A program made the position numbers and the translations under genes. From positions 94,625,882-94,689,881 of the forward strand of contig CAXKWD010000005.1 in NCBI GenBank assembly GCA_964059195.1: a stretch of 64,000 bases of DNA, read 5' to 3'. Below are positions 1 through 64,000 of the stretch, in pieces (the first letter of the stretch is position 1; the number at the start of each line of letters is the position of its first letter). The notes under the pieces were generated by a model. It did not search any database and was not told the origin of the DNA. It saw only the letters and a list, made by a program, of their open reading frames with translations. Origin of the DNA: Ectobius pallidus. Lineage: Eukaryota; Arthropoda; Insecta; Blattodea; Ectobiidae.

Positions 1-2352
1 TTATTGTTCTGTTAGACCTTCCTTCTCTTAGACCTAAGATTAATAGACCTCATGTCATGAATTTGTTTTATGTAGTGCTAATAGTGATGAATGATTAAAA
101 CTATTTTAAAGGATTAATATTTAATTATTATGGTACTATGTATTTTTTCTTTTGAATACAGATACTTGACATCCTGTAAGCGTTTGCATGTTCAGGAAAT
201 ATCTCAAAACACTGTCAATCGGACATTCCTTCACATGAACATTTTCTTTGTTTACATGTTTTAAAATCCGTAATGGGGACATTAACATCAAAATTGAAAA
301 GAAAAATAACTGTCAGTAGTTTAGTTATACAATGAACGCCGCTAAATGTAATCATGAATAATATCATCAGTCTAATAATGTTATCACTTTTAAGAAGTCC
401 CTTATGGATTAATACTGATACATTGAAAAAATGCTGTTTATTACATGATCAAAGATTCAGTTTATGTTATCATATTTTCCTTTTAACGGTTTTGTTTCTA
501 ACTCAACCGTATAGTGTTGTATTGGAAGTAACGGTACTGTTCCCAGCTCACAGGATGACCTGTTCGAGGAGGTGATATTCCCTAACTTTCTCATTTAAGC
601 AATAAAATATGTTTTACCCCTCCGTTTAGCTTGCTTTTGATTTGGGAAGATCACAGTGTCAATATGCAGTGATGGTTAGTGTAAAATGAAAATACTTGAA
701 CAGACTGGCGTTAGATGTTTTGCTAAGCGGTCTTCAACACAGGTCAGTATACTTCCAAAAGCACAATGAGTATGAAATATTAGTTAATGAACTCCAAAAG
801 GAAAACTAAAACAATTAAATACTTTTTATTGATTGCAAAAATAGCTGCTTGCACTCTAATACTGTATGATGAGTGGTTCAATGATTCACAGTTATGTATC
901 ATCTTGTATGTATGAATAAATAGCTTTTAATTCTATTTTTGTAGTGTATTATCTTATGTATGGATAAATAACCTTAAATTTTCTTTGTGATTATTATCAA
1001 CTGGTTAATATTATTAGATTAGCTGCATCCTGAAGTGATCACAATAAGCGGCGTGCACTGTACATGACATTCTAATTGCACATCATAACTCAAGAAATAC
1101 CATGACTATTTTCTCTAAGTATAATAAATGTTGACATAATTTAGAAACTCAAAGTAAAGTGAAGTGAATTAGGGAAAAAGTACAGGACACTCATTCTAGA
1201 CTCAAAATGGAACACAAGCTACACACAGTAACTAACAGTTAAAGTAAATGCTCAAATTCGAGCATGCACACAGGAAATAGCTCACCCCGTGTGTACAAAC
1301 TGAGCTAACCCTACCGATAGTAGGAGGCCCTTGCCTGAAAAGGATTCAGTGGCTTTTTCTAATTTCTAATAATACAAAATTCAACCTAACATTGTATTTT
1401 TGCCTATGCGGCTCAAGCTGGCATGAATGCATAATTTAGCTCACTAAGCTACTAAAAGATGAGTTGCACAAGGCGACATATTAGCAGGAAATATCCACAA
1501 TTGATTTACTTGGAGTTGACATAGCTGTCCGTTGATGCCTATTGATGATGCCTACATATATTAACATATTATTAACAAATATTGCAACAGTGGTAGTTCT
1601 CCAATGAAGCAATTGAATCACCAAGTATAGTAAGTACTGTAGTGAAATTAATGAGGTAAGCTCCTTACAAACTACAATTCAAAAATGCAAAGGCTTATTA
1701 TTAGCCAAAGAAATAAGCCAGCTTAGATCAGAGCTTTTGATAAGTCTAGCCTCTGAAGATAACAGAAAATGTGAACAAAAATTGGGAGTGGATATGCAGA
1801 CGTCTGATAACTAATGCACTATTTTTATGTTTTGTGCATTTTATTCACTGGACGAGATACGAGTACATGGACTAAAACTGGTAAGAATGACTAAACATTT
1901 ATTTGATAGAAGTAAGACACAGTTTGTCAAAACATCATTTAGAAAAAGAAATGAATGTCACTGTCTTAGGAAAGGCTAATATCAGGGTACAACTTGCTGT
2001 TGGCTACAGAACATCTGTTCTTAAGCATAATGAGCTTGATGAAAAAATCATATATCTTGTCATGTATTGCTGATGCTACTAAATTTTGCAGGGAATTTGA
2101 ATTGCCTTGAGTGGGCATAATGTAACAGATAGTACTGATAACCCAAATGTTTCTAAAGGTCTCCTTAATAACACTGCAGCACTTTACAACGTTCTGAAAT
2201 AACATAGATAATTAAAGATAAATGAGCTTCTAGATACAATTTTGACTGTCTTCCTCCTAGCACCTATAGCCTATTTTTCATGTGTCCCTCTCCTATAAAA
2301 TCTCATGTGACTCACCCATGTCTTATATGTCTGTATATAGTGTACATGAACA
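1..2352. other. Non-coding sequence, no gene recognised
   Basis: AT-rich sequence with only short ORFs lacking any recognisable motif. It probably belongs to an intron of the gene whose last exon is at 4668-4885, but no other exon of that gene could be identified here. Confidence 0.5.
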
Positions 2353-2933
2353 AGGGGGATTCGGAAAGTAAGTTCTGTTAATTTTTTAAGGAAGGCTACT
2401 ATATTTTTAGAACTTTTACTACACTCAAATGGAAAGGAAGCTTTTACATTATTTTTCAACTTAAATTGCATTTACATTCAGACATTTTCTGTACTGCTTC
2501 ACAAGCTTAAAATATGTCCAAAAACAGTTGCCATGAGCTTTTTTGTTGAAAATTACTAGAATGTTAAAACAAAACGACAGTCAATGGCATGGAATCACAA
2601 TAACTCCACTACGAAACCATAAAAAAAAGCCTCCAAACCTGTTCAACAAAGAAGCTCACAGCAACTGTTTTTTGGACAAGCAAGATGAACTTCATAGAAC
2701 GAGACACAACAGCCAACTCTGATGTCTACTGTCAGACAATCACAGGTGGCAGAGCCCCCCTATGCAGAGGGAATTTCAAAGCTTGTGAAACGGTATGACA
2801 AATTTCTGAATGCAAATGGAAATTATGTTGAAAAATAATGTACAGATTTAATTTCCACTTGTGTGCAACAGAGGTTCCAAAAATAAAGCATTCCTTAAAC
2901 AAATTAACAGAACTTACTTTCTGAATCACCCCA
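2353..2933. mobile_element. Degenerate mariner-like element
   Basis: The ends are inverted repeats: GGATTCGGAAAGTAAGTTCT on the left (about 2357) and its near-complement on the right (about 2905-2928). Between them are frame-broken fragments resembling the middle and end of a mariner transposase, for example the peptide FQSL followed by a tract ending in MLKNN. At about 580 bp it is a deletion derivative with no usable transposase. Confidence 0.7.
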
Positions 2934-3470
2934 TATGTGAATGTGATACATCTGGGCATGGGAATTTAAATGGACTTCGTATAATGTCAGCTAGGCTTTA
3001 AGTGTAAATGTGCTACACTCATACAACTTTCTGTACCCTAAGCATGCGAAATACAGCTTCTTCAGAATCTGACATAGAATAAGATACGAGTACAAATTCA
3101 GATGTTGCTGCTTTATGCAAAGATGTCTTGTTTGCCAGACAAGATGTAAATCTGAGATTGTTCAAATTATCCCTGCCTTATAACCACCCTTCAGATACAT
3201 TTTACAAAAAAAAGTTTCAAATAAAAGCTTTAGTCCTCATGTACAAATTTTAAACGAAGGCGTTAGAGTTCTTTTGAAAAAATCGTGAAAAATTGGATTT
3301 TCTTCCTGTAAAGTGGTAGTAAAATTAAGAGAAAGTCGTCCCCAAACTTAATTTTATATCTCCAGAACGTATGGAACCCAAATATAAATCTTTTTTTCCT
3401 AAGACGTTTTGTGTTCTCGATCAATGCTGTTCACAGTCATAAAGGCAAATGGACAAATATACATGTTTAA
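2934..3470. other. Non-coding sequence
   Basis: AT-rich, no gene or clear repeat seen, up to the small fold-back MITE that begins at 3471. Confidence 0.5.
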
Positions 3471-3570
3471 TAAAAACACTTTCTGTAACGCATTTTATTT
3501 ACCTTGGTAAACTTCTTGGTAAACATAAGTTTTACAAGGGAAATAAAGTGGATTACAGAAAGTGTTTCTA
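3471..3570. mobile_element. Small fold-back MITE with TTAA duplication
   Basis: A 100-bp element flanked on both sides by TTAA (3467-3470 and 3571-3574). Its ends are inverted repeats of about 20 bp containing AACACTTTCTGTAA. TTAA target sites fit piggyBac- or Kolobok-mobilised MITEs; which one cannot be told from the ends alone. Confidence 0.7.
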
Positions 3571-3888
3571 TTAAGCTATTTTAATACACAACGCTAAAGT
3601 TAGGCACAAGAATGAAATATACATGTTTCTCAAAATTATATTTTTGAATTCATGAGACCTTAAAACGTGTATAAGTGTTGAAAATGCAATATCAGATTTC
3701 AGGGTCGAACACAATACTTCCTCTACCTGTACCTGAGGTATGAGTAGAGGAAATGATAAGTGTTTCTCTCCTTTATTTTCTCACATCCCCTCCACTCAGG
3801 ACACTCTACTTGCCTACTGAGAAATTTGGACCTGGCTGTGTCATATACTTCCTGTATTTACTTACAAACTCTATGATGTTATAAGATA

Positions 3889-4627
3889 TGAGGAGTGTCG
3901 CGTTAAGTCCACCTCCGATCGTAATGTAGTTTTTTGCAGATTCCCATTCTCTGAGGTGTTCTGCATGATACTACATAACGTTTTTGTTTCAAATCGCAAC
4001 CTTTCCTCATTAAAATTGAGCCTGAAATATGGGGTTCGATGCAAAACGCGTTCGGTCCAGAACTTGGTTCTGTGCAAATTACGTTGAGTCCACATTTTAG
4101 ACGCGATCACGTGCGAAACAGGTGGTTGAACTTTACAATATCTATTTTTTGCAGGTGTTCTTCTAATGAAAGCGGTATTCACCAGACACCAAAACAGATG
4201 TCATTAGCGGTCAATAATAAAAGAAGAGAAGCATGGATTTTCCATGATTTAAATTGCTTAAAAAACAGAAATTGTTTAAATTTTGACAATTTGGCACTTC
4301 GGCAAGAGTTCACTTTGTATTAGAGCGAAAAGATGTGATTGTAATTCCTAAATAAAATACTAACTTGCATCTTTTTAAATGATTATTATTATAGTGTTGG
4401 GTCAAAACGCGTAAGTCCATTACTTTCGAAACTTTAACTATCAATAAAAGATGTAAATGAAAAGAATGATTTGACACACCCAATACATTTTACTATATAT
4501 TAATTACTGATTCTGATCATTAAAAAATATTGCAAATTCGTTTGATAGTTTGGCTACAAACAGTTTTTCGTCATTCCTGAAAAATCATTATTTGAGGACT
4601 AAATGCGTTTTGGATCGACGCTCCTCA
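3889..4627. mobile_element. MITE with TA duplication, just upstream of an exon
   Basis: Ends read TGAGGAGTGTCG on the left and CGACGCTCCTCA on the right, flanked by TA. The 739-bp interior has ORFs on both strands that show no known domain and look incidental. Its right end is only 40 bp from the 3' splice site of the exon at 4668, so it is probably intronic. Confidence 0.65.
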
Positions 4628-4667
4628 TATAATATGAAGATTTAAAATATTTTATTAAACATTTCAG

Positions 4668-4885
4668 ATGTGCCGCCTGCCACCCCTATGGCACCTAGCT
4701 ACACTGCTTTGCAACAGCCAGCACCATCTGCTGCACCCGATGTCAACCAAGCTTCATTAGCTACGAGCAAGAATTTGTATGCCAATTTGAGCAACTACAA
4801 CACCGCAGCTCGAGGGTGGGGCTCTGGATTTGATTATTACAGGCCTGTCACATTCAATCCTAGTAAACTGGCCTACACTACATAA
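4668..4885 (+). CDS. Last coding exon, possibly a Zasp-like sarcomeric protein
   Basis: A 3' splice site (TTTCAG, ending at 4667) opens an exon that runs 72 codons to TAA at 4883-4885. The peptide is rich in Pro, Ala and Ser near its start, then reads [20 protein letters not shown] and ends in SKLAYTT. The aromatic C-terminal block is conserved-looking and unlike the surrounding sequence. It reminds me of C-terminal segments of insect Zasp or other myofibrillar proteins, but I cannot confirm this. No in-frame ATG is needed because this is an internal start of an exon. Upstream exons are outside the window or too short to recognise. AATAAA-like signals occur from about 4970. Confidence 0.6.
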
Positions 4886-6499
4886 GTGAACTACTCTTTT
4901 GACTGTTGCAGACACAATCAAATTATTTTGGTGACATTTAAAAAATATAGCCATGTCTAAAAAAACAAATAACAATAAAAATAAAATACTACATGTAAAA
5001 AAAAAGAGTGTTCATTTTGAAAATAAAGAAATGCCAAAAATACTGTATTATGAAAAGTGTGTATAGTCTAAAGGGCAAAGGCAAATCTACATATAATTAT
5101 CATAAAAAGTGAGTGATTGTGAATAGATTTGATTTGATTAAAACATTAGCAGATTTTAGTTTCATTTTAAAATATCTACCATCTAGGGTACTGTAAATGT
5201 GAAATATTATTACCAAATTATCCATTACCTGTACAATTGTATATACAGTATTTAATAATTATTATTAATGTCATCCTGCTTGTAAAAAATGACTGAATAA
5301 AGAAGTTTTGGACAGATGCAAGTAAACACAGATTTTTAACAGATTTTTAATACTGTTCTGTATAAATTGCCAAACAAAGAATAACTTACCACAAATAAAC
5401 AGAAATGCCACAAGTCAAATATCAATTTGATATTACTTTTTACATTGAGACTGTGTTTATATCATTATATTTAGCTTTATAATATTACAATTTTAAAACA
5501 CATAGATTGTTAATATAGCTTCCTTATTAACAGCTTGCCCCATACCATCTTGTTTATAGTATATATTGTATATACGGAATAGGACTTATATTTTGAATAG
5601 TTATAGTGTTATTGTTAGATCTTTCTTTAGGAGTTTAAACAGTGAAGTTAAAATAAAACTAGGTCTAATTTTGAAACATATTTTTAACGTACTTCACTTT
5701 CTTTTACTACACAGCCAACAACTGAAGACGCCTTGGACAAGATGAAAGTACTCTTATACAGGCTAGTAAAAATAAATGTCAATTATCTTAAAGATATGTT
5801 TTTTTAATTAATAATAGTTATATTTCTTTCAAACCCTTGAGAATGTCTCGGAATACGGAGAATTTTTCCTCTTAGTCCGTTATGGATTACAAAAGATGGA
5901 GAAATACAAGAATTCTCTACAAGTTCTATAGAAATACGACAAAAATAGGAAATTAAGTGTTTGGAACTACCAATAGATTTAGTCATTATTATTATTACTA
6001 TTATTATTAGTAATAGAAAAATACTTGTTATAGAACACATAATTACATCTGTTTTACAATGATTTGTTAATTGTGCTTTTATTAAACAAATGTTTATTCT
6101 TGTTGAATGTATGTCAATATTACACTATTGTGTTATTTACATTTATGTTAATATAATATTTAAACGATTTATGTGCAATTTTCAAGTACCGTAACTTCCA
6201 CACACAGTACACATTCAATAAACCAATACTACACTCAGAAAAATAGGTTCCATAAAGCTCTATAACTAGGTTTTGATGCCCCTACATTGAATATTAGTTA
6301 CGTGAGGTAGTGTGGGATTATTGAATGTTTACCAAAGGTTCCAAATCCATGCACCTAATACAAATACAAAAATAATTAATTGTTACTAATATTCACTGGG
6401 AAAGTCTTGTTCTTATATAACAAAAACAACAAAAATACCATGTTAAATACTACAGTGTCTTCTTTTTCTAGAAAAACATTTACCAACAAAATGCTCACA
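4886..6499 (+). other. Probable 3' UTR and downstream non-coding DNA
   Basis: Follows the stop codon at 4885. It is strongly AT-rich and holds several AATAAA hexamers (near 4972 and 5296), so the transcript could end at more than one place. No further gene seen. Confidence 0.5.
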
Positions 6500-6846
6500 C
6501 AGTAAAGTCCCGCTAATCCAGATCCTGCTTGTGCGGACATCTGTTAATCCAGACAGGACTTAAACAATAAATTTTAAATTTTAATCACAAAGATGTTTTG
6601 TTTCATTAAACCTACATCAGTTCATAGGTTAAAAACTTATGTTTACATTTACAGTTTCTACTAAAATTAATATTAAGATGTAGAAAAAGTTGTATATATG
6701 AAAAAAATCGATTTCTACAGTATCACCCATCTAAACCTTGTATTAAAGTACAATACATGCATTTTAAGGCAAATTCCATTCAATCCAGACTTTCAGTGAT
6801 CCGGACAAATCTGGTCTTATCTAATCTGGATTAGTGGGACTCAGCT
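6500..6846. mobile_element. Tigger/pogo-type MITE
   Basis: Left end CAGTAAAGTCCCGCTAATCC and right end GGATTAGTGGGACTCAGCTA are imperfect inverted repeats of the pogo/Tigger form. Internal copies of the motif occur at about 6780-6835. There is no coding capacity. A related fragment lies at 59461-59800. Confidence 0.65.
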
Positions 6847-6870
6847 ATATATCAATATTATTTCTCTCCC

Positions 6871-7170
6871 ATGCACTCAAAAACAGTAGAAACCATTAAA
6901 TCGACGTGGGAAATGACATTAGAAACCACTACTCCTGTGTTGATTTTAAGGAGGAAAGTATCAGATAAGTTTGAGGTCTATGAAGAAGTGGTCTGTACAT
7001 TTAACATTGGCTCCATCAAAAGAGTGGACATAGTTGTTATAAATAGGGAACAGGACAAGGGACTAATTCTTGACCCTACAGTTCAGTTCGAGAAGAACTC
7101 AGATCAAATTAAGGAGGCTGGCATTACGAACCTACAAAGTACAAGTACAAAATTTCAAATTGGAAAGTAG
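6871..7170 (+). pseudogene. Fragment of a non-LTR element C-terminal nuclease region
   Basis: A 99-codon ORF with the blocks STWEMTLETTTPV, SIKRVDIVVINRE and KGLILDPTVQFE. The pattern of an R-x-DI strand followed by ILDPT resembles the restriction-enzyme-like region that follows the reverse transcriptase in some non-LTR elements. It lacks any reverse transcriptase and any upstream partner, so it is read as a degraded fragment. The assignment rests on recalled family patterns. Confidence 0.35.
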
Positions 7171-8313
7171 TTGATCTGTTTGTGGTGCTCATGGAGTGGT
7201 CACGAAATTTACTATTACTCTGTTCTGCTGGTTTGGATCGCAACTGGACATTTTGGAAGGCATTGTACTACAGATTATTAGTGACTCATTGAGCATTCTA
7301 CACAATCATTTGTATAACATTCATTGATTAAATTAATTAATTCTAATTTGGCAAGCTGTCCTATTTTCTAAATGTAATATTATCTTTTCTTAGTGTACTT
7401 TATTTTTTTCATATATCACATTTTATTTGTCTTAATATGTTAATACTACATTTTAATTTTTTTTATTATTCAAAATTGTCTTTTTAGATTTATTAGAAGG
7501 CTGTGTCTTTACGACAATCCTAAAATAAGACAGTTATCTAAACTTGGATTGTCTCTCTCCAATAAGAAAAAGAAAATGTTATTAGTTTTGAGAAATCGAG
7601 AGGCCAAAAACAAAGCACATTAAAAGAAAAACAAGCTTACATTAGCCAAGTCTAATTTCTAGGTTTCTTGGCAATTTCATACAATACTTAAGAAAAACAC
7701 ATAATTTTATTAGTTTTGAAAGACAATGGGTGGAGATTTTAACCCCATAACCCTCCCCCCAGATATGCCCCTACCCAATATCACCATCTACAAATACAGA
7801 AGAACTTCCTTTATCCGATTATCCACACTAATTGGGGACTGGCATGATCCAGATATGCAGAAATCTGGATAATTGGACTGGAAATGGAAATCACTCCAAC
7901 ATTTTATTCTGGAAACACTGAACTACACTTGAACCCTAAAATTGTTCAATTGGTCAATTTTAGAGCACCTTTTCGAAAGTCTCAAACACAGACTTGTTAC
8001 CAACCCTAGACAGGCATCTCGTCCAGGTTCTCGGTTCAAGCATAGCAGCACAGAAAATGAAAAAGAAACAGAAAACAGAGTTACTATTGCTCTTGCTCTT
8101 GGAAGATTGGCATCATGTAACAAATATAACTTGTAGAGATAGAAGCATCTCCATTTTGTGTGATTTTTCCATCTTTAAAAGAACAGACATTTAGAAAACA
8201 TGTGAACACAAACAGTCAAAAAACCTTGAACAATAATTCACAGATAATTGATTCACTTCCAATTTCTACATCAAAATGTGAAAGATAGTTCAGTATGACG
8301 AACGATATTCACA

Positions 8314-8360
<47 letters not shown>

Positions 8361-8794
8361 CAACAACAACAACAGTTTGCTGGCACTACGAACTGGAAGA
8401 CCAATAAAATTATTATAAAAAGTGCTCAAAAACAAAAAGTTCCAGAATAATTTTATTTATCCACATCAACACAACCGACCATGACTTAACAAAGGATGAT
8501 TTGCTCAATATAGGAAAATAGGCAGATAGTAAATAGGTAGCCTATGTGCATTTAGGCTACCAAGTATTATTTAAATAGAAACATATTGTATACTTACTAG
8601 TTATTTTTCTCATCCTTTTTACTTTTCTTAGGAATAATTTTTGTAGTATAATTTTCTTTTCTTAAGGTTAATTTTGTTTTAATAATTAATTTCATTTTTT
8701 AATACATATGAAATATTCATTTCCTTTATGTTACATAATACTGGAAGACAGATTTTGAAGCATTTAACATTAGTATGAAACCTCTAATGTGATT
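7171..8794. other. Non-coding DNA downstream of CFAP96
   Basis: No gene recognised. It includes a short pogo-like inverted fragment (about 7800-7880) and an (ATA)n/(AAC)n microsatellite at 8310-8372. Confidence 0.5.
8310..8372. repeat. (ATA)n then (AAC)n microsatellite
   Basis: Uninterrupted trinucleotide run that changes from ATA to AAC units. Confidence 0.95.
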
Positions 8795-9022
8795 TTATTG
8801 ATTAGGGAATGTAAGGGGTTCAAAAGTCCTCCAATTTGTTTCATTCAAAGAGCAATCAACTTTTTTATTTACAATAGAGCATGTTTGCTTGGTCCTGGAT
8901 CCTGCCTGGGGATAAAACAGTTTTAAGTCCTTCTTTTTACGCATTTTCTCACCTTTACTGAAGTAAGGATCTACTGAATGTTCTGGCCACTTGTCAAAGC
9001 AGCCTGCTTTACATCCTCCAAG
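8795..9022 (-). CDS. CFAP96: CFAP96 homologue, exon 6 (last)
   Basis: Acceptor ATTCTTAG opens the exon at 9022 in phase 0. The peptide begins LGGCKAGCFDKWPEHSVDPY, matching in style the conserved GG-x-KAG-x-FD segment near the C-terminus of CFAP96/C4orf47 proteins, and continues for 75 residues to TAA at 8797-8795. An AATAAA hexamer overlaps the stop codon. The exon is separated from exon 5 by an 18.3-kb intron that holds the palindromic element. Confidence 0.88.
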   Translation of the reverse strand, partial: LGGCKAGCFDKWPEHSVDPYFSKGEKMRKKKDLKLFYPQAGSRTKQTCSIVNKKVDCSLNETNWRTFEPLTFPNQ

Positions 9023-9404
9023 CTAAGAATGAAGAAAGAAGTTTTATTAGAACCTATCATAATGCTAAACATAGCTACTATAATGCAATCATTTGTACAT
9101 TGAGGTTATTTTTTGGAGTTGCATTTGAATGTTCCAAAAAATATAATAAATGTTTCTGGAGAACTCTTGACTGCAGAGGTATATTTTGGCTTAGGCAGCA
9201 CAGATTATACAGATGCTGAGTGCATTTTACGTAGCTAGCAGAGATGTTTGTATCATGTAAGGGGTTTCTGTACATGTGGTAGTTTTGCTACTTTAAATTT
9301 TAGTTTTTAAAATATGATCATTTACAGCTGGATTGGATAGAAAGTTGTTATTTATCCATGAATCCTTTCCTATCATAATATTATGTGTGTACATATAATT
9401 AAAT

Positions 9405-9710
9405 GACTGCTGGCGTGGTCTTGTGGTAAGCATCTCTGACTACAGATCCATTGGCCCGGGTTCGATCCCCAGTGCCTCCTCGGATTTTTCTGAGGTAGGA
9501 AGAGGGGTGCACTCAGCCTCGTGATTCAAATTGAGGAGCTACTTGATAGAGAAGTAGCGGCTTCGGTCATGAAAACCACCATTAACGGCCATGGGTGCGG
9601 CATGCTGACCACATGCCCCCCAATCCTGCCATCTGCCTGTGGTAGATGATGCAGCAGTCGGGTGGTAGGCCAAGTCCCTCCAAGGATGAAGCGCCATGGA
9701 GTTTAGTTTA
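9405..9710 (+). mobile_element. tRNA-derived SINE (family A) with 16-bp duplication
   Basis: A 306-bp element whose first 68 bp are tRNA-like, with an A box in GTGGTCTTGTGGTAAG and a B box GGTTCGATCCC. It ends in TTTAG repeats. It is flanked by a perfect 16-bp duplication (9389-9404 and 9711-9726), proof of retroposition. Other copies lie at 62486-62786 and 49894-50092, both on the minus strand. Confidence 0.92.
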
Positions 9711-9726
9711 GTACATATAATTAAAT

Positions 9727-10417
9727 ACCTGTATGTCTAATATTGTTTAACACAATGACAACAGAGAGACTCTTGAATCTTTTACTGCAGATTTCTTGGT
9801 TTTGACAGCATGAGTAAGGTTTGTGCATACAAAAAAATGTGTTTTTGTAGATTTAGTAAATGAACTGAGAAGAAATCCTGAAGATTACTAAAAGAATGGA
9901 AAAATTTCTCAAATATGCAGTCAATGAAAAGGGGCAAAAATTTATGTCATGGCTGCTAAATTGTGCCCTATTCACTCGGTTTGAGTATATAAATTTCTAA
10001 ACCCTGACAGCATAATGTCCTTTTTTGTTTGTTGGTAACTGCAAGCAATTTATTAAGAGGCAATAAAAACAATAGGAAGGTTTGAAAAAAGCACCTGCGC
10101 CACAGAATTATAAAAAACCCAACAGAAAAGCTTTCAGGGGACATGAAGAATATAACTTGCAAGCAAAAGTGACAGAAACAGGAAAAACATCTTCAAAACC
10201 CAGTCAGATTTTGCATTGCATAGGAAAAGAAAGGAACCTGTAACATATGCCGTTCTAGCACAAAGAAAAAGTTTTGAAAGGTACCATACAATAAAGAATT
10301 TTTAGGGCATCTGTTGAATGCAGTAATAAAATTTTATTAAAACATATCTGTGTTTACTTTGAGACATAATTGTTATTTAAACCGGATCTGTTGAATACAG
10401 TAATAAATTTTTTTTTT
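9727..10417. other. Intronic DNA with a partial tandem duplication
   Basis: Within CFAP96 intron 5. A ~70-bp segment (about 10305-10384) is repeated directly at about 10385-10417 and again beyond the next element at 11290-11337, showing that the second copy was split by an insertion. Confidence 0.6.
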
Positions 10418-10568
10418 AGGTAGATTTTCGAAGAAAAATCTACCTATTGCAATGGATACCACTTTATGATTTTCGAAAAATTCTTTCATATCTTTACGTT
10501 TCATGCTCCCCTAAGTACGAAACCACCGCCCGTTCAAAAAAAAATTTTGTGATATTTATATATATATT

Positions 10569-10599
<31 letters not shown>

Positions 10600-11261
10600 A
10601 TTTATATATATATATATATATCTTTACACGATAGCGGCCGTAATTTTGAAGATATTTGAACCAAATTTTATTATGTTATTTCTAGGCCCAATAGTTCGGA
10701 CAAGTTCGTTAATGGGCAAAATTGGCCCAAGGGGGTGGTCGGGGGAGGGGGTTGAAATTTTAAAACATTTATATCTCGGCCCCTATCAAGTATAGAGGGA
10801 AACTTTGTTTGAATAAATTAGAGTACTCCCTATGGAGTTCACAGTGACACCAACAATTCGGGGGTTCGAGTGAGGGTGGGGGTGGGGGTGGGGGATGAAA
10901 ATTCGAAACTTTTGAAACCACGTCTTGTGGGGTATCATTGAAAAGCTCTTGATGAGTACTCTACAAATCAATAAATAGTTTCTTGATAGCTCTCATATGA
11001 CGCGAGATTTTAATGTTTGAAAATAATAACACTTAAAAGAATTATTATAATTCATAATTTTGTCTTGTTTAGCGGCTTTGCTAATTTTATTCATTGCTGA
11101 TCTTGTGCACGGCCTCCCAGAATATTATATCCTATTCTTGTTGTCAAAACAAATGATTGTAGGCACTTCCTCTTTACTGCAGGTTTACCATGCCAAGGCT
11201 AAAGAAAAAGAGTGCTATGCAGCGACAATAAATTAAACCAAAAGCACTTCGAAATCTACCT
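10418..11261. mobile_element. Short TIR element splitting a duplicated segment
   Basis: Left end AGGTAGATTTTCGAAG and right end CTTCGAAATCTACCT are inverted repeats. The interior has an (AT)n tract (10555-10622) and G-rich runs, with no transposase. The flanking host segment is a tandem duplication whose second copy this element interrupts. The right boundary may extend to about 11285, where a second TTTAGG-like complement is found. Confidence 0.55.
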
Positions 11262-11285
11262 CCGCCTGTAGGCCTGCCTAAAGGG

Positions 11286-12188
11286 ATTTTTAAAACATAT
11301 CTGTGTTTAGTTTGAGACATAATTCTTATTTAAACCGGAGTTTAAAGAGCTGGTACCGGTACAAAAGGGGAAAGTCCAGTCTACAAGGGATGGTTAGCCT
11401 GCACAGCTGTCGGTCGCAATTGTTTTGAAAATGACTGTAAATAAATTACCTTTCAAAATGATTTCAGAATAAGATATGAAGGTTACAGGGGAAGGAGTAA
11501 TTTCAAAAGATTAAAAGATATTCCAAAAATAATTTTTAAAATTTGAGTACTGAAAACCCAGACATATTAAATAAATAATGAATACATGTTCATACTAAAG
11601 TAACAATAATGTGTTTTATACACGTGGCGTGAGTATGAAGTTCTGAAATTAACTGAGAAATGTAAATAAAATCATCAAATACAATAAAATACACACATAT
11701 TATTAGGAAATATGTGGAAAATACCGTACTTTCTTTGTGTTATCATAACCCAAGTTTCATACAGAATCTTTTCTTATTAGAATGTTTAATTAAACATTCA
11801 TTACATTAATTACTGTATTGCTTATGAAAAAGAGACTCAAAATACAACTGAGCTTTCATCTCTTGCAGATTGCATTTCTTCTTAACAATCTAACACAATA
11901 ATTAGAACAGAATTAAATAATGAAATCTGGATAAACTTAATACCACATCTAAGAAATTAACACGCCAAGTTGTCACATGTGCAGTAAATGTCATTGTCAC
12001 TACTGACTTTCTGCCTTCATTTCCTGTGATGCATGGACTTTCTGCCTTCATAACCAGCACAGTGAAATTTAAACTGCTATTTTTCCCTTACCTTCCACAT
12101 GCTTTGCTAGTTTCAAAAACAATATTAAAAGATTACTAAATAGATAAGATGATCTTGATGTCTCAATTTCTGATTTTCATCGACCTTA
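11286..12188. other. Intronic non-coding DNA
   Basis: AT-rich sequence within CFAP96 intron 5, with no gene or bounded repeat recognised. Confidence 0.5.
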
Positions 12189-12350
12189 AGCTGTGTCTCC
12201 ATTGATATACATTTAACACCAACATGTCAATATTAACAAGTTGATATTGACATTTATATTGCAATTTCGCATTCCAATTGACTTGACATCAGTGGCGACT
12301 CCTGGTTTTTTAGTTGTGTAGGATGGTGTGAGTAGTTATGTATTGTTCAT

Positions 12351-12560
12351 GACCCCTGCGGTGGCTTACTGAATGCAACCCGCAATACAGGGGCAGCCAC
12401 CGTGTATTGCAGGGGCAGACCCCTGCAATACAAGGTGGCGGCGTAGGGGAAGGTGGCGCGTAGGGGAAGGTGGCTTAGTGGAGGGGGAGGTGGCTTAGAT
12501 GTCAGGGGTGGTTCAACTACCACAAAGTCTGGCCCCACCATTATTAGGCCCCCACACATC
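12351..12560. repeat. GC-rich terminal zone, left arm
   Basis: Unusually GC-rich for this window, with short repeats of GCAATACAGGGG, GTATTGCAGGGGCAGACCCC and GGTGGC. The GCAACCCGCAATACAGGGG motif recurs near the axis at 18957-18976. The same zone is mirrored at 25724-25933. Confidence 0.8.
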
Positions 12561-12984
12561 TCACGGTCATTTCCGATTCAGCCAGTGGTTATAACATTAG
12601 GATATTTCCCACTGCCCTTTGGCCACCTGGGTGCTTATTGATCATAGCTCTGGGTGCTAGCGCCCTTTGTAGAACAACGGCCTAAGTGTTTTGTGGAAAC
12701 TATGGGAATATATTTCGCTATCGGTAATTATTTGCGAGTTTGTAATATTTGCATGTCTCGCTACCGTAGCGGGGGGTCCAGATGCTGTCTGCTGGCTCGC
12801 GTGGCAGCCGCTCGTACGAAAATATCCCAGCGCAGCGGTGGTCCTGCTTGCACGCAATCGTCTTACATATGCATGTGTCGATGTTGCCGCACATGTCTAA
12901 TTATTTGTGATATAATATTATATTAGTAGTATAGGAACCTTTATACAGCGGCGACGCCGGACGACGCCTCTTCCAGACGCCTAG

Positions 12985-13548
12985 TTAGGCCCTTTGATCC
13001 GGAACGTCATGGTAGTCGATTCGAATAATGTAATTACGCCTTTATACACTAAGCTATTCCCGATTCATCCTGACGCATAGTTAGGCCGCTTGATCCGATC
13101 TAGTTAGGCCCTTTGATCCGGAACGTCATGGGAGTCGATTCGAGCAATGTAGTTGTGACCTTATACACTATGCTATTCCCGATTCATCTCGACACCTGTT
13201 ATTAGGCCCTTTGGACCGAGGAGACGTTATGGACGTCATGGTAGTCATTTCGAACAATGTAGTTACGCCATTTAGCACTATGTTGTCCATATTCATCCCA
13301 AAGACTGTAATTAGGCCCTTTGGACCAAGGAGGCGTTATGGACGTTAGGGTAGTCGATTCGAACAATGTAGTTACGCCTTTTCGCACTATGTTATCCATA
13401 TTCATCCCAAAGACTGTAATTAGGCCCTTTGGACCAAGGAGGCGTTTTCGGACGTCACGGTAGTCGTTTCGAACAATGTAGTTACGCCCTTTCGCACTAT
13501 GTTATCCATATTCATCCCGACACCTGTTATTAGGCCCTTTGGATAGTT
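12985..13548. repeat. Subterminal tandem repeats, left arm
   Basis: Five units of about 98-110 bp plus a partial sixth. Each begins TTAGGCCCTTTG and contains TAGTCGATTCGA, CAATGTAGTTACGCC and CCATATTCATCC or a close variant. The three inner units are more alike than the two outer ones. Such arrays may bind a replication or transposition protein; this is inference. Confidence 0.9.
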
Positions 13549-13760
13549 CAGAGTATGGGATACTATTGCTTCTTCTAAATGATGCTTAGTTTTTATTTTT
13601 TATATTATTATTATTATTATTGTAAAGTTATTATTAATTACATCATTATTAGTGAATAACAGAGTTTAATGACAGCTGCATACGTAATTTAAGATTTTTT
13701 AATACTATATTTAGCACTGTTTTCAAACTAAAATTAAGAAAAGTAGAATAGGCATACATA

Positions 13761-13814
13761 TGGACCTACGCAAAGCGTAGTGTAACAGGTGGACCTATGC
13801 AAAGCGTTTATAAT
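13761..13814 (+). promoter_or_regulatory. Repeated upstream motif and TATA-like box for the 167-aa gene
   Basis: GGACCTACGCAAAGCGTAG and its near-copy GGACCTATGCAAAGCGT lie in tandem, followed by TTATAAT at 13808-13814, about 45 bp before the ATG. A second TATATAA is at 13846-13852. This is the arrangement expected of a compact promoter. Mirrored at 24470-24523. Confidence 0.5.
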
Positions 13815-13855
13815 GTGAAAGTGTACGTGTGGCCTCATCAATTCATATATAAGGA

Positions 13856-14290
13856 ATGATACGTGCGAAGCTCAACAACAGTATGTCTTCTCAAGAACTA
13901 GTACGTCAACTATGGGAGGAGATCCCGGACTCCGCGTTTGCAGATATTATAATCCCAGACATGGAACCTGCGGTCATGGAAAGCTCATATACCATCAACG
14001 TGTACGATATTGGCGGTACTAAACTACGTACACAACAACATACAGTAACATTTATCACAGTCTATAGTGTTAATCAACAACACGAAGCAAAGGTTCAACT
14101 GTATCCATGTGGAAGACCAGAAGTGCGATGTCTTGAAGATGTAAGACATGACACTCAATCCCATTATGAAACATGTAACGGCGAAGAACATATAACAGCA
14201 TGTATAGATCCAGAGTTCCCATCGCCTGTAGAAATCTGGGGGAGGAACTGCTCACGCGACTGCAAAGTCTTTATCAAGCAATGTCAGAAG
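13856..14290 (+). CDS. Cys-rich 167-aa protein, exon 1, left arm
   Basis: ATG at 13856 opens 145 codons that stop being protein-like at a perfect donor, AAG|GTACGT, at 14290. Reading on through the donor gives only a low-complexity Phe/Ile tail. The peptide starts MIRAKLNNSMSSQELVRQLW, has a beta-rich middle (YTINVYDIGGTKL, HTVTFITVYS) and then nine or so cysteines, including CGRPEVRC and CSRDCKVFIKQC. I do not recognise the family. The gene faces the outward-reading cluster, so the two units converge with their poly(A) signals about 220 bp apart. The mirrored copy is at 23994-24428. Confidence 0.75.
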
Positions 14291-14663
14291 GTACGTACAT
14301 ATTTTTTATTGAAGTCACAGATTTTTATTATAGTGGTCTATCGTAATTTTATTTGTATTATTATTTATTTATTTTATTTTATTCTTTTCCTTAAAGTGTT
14401 TTTTTTCTTTTTTTTCAGAATTTTTATTTTATGATAAATCAGAGCTTTATTCACTGATGTATGCAAATTCTTCGAAGTCGATACCAAGCATCCTTTCACA
14501 TCAACATTTATCATATGATTTTGGTTTTACTATGTTTCAGTCTTTGAGGTTCTCCTCAGTTTTCAGAGTTTTATTCACCGATATATGTAAATTTTTCGAA
14601 GTGGTACTAAACACCCTAACACATCTACAATTATCATACGATTCTTGTTTTCCTTTGTTTCAG
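14291..14663 (+). other. Intron with a duplicated 3' splice region, left arm
   Basis: Runs from GTACGT to TTTGTTTCAG. Two diverged ~100-bp copies (about 14441-14541 and 14566-14663) each contain TTCACYGATRTATG, a TTCGAAGT block, a pyrimidine tract and a terminal TTTCAG. Only the second acceptor leads into an open exon ending in a stop with sensible composition. Confidence 0.7.
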
Positions 14664-14732
14664 ATCACTGAGAAGATGTTACGGAAATTTAAACAACAGG
14701 TGTTATGTTTAGACGCTGACGATGAATATTAA
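14664..14732 (+). CDS. Cys-rich 167-aa protein, exon 2, left arm
   Basis: Opens directly after TTTCAG in phase 0 with the donor of exon 1 and encodes ITEKMLRKFKQQVLCLDADD then EY and TAA. The basic stretch followed by an acidic end looks like a genuine C-terminus. AATAAA follows at 14774-14779. The splice join is predicted from sequence only. Confidence 0.65.
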   Translation: MTEKMLRKFKQQVLCLDADDEY

Positions 14733-14773
14733 TCGCAAGATTTTTTAAAAAATATTATGTATACAAAGTAAGA

Positions 14774-14779
14774 AATAAA
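14774..14779 (+). terminator. Poly(A) signal of the 167-aa gene, left arm
   Basis: AATAAA, 42 bp after the stop codon. Its mirrored copy is at 23505-23510. Confidence 0.6.
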
Positions 14780-14998
14780 TGTGTGATATAAAGGAAACCG
14801 GCGTAAAAATCATTTCAAACCGAGCTCTTACATTTTATGAATGAAAAAGTTCGGGTCATATCCTTAACCAAAACCCATAATCCCATAATTCCAACACGTG
14901 TCATAGGCCACAAGCATGTTCTATCTATTTTTTACAGGAAGCCGTTAGCCTTTTGGAAGGATTGTGTAAATAACAAACAGACAATGTTATGAATGAAT

Positions 14999-15499
14999 TT
15001 ATTTCAACTCATGATTACAAAACTCTTTAAAATTATGCCGTGCTTGCATCCAGAGTCTAAGCACCATTACGTTCTGCAGGGCACAGTTCATTCCCCGACG
15101 TGGGTGAAATAGGCACTTCACATTACAGTCTCTTAATCTGTCCAGCTTCTGTACACCAAGATCGTCCATGTTTATAACAGACCTCTGCAGTAGTTTTTCA
15201 AAAAATCTAGCCTTTTCTAGCCCCTTAGAATAAAGTATGTCTTCACACTGTAATACACTATCAAGAACAGGTTTCATCTCGTCGTAAGGTAAGTATCCAC
15301 TCTGCCATGGTATCCCATGCAGATACGATTCCGTATACCACTGGGATTTCACATCTGGATATACGTCTTTAGGCGGTCGCAGCACGAAATGTCCCATTCC
15401 GCCATCTTGTGATAATACAGCCACCTCTTTAGCCACGAATTCCTTGCAAGTTGACTGATAGCCCTGAACATCCAATATGATGAATTTCTGACATGACAT
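14999..15499 (-). CDS. RNase H-fold exonuclease-like ORF, left arm
   Basis: 166 codons, start MSCQKFIILDVQGYQSTCKE. The opening strand with an Asp (ILDVQG), a nearby KE, the HGIPW block, the KGLEKARFF block and a Cys/His end (CLFHPRRGMNCALQNVMVL) give the layout of a DEDD-type or related RNase H-like nuclease. The first motif reads D-x-Q, not D-x-E, so activity is uncertain. Proteins of this general pattern occur in many arthropod genomes with no assigned role. Its start overlaps the preceding ORF by 71 nt in another frame. An AATAAA overlaps the stop codon. Mirrored at 22785-23285. Confidence 0.65.
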   Translation of the reverse strand: MSCQKFIILDVQGYQSTCKEFVAKEVAVLSQDGGMGHFVLRPPKDVYPDVKSQWYTESYLHGIPWQSGYLPYDEMKPVLDSVLQCEDILYSKGLEKARFFEKLLQRSVINMDDLGVQKLDRLRDCNVKCLFHPRRGMNCALQNVMVLRLWMQARHNFKEFCNHELK

Positions 15500-15737
15500 T
15501 GGTGATGATGTTGGTCAGAGCAGTATACTCTACACAATGAGCGTGCAGGATTAAACAGTAGACCTTTGTGTTTGCAGGAATGTTGTTTGCTGCAGAAATT
15601 TCAACTCTGGTAGTACAGGTCCACGATTTAAGATCTTCGTTCTGCTTGCTGCAATCGATCACAAAGACTGGCGTGTGTTTTATGAAATCGCTCCTTTTAA
15701 GCAGTAGGCAGTATTTGCAGATGTTATATTTCACCAT
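15429..15737 (-). CDS. Unidentified Cys-rich 102-aa ORF, left arm
   Basis: Starts MVKYNICKYCLLLKRSDFIK with a C-x2-C pair, then FVIDCSKQNEDLKSWTCTT and a hydrophobic stretch VYCLILHAHCVEYTALTN. It begins eight bases after the stop of the previous ORF and its 3' end overlaps the next ORF by 71 nt. No family recognised; the Cys pairs suggest a zinc-binding protein. It may instead be joined to its neighbours by frameshifting or splicing. Confidence 0.55.
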   Translation of the reverse strand: MVKYNICKYCLLLKRSDFIKHTPVFVIDCSKQNEDLKSWTCTTRVEISAANNIPANTKVYCLILHAHCVEYTALTNIITNVMSEIHHIGCSGLSVNLQGIRG

Positions 15738-15745
15738 GCAGGAGG

Positions 15746-16195
15746 TCAGTATCGACGCGAATGTATTTTTAAAAGTTTACAGGAATAACAGTTTTTTATC
15801 ATTGGGGATGGTCCATCGAAATAACAATCGACGTAATGATTCTCACACCTCAAACACTGCTTTATAATTTCAAGCTCTTTTACATTTTCTGGAAGTCTAT
15901 CATAAACCCTATAAATAGTCCCAGCCGCGCATTCGGATAGAAACTCAGGATGCAACAATGCCAATTCTTCATCTGTGTGACTGATCAAGTGCATATTATG
16001 AAAGAACTTTATGATCGACCTCCACATCATATGCTCCATGACTAACGGAGTGATGAAACCCACCCTTTTCTTTATATAGTTGATATTATCCAGACGAACG
16101 CTATCGGTGAAACAAGACACTACACATCTTGTGGGATTGGGTTCGAGGTTTAGTTGAGCATTGCAGTTTATACGGTGGATGGCACAACCTTTGCA
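15746..16195 (-). CDS. Unidentified zinc-finger-like ORF, left arm
   Basis: The frame is open from 16195, giving about 149 codons, although a conventional ATG is lacking. The first 25 residues hold CKGCAIHRINC and PTRCVVSCF; the core is KRVGFITPLVMEHMMWRSII followed by FFHNMHL; the end holds LRCENHYVDC and NCYSCK. This pattern of paired cysteines around a helical core suggests a zinc-stabilised fold. The true 5' end may be an exon joined from upstream, since no ATG was found in frame. Mirrored at 22089-22538. Confidence 0.55.
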   Translation of the reverse strand, partial: CKGCAIHRINCNAQLNLEPNPTRCVVSCFTDSVRLDNINYIKKRVGFITPLVMEHMMWRSIIKFFHNMHLISHTDEELALLHPEFLSECAAGTIYRVYDRLPENVKELEIIKQCLRCENHYVDCYFDGPSPMIKNCYSCKLLKIHSRRY

Positions 16196-16422
16196 TTATT
16201 TTTAAGAAATAATATCTGAACCGCGAGACTGGAGAGTGAACGAGATGGAAAGAGGATCACTCCGACAGCACATCTGTTTCCTTAGCACAAAAAAAACTTT
16301 TCTTATTGCACAAATTTAATTTATCTCTTACCACACATGTAAGCATACTACTTAGTAATGGTGACGTTTTTCTTCTTCAACATATATCATAGCCATTTCT
16401 AGGATATTACAGATTCACAGAT

Positions 16423-16569
16423 TCACTTATACTTTGAGGCCATATCGTGATACTTTATTGTTGATGTGTTAGTAAATATACATTTCATCCTCAGCGATTT
16501 AATTACCCTTATTATATCCGGTGACGAGTACAGGTTATGAAGCTCGTAAGCAATTTCGCGTTTGCTCAT
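16423..16569 (-). CDS. 48-aa ORF overlapping the BED gene by ATGA, left arm
   Basis: Starts MSKREIAYELHNLYSSPDII and ends KYHDMASKYK. Its ATG shares bases with the TGA stop of the 398-aa ORF (ATGA). Such overlaps are common in compact viral and bacterial gene clusters and rare in animal nuclear genes. No family recognised. Mirrored at 21715-21861. Confidence 0.5.
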   Translation of the reverse strand: MSKREIAYELHNLYSSPDIIRVIKSLRMKCIFTNTSTIKYHDMASKYK

Positions 16570-17762
16570 TGTATCACGCCGCTTTCTCTTAACTCTGTTA
16601 TAATCTCCAATATTTCGTTGTTATGCGAGTGATTCCCCGCCTCAGATGATGCCACCAACAAACGAAGTCTATGAACCAATTCATTCGGGTCATCCCAATA
16701 CTTATAGTCTATTTTGTGATTCGCATGTAAGTCTTTCCACATGCCTGTACGGTGCGACGAAGCCTCATCGGATGCGTATGAATATCGTTCCTCCTCCTCT
16801 TCCGGAAATGAGTCTGACCATTGTTCATCCTCTTCCTCTTCCTCCTCCTCTTCATCTTCTTCTTCTTTACCCTCCTCTTCTGGAAATAATTTTTTAATGA
16901 TGTAATGATATTTTTGAGTATTGACTCTACGTACGTTTTCGCTCTCGTCGTAATTTTCTTTGTGAGCGCTAGTCTTCTCCAAAATCTCCTTATACGTGGT
17001 TAAGTCATAACGGTTGTATAAATCTTTATTTGGTTTACTTTTCGTTAGTAGTTCAAGTAGTCCAGGACGGCCGATATACCTCTCGTTACCGATATAAATG
17101 TTGTCGTTTTTAATGGTGACGGGAGATTTACCAATGGTGAATACCTGCCTATCGGGATTCCATTTTATTCCATAAACGTCATTAATATTTCTCGGTTTAA
17201 GCTCAACGAGTTTCTGGATGTAAGGTGCAGACACTTGCCCGTATAATTTTTCTAGCATATAGTTATAATGCTTCGGAGGAATTTGATCAGAGGGTTGATA
17301 TGATCCATATTCCATTTCTGGATCCCGTGATAGATGCTGATTTTTGTCTTCATTCAAGTTCACGATTTCTTCCAAGGGGCAGGTTATCGGATTTACAATA
17401 TCGCTAATCTCATGTTTCGACTGAAGCTCGGGTTTTCTTAATGTTAAATATTTTTTTCGTATAGAATTGCCATATATCACATTGTCTGACGATATATATT
17501 TATCTTGTACTCGTGGGAAAAGTTTCTGTGATTCATCCTTATGAACCATTATCAGATGCCTCTTCAGACCGGAAGTATTATGATTTTTCATTTTTATTTT
17601 GACTTTTGATCTTTCGCATAGTTTGCATAGACCGTAAGGTTGCTCACTACCATGAACTAGATCGAAAAATTCATTATATTTACTGTTTGTCTTCTCCCAC
17701 AACAGTTGCGATTGGGAGGATACTGCACTCTCACTACTTTGACCTATGTTCTCGCCACTCAT
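16566..17762 (-). CDS. 398-aa BED-finger protein with acidic tract, left arm
   Basis: An uninterrupted ORF from ATG at 17762. Residues about 20-75 form a BED-type zinc finger: YGLCKLCERSKVKIK with C-x2-C, then SGLKRHLIMVH with H-x4-H, a DNA-binding module common in hAT transposases and chromatin proteins. Residues about 165-275 are a globular region (PPKHYNYMLEKLYG, VYGIKWNPDRQVFTIG, YIGRPGLLELLTK) like an uncharacterised domain I associate with repeat-encoded arthropod proteins. A run of Glu/Asp at about 297-330 follows, then a helical tail. No DDE catalytic core is visible. A TATATAA lies about 155 bp upstream. It is the first gene of an outward cluster. Mirrored at 20522-21718. Confidence 0.85.
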   Translation of the reverse strand: MSGENIGQSSESAVSSQSQLLWEKTNSKYNEFFDLVHGSEQPYGLCKLCERSKVKIKMKNHNTSGLKRHLIMVHKDESQKLFPRVQDKYISSDNVIYGNSIRKKYLTLRKPELQSKHEISDIVNPITCPLEEIVNLNEDKNQHLSRDPEMEYGSYQPSDQIPPKHYNYMLEKLYGQVSAPYIQKLVELKPRNINDVYGIKWNPDRQVFTIGKSPVTIKNDNIYIGNERYIGRPGLLELLTKSKPNKDLYNRYDLTTYKEILEKTSAHKENYDESENVRRVNTQKYHYIIKKLFPEEEGKEEEDEEEEEEEEDEQWSDSFPEEEEERYSYASDEASSHRTGMWKDLHANHKIDYKYWDDPNELVHRLRLLVASSEAGNHSHNNEILEIITELRESGVIQ

Positions 17763-17916
17763 TTTGTAACCTTACCTCCACAGCTCCAATGTTGATCAGC
17801 AACTAACTGTATTTACAACACATCAAGTCTTTATTAAGTCAAAAATCTCGTAGCGTCCAAAAAGGTCAAACCTCAGGTTTTAGACAAGACATCGCATCAT
17901 TTTGGAGTCTTACAGG

Positions 17917-17923
17917 TTATATA
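17917..17923 (-). promoter_or_regulatory. TATA box of the outward cluster, left arm
   Basis: TATATAA on the minus strand, about 155 bp upstream of the 398-aa ORF. Mirrored at 20361-20367. Confidence 0.5.
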
Positions 17924-18042
17924 TCACATGAATGGTCTTTATCTCGATCTGAATATCGTTATCTCGATCTCAATCTCAATCTCGTTATCTCGGTGTAGGT
18001 GTTGACGTTGGTTTCTGCCTAGAAAAAAAGTCAGTCCAGATC

Positions 18043-18262
18043 CTACAAGAACAAGAACAAGAACAAGAAATAGGACAAGAACAAGAAATAGGACAAGAAC
18101 AAGAACAAGAACAACAAAAAGGACAAGAACAAGAACAAGAAATAGGACAAGAACAAGAACAAGAACAAGAAATAGGATAAGAACAAGAACAAGAACAAGA
18201 AATAGGACAAGAACAAGAACAAGAACAAGACAAGAACAAGAACAAGAACAAGAACAAGAATT
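18043..18262. repeat. (CAAGAA)n hexanucleotide array, left arm
   Basis: Tandem CAAGAA units interspersed with AATAGGA variants. It produces Phe-Leu and Ser-Cys repeat ORFs on the minus strand that are repeat translation, not genes. Mirrored at 20022-20241. Confidence 0.95.
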
Positions 18263-18395
18263 CTACTGAAACTCTCAACTATTACTCATGACCCAACTTA
18301 TAGAGTAGATCATATTATATCACAACTTCACATGCAGAATTAAAGTTCATTACACAATTTGATTTACATGTTTTGCGCTTTTTATTTGGTGGTTA

Positions 18396-18494
18396 GTCCT
18401 TGTTCTCGATCTCGTCTCGGTCTCGGTCTCGTTCTCGGTCTCGTCTCGGTCTACTTCTCGGTCTACTTCTCTTTATAACTCTCGTTCTTGGTCC
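18396..18494. repeat. CTCGGT-type array, left arm
   Basis: Imperfect repeats of TCTCGGTCTCG and CTACTTCTCGGT. Mirrored at 19790-19888. Confidence 0.85.
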
Positions 18495-18828
18495 ACTTCT
18501 CGGCATCAATCTTAAAAAAACTGGTCTTATGTATTTACCACAAGAACCAGAACAAGAACAACAACATAGCCATTATAGACATGTCTGCTTAAGGATTTGG
18601 AATGATGTGATACATATTATAACGAGAAACTATATAAAACAGACGGCTCAGGTTTGCAGACTCTAAAATTTCATAAGTCATCACTATGAATATTCTATCT
18701 GACTAGGACATGTACATATGGAACATGGAAAACCTGTACATTGGCATATATCTTTTCTTTTTATTGCATCCATCACCCATTATTCATATCCCAACTTATA
18801 GCGGAAGACATATTATATCACAGCTTTG

Positions 18829-18868
18829 GTTAGGTTAGTTTAGGTTATGTTAGGTTAGGTTAGGTTAG
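18829..18868. repeat. TTAGG-like (insect telomere-type) run, left arm
   Basis: About eight GGTTA units with small variations. TTAGG is the usual insect telomere repeat, though short interstitial runs are also common. It is mirrored on the other arm at 19416-19455, about 270 bp from the axis. Confidence 0.85.
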
Positions 18869-18979
18869 CAGGATATTTTAAAATTATTTCTACATTGATG
18901 AAAAGTTTAAGTTCCTTGGCACATTTCACCATTGACTGCTAAGGTGGGATACTGATGCAACCCCGCAATACAGGGGACC

Positions 18980-19103
18980 GATATTGACCAGCCCAGACTG
19001 ATATTGACCAACCCCAGACTGATATTGACCAGTCCCAGACTGATATTGACCAGCCCCAGACTGATATTGACCAGCCCCAGACCGATATTGACCAACCCCA
19101 GAC
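18980..19103. repeat. 21-bp tandem repeats beside the axis, left arm (6 units)
   Basis: Units GATATTGACCAGCCCCAGACT with point changes, one of them 20 bp. Six units here against five on the right arm; this 21-bp difference is the largest visible mismatch between arms. Confidence 0.92.
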
Positions 19104-19201
19104 AGATTTTTTCACTAACATTCATTATCGTCATCCTCTAAGTGATTTTCCATAGTTCATATGGAAAATGAGGATGACAATGAATGTTAGTGAAAAAATC
19201 T
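19104..19201. other. Axis of the palindrome with a small central hairpin
   Basis: A 9-bp stem ATTTTCCAT / ATGGAAAAT (19145-19153 and 19161-19169) encloses a 7-bp loop AGTTCAT. On its left are six bases (TAAGTG) and a further three (GAT or equivalent) that are absent on the right. This asymmetry shows that the right arm is not a copy of the left produced by reading the same strand twice. Confidence 0.85.
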
Positions 19202-19304
19202 GTCTGGGGTTGGTCAATATCAGTCTGGGGCTGGTCAATATCAGTCTGGGACTGGTCAATATCAGTCTGGGGTTGGTCAATATCAGTCTGGGCTGGTCAA
19301 TATC
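19202..19304. repeat. 21-bp tandem repeats beside the axis, right arm (5 units)
   Basis: Reverse complement of the left array, one unit shorter. Confidence 0.92.
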
Positions 19305-19415
19305 GGTCCCCTGTATTGCGGGGTTGCATCAGTATCCCACCTTAGCAGTCAATGGTGAAATGTGCCAAGGAACTTAAACTTTTCATCAATGTAGAAATAA
19401 TTTTAAAATATCCTG

Positions 19416-19455
19416 CTAACCTAACCTAACCTAACATAACCTAAACTAACCTAAC
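19416..19455. repeat. CCTAA-type (TTAGG complement) run, right arm
   Basis: Mirror of the run at 18829-18868, identical in sequence. Confidence 0.85.
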
Positions 19456-19789
19456 CAAAGCTGTGATATAATATGTCTTCCGCTATAAGTTGGGATATGA
19501 ATAATGGGTGATGGATGCAATAAAAAGAAAAGATATATGCCAATGTACAGGTTTTCCATGTTCCATATGTACATGTCCTAGTCAGATAGAATATTCATAG
19601 TGATGACTTATGAAATTTTAGAGTCTGCAAACCTGAGCCGTCTGTTTTATATAGTTTCTCGTTATAATATGTATCACATCATTCCAAATCCTTAAGCAGA
19701 CATGTCTATAATGGCTATGTTGTTGTTCTTGTTCTGGTTCTTGTGGTAAATACATAAGACCAGTTTTTTTAAGATTGATGCCGAGAAGT

Positions 19790-19888
19790 GGACCAAGAAC
19801 GAGAGTTATAAAGAGAAGTAGACCGAGAAGTAGACCGAGACGAGACCGAGAACGAGACCGAGACCGAGACGAGATCGAGAACAAGGAC
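19790..19888. repeat. ACCGAG-type array, right arm
   Basis: Mirror of 18396-18494. Confidence 0.85.
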
Positions 19889-20021
19889 TAACCACCAAAT
19901 AAAAAGCGCAAAACATGTAAATCAAATTGTGTAATGAACTTTAATTCTGCATGTGAAGTTGTGATATAATATGATCTACTCTATAAGTTGGGTCATGAGT
20001 AATAGTTGAGAGTTTCAGTAG

Positions 20022-20241
20022 AATTCTTGTTCTTGTTCTTGTTCTTGTTCTTGTCTTGTTCTTGTTCTTGTTCTTGTCCTATTTCTTGTTCTTGTTCTTG
20101 TTCTTATCCTATTTCTTGTTCTTGTTCTTGTTCTTGTCCTATTTCTTGTTCTTGTTCTTGTCCTTTTTGTTGTTCTTGTTCTTGTTCTTGTCCTATTTCT
20201 TGTTCTTGTCCTATTTCTTGTTCTTGTTCTTGTTCTTGTAG
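20022..20241. repeat. (TTCTTG)n hexanucleotide array, right arm
   Basis: Mirror of 18043-18262. Same unit order, including the single TTTTTGTTG variant, so even this unstable array has stayed identical between arms. Confidence 0.95.
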
Positions 20242-20360
20242 GATCTGGACTGACTTTTTTTCTAGGCAGAAACCAACGTCAACACCTACACCGAGATAAC
20301 GAGATTGAGATTGAGATCGAGATAACGATATTCAGATCGAGATAAAGACCATTCATGTGA

Positions 20361-20367
20361 TATATAA
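20361..20367 (+). promoter_or_regulatory. TATA box of the outward cluster, right arm
   Basis: TATATAA, 155 bp before the ATG at 20522. The two cluster promoters face away from each other across the 2.8-kb central repeat zone. Confidence 0.5.
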
Positions 20368-20521
20368 CCTGTAAGACTCCAAAATGATGCGATGTCTTGT
20401 CTAAAACCTGAGGTTTGACCTTTTTGGACGCTACGAGATTTTTGACTTAATAAAGACTTGATGTGTTGTAAATACAGTTAGTTGCTGATCAACATTGGAG
20501 CTGTGGAGGTAAGGTTACAAA

Positions 20522-21718
20522 ATGAGTGGCGAGAACATAGGTCAAAGTAGTGAGAGTGCAGTATCCTCCCAATCGCAACTGTTGTGGGAGAAGACAAACA
20601 GTAAATATAATGAATTTTTCGATCTAGTTCATGGTAGTGAGCAACCTTACGGTCTATGCAAACTATGCGAAAGATCAAAAGTCAAAATAAAAATGAAAAA
20701 TCATAATACTTCCGGTCTGAAGAGGCATCTGATAATGGTTCATAAGGATGAATCACAGAAACTTTTCCCACGAGTACAAGATAAATATATATCGTCAGAC
20801 AATGTGATATATGGCAATTCTATACGAAAAAAATATTTAACATTAAGAAAACCCGAGCTTCAGTCGAAACATGAGATTAGCGATATTGTAAATCCGATAA
20901 CCTGCCCCTTGGAAGAAATCGTGAACTTGAATGAAGACAAAAATCAGCATCTATCACGGGATCCAGAAATGGAATATGGATCATATCAACCCTCTGATCA
21001 AATTCCTCCGAAGCATTATAACTATATGCTAGAAAAATTATACGGGCAAGTGTCTGCACCTTACATCCAGAAACTCGTTGAGCTTAAACCGAGAAATATT
21101 AATGACGTTTATGGAATAAAATGGAATCCCGATAGGCAGGTATTCACCATTGGTAAATCTCCCGTCACCATTAAAAACGACAACATTTATATCGGTAACG
21201 AGAGGTATATCGGCCGTCCTGGACTACTTGAACTACTAACGAAAAGTAAACCAAATAAAGATTTATACAACCGTTATGACTTAACCACGTATAAGGAGAT
21301 TTTGGAGAAGACTAGCGCTCACAAAGAAAATTACGACGAGAGCGAAAACGTACGTAGAGTCAATACTCAAAAATATCATTACATCATTAAAAAATTATTT
21401 CCAGAAGAGGAGGGTAAAGAAGAAGAAGATGAAGAGGAGGAGGAAGAGGAAGAGGATGAACAATGGTCAGACTCATTTCCGGAAGAGGAGGAGGAACGAT
21501 ATTCATACGCATCCGATGAGGCTTCGTCGCACCGTACAGGCATGTGGAAAGACTTACATGCGAATCACAAAATAGACTATAAGTATTGGGATGACCCGAA
21601 TGAATTGGTTCATAGACTTCGTTTGTTGGTGGCATCATCTGAGGCGGGGAATCACTCGCATAACAACGAAATATTGGAGATTATAACAGAGTTAAGAGAA
21701 AGCGGCGTGATACAATGA
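20522..21718 (+). CDS. 398-aa BED-finger protein with acidic tract, right arm
   Basis: Encodes a protein identical to the left-arm copy (16566-17762): BED finger, central uncharacterised domain, Glu/Asp-rich run, helical tail. It ends GVIQ followed by TGA, whose bases overlap the next ATG. Both copies are intact, so neither has had time to decay or both are being maintained. Confidence 0.85.
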   Translation: MSGENIGQSSESAVSSQSQLLWEKTNSKYNEFFDLVHGSEQPYGLCKLCERSKVKIKMKNHNTSGLKRHLIMVHKDESQKLFPRVQDKYISSDNVIYGNSIRKKYLTLRKPELQSKHEISDIVNPITCPLEEIVNLNEDKNQHLSRDPEMEYGSYQPSDQIPPKHYNYMLEKLYGQVSAPYIQKLVELKPRNINDVYGIKWNPDRQVFTIGKSPVTIKNDNIYIGNERYIGRPGLLELLTKSKPNKDLYNRYDLTTYKEILEKTSAHKENYDESENVRRVNTQKYHYIIKKLFPEEEGKEEEDEEEEEEEEDEQWSDSFPEEEEERYSYASDEASSHRTGMWKDLHANHKIDYKYWDDPNELVHRLRLLVASSEAGNHSHNNEILEIITELRESGVIQ

Positions 21719-21861
21719 GCAAACGCGAAATTGCTTACGAGCTTCATAACCTGTACTCGTCACCGGATATAATAAGGGTAATTAAATCGCTGAGGATGAA
21801 ATGTATATTTACTAACACATCAACAATAAAGTATCACGATATGGCCTCAAAGTATAAGTGA
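21715..21861 (+). CDS. 48-aa ORF overlapping the BED gene by ATGA, right arm
   Basis: Identical to 16423-16569. Starts within the stop codon of the 398-aa ORF and ends with TGA at 21859-21861. The short length keeps confidence moderate. Confidence 0.5.
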   Translation: MSKREIAYELHNLYSSPDIIRVIKSLRMKCIFTNTSTIKYHDMASKYK

Positions 21862-22088
21862 ATCTGTGAATCTGTAATATCCTAGAAATGGCTATGATAT
21901 ATGTTGAAGAAGAAAAACGTCACCATTACTAAGTAGTATGCTTACATGTGTGGTAAGAGATAAATTAAATTTGTGCAATAAGAAAAGTTTTTTTTGTGCT
22001 AAGGAAACAGATGTGCTGTCGGAGTGATCCTCTTTCCATCTCGTTCACTCTCCAGTCTCGCGGTTCAGATATTATTTCTTAAAAATAA

Positions 22089-22538
22089 TGCAAAGGTTGT
22101 GCCATCCACCGTATAAACTGCAATGCTCAACTAAACCTCGAACCCAATCCCACAAGATGTGTAGTGTCTTGTTTCACCGATAGCGTTCGTCTGGATAATA
22201 TCAACTATATAAAGAAAAGGGTGGGTTTCATCACTCCGTTAGTCATGGAGCATATGATGTGGAGGTCGATCATAAAGTTCTTTCATAATATGCACTTGAT
22301 CAGTCACACAGATGAAGAATTGGCATTGTTGCATCCTGAGTTTCTATCCGAATGCGCGGCTGGGACTATTTATAGGGTTTATGATAGACTTCCAGAAAAT
22401 GTAAAAGAGCTTGAAATTATAAAGCAGTGTTTGAGGTGTGAGAATCATTACGTCGATTGTTATTTCGATGGACCATCCCCAATGATAAAAAACTGTTATT
22501 CCTGTAAACTTTTAAAAATACATTCGCGTCGATACTGA
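22089..22538 (+). CDS. Unidentified zinc-finger-like ORF, right arm
   Basis: Identical to the left-arm copy. Open from 22089 to TGA at 22536-22538. The first possible start in frame that looks usable is a GTG at 22164, so the real 5' end is undetermined. Confidence 0.55.
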   Translation, partial: CKGCAIHRINCNAQLNLEPNPTRCVVSCFTDSVRLDNINYIKKRVGFITPLVMEHMMWRSIIKFFHNMHLISHTDEELALLHPEFLSECAAGTIYRVYDRLPENVKELEIIKQCLRCENHYVDCYFDGPSPMIKNCYSCKLLKIHSRRY

Positions 22539-22546
22539 CCTCCTGC

Positions 22547-22855
22547 ATGGTGAAATATAACATCTGCAAATACTGCCTACTGCTTAAAAGGAGCGATTTC
22601 ATAAAACACACGCCAGTCTTTGTGATCGATTGCAGCAAGCAGAACGAAGATCTTAAATCGTGGACCTGTACTACCAGAGTTGAAATTTCTGCAGCAAACA
22701 ACATTCCTGCAAACACAAAGGTCTACTGTTTAATCCTGCACGCTCATTGTGTAGAGTATACTGCTCTGACCAACATCATCACCAATGTCATGTCAGAAAT
22801 TCATCATATTGGATGTTCAGGGCTATCAGTCAACTTGCAAGGAATTCGTGGCTAA
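22547..22855 (+). CDS. Unidentified Cys-rich 102-aa ORF, right arm
   Basis: Identical to the left-arm copy. The frame is open upstream only to 22508, so it overlaps the previous ORF slightly and could be reached by frameshifting as well as by its own ATG. Confidence 0.55.
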   Translation: MVKYNICKYCLLLKRSDFIKHTPVFVIDCSKQNEDLKSWTCTTRVEISAANNIPANTKVYCLILHAHCVEYTALTNIITNVMSEIHHIGCSGLSVNLQGIRG

Positions 22856-23285
22856 AGAGGTGGCTGTATTATCACAAGATGGCGGAATGGGACATTTCGT
22901 GCTGCGACCGCCTAAAGACGTATATCCAGATGTGAAATCCCAGTGGTATACGGAATCGTATCTGCATGGGATACCATGGCAGAGTGGATACTTACCTTAC
23001 GACGAGATGAAACCTGTTCTTGATAGTGTATTACAGTGTGAAGACATACTTTATTCTAAGGGGCTAGAAAAGGCTAGATTTTTTGAAAAACTACTGCAGA
23101 GGTCTGTTATAAACATGGACGATCTTGGTGTACAGAAGCTGGACAGATTAAGAGACTGTAATGTGAAGTGCCTATTTCACCCACGTCGGGGAATGAACTG
23201 TGCCCTGCAGAACGTAATGGTGCTTAGACTCTGGATGCAAGCACGGCATAATTTTAAAGAGTTTTGTAATCATGAGTTGAAATAA
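22785..23285 (+). CDS. RNase H-fold exonuclease-like ORF, right arm
   Basis: Identical to 14999-15499. It is in the same frame as the ORF at 22089-22538 and overlaps the ORF at 22547-22855 by 71 nt. The AATAAA at 23281-23286 overlaps its stop codon and probably ends the outward transcript. Confidence 0.65.
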   Translation: MSCQKFIILDVQGYQSTCKEFVAKEVAVLSQDGGMGHFVLRPPKDVYPDVKSQWYTESYLHGIPWQSGYLPYDEMKPVLDSVLQCEDILYSKGLEKARFFEKLLQRSVINMDDLGVQKLDRLRDCNVKCLFHPRRGMNCALQNVMVLRLWMQARHNFKEFCNHELK

Positions 23286-23504
23286 ATTCATTCATAACAT
23301 TGTCTGTTTGTTATTTACACAATCCTTCCAAAAGGCTAACGGCTTCCTGTAAAAAATAGATAGAACATGCTTGTGGCCTATGACACGTGTTGGAATTATG
23401 GGATTATGGGTTTTGGTTAAGGATATGACCCGAACTTTTTCATTCATAAAATGTAAGAGCTCGGTTTGAAATGATTTTTACGCCGGTTTCCTTTATATCA
23501 CACA

Positions 23505-23510
23505 TTTATT
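23505..23510 (-). terminator. Poly(A) signal of the 167-aa gene, right arm
   Basis: Mirror of 14774-14779; about 220 bp from the poly(A) signal of the converging cluster. Confidence 0.6.
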
Positions 23511-23551
23511 TCTTACTTTGTATACATAATATTTTTTAAAAAATCTTGCGA

Positions 23552-23620
23552 TTAATATTCATCGTCAGCGTCTAAACATAACACCTGTTGTTTAAATTTC
23601 CGTAACATCTTCTCAGTGAT
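23552..23620 (-). CDS. Cys-rich 167-aa protein, exon 2, right arm
   Basis: Mirror of 14664-14732; identical 22 residues and stop. Confidence 0.65.
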   Translation of the reverse strand: MTEKMLRKFKQQVLCLDADDEY

Positions 23621-23993
23621 CTGAAACAAAGGAAAACAAGAATCGTATGATAATTGTAGATGTGTTAGGGTGTTTAGTACCACTTCGAAAAATTTACATA
23701 TATCGGTGAATAAAACTCTGAAAACTGAGGAGAACCTCAAAGACTGAAACATAGTAAAACCAAAATCATATGATAAATGTTGATGTGAAAGGATGCTTGG
23801 TATCGACTTCGAAGAATTTGCATACATCAGTGAATAAAGCTCTGATTTATCATAAAATAAAAATTCTGAAAAAAAAGAAAAAAAACACTTTAAGGAAAAG
23901 AATAAAATAAAATAAATAAATAATAATACAAATAAAATTACGATAGACCACTATAATAAAAATCTGTGACTTCAATAAAAAATATGTACGTAC

Positions 23994-24428
23994 CTTCTGA
24001 CATTGCTTGATAAAGACTTTGCAGTCGCGTGAGCAGTTCCTCCCCCAGATTTCTACAGGCGATGGGAACTCTGGATCTATACATGCTGTTATATGTTCTT
24101 CGCCGTTACATGTTTCATAATGGGATTGAGTGTCATGTCTTACATCTTCAAGACATCGCACTTCTGGTCTTCCACATGGATACAGTTGAACCTTTGCTTC
24201 GTGTTGTTGATTAACACTATAGACTGTGATAAATGTTACTGTATGTTGTTGTGTACGTAGTTTAGTACCGCCAATATCGTACACGTTGATGGTATATGAG
24301 CTTTCCATGACCGCAGGTTCCATGTCTGGGATTATAATATCTGCAAACGCGGAGTCCGGGATCTCCTCCCATAGTTGACGTACTAGTTCTTGAGAAGACA
24401 TACTGTTGTTGAGCTTCGCACGTATCAT
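23994..24428 (-). CDS. Cys-rich 167-aa protein, exon 1, right arm
   Basis: Mirror of 13856-14290; identical 145 residues and the same donor site. The intron between this and exon 2 also keeps its duplicated acceptor region. Confidence 0.75.
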
Positions 24429-24469
24429 TCCTTATATATGAATTGATGAGGCCACACGTACACTTTCAC

Positions 24470-24523
24470 ATTATAAACGCTTTGCATAGGTCCACCTGTT
24501 ACACTACGCTTTGCGTAGGTCCA
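24470..24523 (-). promoter_or_regulatory. Repeated upstream motif and TATA-like box, right arm
   Basis: Mirror of 13761-13814. Confidence 0.5.
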
Positions 24524-24735
24524 TATGTATGCCTATTCTACTTTTCTTAATTTTAGTTTGAAAACAGTGCTAAATATAGTATTAAAAAATCTTAAATTAC
24601 GTATGCAGCTGTCATTAAACTCTGTTATTCACTAATAATGATGTAATTAATAATAACTTTACAATAATAATAATAATAATATAAAAAATAAAAACTAAGC
24701 ATCATTTAGAAGAAGCAATAGTATCCCATACTCTG

Positions 24736-25299
24736 AACTATCCAAAGGGCCTAATAACAGGTGTCGGGATGAATATGGATAACATAGTGCGAAAGGGCGT
24801 AACTACATTGTTCGAAACGACTACCGTGACGTCCGAAAACGCCTCCTTGGTCCAAAGGGCCTAATTACAGTCTTTGGGATGAATATGGATAACATAGTGC
24901 GAAAAGGCGTAACTACATTGTTCGAATCGACTACCCTAACGTCCATAACGCCTCCTTGGTCCAAAGGGCCTAATTACAGTCTTTGGGATGAATATGGACA
25001 ACATAGTGCTAAATGGCGTAACTACATTGTTCGAAATGACTACCATGACGTCCATAACGTCTCCTCGGTCCAAAGGGCCTAATAACAGGTGTCGAGATGA
25101 ATCGGGAATAGCATAGTGTATAAGGTCACAACTACATTGCTCGAATCGACTCCCATGACGTTCCGGATCAAAGGGCCTAACTAGATCGGATCAAGCGGCC
25201 TAACTATGCGTCAGGATGAATCGGGAATAGCTTAGTGTATAAAGGCGTAATTACATTATTCGAATCGACTACCATGACGTTCCGGATCAAAGGGCCTAA
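24736..25299. repeat. Subterminal tandem repeats, right arm
   Basis: Mirror of 12985-13548; same number and order of units. Confidence 0.9.
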
Positions 25300-25723
25300 C
25301 TAGGCGTCTGGAAGAGGCGTCGTCCGGCGTCGCCGCTGTATAAAGGTTCCTATACTACTAATATAATATTATATCACAAATAATTAGACATGTGCGGCAA
25401 CATCGACACATGCATATGTAAGACGATTGCGTGCAAGCAGGACCACCGCTGCGCTGGGATATTTTCGTACGAGCGGCTGCCACGCGAGCCAGCAGACAGC
25501 ATCTGGACCCCCCGCTACGGTAGCGAGACATGCAAATATTACAAACTCGCAAATAATTACCGATAGCGAAATATATTCCCATAGTTTCCACAAAACACTT
25601 AGGCCGTTGTTCTACAAAGGGCGCTAGCACCCAGAGCTATGATCAATAAGCACCCAGGTGGCCAAAGGGCAGTGGGAAATATCCTAATGTTATAACCACT
25701 GGCTGAATCGGAAATGACCGTGA

Positions 25724-25933
25724 GATGTGTGGGGGCCTAATAATGGTGGGGCCAGACTTTGTGGTAGTTGAACCACCCCTGACATCTAAGCCACCTCCCC
25801 CTCCACTAAGCCACCTTCCCCTACGCGCCACCTTCCCCTACGCCGCCACCTTGTATTGCAGGGGTCTGCCCCTGCAATACACGGTGGCTGCCCCTGTATT
25901 GCGGGTTGCATTCAGTAAGCCACCGCAGGGGTC
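25724..25933. repeat. GC-rich terminal zone, right arm
   Basis: Mirror of 12351-12560, ending at the CATAACTACT terminus. Confidence 0.8.
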
Positions 25934-25972
25934 ATGAACAATACATAACTACTGGTGTGGAGAGCGAATTAA

Positions 25973-26193
25973 CCCATTCACTGCTATTGACGTACATATG
26001 CGTCGCCATACATAAAGGCTGAGACGTAAATTTAATACAATAATGCTTTATCCTAAAATATGAAAATATCTAACCACGTATGAAAACTGTCGTTTACGGA
26101 AATCAGCTATTCCGCTATAATTTTCATAGTTGATATCAAACTTTATATTACTCCAGGAATACTTATATTGAAATATAAACAGCACTCTAAAGT
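25973..26193. mobile_element. piggyBac-type MITE copy inside the hAT
   Basis: Starts after TTAA with CCCATTCACTGCTATTGACG and ends next to TTAA at 26194-26197. A diverged relative is at 27754-28236. The TTAACCC-type end and TTAA sites are typical of piggyBac MITEs. Confidence 0.5.
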
Positions 26194-27347
26194 TTAATAA
26201 TAGCTAGGCCTATAATATATACCAAGAAATGAAATAAATAAATATTAATAAAAATATGATCATTCCCCTCTTAGAAAACAAGCTATCGAACGTGAGGAAG
26301 GACTGTACTGTAAGACGTCCTCAACTTCTTCCATATGAAACTGGCTTCTCACAACATTTCCCTTCCCCGCCTCCCCCTTCACATGCCACAGAGATCTAAC
26401 AACGGCATGGACTGCGTAACACCAACACTGAGGACATCCTCGCAAATACCAACCTGCTCAACACAGAACCGCTAACTTCCTTCCCGAGTGCTCTACAATA
26501 ACGCTGTTTTGTCATTTTATTGTTTTAATTTTGACAATGAATGCTAGTAAACATTATGTAGATGAATTATGAAGTGTAGGATGATCCTCACATCCTATAT
26601 GGAATAATCGCCACTGCTTGACATGCAAACCCAGCGTGTTGCACTTAACATTTTCAGATGTTAATTTGTTTTCCAGAGAAAATGGACAACATGTCAAGTC
26701 AATTGAGTAGTTGGTCGATATCGGCTTTGTTTCGGGAATTTCCGGGAAACAAAAAGCGATCGCCAGCTTAATCGGCTTTGGTTCGGGAATTTCCGTGTAA
26801 ACAAAAAGCAGTCGACAGCTTCCTCAATATTGCTGGCATCTATTTTGTATTATGTGAGTATTTGGTATATCAGTGTTCTAAATAGTATTGCATCTACTTT
26901 TAAAATTATTTTTTATGACATACTTCATTGTTGAAAAATGTGATAGTTATTTTGAAAAGATCAAGACATCTGTACAAAATTAGTATTTAAGAAAGTCATA
27001 GACAGTTAACAAGAAGATAATAACGAGTATATAAAACTACTCTCATTTTGTAATGTTGGCTGCCCTCTTCAGAGGCGTTTTCTTTTTGAATGTTATTTAT
27101 TACTCATTAATTTCTGTTCATAACCGCACCAACCCATGTTAACCTATAACACTGTAGTGGAGACAGACAAACCACTTGACTTGTATACGTCAACAAGTTG
27201 ATGATAAACATTTAACATAAGTTAAGTGCAACATGTTGGTGTTAAATGTATATCAATGGAGACGCAGCTTTATGCCTTCTTCCCTAGTACCCTCCATATA
27301 ATACATTTAACAAAATGAGAATGCAGGTAGTACAAAAAACCACATAC

Positions 27348-27567
27348 CTGTTTAGGTGGAGAAGGCATATACCATTTTCCTTGAGCCTTAGATAACTTTA
27401 CTTTTGGTCTTACATATGTAGGTCCAGGCTTTTCTTCCAAAAATGGATTAGGATCAAAATATGGTTGTGGATAGTGTACTGAAGATAGCGGACCATTCTT
27501 AAAAGCTTTTTTATGAGCTTCATATAATTTTAACAGCTTTTTTCTACCATCATCATAATAATCCTCA
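27348..27567 (-). CDS. CFAP96: CFAP96 homologue, exon 5
   Basis: Acceptor TTTTAG at 27568 and donor CAG|GTATGT at 27347. Completes a Gly codon split from exon 4, then EDYYDDGRKKLLKLYEAHKK and, further on, PYFDPNPFLEEKPGPTYVRP. The YFD-x-NPF segment is a conserved feature of CFAP96/C4orf47 proteins. Ends in phase 0, matching exon 6 across the 18.3-kb intron. Confidence 0.9.
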
Positions 27568-27753
27568 CTAAAACAATAAACAGTAAGTGCTCCTTAGATG
27601 TTGCAAGTAATAGATTTATGTAAGCAGGTGCCTGTTCTCTAGACAAGTATTAACCTAAATTTATCAAACTCTAATTGGTAATATTACAATCTGGCATTAA
27701 AGGAAATGAAACGTCAAATAAGACTCCAGTCACACTTAGGAGGAAGTCATTAA

Positions 27754-28236
27754 CTGCTACTGACGTATGTTTGCGTTGAGACAAAAATGTCATAAAGGCC
27801 GAGATATAAGATTAATAGGTCTACATTAATGTTTTATCTCAACACACTCTCTAAGGTGCATGTCATGTGGTGTTTAACTCATTACTGTTGTAAAATAGAA
27901 CATATATTTATGAAGGAGGTTTAACCCAGGTTTCTAAATTAATTAAATTGGCTGTCAGCTTGTTCTGGGTTTCCAAATTGATTGTATAATACTTTATGAC
28001 ATATATGACTGTTTATATGAAATAATGCACCCCATCAACATCCATATTTGCCATACACACTTCTTATTTCATGTGGGCCTTCCCCATCCTAATCCACCGG
28101 CACATTAGCGCTGCACTGAGCAGAGATTCAAACCTCCCATGTTGGGGCTGTCGCTCACTCTGACCAGAAATATATTAAAATTATAATTTTTACTTGATGA
28201 GTTCTTATATTAAAATATAATTCAGCTCTGAAATGG
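27754..28236. mobile_element. Degenerate piggyBac-type MITE
   Basis: Flanked by TTAA (27750-27753 and 28237-28240). Interior resembles the copy at 25973-26193 around GACGTA and ATAAAGGC. The ends are poorly matched, so age is considerable. Confidence 0.45.
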
Positions 28237-28240
28237 TTAA

Positions 28241-29204
28241 AGCATAAACAATTATTTGGACGTTTGCTCCATAACTAGGAATTTAATTTATCTTATTAAC
28301 AAAGAAAACAGTTAATTTCAACTGACAATCAAGTTGGAGGCCAGGAAAATTGAATTTACTTGATATTTCAACCTTTTCACACTAATGTTTCAATGTAAAA
28401 CAATGAAATTGCAACATGTAAAGCACATACGCCTACAGAATAATTCTGAGAAACACACTAACAACATACATTGCAAAACTTTTCAAAATACTTGGAATTA
28501 ATTACGAAAATTATATTAATTACATTGTTTACATTTGGAGAAAAATTGGCAATAAATACAATGTGTGATTTGAGGCTTTCCCAGTGTTGGAAATGGCTAA
28601 TGGTTTCTCAGACTTCCAACCAGGTGAGCAGGAGGATTGATTCCAAGCTTTCAGCAGCATTCCTTATGATATTCCAAAAGGTTTGAGCCAGATAATGCAA
28701 CAACCTGCATGATTGTCTTGTGTAATACAGATTGTCAGTAGGCGAATCCTGCTGAAGCAATTTCACCAAAATAATCAATTACTGCATTGAGTTTACGAGT
28801 GTAAGTATACTTTGTGCTTATTACTAGTTAACCATGGAATGTATTAACAGGGGACATTCATATACCGCTGTCTTTTACTTTCAAATTTGAATTTTCCTTA
28901 AAAAAAATATTAAATTTTAGGGTGAATGCTGCACAAAGGAGTGTCTTACTGGAAAATAAAGTAATTTTAAAAATGCAAATTCACTGGATTGTTAAGTTTT
29001 GTTATGAGGCAGCCACGGGTACTGAGGAAGCATTAAAAAAAAAGGTTTGGACAATAAATATCTAGTAGCGGTATTTTAGGATATACCTCATTTGCCCTCC
29101 CTACGTAATTTGGTGCTCGATGTAATGAATAATTCTGGCTATAGGCCTGCTATAAGCCTATGAACTACAACTAATAGTTAATACTACACTGAAGATTTGA
29201 AAGT
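28241..29204. other. Intronic non-coding DNA
   Basis: Within CFAP96 intron 4. The 71-codon ORF at 28471 has no recognisable features. Nothing else seen. Confidence 0.5.
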
Positions 29205-29405
29205 TAGCTCCTAGCTAGAGCTTGTGCCTACAATCCCCAGTTCAAATTCTGGTGGGGACCTCCACTTTCTGAAGCAGGCAATGGAAACTACCTCGGCATC
29301 ACCTTGCTTAGAAAGGTTATGGAGGGGATGTGACTTTCATCCCATTATTCCTCTCACGGTCCCCGATGAGGCCTGTATGGGAATAGAAGATGATACTAAA
29401 CCCAT
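29205..29405 (+). mobile_element. tRNA-like SINE, family C
   Basis: Contains a B-box-like CAGTTCAAATTCTGG near its 5' end, followed by a SINE-like body with CACTTTCTGAAGCAGGCAAT and a tail near 29400. No flanking duplication identified, so the limits are approximate. Confidence 0.5.
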
Positions 29406-29617
29406 ACCATAAATTTCACCTAAAGAATTCATAACATCCAACTAAGCAATATGCACTATATAAATGTTATATTTCATTCTGATGAAGAAAACGTTGACAG
29501 TGGACATATGAAAAATTAATTTTTTAGTATTACATTATCCAAGGCTATAGATCTATCCAGATACTTACAGTAATTTATTTTTAATGTTATACATAAATAA
29601 CATAATGTTATAATTAC

Positions 29618-29744
29618 CCATGTTCAGGATATCTGGAGATTGTGATGTCTGCGTATCCAGGACCACCTTTTTTACCTGGGTTTACCAAAAAATTTGGTTT
29701 CTCTTTCTTATAAGGTGGCTTTTTCTTCAGTTCTGGACTAAAAG
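29618..29744 (-). CDS. CFAP96: CFAP96 homologue, exon 4
   Basis: Acceptor AATTTCAG, donor GG|GTAATT. Peptide AFSPELKKKPPYKKEKPNFL, then VNPGKKGGPGYADITISRYP and EHG. The NPGKKG-x-GYA-x-ITI block is one of the most conserved parts of CFAP96. Phase 1 start and phase 2 end join exactly to exons 3 and 5. Confidence 0.92.
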
Positions 29745-30470
29745 CTGAAATTATGATTTAAAAAGGATTAAAACAAAAAATAAAAGATTTTTATGAAATC
29801 TATTTTTTATGAAAGATTTTCTTAATATGGGTTCACAAGTTGTAGTATTATCAAACTACTCAGAACGTTAACATGCAGTACATCAAAGGCACATGAGTCA
29901 TTACTGTTCTTCGCCGCCTTGTCACTCAATAAGAATGCGCTGTTGTCACGTGTAACTTAACGCCCACAGACCAGTCCAAGATGAAATATACAAACAATCA
30001 TTAATATATTAACACCGACAAACATCAAGAGAACACTAACATGTTGCAAGAGATCTTGCAACTGTGCTAAAGTACTCACGCGGAGTTGACATATAGCTGT
30101 CAAAATGCATTCTTAGATTCTGATTGGTTGAAATTCCTGAGGTAGCAATCTGACTGGCACAGCAGGAAATAAAGAACATTGCTATCTCCTGTATTAAATA
30201 TCAAAGGCATTCCACATGTTAAAGGCCCTGTTAACTTAAAAAATGCATTTTTAGGTGAAAGCTGGTTTAAAAAGAGGATATTTAGAGATTAGTTTGTGCG
30301 AAAACCCGAGCTTTCTATGTTTAACCGTTCGCCTGCAATCCAAGTACAAAAGTTCCGCCTATAGTGCAGTATGACGTCACCGCGCCAAGCCAGCACTGTG
30401 AGGAAGCATTGGAATGCCAGCCATATGTAGCCGACACATCAGTCTGTGTTTGCTAATTCATTGCTGGTGT

Positions 30471-30778
30471 CATAGGCGTAACGAGGGGGGGGGTTGGGGG
30501 TTTGAACCCCCCCCCCCCATTGATTTAAAAAAGGAAAATTGTATAATTTTTAAGTCTGCCCATAAATTACTAAATAAAAGTATAAAGCGTGGGAAGCTTA
30601 AAACTCGTTGTTGTGCGTCTTAATTTTTTAAATTTTCCGGGGGAGGACCCCCGGAAGCTTAAAACTCGTTATTGTGCATCTTAATTTTTTAAATTTTCCG
30701 GGGAAGGATCCCCGGACCCCCAGACCCCGCGGATGTTATAACCCCCCATACAGTATGGTCGGCCTGGTTACGCCTATG
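30471..30778. mobile_element. hAT-type MITE inside the Kolobok element
   Basis: Termini CATAGGCGTAACGAGG and CCTGGTTACGCCTATG, with the 8-bp duplication GCTGGTGT on both sides (30463-30470, 30779-30786). It holds homopolymer G and C runs and an internal duplication of about 65 bp beginning GGAAGCTTAAAACTCGTT. Confidence 0.85.
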
Positions 30779-30902
30779 GCTGGTGTCATCTCGTGTGTTG
30801 AAATTATTATAAATTTAAAGTTTCTCGTGTCATGTCTGGAATCAGGCCACATCAATTCGAGCCGAAATTATAAGGTCAGATGAAGAAAATACTGGGAATG
30901 CT

Positions 30903-31333
30903 GACCGTGTAAATAGTACTGATCAATGCAACTGTGGTGAATGTGTTTTTCAGCGATTCATAATGAATGTTTCTGCTGTTCTGAAAGTGTTATGATAAGG
31001 GAAGTGCTGACTGCATTACATTCTCATAATTCCCTTCGTTCTGTTGTATTAAATAGGGACACATTGAACACTGCTAGGCCCCTTATGATGGTGAGAGCTG
31101 AATCCAATTTTGAAAGGGAACAGTTACGAGTAGCGAACAATAGGAACATGCGTTATGTAGCTTACAGACAATTCGTCTACTGGATTAATTCTTGGAAGCC
31201 CTTCGGAAAAGGCAATAGAAAAATCATACCTTCATGCATAGTTAAACAGATTAGGGACGAATACCCTGAGCCTAACAAAGAGTACAGACAATTTCAACCT
31301 GCTGACGGAAGAGATATTTCGTATTTTGATTAA
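30903..31333 (+). pseudogene. P2X7-like C-terminal zinc-domain protein, frame-broken
   Basis: The frame starting near 30903 gives STDQCNCGECV; a one-base shift then continues in the 30941-31333 frame with NECFCCSES, NRNMRYVAYRQFVYWINSW and IPSCIVKQIRDEYPE. The order CxCGxC, CxCC, N-x2-YR-x-AYRQF-x2-W and IPSCxVxxIR is that of the cytosolic domain of P2X7 receptors, which also occurs alone in many invertebrate, often transposon-linked, proteins. The frame break near the start argues for decay. Confidence 0.65.
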
Positions 31334-31619
31334 TTGAAATTTTAACCCTGAATCCACAACTACGGTGAGGTTAAAACATGTTATACAGAGTTTTTAAAGT
31401 CAACTCAATCTTCTTTTTACAGTACTAGGCTTATGTCTGTAAAATATTTACTTTGGTCATTTATTTTCATGCAAGTGAAAGAACAATTAAATCCTAGAAA
31501 AAAAAGTATTTAATTTAAATTTTGCTGTAAATAAGATCAAAGTTGTATACTAAATTTAAACTAACAATTAAATACCGGTACTGTAAATATATATCGAAAG
31601 TTACTACTGGACAAAGTTG

Positions 31620-32280
31620 TTACTGCGGTATCTTTAAAGTTCTTGGAATCTCGAAAGAGAATCTCTCCAAAGCTTCCAGCGATTCAGGATGGGCCACTGG
31701 AGCGATACATCGTGGAACATCTTTAGCCAGGTAGGGATCTTCCACAAATTCAATGTTTGAATTATTCACGTAATGTAATACCCTGTTCACTATGTCATTA
31801 CGCCACTCGTTACTTTTACTTTCATAAACTGAAACCATTACCCACTTTTTTTTGTTGGTTTTGAGTATTTCAGTTTTTCACTTGTAACGTTTCTGTTTAC
31901 ATTATAGTTATAATCCATAGTCGCCAACATCGATTGTAGTACCATTCCGTCGTAACTAAAGTGAATCTTTTTCGGCTTGTATTTTAGTGCTACATTATGA
32001 TAAGACTCTAAATGTCCTGTATGACAATAGTTCTTTGCGTGCTTCAAATCTTCAATGAAATTCCTGTTTTTATAACAGATGACAGTAACATGTAATAGTT
32101 TGACTCCGGTCTGATCCATTCACTTGCTTCATCTTCAATAATTTTTTCATGTTCGCACTGATTAATTACGTTATTTCCAGTCCAGCGATGTACATTGGAA
32201 ATATGAAATAACACCGATTGAAATTTTTAAACCAACACGGTTTGTCCCCTCCACAAGTCTGACATGACCACCATAGTTGG
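31620..32280 (-). pseudogene. Kolobok-type transposase C-terminal region, frame-broken
   Basis: Read on the minus strand it gives CEHEKIIEDEASEW, then KNYCHTGHLESYHNVALKYK, IHFSYDGMVLQSMLATMDYN and FVEDPYLAKDVPRCIAP. The HTG-x-LE-x-YH and KYxPK motifs are typical of the C-terminal part of Kolobok-like transposases. Frame changes near 31838 and 32120 show it is dead. Confidence 0.6.
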
Positions 32281-32310
32281 TTAACAATGCTGTCTTTCCA
32301 ATAATAATAA

Positions 32311-32934
32311 CTAGCATGTGCCCGCGGCTTCGCCCGCGATAAAAAAGAGCATAAAGTTAGAGCATAATAGGTAAATCATTATATTTATTAACACCTAAAT
32401 CACGTGGACTACATGTCACGATTAGATAGCGTCGCCTGGTAAAAGCGATCTCAGATTCGAGTTCCTTGGCCCAGAAAATCCCTGTATAGTGAGTTTCGTC
32501 CAAATCGAACGATGTTTAACCATATTTAGGTCTATGTTGATTATCCCTCTTCCGTGTAGGTTGAAAAATTTCATATGTCTACGGGCCTTGACATTCTAAA
32601 CAATGAATCGACCAGCGTGGGCTTACAACATTCTAACGATCGCGATGCTTTTATTACCACGGTATGACAAAAATAGCCAAAGCCAACTGCAATTGATTTG
32701 ACATTGAAATGTATTACTGAAATCTGATGCTTCGACACCGCTAAAATCACGTTTTCTGCCAGTTTTTCACTCACAACTCGCGAACGAAAGCTAAAATTAA
32801 AAATCCGGCTTCGATGCGCATTCGCCCACCTTTCAGCCCATCTATGTTTAAAATTTCAGATCTCTGCGTTCAGTAGATTTCGCTGGGCATCGTGGACAGA
32901 CAGACAAACACGTCCTTTTATTATTTTAAGATAG
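32311..32934 (+). mobile_element. Repeat with CCCGCGGCTTCGCCCGCG head, copy 1
   Basis: Begins near GTGCCCGCGGCTTCGCCCG and ends in GACAGACAGACAAACACGTC then TTTTATTATTTTAAG. It is about 80-85% like the next copy by eye. Non-coding. A tail-only copy is at 37950-37994. Confidence 0.75.
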
Positions 32935-33169
32935 CAGGTGCCCGCGGCTTCGCCCGCGATAGTTATTTCAAAAATTAAAAATTAAGAGCATAATAGTTAA
33001 ATCATTATATTAACACCTAAATCATGTGGACCACATATCACGATTAGATAGCGTCACCTGGTAAAAGCGACCTCAGATTCGAGTTCCTTGGCCCAGAAAA
33101 CCCCTGTATAGTGAGTTTCGTCCAAATCGAACAACGTTTGACCATATTTAGGCTAATATTGATTACCCC

Positions 33170-33217
<48 letters not shown>

Positions 33218-33618
33218 CCTCTTCGGTGTAGGTTGAAAATTTCATATTATGTTTGCGTGCCTTGACATTAAAAACAAATGAATTGACCAGCGTGAGCTAC
33301 TACATTCAAGAGCTCGCGATGCTTTTATGTCGAAGGAATGACAAAAATAGTCAAAGCCTAGTGTAATTGATTTGTATTACTGAAAACTCATGCTTCGAAA
33401 ACGCAATAAATGCACTTTTTTTCTCATTTTTCACTCATAACTCACGAACGAAAGCGAAAATTAAAATTCCGGCTTCGAGGTTCATTTTCCGACCCTTCAG
33501 TCCGCCTATGTAAAAATTTCAGATCTCTGCGTTGAGTAGATTTTGCTGGGCATCGCGGACAGACAGACGGAGGACAGACAGACGGAGGACAGACACTTCC
33601 TTTTATTAATATAGATAA
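32935..33618 (+). mobile_element. Repeat with CCCGCGGCTTCGCCCGCG head, copy 2
   Basis: Head-to-tail with copy 1 and in the same orientation. Contains an (AAT)n microsatellite at about 33170-33216 and a GACGGAGGACAGACA duplication in its tail. This head sequence is familiar from dispersed arthropod repeats, whose class I cannot fix from the sequence. Confidence 0.75.
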
Positions 33619-34059
33619 TGGTGAATTTTTTCCGATCTCTTTGAGCTTTTTAGCAAGAGACTTAGACAGATGCCACACATCACACTACAGCAACGGCGCG
33701 CGGGCTGTGAACAGCTAGTGCTCTCTGACGTCACTCCGCTGGAAGGTCACATCAGTTTTTCTTCGATTTCGCGAGAACGAAGCATCGTAGAAACATGGGG
33801 TTTTCACTGCTGTATTTTACTAAACAAACTCTTTATTCTGAGAGTCACTTGATTTTAAGTTAACAGGGCCTTTAACCATTCCAGTAGCTTGATAATATCC
33901 TATATTTATATTCTTTTAGTATTATTTAGTATTATGTCCCAAAAATTAAATACATAAGCTCTTGGCTCTCGGCCATATCATCTACTGAAATTGTTCATTT
34001 TGGATTCCTGGAGCACAACATCTAGCTTGTAAAATCTACCAGGAGCACACATGTGTTTG

Positions 34060-34612
34060 TGGTGCCACTGCTGATTCTTACGGTTACCATGCATTGAGCT
34101 ATTCCAAGAACTCTGGCAGATTCTTCAGATATTCTTCCTTGAATGACATAATTAACAGAGCTTTGACTTCTGCAGGTGTTCCTGCTATCTTAGAATCCGT
34201 ACGAATCAGCCACTCTGACGGTAAATGCACAGATGGTTTGACATTAATTCCATGGAGATAAGGAAAATCTTTGATGTGGGACGTGGGACCATCTCATTTA
34301 TCCTCCACCTGTAAACTTGCTGGGACTGCTGCTGAATTCGCTATCCAGCTAAAGAGATCAAAATATTGAGCAATAATCAACAATTATGTCACTGTCATCT
34401 TTGCGGTGGAAACCTTTGGTCCCTGGTGCTCTAAAGCCGAAGTCTTAGTTAATGAATTGGGCAAACATCTACTGTCCATCACTAATGATCCTTGTGCCAC
34501 TGAATACCTGAGGCAGCGGATAAGCATAGCGATCCAAAGTGGAAATGCTGCAAGCATAATGGGTACATTTCCCTCTTCTTCTTCATTAGAAGAAATATTT
34601 TATTTCTGACTT
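34060..34612 (+). pseudogene. Fragment of a non-LTR element C-terminal region
   Basis: Reads CVCGATADSYGYHALSYSKN, NDIINRALTSAGVPAILE, DGKCTDGLTLIPWR, a stop, then VETFGPWCSKAEVLVNELGK and RQRISIAIQSGNAASIMGT. The order Cys-x-CG, HALSYxxSxGR, IIxRALxSAGVP, DGKxxDG-x-TLIPW resembles the region after the reverse transcriptase of certain non-LTR elements. Stops and shifts break it. Confidence 0.5.
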
Positions 34613-34896
34613 AGGTATAGTAAACTATTATAATGTAATAATGTACCTAGGTAATATCTCAAATGTATTTTTGTAGAAATAATAACACTTAAGAACTAAC
34701 CTAATCAAATAAAATCAGACCTTTCACAAATTAACTCTAAACTACAGTTGAGTCCTAAGGGCCGGTTCCCTTTCCTTTTTCCCCTCCAATCATTTTGACC
34801 TTGAAGCTATCTCATTTTTGGTACCTTCCTCAACTATAATAAGCTGTTAAAGTGTGAAGGGAAATGTTGCATCATTTGTTCTTTACTAGTGTTATA

Positions 34897-35628
34897 CGAG
34901 GGTTATCCAGAAAGTAAGGAACGTTTCCACCTGATGCCGCCAGGCGCGCGCCAATAGCGTATACAATGGGGTGCTCGTACTCGGCAACTCAGTCAGCGTC
35001 CAGCTGTGCCAACGGGAACATCTCTGCGCTGCCCCTTTTTTTATTATTCAAATTTGAAATGTGTGCTGCAATCCAAAATCCCGCCAGTTGTGAGGTGCGG
35101 TATGTGATTCGTTTTTTGTTGGCAAAAAACTTAAAACCAATAGAAATTCATCGGGAACTGTGTGAAGTGTACAGGAACAATGTAATGAGTGTGTCAGGAA
35201 GTGGTGTATTCAGTTTAAAAATGGGCGAACAAACGTTCATGATGAAGAGAAGAGTGAACGTCCGAGCATTGTGACTGACGATCTGGTCGCCCAAGTTGAC
35301 GAAAAGATTCGTGAAAACCACCGTTTCACAATAACTGAGCTTTCTCTGTGTTTCCCACAAGTTTCACGGACTTTATTTTTTGAAATTGTTTCACAGAAGC
35401 TTCACGACGATGAGGAGCTCCAGGTACGCGTCACTGAGTGGCGGCAGAATTCTATGACACAGGGATTTCAAAGCTTGTCCACCACTTGATAAGTGCCTGA
35501 ATTTGAATGGTGATTATGTTGAAAAGTAGTATTTTAGTCCCTCTTTCACATGTATATAATAAAATGTTTTTCTTGTACTTGTTTTTTTTTTAATTCCAAA
35601 ACGTTCCTTACTTTCTGGATAACCCTCG
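34897..35628 (+). mobile_element. mariner deletion derivative with TA duplication
   Basis: Inverted ends CGAGGGTTATCCAGAAAGTA (left) and its complement (right), flanked by TA. Inside are the N-terminal HTH part of a mariner transposase (YRNNVMSVSGSGVFSLKMGE, DEKIRENHRFTITELSL) and, directly joined, the C-terminal end (GFQSLSTT, NLNGDYVEK). The central part with the DDE catalytic triad is deleted. 732 bp. Confidence 0.88.
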
Positions 35629-35689
35629 TATTTATATACTGTGGTCCCTTAGAAATCACGACTGGGTTTGTGTCAATGCTCTGAGTGAA

Positions 35690-36540
35690 CCATGGAATAT
35701 GTCAGGCAGTGTAGGCCCTTCTTATGTGAGGTTAAATGATCCGAATTTCAAACAGAAACTTCAAAATAAGCTTGCCAAGATTTAAAGTGATGTAGAGGAT
35801 GGAGAATATATTCAAAGAAATCATTATACAAATTCATGTGCCATTCGATTGATGTGAGGACAACTTCAGATTCACTTAAGTATCTTAAAATATGTTGAGC
35901 TATCATTAAAATGGTTCTGAGAAATAAAAGTTATGGAAAACAAGCATTGAATCTAGTACCTAATGTGGACTTAAAAGGCTAAGTAAGTGCATGTAAATAG
36001 CACGCTTACTCATTTATGGTTGTAAATCCAAAAATAATGAAGATATAGACTAAATTCTGTCACTAACATACCCTCAAAACTTAAAACGACAGATGTCATC
36101 ATTGAGCACTTGTGTCACACTCAGACACTGCATCTGCACTTCAACTTGCTCTACGCTATATATGCTGCCATTACACCAACTTATGTGATGTTTATGAGAT
36201 TCTGGCTTAATAATACATAAACCAGCAGGTTCACAATGCTAGGCCTATACTGGTACCTAACTAGCACATTTTGACTTTATAAAGAAAAACAGTCATTGTC
36301 TCATATTGAGTGATGCATTGCAATATGTGTGTTAATTAACTAGATGAATAAATGTTTAAGAAAATCTTGTATCTGAAATGTAGTTTTTTATTTCATTATT
36401 TGTTACAATCTTTAAAATTCTAGTTTAGATTGACAGGACTTTATGATTACCAACATTCGAATTAGCAGGACATCATTATACAACACAAAAAGAAATAGAA
36501 ATTATTTTAAATTCTAAATTACCTATATAATGATAATTAC
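35690..36540. other. Intronic non-coding DNA
   Basis: CFAP96 intron 3 region, no gene or bounded repeat recognised. Confidence 0.5.
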
Positions 36541-36650
36541 CTTCATATTTTTCGAATGATCCATAATAATCCCCAGGGGAGGAATGTTGCTTTGTAGGTC
36601 CTGGTGTTATGAAAGTGCTTTTAGATAAATTCTTCTTTTTAGCATTTATT
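36541..36650 (-). CDS. CFAP96: CFAP96 homologue, exon 3
   Basis: Acceptor GATTATAG, donor GAAG|GTAATT. Completes Gln from exon 2 and encodes INAKKKNLSKSTFITPGPTK, then HSSPGDYYGSFEKYE. The G-x-YYG-(S/T) block matches the conserved middle of CFAP96/C4orf47. Confidence 0.9.
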
Positions 36651-37165
36651 CTATAATCAGAAACACATAATACTATAAAGAGAGGGAAGCGAGAAATAAG
36701 CCTTCATTTTATTTTTAAATCTTCGAGAAAGTGAGTGAAGCAAACAAAATTCTTCAGGACAGGAATGATGATTCCTTGTTATTTAATAAGTGAGAAACAA
36801 CTGAACCAATTGCCACTGAATTCCAGGCCCAGACTAACATCTAGGCTGAGTAAACTTTAGCCTAGGGCAGCATGTCTCTCCACCCCTGCTTCTATCCTAT
36901 ATTCATTTCAGAATTCATTCATTATTGTGCTAGGAATGTCTATGTTTCTGAATTACAAATTATGTTTCTTCAGTATAAGTGTTATAGTGAAAGTGGAAGT
37001 TTCAGTGAACGTGTACCATCGGATAGTACACCTTCACTGACCCCTTTAATGAAAGTGGATTACTGATCCAAAGATTTGCCAAACAGTAGGACACATTCAC
37101 TAGGGATAGTGCACCATCGCTAGTGATTTTACACCTTCACTATCTCGAGGTAGGGAATGTGAACC

Positions 37166-37330
37166 TACGAGGGCAAATCAGAAAGTCTTTGCCCCTATTT
37201 TTTATTAGCCAAAATACGGCTAAATACCCAGTTTGCAGCCGACCATCCAGCTGTAACCAGTTCTGAAGATGCCAGACATAGTTCGTGGTGAAACGACAGC
37301 AATAGCAACGGACAGACCACGGCCATACAG
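37166..37330 (+). mobile_element. Left end of a mariner-like element
   Basis: ACGAGGGCAAATCAGAAAGT has the form of a mariner terminus. No matching right end was found within 1.5 kb. Confidence 0.45.
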
Positions 37331-37949
37331 CCCAGAAATGGCTATCTCATTGAACACCGGCCGTGGAAGCCTTAGTAGTTATAATTTTAATTCATTTTAT
37401 TCATTATTAATATAATGGTATATTATTTTCAATCATTCAGCATTACATTGCTATATCAGATTGGCGATAACCACTGGAGATTTTTAATGGTATTAAAATT
37501 ATTGCTATAGAGCTGAGTCAATGTTTGACCCCTCACTCACTTAAAATTATACTTTGAAATTATCTGACATATGATCATATAAACATAATTAAAATACTAT
37601 ATCTTATGGCATTCGAGGTCTAAGCTGCCCTGAATTATGGGACATTTGTGCTCCTGAAACATGTGGATTATTAAGAAACTTTTTTGTTAAGATAGAAATA
37701 TGTTCATGAATATACTGTACACAGAGTTCACTATGTGATTGGTTGTTTCGGATAAACCAAGGAGAGTTCCTGATATTCTTATAATCTTGCTCTGAAATAC
37801 CTGAAGACGCTGGATTTGTGTTCTTGATGCACCACACCATATTGGTCATGCATATAGCAGCAAAGGCCAGAGTATGCTTTTGATAGAGTATAATCGATTC
37901 TGAGAGACGATTTCCTATTCATAATTAGGTATAACTTCATTAATCGGGC

Positions 37950-37994
37950 ATCACGTACAGACAGACAAACACTTCCTCTTATTATTATAGATTA
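37950..37994 (+). mobile_element. Tail-only copy of the CCCGCGG-headed repeat
   Basis: GGGCATCACGTACAGACAGA and TTATTATTATAGAT match the last 45 bp of the copies at 32.3-33.6 kb, a 5' truncation like that of retroposed elements. Confidence 0.6.
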
Positions 37995-38199
37995 ATATAA
38001 TGGTATACATGGCATTCTTTGTTTCTTAGATTGAATGTAAATGGACATATAGCACTAATATTATGAACCTTTCAACACATCTAAACCCAAACACAGTTTC
38101 TTTGTTGGACACTAATATAATTTTCTTTTGTACACATAAAAAGACCAGGGTCAGTCATGGTACACCTTCCCTAACTATCCACTTTCACTATAACATAAG

Positions 38200-39384
38200 C
38201 ATGTTGTTGGCCTATCTAACAGTGGGTGTAGACTATAATGTGATTGTTATAAAACTGATAACGTAATAGGAAAGTTATCTCCAAGCTTCTGATATTATCC
38301 CAAGGGCAATAATAAAAGAAATCTGATGATTATTTAAACAAGATGTTAGATGACAACCATCTTCGATGAATCTTTGACAACTTTCTTCATGTCAGCACAT
38401 TCTCCTGATTAACATAGGAACAAATTTAACCCTTAGAGCCAGTCTTACAGGCTAAGCACACAGCGCATATGTTGCATTCCTATGCTGGTAATTTGGTCCA
38501 GGCAGGGGTGCCCACAAGAGGGGTTAAGATGCAATATGCGTCATTGAAATTTCTTGGGGGAGGTGAAAATTGTTGTAAAATTAGCATTTCATATGTTAAA
38601 AATAAAAATGGTCAAGTTTTATAACTTCAAAAGATAAAAAAAAAAAAAAATAAAATAACTCTTTTAACTCTTTAGAAGAGAATAAAATATACTGTACAAT
38701 TAGTAGACCTGAAGTTAGTTATAGTTAGCAAAACGCATTTACTTGTGACCTATTAAAGTATTCAATTCTTCTTAAAACTTGTCTTAGAACATAGGCGTCG
38801 ACTTTGGGGGGAGGCAAGGGACCCCTTGTTCCAGGAATGCACTGAGCAAGGCAGTCCCTTAATTCAAACATCTCAGTCAAGTAATGAACAATTTTTAAAC
38901 TATTCACACAAGAACAAAGCTAAATCCTTAGTCCACAATAGGAAATATTTTTTATTCTACTAACTTAAATTTGAGATGGGCTAGGAGGGTGAAGGAATTC
39001 TCAGTCCACACCAACAAGTTGCTTCCCCCAATAAAACTTATTTTTTTAATAGATGGAAGGGCAATGCAAACGAGGTCATCTGGCCACAAATCCTCCTTAC
39101 AGTTTTCAACTGGTTTTGGTATAAAGTTTTTATTTGGTGTGCTTTCATACCTTTTTATTCAAACATCCAATATTTCTAACTGATTTTGATCAATATGAAA
39201 ATCTAAAAGCCTTTTGACACAGGTTGATAAAAAATTTAGCTTAATTATAAAATCACATATAGACCTAAATAAGCATGGTGTAAGTACAACAATGCATAGT
39301 CACGAAATTACTAAATTAATGAGTCACACAATATGTTTATGATGTAGCCTATACATCATTCAATGAGATCGAAAATTAAGGGTA
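38200..39384. other. Intronic non-coding DNA
   Basis: CFAP96 intron 2. A short ATAGGCGTCGACTTTGGGGG fragment near 38792 resembles a MITE end. Poly-A at 38637-38650. No gene seen. Confidence 0.5.
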
Positions 39385-39515
39385 ATCATAGGAGAGAGAT
39401 TCCATCTGATGCCACAAATCGAACTCTGGCTCGCTCAGTGGGGAGAATATCAGCACGGAAAGCCAAAGATCACAGGTTTGTATCCTGGTGTCAGAGGAAT
39501 TTCTCTCCTAAAATA
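39385..39515 (+). mobile_element. tRNA-like repeat, family B, copy 1
   Basis: Contains a tRNA-like stretch from TCTGGCTCGCTCAGTGGGGA to GGTTTGTATCCTGGTGTCAG. It starts AGGAGAGAGATTCC and ends GGAATTTCTCTCCT, which are inverted repeats. A second copy is at 44010-44133. Confidence 0.6.
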
Positions 39516-39600
39516 TTCTCATACTGAGACACAATGTGGTAAGTATGCACATCATTAATTATGCTGTTTCAACAACTGTTACTTTTTTTACATTACTTAC

Positions 39601-39757
39601 TGTTCACGCATCATCCTTCCAAAAACTTCAGAATAGGCTTCTTTTTCAAATATACGTTTGAATTCATCATCAAAATAGCCATCTTGCATACCACATTTTG
39701 ATTTAGGACCACCTGGAAAAAGCTGACGTCCTTTTGTTGGCTCCTTTCTTAATATAC
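39601..39757 (-). CDS. CFAP96: CFAP96 homologue, exon 2
   Basis: Acceptor TTTGCAG, donor CA|GTAAGT. Completes Ser from exon 1 and encodes ILRKEPTKGRQLFPGGPKSK, then DGYFDDEFKRIFEKEAYSEV. The KGRQ-LPGG-K and GYFD-x-F-x-RIFE-x-EAY blocks are the diagnostic N-terminal motifs of the CFAP96/C4orf47 family. Confidence 0.93.
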
Positions 39758-40869
39758 CTGCAAACGATTGCAAACTAATAATCCTTCCATGGTCACAAAC
39801 TTTTATCAAACATGTGTGATCTGGGTACTTTTAAAAAATGACCACAATAGAGCTGTCTGATATTTCAGAACAATTAATCAGCCCTGGTGCTGAAGTACAG
39901 TGCCAGTAAATTTGAAGGGGGGATAGTTGTTGGCAGAGATACTGAATCCAAAGTCTAAAGTTCTTGTAAAAGTTTTTAAATTGCTTATCTGACCATATTA
40001 CAATGCAAAACATTTAAAATACACTGGGGTGACAAATTTCATTCAATTATTTATCACTATATAGACATGAATTTTATTACAAATACATAATCTCATGGCC
40101 CACCATTACATTCTTCTGAAACATCTACAGGACAGATTCAAGTGTCGCACTGCTTCCTGATATTTCACCTTCCATTCTGCTCACAGGTTTTTATAACCTC
40201 ATTAGTCTCACTAGGGTTCGCAGACCCATGCTATTTTTTACCTCCATATTACTTGCAAATTAAGTTTTGTGTTTATTATTCAGTATTGTGACTTAACAGC
40301 AATAATACCCATCACTTACTCATTAGTTGCAAATTAGTGGGAGAATCTAATTCAAAATAAAATGATTTGTAGCCGTGGAGATCTGTCACTAGGCAGTCAG
40401 AGTATAGGGCCTTCGAGTGGAGGTTTCATTACTGAAGACTAATTCAGTGACACTATTTTTCCATAGAGGACAGAGGGACAGGTGTAAAGCCCATTGCCTC
40501 AATGACCAGCTATAGGAAACTAAGGTTCTACCTGGTTGTAAAAGGGCCTGGGAATAAGGTCCAGAGGCCCTAATCAAGGCTTGAAGTTCCTTAATATACC
40601 ACAAATCTACAGCACAGGACCCACAGTCTATAGTTCTCTCCAGAAGGAATTCATGCCCAGGAAATTATACCTAAAATTATATTACTGTCCCTACTGGTTG
40701 ATGGGGTTATATATTACGAGTCATCATAGCACTTACCCCTATCATTATCAACCAATAGAAACCAAACAAATAGGTTATAATTTTAACCTGTTCACTTCAA
40801 CTTCGCGGCATGGCAATGTAAGTTTGCCAGCTTGCTTACACAAAAATTCTAGAGTACCGGTATACTTAC

Positions 40870-40996
40870 TGCTAAATGGTGAAACATAGCCTTTTCCGTT
40901 CATATATTCCATCTCAGCAAAGAAGCCTATTCTCTCCAAATCTGGCCTCCCATACCGACGGCCAAGTTCTGTATCAAATTTAGCCACCTTTGCCAT
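40870..40996 (-). CDS. CFAP96: CFAP96 homologue, exon 1 (start)
   Basis: ATG at 40996, donor A|GTAAGTATA at 40869. Encodes MAKVAKFDTELGRRYGRPDL, then ERIGFFAEMEYMNGKGYVSP. The RIG-x-F-x-EMEY motif marks the N-terminus of CFAP96 (C4orf47), a cilia/flagella-associated protein found at centrosomes, basal bodies and axonemes. Six exons (127, 157, 110, 127, 220 and 228 nt) join without a frame error into 322 residues, close to the about 309 of the human protein. In an insect, sperm or sensory cilia are the likely place of action. The gene is AT-poor relative to its introns, which hold nearly all the transposons of the left two thirds of the window. Confidence 0.92.
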
Positions 40997-41479
40997 TTTT
41001 AAGAAAAGTTATTCTATAATGATAAATCACTACTGATCATTGTTACTCTTCTTGTGGATCTAGATGTCCAAATTGATTTCATATCCCTGTGGAAATCAGA
41101 ATATTAGTAAAAAATCTTATGTGACTCTGGTAATAAAATGATTGGCTATCAGAGCCATGGAATATTATTCTGAAGTACAGTAAAACTTCAACATGTTCCC
41201 AGTTAATGCACTTTCCTGCCTAATAGGATCTTTTTCTCCAGTCCCTTCAATTTTCCTAAAGAACCCCTCCCACAGATTAACCCTCTTAGGCATTAAAGCA
41301 TACAGTAAACTATCTAATGATACGATTCAAAGCTAAAACAAAAAAACTCGTTGTTACAGAAGACATATTACTCAAATACTTTGTTAAAGATGAGGTTACT
41401 GCAGAATTACATTCATCAAGATTAGCAAATGAAAATGAATCCACAAATACTCCAGACACTCATTAATAGCATTAGAGAT

Positions 41480-42632
41480 ATTCCAAGGAATTATTTGATG
41501 TTTATGTACCACAAGGTTCGGTACTAGGCCCATTAATGTTTATTATGTACATTAATGATATTAAACATTTGCAAAATACTTCTGTTGTGACATATGCGGA
41601 TGACACTACAGTTGTGTTTTGGGATAAATCCGTAGAAGGTCTAAAGACAACACAAAATGAAATCACAACTCTATTGCTTGAATACTTCCAGAATATAAAC
41701 TTACAATGTAACATGCAGAAAACTAAAATCATGCATTAACTTACAATAGTTTTGGAATAGCTGACAATAATAATAATAATATTGAGGAAGTGAAAACTCA
41801 TAAATTTCTGGGTGTCCTTGTTGATAATAGGCTTACGTGGGCACAACATATATGTAATATAATTAGTAAAACAGTTTATCTATTAAGATATTTTAGCAAC
41901 TATAAGAATGTTGACATTCTCCGAACTATTTACTATGGCTGTCTATATCCTCATCTAATATATGGCATTGTTATATGGGGGGCTGCTGCTAGAACTCACA
42001 TGAATTGGCTGCTTATCTATCAAAAGAAGAGTGTTAGAATCATGTTCAATTTAAATGCTAGGGAATCTTATAGGGAGACATTTATTAGTAAAAGAATCCT
42101 CACCATTTTCTCTCTATATGTGTATAGGGTAATTATGTATTTAATGGATAATTATGCACTCGAGAAAAACAATCAAATCCATGAGCATAATACTCGAACC
42201 AATATGAATTACCACAGGTGTAATGTAAATAAAAATGTGTCAATGAAGGATGTAAGGTTATTTAATAAATTGCCAGCTGAAATTAAATTAATTGCAGGTG
42301 TCTCAAAACGACAGTTTCAATCTAAATTAAAAGGGTTCTTAAACAAAATGTCTGTACAGTTTAGATGAATTGTAAAAATTGTAATTATTGTAATGTAACT
42401 TATAACTTTTAAAGATGTATCCTTGCTTAGATTAATCTCCTTAATTTTATTTTTATGTGACATGTCCATGTGTTATTAATCTTCTAATGTAATATTTGTA
42501 GTAATTTTATGTTTATGTTGCTTATTGTGTTTACAATAGATATAGGATAAGTAAGTTACTGTATTATGACGAAGCCAAGGATCTTGTATCCCTACGGTGA
42601 ATAAAGAATTGAATTGAATTGAATTGAATTGA
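41480..42632 (+). pseudogene. Jockey/CR1-like LINE, 5'-truncated
   Basis: Starts in the reverse transcriptase with YVPQGSVLGP-like sequence (frame broken at 41530), followed by FIMYINDIKH, TYADDTTVVF with the YADD catalytic box, KTHKFLGVLVDNRLTWAQHI, YGIVIWGAA and a C-terminal region ending QFQSKLKGFLNKM. A stop near 41740 separates the halves. The 3' end is the short tandem (GAATT)n at 42605-42632, as in several non-LTR clades. Confidence 0.85.
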
Positions 42633-42862
42633 TAGTTTCTCCCCTTGTTTCGTAATCACAATTAAGCATTAACTTCATATATTTCTGTACACAATGTTAT
42701 CATATGGCAAATTTTATGGCTTCTATGCTAGTAACATAATTTGTATTAGTACTTATTATGTAAGGCTAAGCTAGTGTTTTTCTGGTAAAGTTACCAGTTT
42801 ACCAGCTCAAGCTGAAAATGTTAACAAACTCTGAGGCAATAAACTTACATTACTTCCAGATA

Positions 42863-42921
42863 GATATATAAGCATTCATGAACCACAGATCATTGTCTCT
42901 GTTGGACATTACATGTTAGTA
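42863..42921 (+). repeat. Left copy of an inverted repeat flanking an RTE fragment
   Basis: About 58 bp ending CTCTGTTGGACATTACATG, complementary (with a 3-bp gap) to 43832-43890. Confidence 0.75.
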
Positions 42922-43850
42922 TTAGTATTAGTATTAGCCCGTAACATCCCTATCGGGCAAGGGCCTCTTTCTATGAAAGGTAGCTGGGTTCTTGCAGACC
43001 CGGGTAGCTAGTCCGGGAGAGATCAGTCTTTGATAGTGTCCAAGTTAAGTTTTATAAGGTGTCTCCAGGTTTGACGATCCTTGGCTTGCGTCGTCCATCG
43101 GTTACCAAAGGTGTGCCTGATGTCGTCTGACCAGCGTGTTTTCTGTCTTCCTATGTGCCTTTGACCTGTCCTAGGGTCCCATGAAGTTATTCTGTATGTC
43201 CATCTGGTGGGTTGTAGTCGCATGGTGTGCCCTGCCCATCTCCATTTTAGGCGGCTTGCTGTGGTTGCTGCGTCCCTCATACCTGTCCTCCTGCGTATTA
43301 CATGTTTGGGTATCCTATCTTTTAGTGTGATCCCTAAAATTTTCCTCTCCATTTTCCTGTGACAGATTTCTATGGCTTGTCTGTGCTTCTTCGTTAAGCT
43401 CCATGTTTGTGCTCCATATATTAAAACCGGGAGTATGCATATGTTCATGACTTCGGCCTTTAGGTGAACCTTGTATGAATGATCTAGGAGGATGAATTTA
43501 AGGGACCAGAATTTTGCCCATGCTGCTGTGATGCGACGTGCTATTTCTTTGTCTGAGTTATTCTGGAATGAGAAAATCTGCCCCAAGTAGGTGGTTTCTT
43601 GGACATACTCAAGCGGTTCCTTAGTAGCTAGTGTGATGGCAACTTCGTTTCTGTTCGTCATTAGTTTGGTTTTTGCTGAATTCATGGTTAGACCTGCTGC
43701 TGCACTTAGGTTTTCCAGAGCGTTAATGTGTGATTGTAGTTCGATTGGTGTGGGGGCAAAAAGCACGATGTCGTCTGCAAATCTTAAGTGGGATAGCTTT
43801 GTCCCATCTATGTTGACCCCGTATGTAATTACATATAATGTCCAACAGAG
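42913..43850 (-). pseudogene. RTE-type LINE, 3' half
   Basis: Minus strand: YGVNIDGTKLSHLRFADDIV with the FADD box of a reverse transcriptase, then an uninterrupted 247-codon ORF with AGLTMNSAKTKLMTNRNEV, YLGQIFSFQNN, ILPVLIYGAQTWSLTKKHRQ, RKMERKILGI and LKWRWAGHTMRLQ. This order is that of RTE/BovB-like endonuclease-reverse transcriptases. The element ends in TAATAC repeats at 42917-42938 (seen as ATTAGT on the plus strand), a typical RTE tail. The N-terminal endonuclease is absent. The long open frame suggests a fairly young insertion. Confidence 0.88.
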
Positions 43851-43890
43851 ACAATGATCTGTGGTTCATGCTTATATATCTATCTTGAAT
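43832..43890 (+). repeat. Right copy of the inverted repeat flanking the RTE fragment
   Basis: Reverse complement of 42863-42921; see that entry. Confidence 0.75.
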
Positions 43891-44009
43891 GTTAACTGTA
43901 CCGTACAATAACAGTGGGAGCCCAGTCACAAAAATCACTACTTAGTATGCCTCACAGTACTGCGTATGATATAACTAGTCTGTCTGTGAGGTAGACTATT
44001 AGGGCAATC

Positions 44010-44133
44010 AGTCATAGGAGAGAGGTTCCATCTGGCACTGTGAATTGGACTCCAGCTTAGCTCAGTTGGTAGAGCATTGGCACGAATGGCCAAAGGTCCT
44101 GGTTTCAAGTCCCAGTGTCAGAGGAATTTTTAC
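44010..44133 (+). mobile_element. tRNA-like repeat, family B, copy 2
   Basis: Clearer tRNA likeness than copy 1: TTAGCTCAGTTGGTAGAGCA (A box) and GGTTTCAAGTCCCAGTGTCA (B box). Not a functional tRNA gene, because the acceptor stem does not pair. Confidence 0.65.
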
Positions 44134-44210
44134 ATTACTTACTTACTCAATGGCAATAGAGAACTCCTAAGCAAGCTAAAGTTATGGTAGGCCTAGCCCC
44201 TCCAGGGATG

Positions 44211-44211
<1 letters not shown>

Positions 44212-44262
<51 letters not shown>

Positions 44263-44266
44263 GTTG
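44212..44266. repeat. (TTA)n microsatellite
   Basis: Uninterrupted TTA units. Confidence 0.95.
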
Positions 44267-44986
44267 TTAATATTATTATTATGTACGTTTATTATTATGC
44301 TCAATTTTCTATCACTCTTATTACTGTTTGAAGTGAAGAAGTCATAACATAATAATTATTGTATTGGAAGGAAATGTTTACAAGTAGATAGAAAGCAGTG
44401 TTTACCTAAATCTGGGTAGAAATGTTGGGCAGTGTAGGAAATTAGGAAAAATTAATGCCACGAATTACATGTATACAAAATATACAGCAAAATAAAAACA
44501 AAATCAACACCATACTGATATTCAGTGGCGAAGCGAAGGGAGTATTCATAAGGTAGGCTGAGGATAATAAAACTATAAAAGAGTATCCTCCTCCTATTCA
44601 AAAGACACAAATTTTTCCTCCAAGGATTCATTATATTGTTATAAGGTAGAAAAGCTATCTTGAAGAAATTCTATGAAACACATTAAGTGAAACTATGCAC
44701 AATTAACTCACAGTTACACCATTTTGTAGATTAGTAGGATCCTGGTTTACTTTTTCTCAGTGTAGACATCGATAATTCAAGAAATAAATTCCTGATGTTT
44801 GGTGTCTACACAAAATTATTACAGTAATTAACTATAACTGTCTTAAATAGAAATTAATTTTGTACGGATGCCTTGAACTTGTTCAAGATAACTATTATTT
44901 CAACAATGGCACATGTCATAAAAAAACATTTGAAAGTAGAAACAATATTATTGATAATAATTATGACCCATTTTCCCATTAACATA

Positions 44987-45125
44987 TGAGGGCATTAAAG
45001 CCAAAGTGGTGTAAGGCATGTTTTAAAAATGTTTAACCTAAGTATTGCAATGCAATGTTGCGGTATAGATATGTTAACAGGAAGAGTCTTGTAAGTCCTA
45101 TTATGTCCATACACTATACTGTGTG

Positions 45126-45165
<40 letters not shown>

Positions 45166-45276
45166 GTAGGTGGAAGGACAATATTAGGAGAGATTATTAT
45201 AATGCATCTAACAAAACCTTCTGTTTCCCTAAATGCATAAAACATGACTTACACCACTTTGGATTTAACCCCCTCA
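44987..45276. mobile_element. MITE with TA duplication and 40-bp inverted ends
   Basis: TGAGGGCATTAAAGCCAAAG and CTTTGGATTTAACCCCCTCA are the two ends, flanked by TA; the inverted repeat continues through GTGGTGTAAG. An (AT)n run at 45129-45163 lies inside. 290 bp, non-coding. Confidence 0.8.
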
Positions 45277-45299
45277 TATATTACCTTATATTAAATAGT

Positions 45300-46650
45300 C
45301 ACCTATTTGAAAAAGCCTGCTTTTCATTTATAATACAGTATTTTATTATTAATTCATTATCTAATTTTAAATAAATTGCCTACATTGAATCAAAGTAGCC
45401 AATTAAACTTTTAAAACATTTTCGATATTATCACATTATTCGTATTATCTGCTATAGACTGGTGTTTGTAGTTTTCTGCAATCTGTGTAGGAAGGGCAAA
45501 GTCATAACCAGAATCAACCAAAGAGTAACCTTGAAGAGTAACAAGGGGCAAGTTTTTAAACTGATCCGAAGAAAGTGCACTGATTTACAGTGAGGGTTTA
45601 TGTGACGAGTTGAAAATGCGCTGTAAATAAGAACTACTTCCATTGGATCGATTAAAGGAGCCATCAGTTCCATCATTACCCAAGACTGATGAATGCATTT
45701 GAACATTGAAGCTTAATGCACTGGAAAGGAGAACAATTTGATGATTTCAGCCATGTAAAACACACAAAATGCACAGACTTTAAAAACATACTATTCTGAA
45801 GGGCAAGCCCAAGTTTTCTGTGTAAAAGGAGATTACCCTACATCGCCCCTCCTAAATATGTTTTGACTGTGTATGTGCTGCAAAGGCAGTGATGGGCTGA
45901 AAGGCTATAGGTTGTCATTTTCAAAACACAGTATTAGCCAGCGCGACTTCAAATATAAAATGTTCAAAATTGGTCAAACTTAATGTAATAATAAGAGCAA
46001 AATTAGGTATATCGGAAAAATTTGGGTACGCTCAGCCTTGCAGCCTTAATGGATGTTTTGCCCCTACTGACATTAGAAAAGCTACCAAAGTTAAGAATTG
46101 ATTCATTTTAGCTGAATGCAAATTTAAGTGGATCTAAAAGATGATCGTGTGATGAAGTAAGATCGGACTGGATGCAGGCTAGTTTAATACCTCAAAACCC
46201 AGTTTCATAAGAATTCAAACTGCATGAAGTGGGTAGGGCATGAATGGTTTGCTTGTCAATCAAAAATTTTCTTCTGGCAAAAATGAATTATAAAAATGAT
46301 ACGTGGATTCTTACTGACTTACCCTTGAAGATTCACCAAATTATATAATTAAGTAGTAGCCTATAGAATAGAAAACAAATAAACCTTCACCAAATGATTT
46401 ATCATACGATATAAATAATCATATCAGAATTATAACTCTACTTTAATTCCATACAGCAAGTTTCTTTTTATGTTTTTAGCCACAATAATATTTTTAAGAT
46501 TAATACAGCAATATTGAATGGTTTCACTGGGGAGGTTCAGTACATACACATAGGCATCCAATGGAACTAATATTTCCTTCTTGCAGACAACTTAATATTA
46601 AATCCAGCAGCAACTTGAGGACTAGATGATTTATTTCCTTAGATGCAATT
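45300..46650. other. Non-coding DNA between transposons
   Basis: No gene or bounded repeat recognised; the ORF at 45452-45706 has no features of a protein gene. Confidence 0.5.
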
Positions 46651-46659
46651 AGTTATAAC

Positions 46660-48378
46660 TAGAGACAGGCAAAATATGAAATTTCATATTCTAAAATATG
46701 GCTACTAGCGCTCTGAAAACTCGGATCTTTACGAATCACGAAGTTTAGATGGCAATGCAAGCAAGAAAAAAGTTCATATTTCATAATATTTTGGTAAAAT
46801 CTTCATATTTCGTGAAAATCTTCATAAAGCTTCATATTTTGTATGATTTCCAAATTTTTCCTTCATTAATACTTATTTGACAAATGAATCGAGTTTTCCA
46901 CATTATTAAAATGTTTTGAAAAATTTCCCTGGAATCGCATCTCAAATCCCTAAACCGCTAACTCCAGAAAGCTAAGACATTTGGCAACACTTCTAACTGT
47001 TAAGAGGTACCGTACACCATTCCGCTCTAATAATAGCCTACTTTCATTATGATCGGGAATGGAATTTCTACATATTGAGTGGAGGTAGTCAAATTTGTTT
47101 TGCATTCCGAAAGCTAACTTGACAGCAAGGGTGGGGGTAGGGGATGTTTACAGTTAGAGGAACCAGCTCACTAGCAGGGAGGAGGGAATATTCATTTATG
47201 TGTTGTTTGCGATTCGTGGTGATTTGGATCGTGTGCCTAAATCTGGAATGCGCAATTGGTGACAGAGTTAAACTGTTTTAAAACAGATGGAACGATTGTT
47301 ATGTGCACATTTTGTAACAAAAGTGTTAAGTATGGAATATAGTCCTTTTTATTACCTGTGTAATATTATCTAAAGACAAATTTGTACTAACATTCAAATT
47401 ATGTTTACGCTACATTTGATGTCTTGGGAAAGAACAAATATAAGATGCATCTTCGCATGAGACATATCCCGGCCAGCCCTCCTCCAGTGAAGCAATTCAT
47501 TTTATGCCGTGATCTAGCGAATTCTTTGAGGATGAATAGGCTGACAAACCGTTGGGTACAAGGCACATATTCTCGCATTTAATATTTGGTACAAGGGGCG
47601 CTCTGGAATTTTTAATATTTGGTACAAGGGGTGCTCTAGAATTTTTAATATTCGGTACAAGGGGCACTCTAGCAGTTTTAATATTTGTTACAAGGGGCAC
47701 TCTCGCATTTTTAATATTTGGTACTGTCGGGAGTGTCGGCGACAATATGCAAGGATAGTTTGTCACCTGCTTCCCTGAGAAACAAAATGTGAATATTGAG
47801 TGATCGAGTGGGCGGAGCTTAAAGTGCACTTAATATTTGACTTTCGCCGTTATCTTTATTCTGAACAAATGGGTGACTGAATTACATGATAATTTTGTTA
47901 TTAATTAATTTTTTAATACTGGTATCTGCAAACACAAAGTTTCAGCTGAAACAACACACAAATAGTATTATACATAAAAAAAATGAAAATTAAAAAGACA
48001 CACAGACAGTTCAGACGTTTCTTACCGACAGAAGATGTACTTTTTGCCAGAAAACATTGAAAAGCTGCTTTTATCTTATTGTAATAAATATTAGTTGATA
48101 TGATGATGTGATGTGAAAAATGTAGGTGAATAGAATATTGTGAATATTTAACGTATTAATTACCAGGTAACTAGTGTTTTTATTTTACCCTCTCATTGTG
48201 AATATGGTAGATATTCCTTTGTGTGTTGTCTTAAATCAAATAACAAATATTCAGATGATAAAATTGGTGATTTATTGCATTTCATAATATTTTTATTTTT
48301 TTTTCTTCATAATTTCATATTTAGCATAAATAAATTTCATATTTTGGCAAAATTTTCTTCATATTGTGCCTGTCTCTA
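46660..48378 (+). mobile_element. hAT element with BED-finger remnant
   Basis: Termini TAGAGACAGGCAAAATATGA and TTCATATTGTGCCTGTCTCTA, and the 8-bp duplication GTTATAAC on both sides (46652-46659, 48379-48386). At 47283-47340 it encodes GTIVMCTFCNKSVKYG and at 47438-47480 RYKMHLRMRH, the Cys and His halves of a BED finger, split by about 100 bp. No DDE domain remains. A minisatellite is at 47570-47725. Confidence 0.85.
47570..47725. repeat. 36-39 bp minisatellite
   Basis: About four units of TTTTTAATATTTGGTACAAG plus GGGCGCTCT variants, inside the hAT element. It yields repetitive ORFs on both strands that are not genes. Confidence 0.9.
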
Positions 48379-48389
48379 GTTATAACAAT

Positions 48390-49236
48390 TCAATCAAACA
48401 ATGTGTTACCTGATCTGTATGAAGTAGCATACGTAAAATCATTAAAATAAGTTTTACTCAGCTGTTGTTCCTTTAGTTAAACATACAGTCCCAAATTTAG
48501 TAATGCTGCACCCATGGGCCCGAGAAAATTTTTTGCCCCAATAACTTGAGCATGTCTTAGATGTATTAAATCTTAAGTAATCACTCTAAAACTATTAATA
48601 AAAAATAAAATTAAAATAAAACAATGATAAAAAAAACATACACACACACACAAAAAATAAAATCATAATAAACAATAACATACTACACTGTCTTTACTAA
48701 GGTGATCATATTTCTGGGAGTCAAAACTGGAACCAATTAATAACTGCTCTTCACCCAGAATGAAACGTCCGCAATAATATTTTTCTACATTATTAAATCT
48801 TACAATCAACTGATTAAAAGACAACAAATGATAACATAACATGATCTAAAGCAAAGGCAAATTTATAGTTACTGTATAATAATACACTTAATAACGCTGT
48901 GCACAACGCTTACATCGGTAACTACACATGATTTTAATGCTTAGTTCTTAATACCCCAATACTTCTATGACAGATGAACTTGATTCAGGAGATGCTAGCT
49001 TTCCTTTGAGAAGTCATGGAATTTTGAAGTCTGAATAACTGTATTTGACATTACCTGTCACCATCCGTATTGCTTTCAAAGAATTTACTTTTTTTATAGT
49101 TTTCACAGCTGTCCATGACTTATTCACAAATAAAAACACATGCTTATTCATAAAAGAAAAAACATGCTAAATTCATGTATATGTGTCGGGAATACATAAC
49201 ACAAATTCCACAATCCTAATCTTATAATCCCAGAAA
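48390..49236. other. Non-coding DNA between transposons
   Basis: AT-rich, with A-rich and (CA)n tracts near 48640. No gene seen. Confidence 0.5.
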
Positions 49237-49893
49237 TATGAGGGTTGTCCAATAAATATGTTTCCCTAGTGTTACAAAAATATTAAATATAATTTATTTG
49301 TTGAAAGACTTTTATTTTACACATTTCAACACTTCTTACTTTTCCATATAATCACTATTTTTTGCAAACATTTTTAGTAACATGACACAAATTTTTCCAA
49401 ACCATTGTTGTACCATGCAGTGGCGGCCTCTGATCATGTTGCAGTGTTGCACAACGACCAGTTTTTAATGTAAAGAATATTTTGATTTTTTTTATTATAG
49501 TACTGCATATGCCTACTATTAAACTACTTCGAAATCGTCCTTGTGGTAGGTTTTTATTATCTATAAACACGCTTCACGCGATATTTAACAAGTTTAAATC
49601 ATTTAAACATTTAAATGCGCGGGGTTGTTGCATTAGAAAAGCCACGACTTGCTGCCTCTTCTTGCCGGCTAGTAACGGGTGCGAGAGGCTTGACTTGGTG
49701 GTAACCCGCCCGGGGTTTAAAGGTTTTGGTTGTCGCTTTCACTCTGCGAACAACCGCTAGAGTACGTCGTGTCGGCTGCTGTCTGCAAGCAAGTTAGGGC
49801 GCGAGCTATGAACTATGAAGTCCCTCACAGATGCTAATTGCCAATGCAGTCACTTTGTGGCGAAACCTATATTGCTAATTTCATCTATCTATT

Positions 49894-50092
49894 AGACACT
49901 AAACTAAACTCCTTGGCTCTACATCCCTAGAGGGACTAGGCCTACTATCCGACATCCTACTTCTCAACCAAGTATCTCCTCAATTTGTATCAGGAGGCTG
50001 AGTACACCCCATTCCAGACCTCCCTACTTCAGAAAAATTCGATTAAGTACCGGGGAACGAACCCAACCTAATGTTTAACCACTTACCCATGA
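49894..50092 (-). mobile_element. SINE family A, truncated copy inside the hAT
   Basis: Reverse complement of the family at 9405-9710, with its TTTAG-type 3' end at 49894-49906 and a deletion of the middle part. Confidence 0.75.
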
Positions 50093-50419
50093 GCTAGAAA
50101 TCTGAAATTTGACAGACTTATAGCTTTTAGCGTGTAACCGACGAGAAAATTCCAGAATGTTCTAAATTTTAAATGTTTACCCCAGAAAAATATTAAAGTC
50201 GTTCCATAGAATTTTTTTAAGGTTTAGTATGGCTAAGTAGTTATTATGGGCTACGGCAGTCTAAATGCAATTTATGTATCTCTTCTATAAAGTGTCAGTT
50301 AAAAAAAAAAATAAATAAAAAAAAAAAAAAAAAAAACTTTTTCTTAGAACCACACAGAGAGGCAGAGCCCCTATTGGGAGTTTGAAGGTTTAGCCCCGAA
50401 CGAGCAAAGTGACTATTTA

Positions 50420-50625
50420 TATATTATCAGGTTATGCTCGCCTTCCACCGCTGGGACCCGGGATCGAATCTTGGTGGATCCATGTGGAATTTGTGGTGGA
50501 CAAAATGGGGTCGGGGCAGGTTTTCTCGGGGTACTTCTGTTACCCCTGCCACATATTCCATCAGAGCTCTATTCATCATACTATGGCCATTGGTTGCAAT
50601 AAAGGAATTATAAATACCGTACAAT
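50420..50625 (+). mobile_element. tRNA-like SINE, family D, inside the hAT
   Basis: Begins in a B-box-like GGGATCGAATCTTGGTGG and continues into a SINE-like body with GGGGTACTTCTGTTACCCCT. No flanking duplication found. Confidence 0.5.
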
Positions 50626-50664
50626 AGTGCAACACCCTGTTCCTACACCCACGATCCGCCACTG

Positions 50665-51001
50665 GTACCATGCCATGTCCTGTTACATCATGCAGCAGGA
50701 GAACTTTGCAAGTCAAAAGTCGAGGGCATTTTCTTTAGATGGCAGCTCAGATATTCCTCAAAACACCACAGTATTCATTGACAGACCCAATTGGAGCTCT
50801 GGAGATTCAAGTGGGAAATTTTCTCACATGATCTTCTATATTCTCCCAGTGATTTTCATGTTTCCCCAACTCAAGTTACATCTTGTAGGTATGCACTTGC
50901 ACACAGATGATGAAGTGAAATCGGAAGTGAGCAGTTGGCTACGGCAACATGAAAGCATGGTACAACAGTGGTTCTACAAAAATGTTTCCAAAAAAAAATA
51001 G
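50665..51001 (+). pseudogene. mariner transposase C-terminal fragment
   Basis: The ORF reaching into it reads HLHTDDEVKSEVSSWLRQHE, then QQWFYKNVSKKK and a stop. The DDEV-x5-WL motif and the end of the protein are typical of mariner transposases, but the DDE residues are missing or altered. Confidence 0.7.
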
Positions 51002-51124
51002 TGATTATGTGGAAAAGTAAGTTGAAGAGTTGTAATAGGTGAGAAGTTCTTTCAACAAATAAATGGTGTTTAATATTTGTTTAACAATAGGGGAAACTTA
51101 TTTATTGGACAACCCTCGTATTTT

Positions 51125-52290
51125 CATAAGGTATCTGTTTGGATGTGAAGTGCTGTACATTTGTACCAAAGGCATAACATTTTGGAAGCAAATCCAGTCC
51201 AGTTAAAAAAAACTTCAGTTCAAGTATTATTGCAGCTCTCGAACTTGAATGAATCATCAAGTAGTAGGTCAGCCACACAAATAGCCATACATAACCAAGT
51301 TAGTCAACAGTACAAAAATCTCATTCTGCTCCCAGAACTTCCACGTAAACAGGGAATGTATTGAGTGGGGATTGGATTCAGACAGATTTCAATCCTGCAT
51401 GTAAATGTGGTAAGTGTTCCTTAAATTATAATATAAGATATATGGCGAGTTGTGTCTTGCACATATAATTAGCTTTCTGCATAAATACCTGAACTAGTTT
51501 TGAAGACCATTATCGTTCATATTCACCAACTGCTGTTTGGATCCTCACGTAGCCTTCTCACAGATTTTCCCAGCATTTGGTGATGAGACCCTCATTGGTC
51601 AGAATATCGAAGCTCATAAGATGGTCTTTATTCTTGTAAATAAATATCCTTTCCCAAATTGAATATTCACTGTGTTCTTGGACACATTTAACTAATTTTA
51701 TTTCCCAAACTACACCATGGTCTTCATTCCAAAAGTGGGCTGCTGCCACAGAAGTCTGGAATACTATGTTTCAGATGCCTCATACATTCCTTGGTCCTAA
51801 CCTCCACTTTCCTCTTGGTTTTCACTAAACACACTTTCTTGCAGTTTATACAGATGAATAGGCCAATTCCGAATGTTTGGCTATGGTGTTAGTATAAAGG
51901 CACAGTGGTAATAAATGCAAGTTTTCTAGCATATCGAACCACTTGGATGAGGATAGGAACAGGAAAACAAATTAACACTAGTACTGTTAGATTTCTTTTT
52001 AAATGGCAATCTTGTTCTTGTTCCTAAGGCAAATGAACACCTCAAGCCAGGAAACTATGAATGTACTCACTCGCTGAAAGCTTTGTTACTGGCAGCAACC
52101 AGAGATCCTACTCGCCAAGGGCAAAGAAGAAACCTAGAAAACCCTTAAGTCTTGAGGAAAAGCTAAAAATAATAGGAGGAAGTTAAAAATAACCCTAATG
52201 AACCACAAAAGATAATCACTGAGCTTCTAGCAATAACGTATTCAGCAATGATGACAGTAAAGCAACATACTCTGTCTGTACGGAAGTAGG
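51125..52290. other. Non-coding DNA
   Basis: No gene or bounded repeat recognised between the mariner and pogo-like elements. Confidence 0.5.
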
Positions 52291-52293
52291 TAC

Positions 52294-53168
52294 AGTGGTA
52301 TTACCGTATTTTATGGACCATAAGACGCACTTTTTTACTTTGAAAACAGAGCCTTGAAAGTTGGGTGTGTCTAATGGTCCGAAGTACACTAATAAAGTTA
52401 AAATTATGGTAAATATTGCCAGAATACCATAGTTATACACAAGGTGTTGTAAACAATAAGACAGTTACAAATTTTAGCACAGCACTTGTCACAATAGTAA
52501 AATGAGGGTAGCTGGAAGCCAAGTATACAATGCGAAAAGAAAGGAATGTTGAGTTCTTTTGTACAAAAGGAGTGTCTTCGCCAGGTGATTTAAATGAATG
52601 CAATGACCTCTAAACAGCCTTGTCCCATTACACTTACCACATGCTGAGGGTGTAAAATTATTTTCAATCTTTCGTAAGAAATCAGTTTAGTTGCTAAAAT
52701 TTACGCAATGCTACCTGTACAGAAGAGATTTTCGTACAATGCAGATTTTAAGTTAGAAGTGATCTACACTGATTCCATTGTGTATACAATGAAATATATT
52801 ATTCCCTTTAAAATGTTTCCTTTAGAATCATATTAAATTTCTGTTTCTTTAAATTTCCATCCTAAAATTAAGGTGTGTCTTATGGTCCGTAAAATACGGT
52901 AATCAGAGGTGACAGTCCAAGCATGGATGCGCAATAGATGCAGACAAGTCCAATAAATGTCCATACTGTGTGGAGGGGTATATGGGACGTTGTCGTTGCT
53001 TCCAGTGTGGTACGACTGCATAATGTAGTCAAGACAGAAGAGACCTTGTTATAATCGCTTCTCCTCTCACTAGTACAGTTCAAAATTCTTAACCCCCCCC
53101 TGCTTCCTCCCACATGTGTCACTTCTCCTCACGTGCATCTGGCTCTCGCTTCTGGTTAATACCACTGT
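52294..53168. mobile_element. pogo/Tigger-type element hosting a MITE in its own terminus
   Basis: Left CAGTGGTATTA and right TAATACCACTG, flanked by TA. With the inner MITE removed, the inverted repeat extends (ATCAGAGGTGA against TCGCTTCTGGTT). The inner MITE therefore landed on the TA inside the left terminal repeat. Confidence 0.7.
52305..52899. mobile_element. MITE with CCGTATTTTA ends, TA duplication
   Basis: CCGTATTTTATGGACCATAA and TTATGGTCCGTAAAATACGG, flanked by TA (52303-52304, 52900-52901). 595 bp, non-coding. Confidence 0.85.
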
Positions 53169-53171
53169 ACA

Positions 53172-54358
53172 TACAGTACTGTATTCTAAATACTGTAGAG
53201 TATATGTTTATTTCATTTATTGCTTTCTTATACAGCATTTTTGAGTAATTTTGTAATAAAATAGAAATAAGAAAATTCATTTTACATTCTCATTTATACG
53301 TTATATTAGCAGTCTCCATTTGAAAACATATAACTGAGGTTATAGTGAATAATAAATGAATATATACATACACATACAAAAGGAGGATTATAAGGCGTTT
53401 TTCCTAAAAGGAAGGTGTCACATCATGATTTCATGTCCCACAGTTCCTATGCAGTAAAATGAATTCATTCTTGTGTCCGACTTTAGCGTTGTGTAACAAA
53501 TAATTGAATAAAGTAAAATTAAATGACAAATTGCAATGAACTAAGGAATATAAATCAATGAAGTATGGGAAATAAAACAGATGGAAACAAAGCTTCTTCA
53601 GTGCCAGATTTTAAGCTAAATTGTGATGTTGCTTTGTCTCTAATACTTCTTAGCAAGAAAAATTATAAATGGATATATGGACCAGTTAATTTGCATAAAA
53701 TGGTGAAATATCAGATACATACATAGATCACATGAAGCAGTTAAAGAAGGCAACAAAAATAGTAACATAAAAGATAATGTAGATCCGTAGGGGTATTCAC
53801 TCCTTTTAGACTTTCATCACGTCTCGATTTTAATTTCTTAATACCTAATGGCCTTATCCTTGCAGTTAACTCAAAAATGGTCCATGGAGTTTCGAATGAC
53901 AATGTCAAGTCCCAAATTTTAACAAGATTGTCTTCTGTATATCAAGATCTCCGTTAAGACATAATAAACAAAGAATGCAGAACAAGCATCCAGAAGAAAA
54001 GTCTAAATCACAATGACTAGAACAAACATAATATAAGCTGAAATGAAGAAATATAAGTCACAAGATTTCCACCAAACAGAACAGCTAACTAGGAGGCACT
54101 ATCAGAGCCATACCAACAAATAATCGACTACTGTACCTCACACAGACTACAGTAGCTCAATCACTAATCGATGTTTGCAAACCGATTTACAGCGTTTTAA
54201 ATATGTGTACATATATAACAACGTTTTCGGGAATTACCCAAATTTTAATTTTTAATCATTCAAAACAACCTGACTATATCGTGGTTTTTTCTCCCCAAAT
54301 TCTCCATTCCAAAAATACAGTCACCTTACAATCACAGATTAAGCTTTGGTAGTTGAGG
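53172..54358. other. Non-coding DNA
   Basis: AT-rich; no gene or bounded repeat recognised. Confidence 0.5.
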
Positions 54359-54637
54359 TAGGGGAACGGGGGGTGGTATTGGACACCTTAGGTTTTTACG
54401 ATGTAACTTTTTTTTTTAACTGAAAACAAATGTTTAATCTACTTTACAGATAACTTTATTCTTATAACTAAATGTTTATATGAATATATTTAATTAAAAC
54501 TGAAAAATGTAATCAGCAAAAGAAAACTAAAAAGTAGTTACATTTTTGTACTTTTGAAAAATGGAGGGTGGTATCGGACAGTCACTTTTTTCCACAAAAG
54601 ACTTATTTCCATGTTCAAAGTATAAAGCTTCACTGCT

Positions 54638-54862
54638 TTACTTTTTTATACAAATGTCATGTTTATAAAATAAAGAGTTCCCCTCCAAATTTACACATTT
54701 TTCGTGTGCCCAACCATTGGAAACACTGCACTGAATCCAATCTTCACTAAACGTTTCCCTACAAATGATGCATTCAGTCTCTCCGTCTTCTGTATTGTTC
54801 CCAGTGAATTTAAGTTTTTTCTGTGCAGTTTTCATCAACGGTAATATTAGTGCTAGTGACAT
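54638..54862 (-). CDS. PHD-like zinc-finger module of the pogo-like element
   Basis: 74 codons. The end reads GETECIICRETFSEDWIQCS, then VSNGWAHEKCVNLEG and HDICIK, a Cys4-His-Cys3-like pattern (C-x2-C ... W-x2-C ... W-AH-x2-C). Such a finger ends many insect pogo/Tigger-like transposases. It is downstream of the HTH ORF on the same strand, with only 41 bp between, so the catalytic domain is missing from the middle. Confidence 0.65.
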   Translation of the reverse strand: MSLALILPLMKTAQKKLKFTGNNTEDGETECIICRETFSEDWIQCSVSNGWAHEKCVNLEGNSLFYKHDICIKK

Positions 54863-54903
54863 GTAGACCTAGGTTGGTGGCAGTTAGGTTAGGAACAGTG
54901 ATA

Positions 54904-55131
54904 TTAGTGTGAGTGACATGTAGAGCTAGGTTGGTAAGTCCCTCTATTGGCCATGCATACTTTCAAAGGAATTTCTTTGCCATCTTTAAGAGTTTTTAAC
55001 CTATCAGCTAATGTACTTTTCGGTACTGAAAACCGATCACTTGCCTCTCGAATAGTCATTTTTTTGTCCCTGACATTGTTCACGGCAAATATCATGTCGC
55101 CTTCTTCCCACTTTCCTCTTATCTTACCCAT
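54904..55131 (-). CDS. psq-type HTH module of the pogo-like element
   Basis: 75 codons from ATG. Reads GKWEEGDMIFAVNNVRDKKM, then TIREASDRFSVPKSTLADRL. This is the N-terminal pipsqueak-type helix-turn-helix of pogo transposases, which binds the terminal repeats. It breaks off before the DDE domain. Confidence 0.75.
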   Translation of the reverse strand: MGKIRGKWEEGDMIFAVNNVRDKKMTIREASDRFSVPKSTLADRLKTLKDGKEIPLKVCMANRGTYQPSSTCHSH

Positions 55132-55990
55132 ATTTACTTAAAACAAAAGGAAAGAACCATCAGTAACCACGCTGGATGAGTAGCTATATTATCCAATACC
55201 ACCCGCTAGTTTCCTGTCCGATATCACCTGATTCAGGGTCCTAAGAAAAAAAAAAATCTGAACCAAGAACCTCTGAAGAGAATTAAATTCTAAACCTACA
55301 GCTTATAGCCTTAAGTACAATACTTCTGTTAGTGATGTTAGAATCTAACACAACTCACCCTTCTTCCTGTTACTGCTTTGTGAAGTTATCTTCGTGCAAG
55401 CCGATTCACACAGAAAAGAACAAAAAACACTACCACTCACAAACGAACTAGCTGTCAACTGAATAAGATGAACTCACCCTCTTCAAACATTTAGCCAAAG
55501 CTGTCAATCACAAAATCGGTCCTCCAAGCACCTGCTAGCAAGAGATATTGGGCTTGTCCGATACCACCCCCGCTCCCCTATGCTTTTGATTGTGTAACAC
55601 CTTATACAAAAAATTAAAATTACTGCATACTCATAGTGGTTTTGAATTTAAATTTAGTTTTTTTTTTTGCATTGTTATGTTGGCATTTGAATTTTGCAAC
55701 AAAAAATATTAAGATAACGAAAAAAACAAAACACAAATTAAATGCAAACTAATTTTAGCACACAACTAAAACTGTTTTTACTGAATTATGTCGTTAATCT
55801 TGTCAACTGTATGATGTTACCATCTGATTTATCGAAATAGTAGCACAATCCACACTACCTTGAACTTTAATCTACAGAATTATTCTGCGAAATCCAGTCA
55901 CTATTTTGGGGTTTTGGATGATATTTTGTATGAAATAACATTTAAAGTTCACTGTATAAATCTTATTGAACAGATAATTATCCAGTTTCT

Positions 55991-56248
55991 TTGTCCTTCC
56001 TTTCTGGTAGTCCTAAAATTATTATAATTGGGTATATTAAAGTGATTGGTAAAGTAGCAAACAGCATTTACAGACATAATACTGAAAATATCACCAGTAA
56101 TGGTAAAAGTCTCTCAAATGAATATGACAATATCAGTGGTGGTGATGAAGGTGAAGAAGAAGAAAACAGTGAAACACAGATACCATTGACTATTAGCTTA
56201 GGTAGTAAGAAAAAACACGTTGTGAAAGAAGAGAGAAAAAAAATATAA
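55991..56248 (+). other. Unassigned ORF, possible exon
   Basis: 85 codons. Opens after a TTTCTGGTAG that could be an acceptor, with a hydrophobic start (KIIIIGYIKVIGKVANSIYR) and an acidic Glu-rich middle ending in a Lys-rich tail. I do not recognise it; it may be a lone exon, a decayed exon or chance. Confidence 0.25.
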
Positions 56249-56249
56249 T

Positions 56250-57614
56250 TGTCTTATTTATTTGTTCTTTTAGGCAACCAATAATTGGCATAAATTTACA
56301 ATAAGTAGTGTTAATTTTTTGGTGGATTTTAAGATATTTTATATCAATACGACAATTTGTAATTTTGATTAGTTAGTATTTGTTAAAAATAAGAAAATTC
56401 TTCAGAAGCCTCTTCTGACTAGGAGAGTCATCTTGTAGTTGGATCAATTCGCTGTAAGTACTGACAGTTTTATGGTATTGTTACAAGTCCGCTAGTTCAA
56501 CCAAACAATCCTATATTTTGATGCCGCCAGTCATGTGTTTTCCAAGGCATTATTGACACACCGGTCTCAAGTTAAGTAAGAACAACAATATCTGTGTGTT
56601 AAGAAGATTTATTTTATAACAAAGAATATCATAGAGATTGAATAAGACCAAAGCGACAACAGCTAAATGGCCACAGCTCTGGAAAACTCATATCGTGCTT
56701 GGTTTGGTCCTAAAAACAATGAGACAGCACAGTAACCCAAACACTGCCCTTGTAAAATATTCAAGTGCACCTTGTATACTTTTTATCATTCCATTCATTT
56801 CAAAATACACACCATATTGCTGAGCTATACTTACTTACAACTAACTCTTTTATTCAGGAATTTACTAAAAAGTTGCAGAGAATGATGTTTAAAAAATTAT
56901 GCAAGTGGCTTTTAAATTTTGGGCTGTATCATTTTTACTAACATTTAATTTATTACTTGCTTAATGAATGAATTTCTATAACATAGAACTATGGCATGAA
57001 TTCTCCACAACCTGGGAGAATGTATACTCAAACAGAAAGGACCATTAACTCATAAGGAACAACCCGTTTCAATATCAATATTCCCACAACAAAAAATAGA
57101 TCTTAATTATAAGCGAGTTGTCTCATAATTGGAATAATATACACGTTTACACGCTGTTCACAATTTGGTTTCTGGTTGCAAATTCTTGTTCCTCGTACCC
57201 ACTTAATAAAAACTCTTGTATAAATTCTTACATAAGAGGGTATGCTTTAAGTCACTGTAGTTTTTACACAATTTGAAACATACTGCTATCCCTGCTTATA
57301 AAACAAGTACTCATTTTAAGAATCACATAATTTACAACACAACAGTCCGCTTATTTTACTTTGGATAGAGAATTTAAAGAGGCCTTCTTTAATAAAAAAA
57401 GTGTACTAACTACTATAGAGTTTCACAATCCAAGTTCCACTTGTCAATTGAGATGTAAACAGAACTCGCATTCTTTACAAATTGGGGAAAAGATCAAATA
57501 AAATATTCCAACAGCATTTGGATTCAATTTCAAGTAGCTGATGGAAGTGTCCACCTTTTCTTAACAACAACAAAAGGTGACATATTTCACTCGAGTCCAG
57601 CTTAGGCAAACAGA
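56250..57614 (-). other. Probable SAR1 3' UTR and downstream DNA
   Basis: Follows the SAR1 stop on the minus strand. No further exon seen. Confidence 0.5.
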
Positions 57615-57731
57615 TCAATCAATGTACTGGGCCAGCCATCTGAAACCTTCACCATATCCTTGACGCTTCAGCACTGAACACATGAAAAGTTCCAAAGGAC
57701 GCCCAGGAAGCTCAGTTCGTGGAACTTTGCC
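57615..57731 (-). CDS. Sar1: SAR1 GTPase, last exon
   Basis: Acceptor TTTTCTAG. Encodes [20 protein letters not shown], then [18 protein letters not shown] and TGA at 57617-57615. This is the invariant C-terminus of SAR1, the small GTPase that starts COPII coat assembly at the endoplasmic reticulum. Phase 0 join to the exon at 60175. Confidence 0.97.
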
Positions 57732-57961
57732 CTAGAAAATAATAGACCAATGTCAGTATTTAATTTATTTTTTTAAGTATTATCAGCTCAGTGCAAATTG
57801 AAATACTAAAAAAAATAACACATGCTGTAGAGTCTCAAATTTCCTGACCCAAGGTATACAAAGGCTACCTTGTATAATATGAAAACTTGGATAATGAAAG
57901 ACGATTGCCATTTCACTGCTACAAAGGTATATAACACTGTTGGCCGTGTTACTGACGAATA

Positions 57962-58372
57962 CCGTATTGGCCCGAATATAAGATGATGTCTTTTTTCCCT
58001 CAAAATGTGTTTATAAAAACTATACTCATCTTATATACACAGCTTAACACTTTCAACAACTCTCCATTCATGAATGCAGCTGTGCAGCGGGAATCCCCAC
58101 GCTTGTGCTTGTATTGCACTGTTACTTCTCTATTCTCTACATGTAAAGCTTTGTTTGACCACCAGTAATGGTGGACCATGTGGAAAAGAAATCTTTATTG
58201 CCTCAATGCGTAAATAAAGACGAGAGAAGAAGTTAGGACATGAACTTCAAAATTCCGTTTTATGTGAAGCAAAATGTACTAATAAGCTATTTTATTTATT
58301 TTTTCATAACTATCCTTCAACAAATCATGGTCTTCTTATATGCGAGATCATCTTATATTTGGGCCAATACGG
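57962..58372. mobile_element. MITE with CCGTATTGG ends in a SAR1 intron
   Basis: CCGTATTGGCCCGAATATAA and its near-complement, flanked by TA (57960-57961, 58373-58374). 411 bp. Confidence 0.85.
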
Positions 58373-58465
58373 TAAACTAGATCTACAATATAGTAGTATT
58401 AAAACTAAAATTAAGTTTTAGGAAATGTTATATTTATGAAAAAACATTGATTGTTATAATTACCT

Positions 58466-59440
58466 TCTTCTTCTTCTTCTTCTTTAGTCTTCAATCCTTG
58501 GATTGGTTTGCAGCGATTCTCCATTCTGATCTTTCTGTCTTCCTTTTTAATACTTCATATGTTTTCAGTTCATGTCCTCCTTAATTTGTTATGTACTGTA
58601 GTCTTGCTCTTCCTTTGCTATTTTTACCTTCAATTGTGTCTTTGATAATAATTTCCAAAAGACCTCGGTGCCTTAATAGATGCCCTTTTGAGTTTTATTC
58701 TTCTTTTTCTTATTGGATTCCAATTTCTTTCTCTGCTTTTGCTCTCTCATAAACTTCATTGGAAATTTTATTGACCCAGATAGTTTTTTAGAATGTTTCT
58801 GTAGCACCATATTTCAAATGCTTTTAGCCCATTCTTCATCTTTCTGATTTCAGGAATGACCAAGTTTCACATCCATACAACATTATGCTCCATACACATG
58901 TTTTAATTTCTTTTTTACTTCTTCCATCAGGTGTTATTTTGCTGCCTATATATTGAAATTCCTCAGTTTCATCCAATAATTCTCCGTTCAATCTAATTTG
59001 TGTTTTATTAATTCCATTTTTCTTGAAAGTTAAAACTTTTGTTTTCAATTTGTTAATATTTAAGTGATAATTATTTCTTAATGTGTTTTCCAATTTATCA
59101 ATAAAAACTTCTAAATCTCTTTTATTTTCCATAAAAATTGCAATGTCATCTGCAAATCGGAGCATGTTAATTTTAAATCCCTGTATTTTTATGCCCATGT
59201 CTATTTATTCAGTGATTTCATTTAATGCTCTTTGTATGTATGCACTGAACAGTATTGGTGATAATGCACGTCCTTGTCATACATTTTTCCTTATATGAGA
59301 TATTTCTTCACTGTTTCCACAGTTTATTATTATTGTTTTTCATCCTCATTTAAATTCCATATGATTCTCATCTCTAGATATAATTCCTAATTCTCTAAGT
59401 ATTCCAAACATTTTTTACCATCTTATATACAATCTTATAA
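58466..59440 (-). pseudogene. RTE-type LINE remnant, antisense in SAR1 intron
   Basis: Minus strand: LSPILFSAYIQRALNE, then INMLRFADDIAIFMENKRDL with the FADD box, INKLKTKVLTFKKNG, EEFQYIGSKITPDGRSKKEI and MLYGCETWSFLKSER. Several stops and a deletion between the ITPDGR block and CVWSIMLYG break it. It ends in a (GAA)n tail at 58466-58482. Confidence 0.8.
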
Positions 59441-59460
59441 CTATACCCATCTATAACTTG

Positions 59461-59800
59461 CATTACGGTACCAGTATGTGCATTTTAAGGCAAATTCTAT
59501 TTAATCTGGATAATTGTGTACCTGACCTTACAAAGGGGCTAAGTGCTAAAATTAAGTTTCTGAGATAATCAACAATCCTTGTAAAGAAATAGCATTGGTC
59601 CTTACCTGTGGTGCTCTCTCTCGAGCAACTTTGCAGCCACACTATTATGAATTTCACTTAGCGCTTTTGTAGGTCAATGCAGGATGCCGTGTACCACCAT
59701 TGTATAGTAAAATGTCAATTTTTTTTTTAATTTGGCAGTTAGCCCCTTTGTAAGGTCAAGTACACAATTAGTCCTGATTAGGGGGACTCTACTGTAACTC
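59461..59800. mobile_element. Tigger/pogo MITE fragment
   Basis: ATTTTAAGGCAAATTCTATTTAATC matches the element at 6500-6846, and GATTAGGGGGACTCTACTGTA is a pogo-type right end. Interrupted by the MITE at 59513-59768. Confidence 0.6.
59513..59768. mobile_element. MITE nested in the Tigger fragment
   Basis: ATTGTGTACCTGACCTTACA and its near-complement form ends of about 33 bp, flanked by TA (59511-59512, 59769-59770). 256 bp. Confidence 0.8.
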
Positions 59801-60174
59801 CAACATTGTGAAAAATGAGATATCTAGCCAGGAATGTTGATTTAATTATTTTTGATCGGTGTGTATAGAGAGGTATCTCGTATCATTAATAGTTGTCTGG
59901 TAATATCATAGTGTATTGTGGGGTAACTGTAAATTTCTAATTTCATGGGTGTGCTCAATTCATGTTTATTCAATATCGAGATCTCTCTCTTTGCACTAAT
60001 TTCATTGGGGAAAAAGAGGTACGCTCGAAGTTATTAAAATCATTACTTATCTCACTATGCACTAAAATTATATGAGATACCTCTCTTTTCATTACCATGT
60101 TATCTCATAAAAATTTAGTGAATAGTTTCACTGTAAAAATTTCCATTAGTAAAATAACAAACTTATATATTTAC

Positions 60175-60410
60175 CTTTCCTGTAGTCTGGCCATAAAGAG
60201 CAAAAACATTTCTAAGTTCATCTTCAGAGGCAGCTTCAGGACGATCGATCTTATTACCAAGAATGAGCACTGGGCAGTTACTTAATTGTTCATCAGTCAA
60301 CAGAGAATCCAACTCTGTTTTACTTTCTCCAAATCGTTCTCTGTCACTAGCATCCACCAAGAAGACAATTGCATCAACAGCTGGAAAGTAATCTTTCCAC
60401 ACACGGCGAG
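60175..60410 (-). CDS. Sar1: SAR1 GTPase, penultimate exon
   Basis: Acceptor TTATAG, donor AAG|GTAAAT. Encodes [20 protein letters not shown], then [17 protein letters not shown] and [15 protein letters not shown] with the NKxD guanine-recognition motif, ending [11 protein letters not shown]. The G1 P-loop, switch regions and the N-terminal amphipathic helix are not in the window, so at least one more exon lies to the right. Confidence 0.97.
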
Positions 60411-61655
60411 CTATAATGAAATATATTTTGCAATTTATAGAACAGGTATACACTGAAAACATTCAAAATGAAATGTGCATAACAAAAGTATACAGTAAAC
60501 TCTCGATTATTTGTGCAAGGTTCTCCTCCCTTATCTAACAGGGTTGGCATTTTCCCGTCCAAAACTAATATACCGGTATACCATCCCAGTGGGAAAAACT
60601 GGTAAATACCAGGCAAAAGTGGGAAAAACTTGAAAACATTATATGTTAACAAATTCCAACTTTATGGATTTTATTCTTATTCCAAAACATTTCTGTGCAA
60701 TTTCTTGAGAAATGGTATTAAAACAAATGTCATAATTACAAATTATTAATATCAAGCTTTATGATTCCATTTTGCAATACATAAACCTTCAGAAATATTT
60801 ACTTTTATTGTTTGTTTTATAGGGGCTGCAGTAGCCAAGCCCAAAATAAAAAACTGAAGTACTGAAGTTCTGGCTAAAAAATATAAATATATATCCACAG
60901 TATTTGCAATACACTGCTCAGTTTCAATCAGAAGAGGAGACTTTTCCAAAGACATTTTCTTCATCTGATATTATTAGTAGTGTGTCACCTTCTGTGTGGT
61001 GGAAGAATCTTAAAAAAAAATGAAACTGATACAAATTGTCTGGTACTTTTGGAACACCTTCAAGGATATCCTGCATCATCTGCATCTTTGGAGTATATTT
61101 TTTTCCAAATTTCTCATTTATTCATAACAAAATTAGAAACCGATTAGGCTTACAAACAGCTTCTAAATTAGTGTTTTGTTTCATGATGTTGAAGTGAAAC
61201 TTTAGATTGGTAAATGTTTAGAAATTCCATTTTTAATTACATTGTATAGAAACTACTTTAATTTTGGAGTTATTTTACAAATTCTTGTCATAGCCTACTT
61301 TAAGTAATGCAGGACGCTATATGCAGTACAATTTTAAAAAGCAAGAGTTTTATGTACCGGTACACTTCTTGACGTTTTTGAATAAACTGATATACCAAGG
61401 CCCCAAAGCCCGGAAAACATTAACCAAATGGACACCGGCCATGAAATCCTACAACATTTTACACGAGGAATTTCATTTGCTTTAATGTTCATCCTCAAAG
61501 TTTACTTTTATGTGGATTGAAATTTCTGAGACTGGTGAAAATGTCAGTATATATACATGGAAATTATGTATTACCAGAATTTTTTAATATTTTATAAAAG
61601 TAATCAATGGAATCAAGTCATGGCAAGACACTTTCAATTTATTCTATAGACCGTT
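60411..61655. other. SAR1 intron, no gene recognised
   Basis: Contains a hAT-like CAGGGTTGGCA end near 60538 with no partner found, and CGGTA-rich variants. No exon for the SAR1 P-loop was found. Confidence 0.5.
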
Positions 61656-62221
61656 TCATGTTAAGAATGCAGCATTGATCTTACAGGGCTCTTCCAGGCT
61701 TTGTTACAATGCTGCCTGCAGGGAGAGTTTGAAGGACAAGGTTACACTATTCTCGGAAAAAGGGATTTTCCTGTACTGTTGAACTCTCTTATATCCGCAG
61801 AGTACAGTTTCCCTCATGAATCATACAGCACACTTTTAACTAAAGTCGTGCAAATGAAATTTTAAGGATGCAGAATGATAGAATTTAACAAAACACATGC
61901 TACTGTTGTTTGAGAAAATACTAAATTATAGGCATAAAGGATGGAAATAATGATATAATAATCAATTGCTAAGGGACATTAAATCAATATCAAATGTCAA
62001 TAGCAACTCTACAGTACTTTTCAAATGAGAAGCCATTTCCTTCACCGCCAATCAGGTGTACGAGCTAAAAGAGCACCGCTAGCAATAAGAGTCTTCCCTC
62101 AGTCTCGCCGTCTCTGATTGGACCGCGTATCTATGCAGGAGAAGGACAAAACGGCTTGTCATCTGCAAAACACTGTAGGACCATCTTATTTCTAATAGCA
62201 TATATATAAAACAGATCTGAA

Positions 62222-63290
62222 GAAGTATAATGAAGTATTCTTATGCTGATGATACGGTGGTGATCTTCAGTAAATTAACGTGGGAGGATGCTAATGCAGG
62301 TATAATCCGATAAAAAAAGGGGTTGGATGTTAACTCTCTCTTAATGTTACTCAAACTATTTTAACGCCTTTTTCCCGAATAGTTTCTGGATTAAAACAAT
62401 TCCACTTGAACATTTAAAATTAATAATCCATAACTCTCATTGTGAAGTCCTTACGGTTTGTGAATGCCTTCCTCCTTAAATATCTCCGTGGCGATACATC
62501 CCTGGAGGGATTTGGCCTACCACCCGACCGCTGCGTCATCTATTGTAGGCAGATGGCAGGATTGGGGGGGCATGTTGTCAGCATGCCGACACCCACGGCC
62601 GTTAATGGTGGTTTCCATGACCAGAGCCGGTACTTCTCTATCAAGTAGCTCCTCAATTTGAATCACGAGGCTGAGCGCACCCCTACCAGACCTCCCTACC
62701 TCAGAAAAATCCGAGGAGGTACCGGGGATCGAACCCGGGCCGACAGATCTGTAGCCAGCGACGCTAACCACAAGACGCCGGCGGACCCTTAAATATCTAC
62801 ATAAATTAAATATTGGGAAGTATAGTGAAATATAGGATTAAGTATTTGAAATGGGATAAGCACATTTCATATATGTGTAATAAAATACGAAAAGCAATAT
62901 ATCAATTTGTAAATCTCCGTAACTGTATGGCCATTAATACTCTATAGAGTTGTTTATTTAGCCCTAGCCCTATGGTGTTATTGGATGGGGAACCATTTCT
63001 AAAACTACTCTTAATCCATTAAGTATATTACAAAAAAGTCTAATCAAAATTTGTTTAAGAAAAGCAGCTGGGCTATCCAACTGAACTAATCTATTGCGAG
63101 TTTAATGCATTTAACATTCACACAAATTTATATAGACACTCTTTATTAAAATTTTACTATAAAAATAAGACAAAATTCCTTACTGTTTCACATGAACATA
63201 ATTCTAAAATCACATTACATCCGGGTAAATGTAGTCATGAAGTCTTTTAAACGTAGCATAAAAAAAAAAATCATAAAACTTTAATTTTCA
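62222..63290 (+). pseudogene. LINE reverse-transcriptase fragment split by a SINE
   Basis: MKYSYADDTVVIFSKLTWED shows the YADD catalytic box. Further on, GVIGWGTISKTTLNPLSILQ and KSLIKICLRKAAGL match the later part of Jockey/CR1-like reverse transcriptases. Many stops are present, and a family A SINE lies in the middle. Confidence 0.65.
62486..62786 (-). mobile_element. tRNA-derived SINE (family A), second copy
   Basis: Minus-strand copy of 9405-9710 with A and B boxes and the 12-bp duplication CCTTAAATATCT on both sides (62474-62485, 62787-62798). Inserted in the LINE fragment. Confidence 0.9.
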
Positions 63291-64000
63291 CCTCTTTAAA
63301 TTTTGTTTCTGGTACTACCATCATGATAATTATTTTTCATTATTATAATTATTATTATTACGTATATCACTTGAATCATGCCATTGCTCTCAGCTTTTCC
63401 ATTTTCCTCTATTACTTTTTATTCATATTTTTTCTACTTTTTAGTTTTAAGATAATATTTTTGTTTAACATTACACTTCTATTTTAAGACATAGACATGT
63501 ATAAATGTAACAGTTGAACTGCCCCCGAGCACGACCTCCTGGACCTTCAGAGTTTCAGGACCAACATGTGTATTATTTAAGTTTTTATGTCATCTTGAAA
63601 TATGTTAAGAAAGAATTTGTGAATTTTTAGTTAACATAGTGTTTTATTTCATTAATTAATTAATTAAACTTGGTCCAAAACAAGACGAGATAATCGTTAA
63701 GAGTGTTCGTAGCAGCATAACAAAAGTATACTTTTCTCTTCATTGCGTGTTTTCAGGTATGCAAAGACAGACAATACAATTTTTCTACATTCACTGTTTA
63801 ATTTTTCCCACGTTTCCGATGACTTGCCATTGTACCACTACCACTCGTAAAATGCACAACTTGTTGAGGTCACTTAGCTTCAGACTGTACAGGCTTAGGA
63901 TAGCCGAAAAGCACGTGCCACCCGATAAGAAGGAGTGTGAAGGGGAGGGAAGGGGTGGAAATGACTGCCCCATATAAGCAATGCTGCATTCTTAACGTGA

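What the first reader, a model, noticed from the sequence alone, without database searches (positions are those of the whole stretch)
12331..25953. 13.6-kb near-perfect palindromic element carrying two copies of a six-ORF unit
Arms of about 6.8 kb pair at a constant coordinate sum of 38284 and encode identical proteins, even across hexanucleotide arrays. No animal transposon family I know has inverted arms that include the entire coding capacity. The simplest reading is an integrated head-to-head dimer of a 6.8-kb replicon that copies through hairpin ends, or a recently fixed inverted duplication kept alike by conversion.
Basis: partly seen in the sequence, partly recalled or inferred. Interest (0 to 1): 0.95.

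Follow-up and report, generated by a model that had tools for sequence, protein, structure and literature searches.

The report
Palindromic transposon riding on Mavericks
This is one member of a family of virus-like jumping genes in a large genome, probably an insect's, that are almost perfect mirror images of themselves, and whose two halves stay nearly identical within each copy although copies differ from one another, which suggests that copying passes through a giant hairpin.

Summary
The palindrome is real: arms 12331-19073 and 19211-25953 match without a difference over 6,743 bp. It is a mobile element with AGTAGT/ACTACT ends and a perfect 6-bp target duplication, published Maverick/Polinton criteria (PMC8097293 passages). 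It carries a BED-like/DUF8207 gene (adintovirus relative), an exonuclease-like gene and a capsid-gene scrap. No polymerase or integrase was found, so it is non-autonomous. It is a family: the exact 25-bp centre occurs 72 times in the 2.12-Gb genome, control 0, and all 40 scored copies of its main ORF lie beside a centre (1,124 candidates, 40 scored). Of 11 copies compared, 9 have their own 6-bp duplication; 8 have no substitution between arms over ~6,050 sites (others 1, 5, 32), while copies differ by up to 2.16%. So arms evolve in concert. Best explanation: a satellite of Mavericks, replicated and inserted in trans, whose strands snap back into a hairpin in which the arms are repaired or recopied. 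Candidate polymerases abound, but shared ends with them could not be tested. The hairpin step is inferred.

The parts
12325..12330 (.). left copy of 6-bp target site duplication GGTGTG
12331..19073 (+). left arm, 6,743 bp, perfect inverted copy of the right arm; begins AGTAGT
19074..19210 (.). centre that does not pair in the arms' register; with gaps it pairs, leaving 21-, 3- and 6-nt extra bases on the left side
19145..19169 (+). dyad centre ATTTTCCATA[GTTCA]TATGGAAAAT, found in all 11 copies compared; 72 exact copies in the genome
19211..25953 (-). right arm, ends ACTACT
25954..25959 (.). right copy of target site duplication GGTGTG
20522..21718 (+). 398-codon ORF, right copy: DUF8207 (PF26634) protein with BED-like zinc finger at its N-terminus (finger below Pfam cut-off)
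   Evidence: left-arm copy intact in 8 of 8 elements
16566..17762 (-). 398-codon ORF, left copy, identical
22785..23285 (+). 166-codon ORF, right copy: exonuclease-like (DEDD-type fold, low-confidence model)
   Evidence: left-arm copy intact in 8 of 8 elements, pooled dN/dS 0.20
14999..15499 (-). 166-codon ORF, left copy, identical
22508..22855 (+). fragment of double-jelly-roll capsid gene (PF21738, only the last 71 of 316 profile positions), right copy
   Evidence: E 7.3e-14
15429..15776 (-). capsid-gene fragment, left copy
   Evidence: mirror
22164..22538 (+). 124-codon ORF, right copy; no homologue found, frameshifted in 2 of 8 copies
15746..16120 (-). 124-codon ORF, left copy
23850..24428 (-). 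192-codon ORF, right copy, reads inward from the end; no Pfam family over cut-off
13856..14434 (+). 192-codon ORF, left copy; length not a multiple of three in 5 of 8 elements
13123..13543 (+). subterminal 109-bp tandem repeats, left arm (mirror at 24741-25161)
18045..18260 (+). hexanucleotide array, left arm (mirror at 20024-20239)
18828..18868 (+). degenerate TTAGG-type (arthropod telomere-like) array, left arm (mirror at 19416-19456)
12360..12393 (+). subterminal motif with ACTGAATGCAACCCGCAATACAGGGG (mirror at 25891-25924)
18943..18976 (+). second copy of that motif at the inner end of the arm, same orientation, 88.6% (mirror at 19308-19341)
18976..19107 (+). 21-bp tandem array left of the centre, one unit longer than its mirror at 19198-19308

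Best explanation
A non-autonomous, virus-derived mobile element whose terminal inverted repeats take in the whole element. Shown: a family of palindromes with one shared centre, Maverick-type AGTAGT ends, 6-bp target duplications, two conserved genes, and arms that are alike within most copies although copies differ. Inferred: it is copied by protein priming at its AGTAGT ends and inserted by an integrase, both supplied in trans by Maverick/Polinton elements. Because each strand is self-complementary, a displaced strand (or a nascent strand that turns at the centre) folds into a 6.8-kb hairpin. In that form arm-to-arm differences are mended as mismatches or overwritten by copying one arm from the other. 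Only the loop and the last one or two hundred bases near it escape.
For: Ends and 6-bp duplication match the criteria used for vertebrate Mavericks ((AGT)2//(ACT)2, perfect 6-bp duplication; passages of PMC8097293). The duplication is found in 9 of 11 copies (8 of these 9 end in AGTAGT, C3 in AGTAGG). Gene content: DUF8207 homologues include acintoc3 of Megastigmus wasp adintovirus (30% identity); capsid fragment PF21738. 72 exact centres, 38 forward and 34 reverse, control 0. Substitutions between arms over ~6,050 sites (arm positions 600-6,650): 0 in 8 of 11; 1, 5 and 32 in the others; between copies 0.00-2.16%. Differences near the centre persist: W has a 21-nt unit, C4 a 21-nt indel and 3 substitutions, C3 2 substitutions, C1a 1. 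C2 carries C1a-type bases in its left arm and C6-type bases in its right arm at 4 of 5 differing sites (three of the four lie within 7 columns beside an indel and may be one event). Candidate helpers: 151 matches to protein-primed polymerase from 75 scored of 1,705 candidates, many in stop-free frames of about 1,376-1,515 codons; 0 of 14 control genomes. Recent arrival: CpG observed/expected 0.91 in the arm, 0.47 and 0.56 in the flanks.
Against: No extrachromosomal hairpin or duplex was seen; there is no read data. I could not show that any polymerase-bearing element in this genome has the same ends (terminus searches did not complete). Two of 11 copies (C8s, C1s2) have unlike ends and no target duplication, and the outer 600 bp were left out of the substitution count. 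Copy C9 has 32 arm differences, 26 of them in one ~450-bp patch private to its right arm, so homogenisation is not absolute. The three 's' copies compared do not differ from each other at all over the counted stretch, so part of the family may spread by other means, such as duplication of chromosome segments. Gene conversion on the chromosome could give the same identity. The scored copies are the best 40 of 1,124 candidates, so young copies are over-represented.
Confidence: 0.6

Rival explanations
1. The element is Maverick-derived and palindromic as described, but its arms are kept alike after insertion by gene conversion between arms on the chromosome, as in the palindromes of sex chromosomes, and not during its replication.
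For: Arms without substitution in 8 of 11 copies; loss of identity near the centre is also expected of conversion.
Against: C9 keeps a patch of 26 substitutions in one arm and C2 keeps 5 substitutions and 3 indels, so conversion after insertion does not sweep quickly. High CpG suggests too little time for much of it. Copies were not dated independently.
Confidence: 0.2
2. Each insertion is a fresh dimer: the replicon is a 6.8-kb molecule with one protein-primed end and one hairpin end, and copying round the hairpin makes a palindrome anew every time, so the arms are alike by construction.
For: One fixed centre in 11 of 11, with sequence just outside the 10-bp stem that differs between the two sides in 11 of 11, like a hairpin telomere; arms identical in most copies except near the loop.
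Against: No single-arm insertion among 40 scored ORF matches. C2 with different alleles in its two arms and C9 with a one-arm patch must then have changed after insertion.
Confidence: 0.2
3. A rolling-hairpin replicon of the parvovirus kind, unrelated to Mavericks.
For: Imperfect hairpin centre with asymmetric bulges; two s-type palindromes stand tail to tail at C7:83.55 Mb.
Against: AGTAGT ends and 6-bp duplications, DUF8207 and capsid fragment of the Maverick/adintovirus world; no parvovirus family among 32 of 41 arm ORFs scanned against Pfam. The C7 junction joins truncated arms.
Confidence: 0.03
4. Foldback-type transposon (like Drosophila FB or Galileo) that has picked up viral genes.
For: Very long inverted repeats built partly of tandem repeats.
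Against: Duplication length is 6 bp and ends are Maverick-type; FB and Galileo duplications are 9 and 7 bp (recalled, from no call).
Confidence: 0.03
5. Assembly or read artefact (inverted chimera).
For: Perfect arm identity is also what an artefact would give.
Against: Unequal flanks, exact target duplications that differ from copy to copy, same centre at 72 places, arms that differ in C9 and C2.
Confidence: 0.01

Closest known systems
Maverick/Polinton elements
   Same: AGTAGT/ACTACT ends, 6-bp target duplication, total length 13.6 kb within the 12.7-24.6 kb given for intact vertebrate ones (PMC8097293 passages), a capsid-gene fragment.
   Different: Inverted repeats of 6.7 kb against 46-1,447 bp in that survey; all coding capacity doubled in the repeats; no polymerase, integrase, ATPase or protease found.
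Adintoviruses
   Same: DUF8207 protein related to acintoc3 of Megastigmus wasp adintovirus (P0016, 30% identity).
   Different: No polymerase, integrase or complete capsid gene found; palindromic layout; a BED-like finger region in front of DUF8207 that the 12 homologues aligned lack.
Palindromic defective genomes of adenoviruses (e.g. SYREC of adenovirus 12; recalled, not in the listings)
   Same: Protein-primed relatives; one genome end doubled as an inverted repeat so that both ends are functional.
   Different: Here an inherited, inserted, multi-copy family with its own conserved genes.
Invertron plasmids of fungal mitochondria (passages of PMC1864894)
   Same: Large terminal inverted repeats, protein priming, proposed snap-back and panhandle-shaped intermediates.
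   Different: Repeats are only the ends; they encode their own polymerases.
Foldback transposons FB/Galileo (recalled)
   Same: Very long inverted repeats with internal tandem repeats.
   Different: Other target-duplication lengths and transposases (recalled).

Membership tests
Maverick/Polinton (autonomous member) | AGTAGT//ACTACT-type 6-bp end motif | tested here: met
   AGTAGT in 10 of 11 copies, AGTAGG in C3
Maverick/Polinton (autonomous member) | perfect 6-bp target site duplication | tested here: met
   9 of 11 copies, all different; none found for C8s and C1s2
Maverick/Polinton (autonomous member) | encodes protein-primed DNA polymerase B | tested here: not met
   no such Pfam match in 32 of the 41 arm ORFs of 60 codons or more; the other 9 lie in or over the tandem and hexanucleotide arrays and were not scanned
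Maverick/Polinton (autonomous member) | encodes retroviral-type integrase, packaging ATPase and protease | tested here: not met
   same scans; the capsid fragment is the only Pfam match over its curated cut-off among those ORFs
Maverick/Polinton (autonomous member) | major capsid protein | tested here: not met
   only the C-terminal 71 of 316 positions of PF21738
non-autonomous derivative mobilised by Mavericks | ends recognised by the Maverick integrase, shared with a polymerase-bearing element of the same genome | tested here: inconclusive
   end motif and duplication fit; polymerase matches abound, but the search for shared ends did not complete
Adintovirus | polymerase B, integrase and capsid genes together | tested here: not met
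   as above; only a DUF8207 relative and a capsid scrap
Parvovirus/bidnavirus-like replicon | NS1-type or protein-primed replication gene | tested here: not met
   no match in 32 of 41 ORFs
Foldback element | FB/Galileo-type duplication length (recalled) and transposase | tested here: not met
   6-bp duplications; no transposase match over cut-off among the scanned ORFs

The most novel reading that the evidence does not exclude
A satellite of Mavericks that is diploid in one molecule: the whole genome is its own inverted repeat, each replication round folds it into a hairpin that compares the two gene copies and resets them to one sequence, and the palindromic layout brings a 6.8-kb gene set up to the 13.6 kb that a Maverick capsid may need, with a BED-DUF8207 protein and an exonuclease-like protein acting on the ends or the hairpin.
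Probability: 0.25. Interest if true: 0.92.

Novelty: new variant of a known kind. Interest (0 to 1): 0.8.

Why it matters
Whether animal Mavericks still replicate as protein-primed linear DNA is an open question (my judgement). A multi-copy family whose arms evolve in concert is an indirect record of single-stranded, snap-back replication, and it gives a natural test object: arm differences per copy measure how efficient that step is. It also suggests that a fully palindromic genome can be an inherited way of life for a mobile element and not just a by-product.

Tried and rejected
Rejected: one-off defective genome (72 exact centres); single-arm progenitor insertions (none in 40 scored matches); head-to-head dimer of monomers each with inverted ends (the inner copy of the subterminal motif has the same orientation as the outer one, so an arm does not end in inverted repeats); artefact.

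Led nowhere: viral-contig scans for the 398-aa ORF, alignments A1 and A2, the capsid fragment, a 26-base terminal motif and P0016. The scan with P0016, the adintovirus protein itself, was empty too, so this collection is not informative here. Genome-contig scan empty. Phage records: no match. PHROGs: nothing significant. PDB by sequence: nothing convincing. The 124-aa ORF has no homologue found. The local Pfam copy does not ring DUF8207 even for P0001; that label comes from the precomputed column (54 of 56 hits). The AlphaFold model of the 166-aa protein has mean pLDDT 43; its best Foldseek matches include many that I recall as DEDD exonucleases, but none reaches E 0.001. A structure of the 398-aa protein was never accepted. 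Papers: no held paper has at least three of the terms 'polinton', 'maverick', 'nonautonomous polinton', 'non-autonomous maverick', 'non-autonomous polinton', 'palindromic polinton'; the titles and abstract starts listed by searches showed no palindromic Maverick. This covers only the held open-licence library. Passages only were seen of PMC8097293, PMC1864894, PMC11071296, PMC2836005, PMC6431247, PMC5718144 and PMC4046053.


Full report
What is there. The arms 12331-19073 and 19211-25953 are exact reverse complements over 6,743 bp. The exact ends read AGTAGT and ACTACT, and on both sides stands GGTGTG. A 6-bp match at this separation occurs at 13 of 10,000 trial positions in the window. The arms' inner 137 bp do not pair in register. 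A gapped alignment shows that the palindrome goes on, with 21, 3 and 6 more bases on the left side, to a 10-bp stem and a 5-nt loop.

Ends. A survey of vertebrate Mavericks used the end motifs (AG)3//(CT)3 and (AGT)2//(ACT)2 and perfect 6-bp duplications as criteria; for intact elements it gives sizes of 12,723-24,620 bp and inverted repeats of 46-1,447 bp, and says that repeated end motifs allow the jumping-back of protein-primed replication (passages of PMC8097293). The element, 13,623 bp long, fits in ends, duplication and length. Its inverted repeats are more than four times the longest there.

Genes. The 398-codon ORF has 56 homologues in the protein collection, 54 with precomputed DUF8207 (PF26634). 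The best three are 46-48% identical; one of the 56 is acintoc3 of Megastigmus wasp adintovirus, 30%. Its N-terminal ~95 residues have no clear counterpart in the 12 homologues aligned and look like a BED zinc finger, below Pfam's cut-off (E 0.097). The 166-codon ORF has two homologues at 52-53%; a low-confidence model resembles exonucleases. Upstream of it and overlapping its start lies the last quarter of a double-jelly-roll domain, PF21738, E 7.3e-14. I scanned 32 of the 41 stop-to-stop frames of 60 codons or more that one search lists; the nine left out lie in or over repeat arrays. No polymerase, integrase, ATPase or protease appeared over cut-off. A 401-codon open frame does not occur in 300 shuffles of the arm (maximum 206).

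It is a family. After many busy answers the window's own assembly was searched once with the 398-codon ORF: 2.12 Gb, 410 contigs, 40 matches scored of 1,124 first-look candidates. Thirty-eight of the 40 form 19 inverted pairs 3.9-4.0 kb apart, start to start. The exact 25-bp centre is found 72 times, 38 forward and 34 reverse, control 0. Comparing the two lists, all 19 pairs and both unpaired ORFs have a centre at the expected place. One of the unpaired ones was read across its centre and goes on into the opposite arm at 99.8%. So none of the 40 is a solo arm; the unscored candidates are unknown.

Eleven copies in detail. I fetched both halves of 10 of the 18 other pairs: all seven that are not of the identical-score group 's', and three of the eleven 's' pairs. 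All 11, window included, have the same loop and stem, 7 in one orientation and 4 in the other. Nine of 11 have a perfect 6-bp duplication next to the end: GGTGTG, AAAATT, AGTGAA, TGCTAC, ATTAAT, CCAGCT, AACATA, GTTAGG, TCAATG. Two 's' copies (C8s, C1s2) have unlike ends and none. My first pass with projected ends found five of the nine; looking for the end motif itself gave the other four.

Concerted evolution. Over about 6,050 aligned sites (arm positions 600-6,650; the outer 600 bp left out) the two arms of a copy differ by 0 (W, C7, C4, C1a, C3, C8s, C1s1, C1s2), 1 (C6), 5 (C2) and 32 (C9) substitutions. Between copies the difference is 0.00-2.16%, with four groups (W, C9, C7, C4), (C2, C6, C1a), (C3) and 's', whose three copies do not differ. 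Indels between arms, outside the inner stretch, are 4 in C9, 3 in C2 and none in the other nine. A palindrome inherited from a common ancestor, with arms evolving apart, would show arm differences as large as those between groups. It does not, so arms are reset. Near the centre the reset is weaker: W and C4 have a 21-nt difference, C4 three substitutions, C3 two, C1a one, C9 several, and seven of the 11 show the same 9-nt central pattern; the other four align differently there. At 4 of its 5 differing sites C2 has the base of C1a in the left arm and that of C6 in the right arm, and C1a and C6 are each alike in both arms there. Three of the four lie within 7 columns, beside an indel, and may be one event. 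C2 looks like an unresolved hetero-palindrome. In C9, 26 of the 32 differences are private to the right arm in one patch of about 450 bp (my notebook entry says 27, the recount is 26, with one more at the patch's edge private to the left arm). The patch lies near the 123-bp tandem repeat (mirror of 23621-23845), so a changed repeat may explain part of it.

Genes under constraint. In the left arms of 8 of the 11 copies (C9, C1s1 and C1s2 were left out) the 398-codon frame is open with length changes in threes only, and the 166-codon frame is open at one length. Pooled dN/dS over four group representatives is 0.60 on few changes and 0.20. The 166-codon gene differs much more between groups (dS up to 0.14) than its surroundings, a sign of exchange with another lineage. 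The 124-codon frame is broken in C3 and C8s, and the 192-codon frame has lengths that are not multiples of three in 5 of 8. These are pairwise counts that share branches, so they are indicative only.

Helpers. A Pfam search for protein-primed polymerase (PF03175) gave 151 matches from 75 scored of 1,705 candidates; those listed are above the cut-off, and many lie in stop-free frames of about 1,376-1,515 codons; 0 of 14 control genomes matched. Whether these lie in elements with the same ends could not be tested: the terminus searches and capsid searches did not complete.

Age. CpG observed/expected is 0.91 in the arm and 0.47 and 0.56 in the flanks, uneven from kb to kb, with some flank stretches as high as the element. 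This suits a young insertion in a CpG-depleted genome.

Mechanism. A displaced strand of a fully palindromic linear DNA is self-complementary and can fold into a 6.8-kb hairpin whose open end is a functional origin. Mismatches between arms are then exposed to repair; or a nascent strand that has passed the centre folds back and copies its own arm. Either route leaves the loop and its neighbourhood untouched and makes the rest identical, which is the pattern seen. The first route needs mismatch repair in the hairpin; the second explains the zone round the centre better. I cannot choose between them. Conversion on the chromosome remains possible (0.2), as does a permanent 6.8-kb hairpin-ended replicon (0.2).

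Verdict. It works like a satellite of Mavericks. It is not filed as an autonomous Maverick or an adintovirus, because their replication and integration genes were looked for and not found. A palindromic, concertedly evolving member of this world was not in the listings of the paper searches made, in an open-licence library only.

Noticed in passing
window 18828-18868 and 19416-19456: Degenerate TTAGG-type telomere-like arrays of about eight units inside each arm, near the centre.
   Followed up: no
window 12188-12227 and 27231-27270: A 40-bp inverted repeat (97.5%) outside the palindrome, in another register; the element may have jumped into a resident ~1.46-kb element.
   Followed up: partly
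window 18943-18976 and 12360-12393: The subterminal motif is repeated at the inner end of each arm in the same orientation, so the central ~400 bp looks like a miniature of the element's ends. Unexplained.
   Followed up: partly
L029 (G000:C7:83554500-83559500): Two s-type palindromes joined tail to tail by truncated arms (2,625 and 2,176 bp within the stretch read) with 200 bp between; other s copies lie 18-44 kb apart in pairs. Possibly concatemers or local rearrangement.
   Followed up: partly
G000 C1:97295347/97295406, C3:16102031/16102073, C6:58481725/58481757, C152:99904/99963: Doubled centres 32-59 bp apart, as if the middle of the palindrome had been expanded.
   Followed up: no
G000, many places: A large number of stop-free protein-primed polymerase frames of about 1,376-1,515 codons.
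   Followed up: no
P0053: A DUF8207 homologue whose N-terminus looks by eye like a FLYWCH finger (no Pfam match); with the BED-like finger here this hints at repeated fusions of DNA-binding fingers to DUF8207.
   Followed up: partly
window 30941-31330, 34918-35271, 43026-43865, 58839-59204, 44051-44123: P2RX7_C domain ORF, Mos1-type HTH fragment, two reverse-transcriptase fragments and a tRNA match in the flanks.
   Followed up: no
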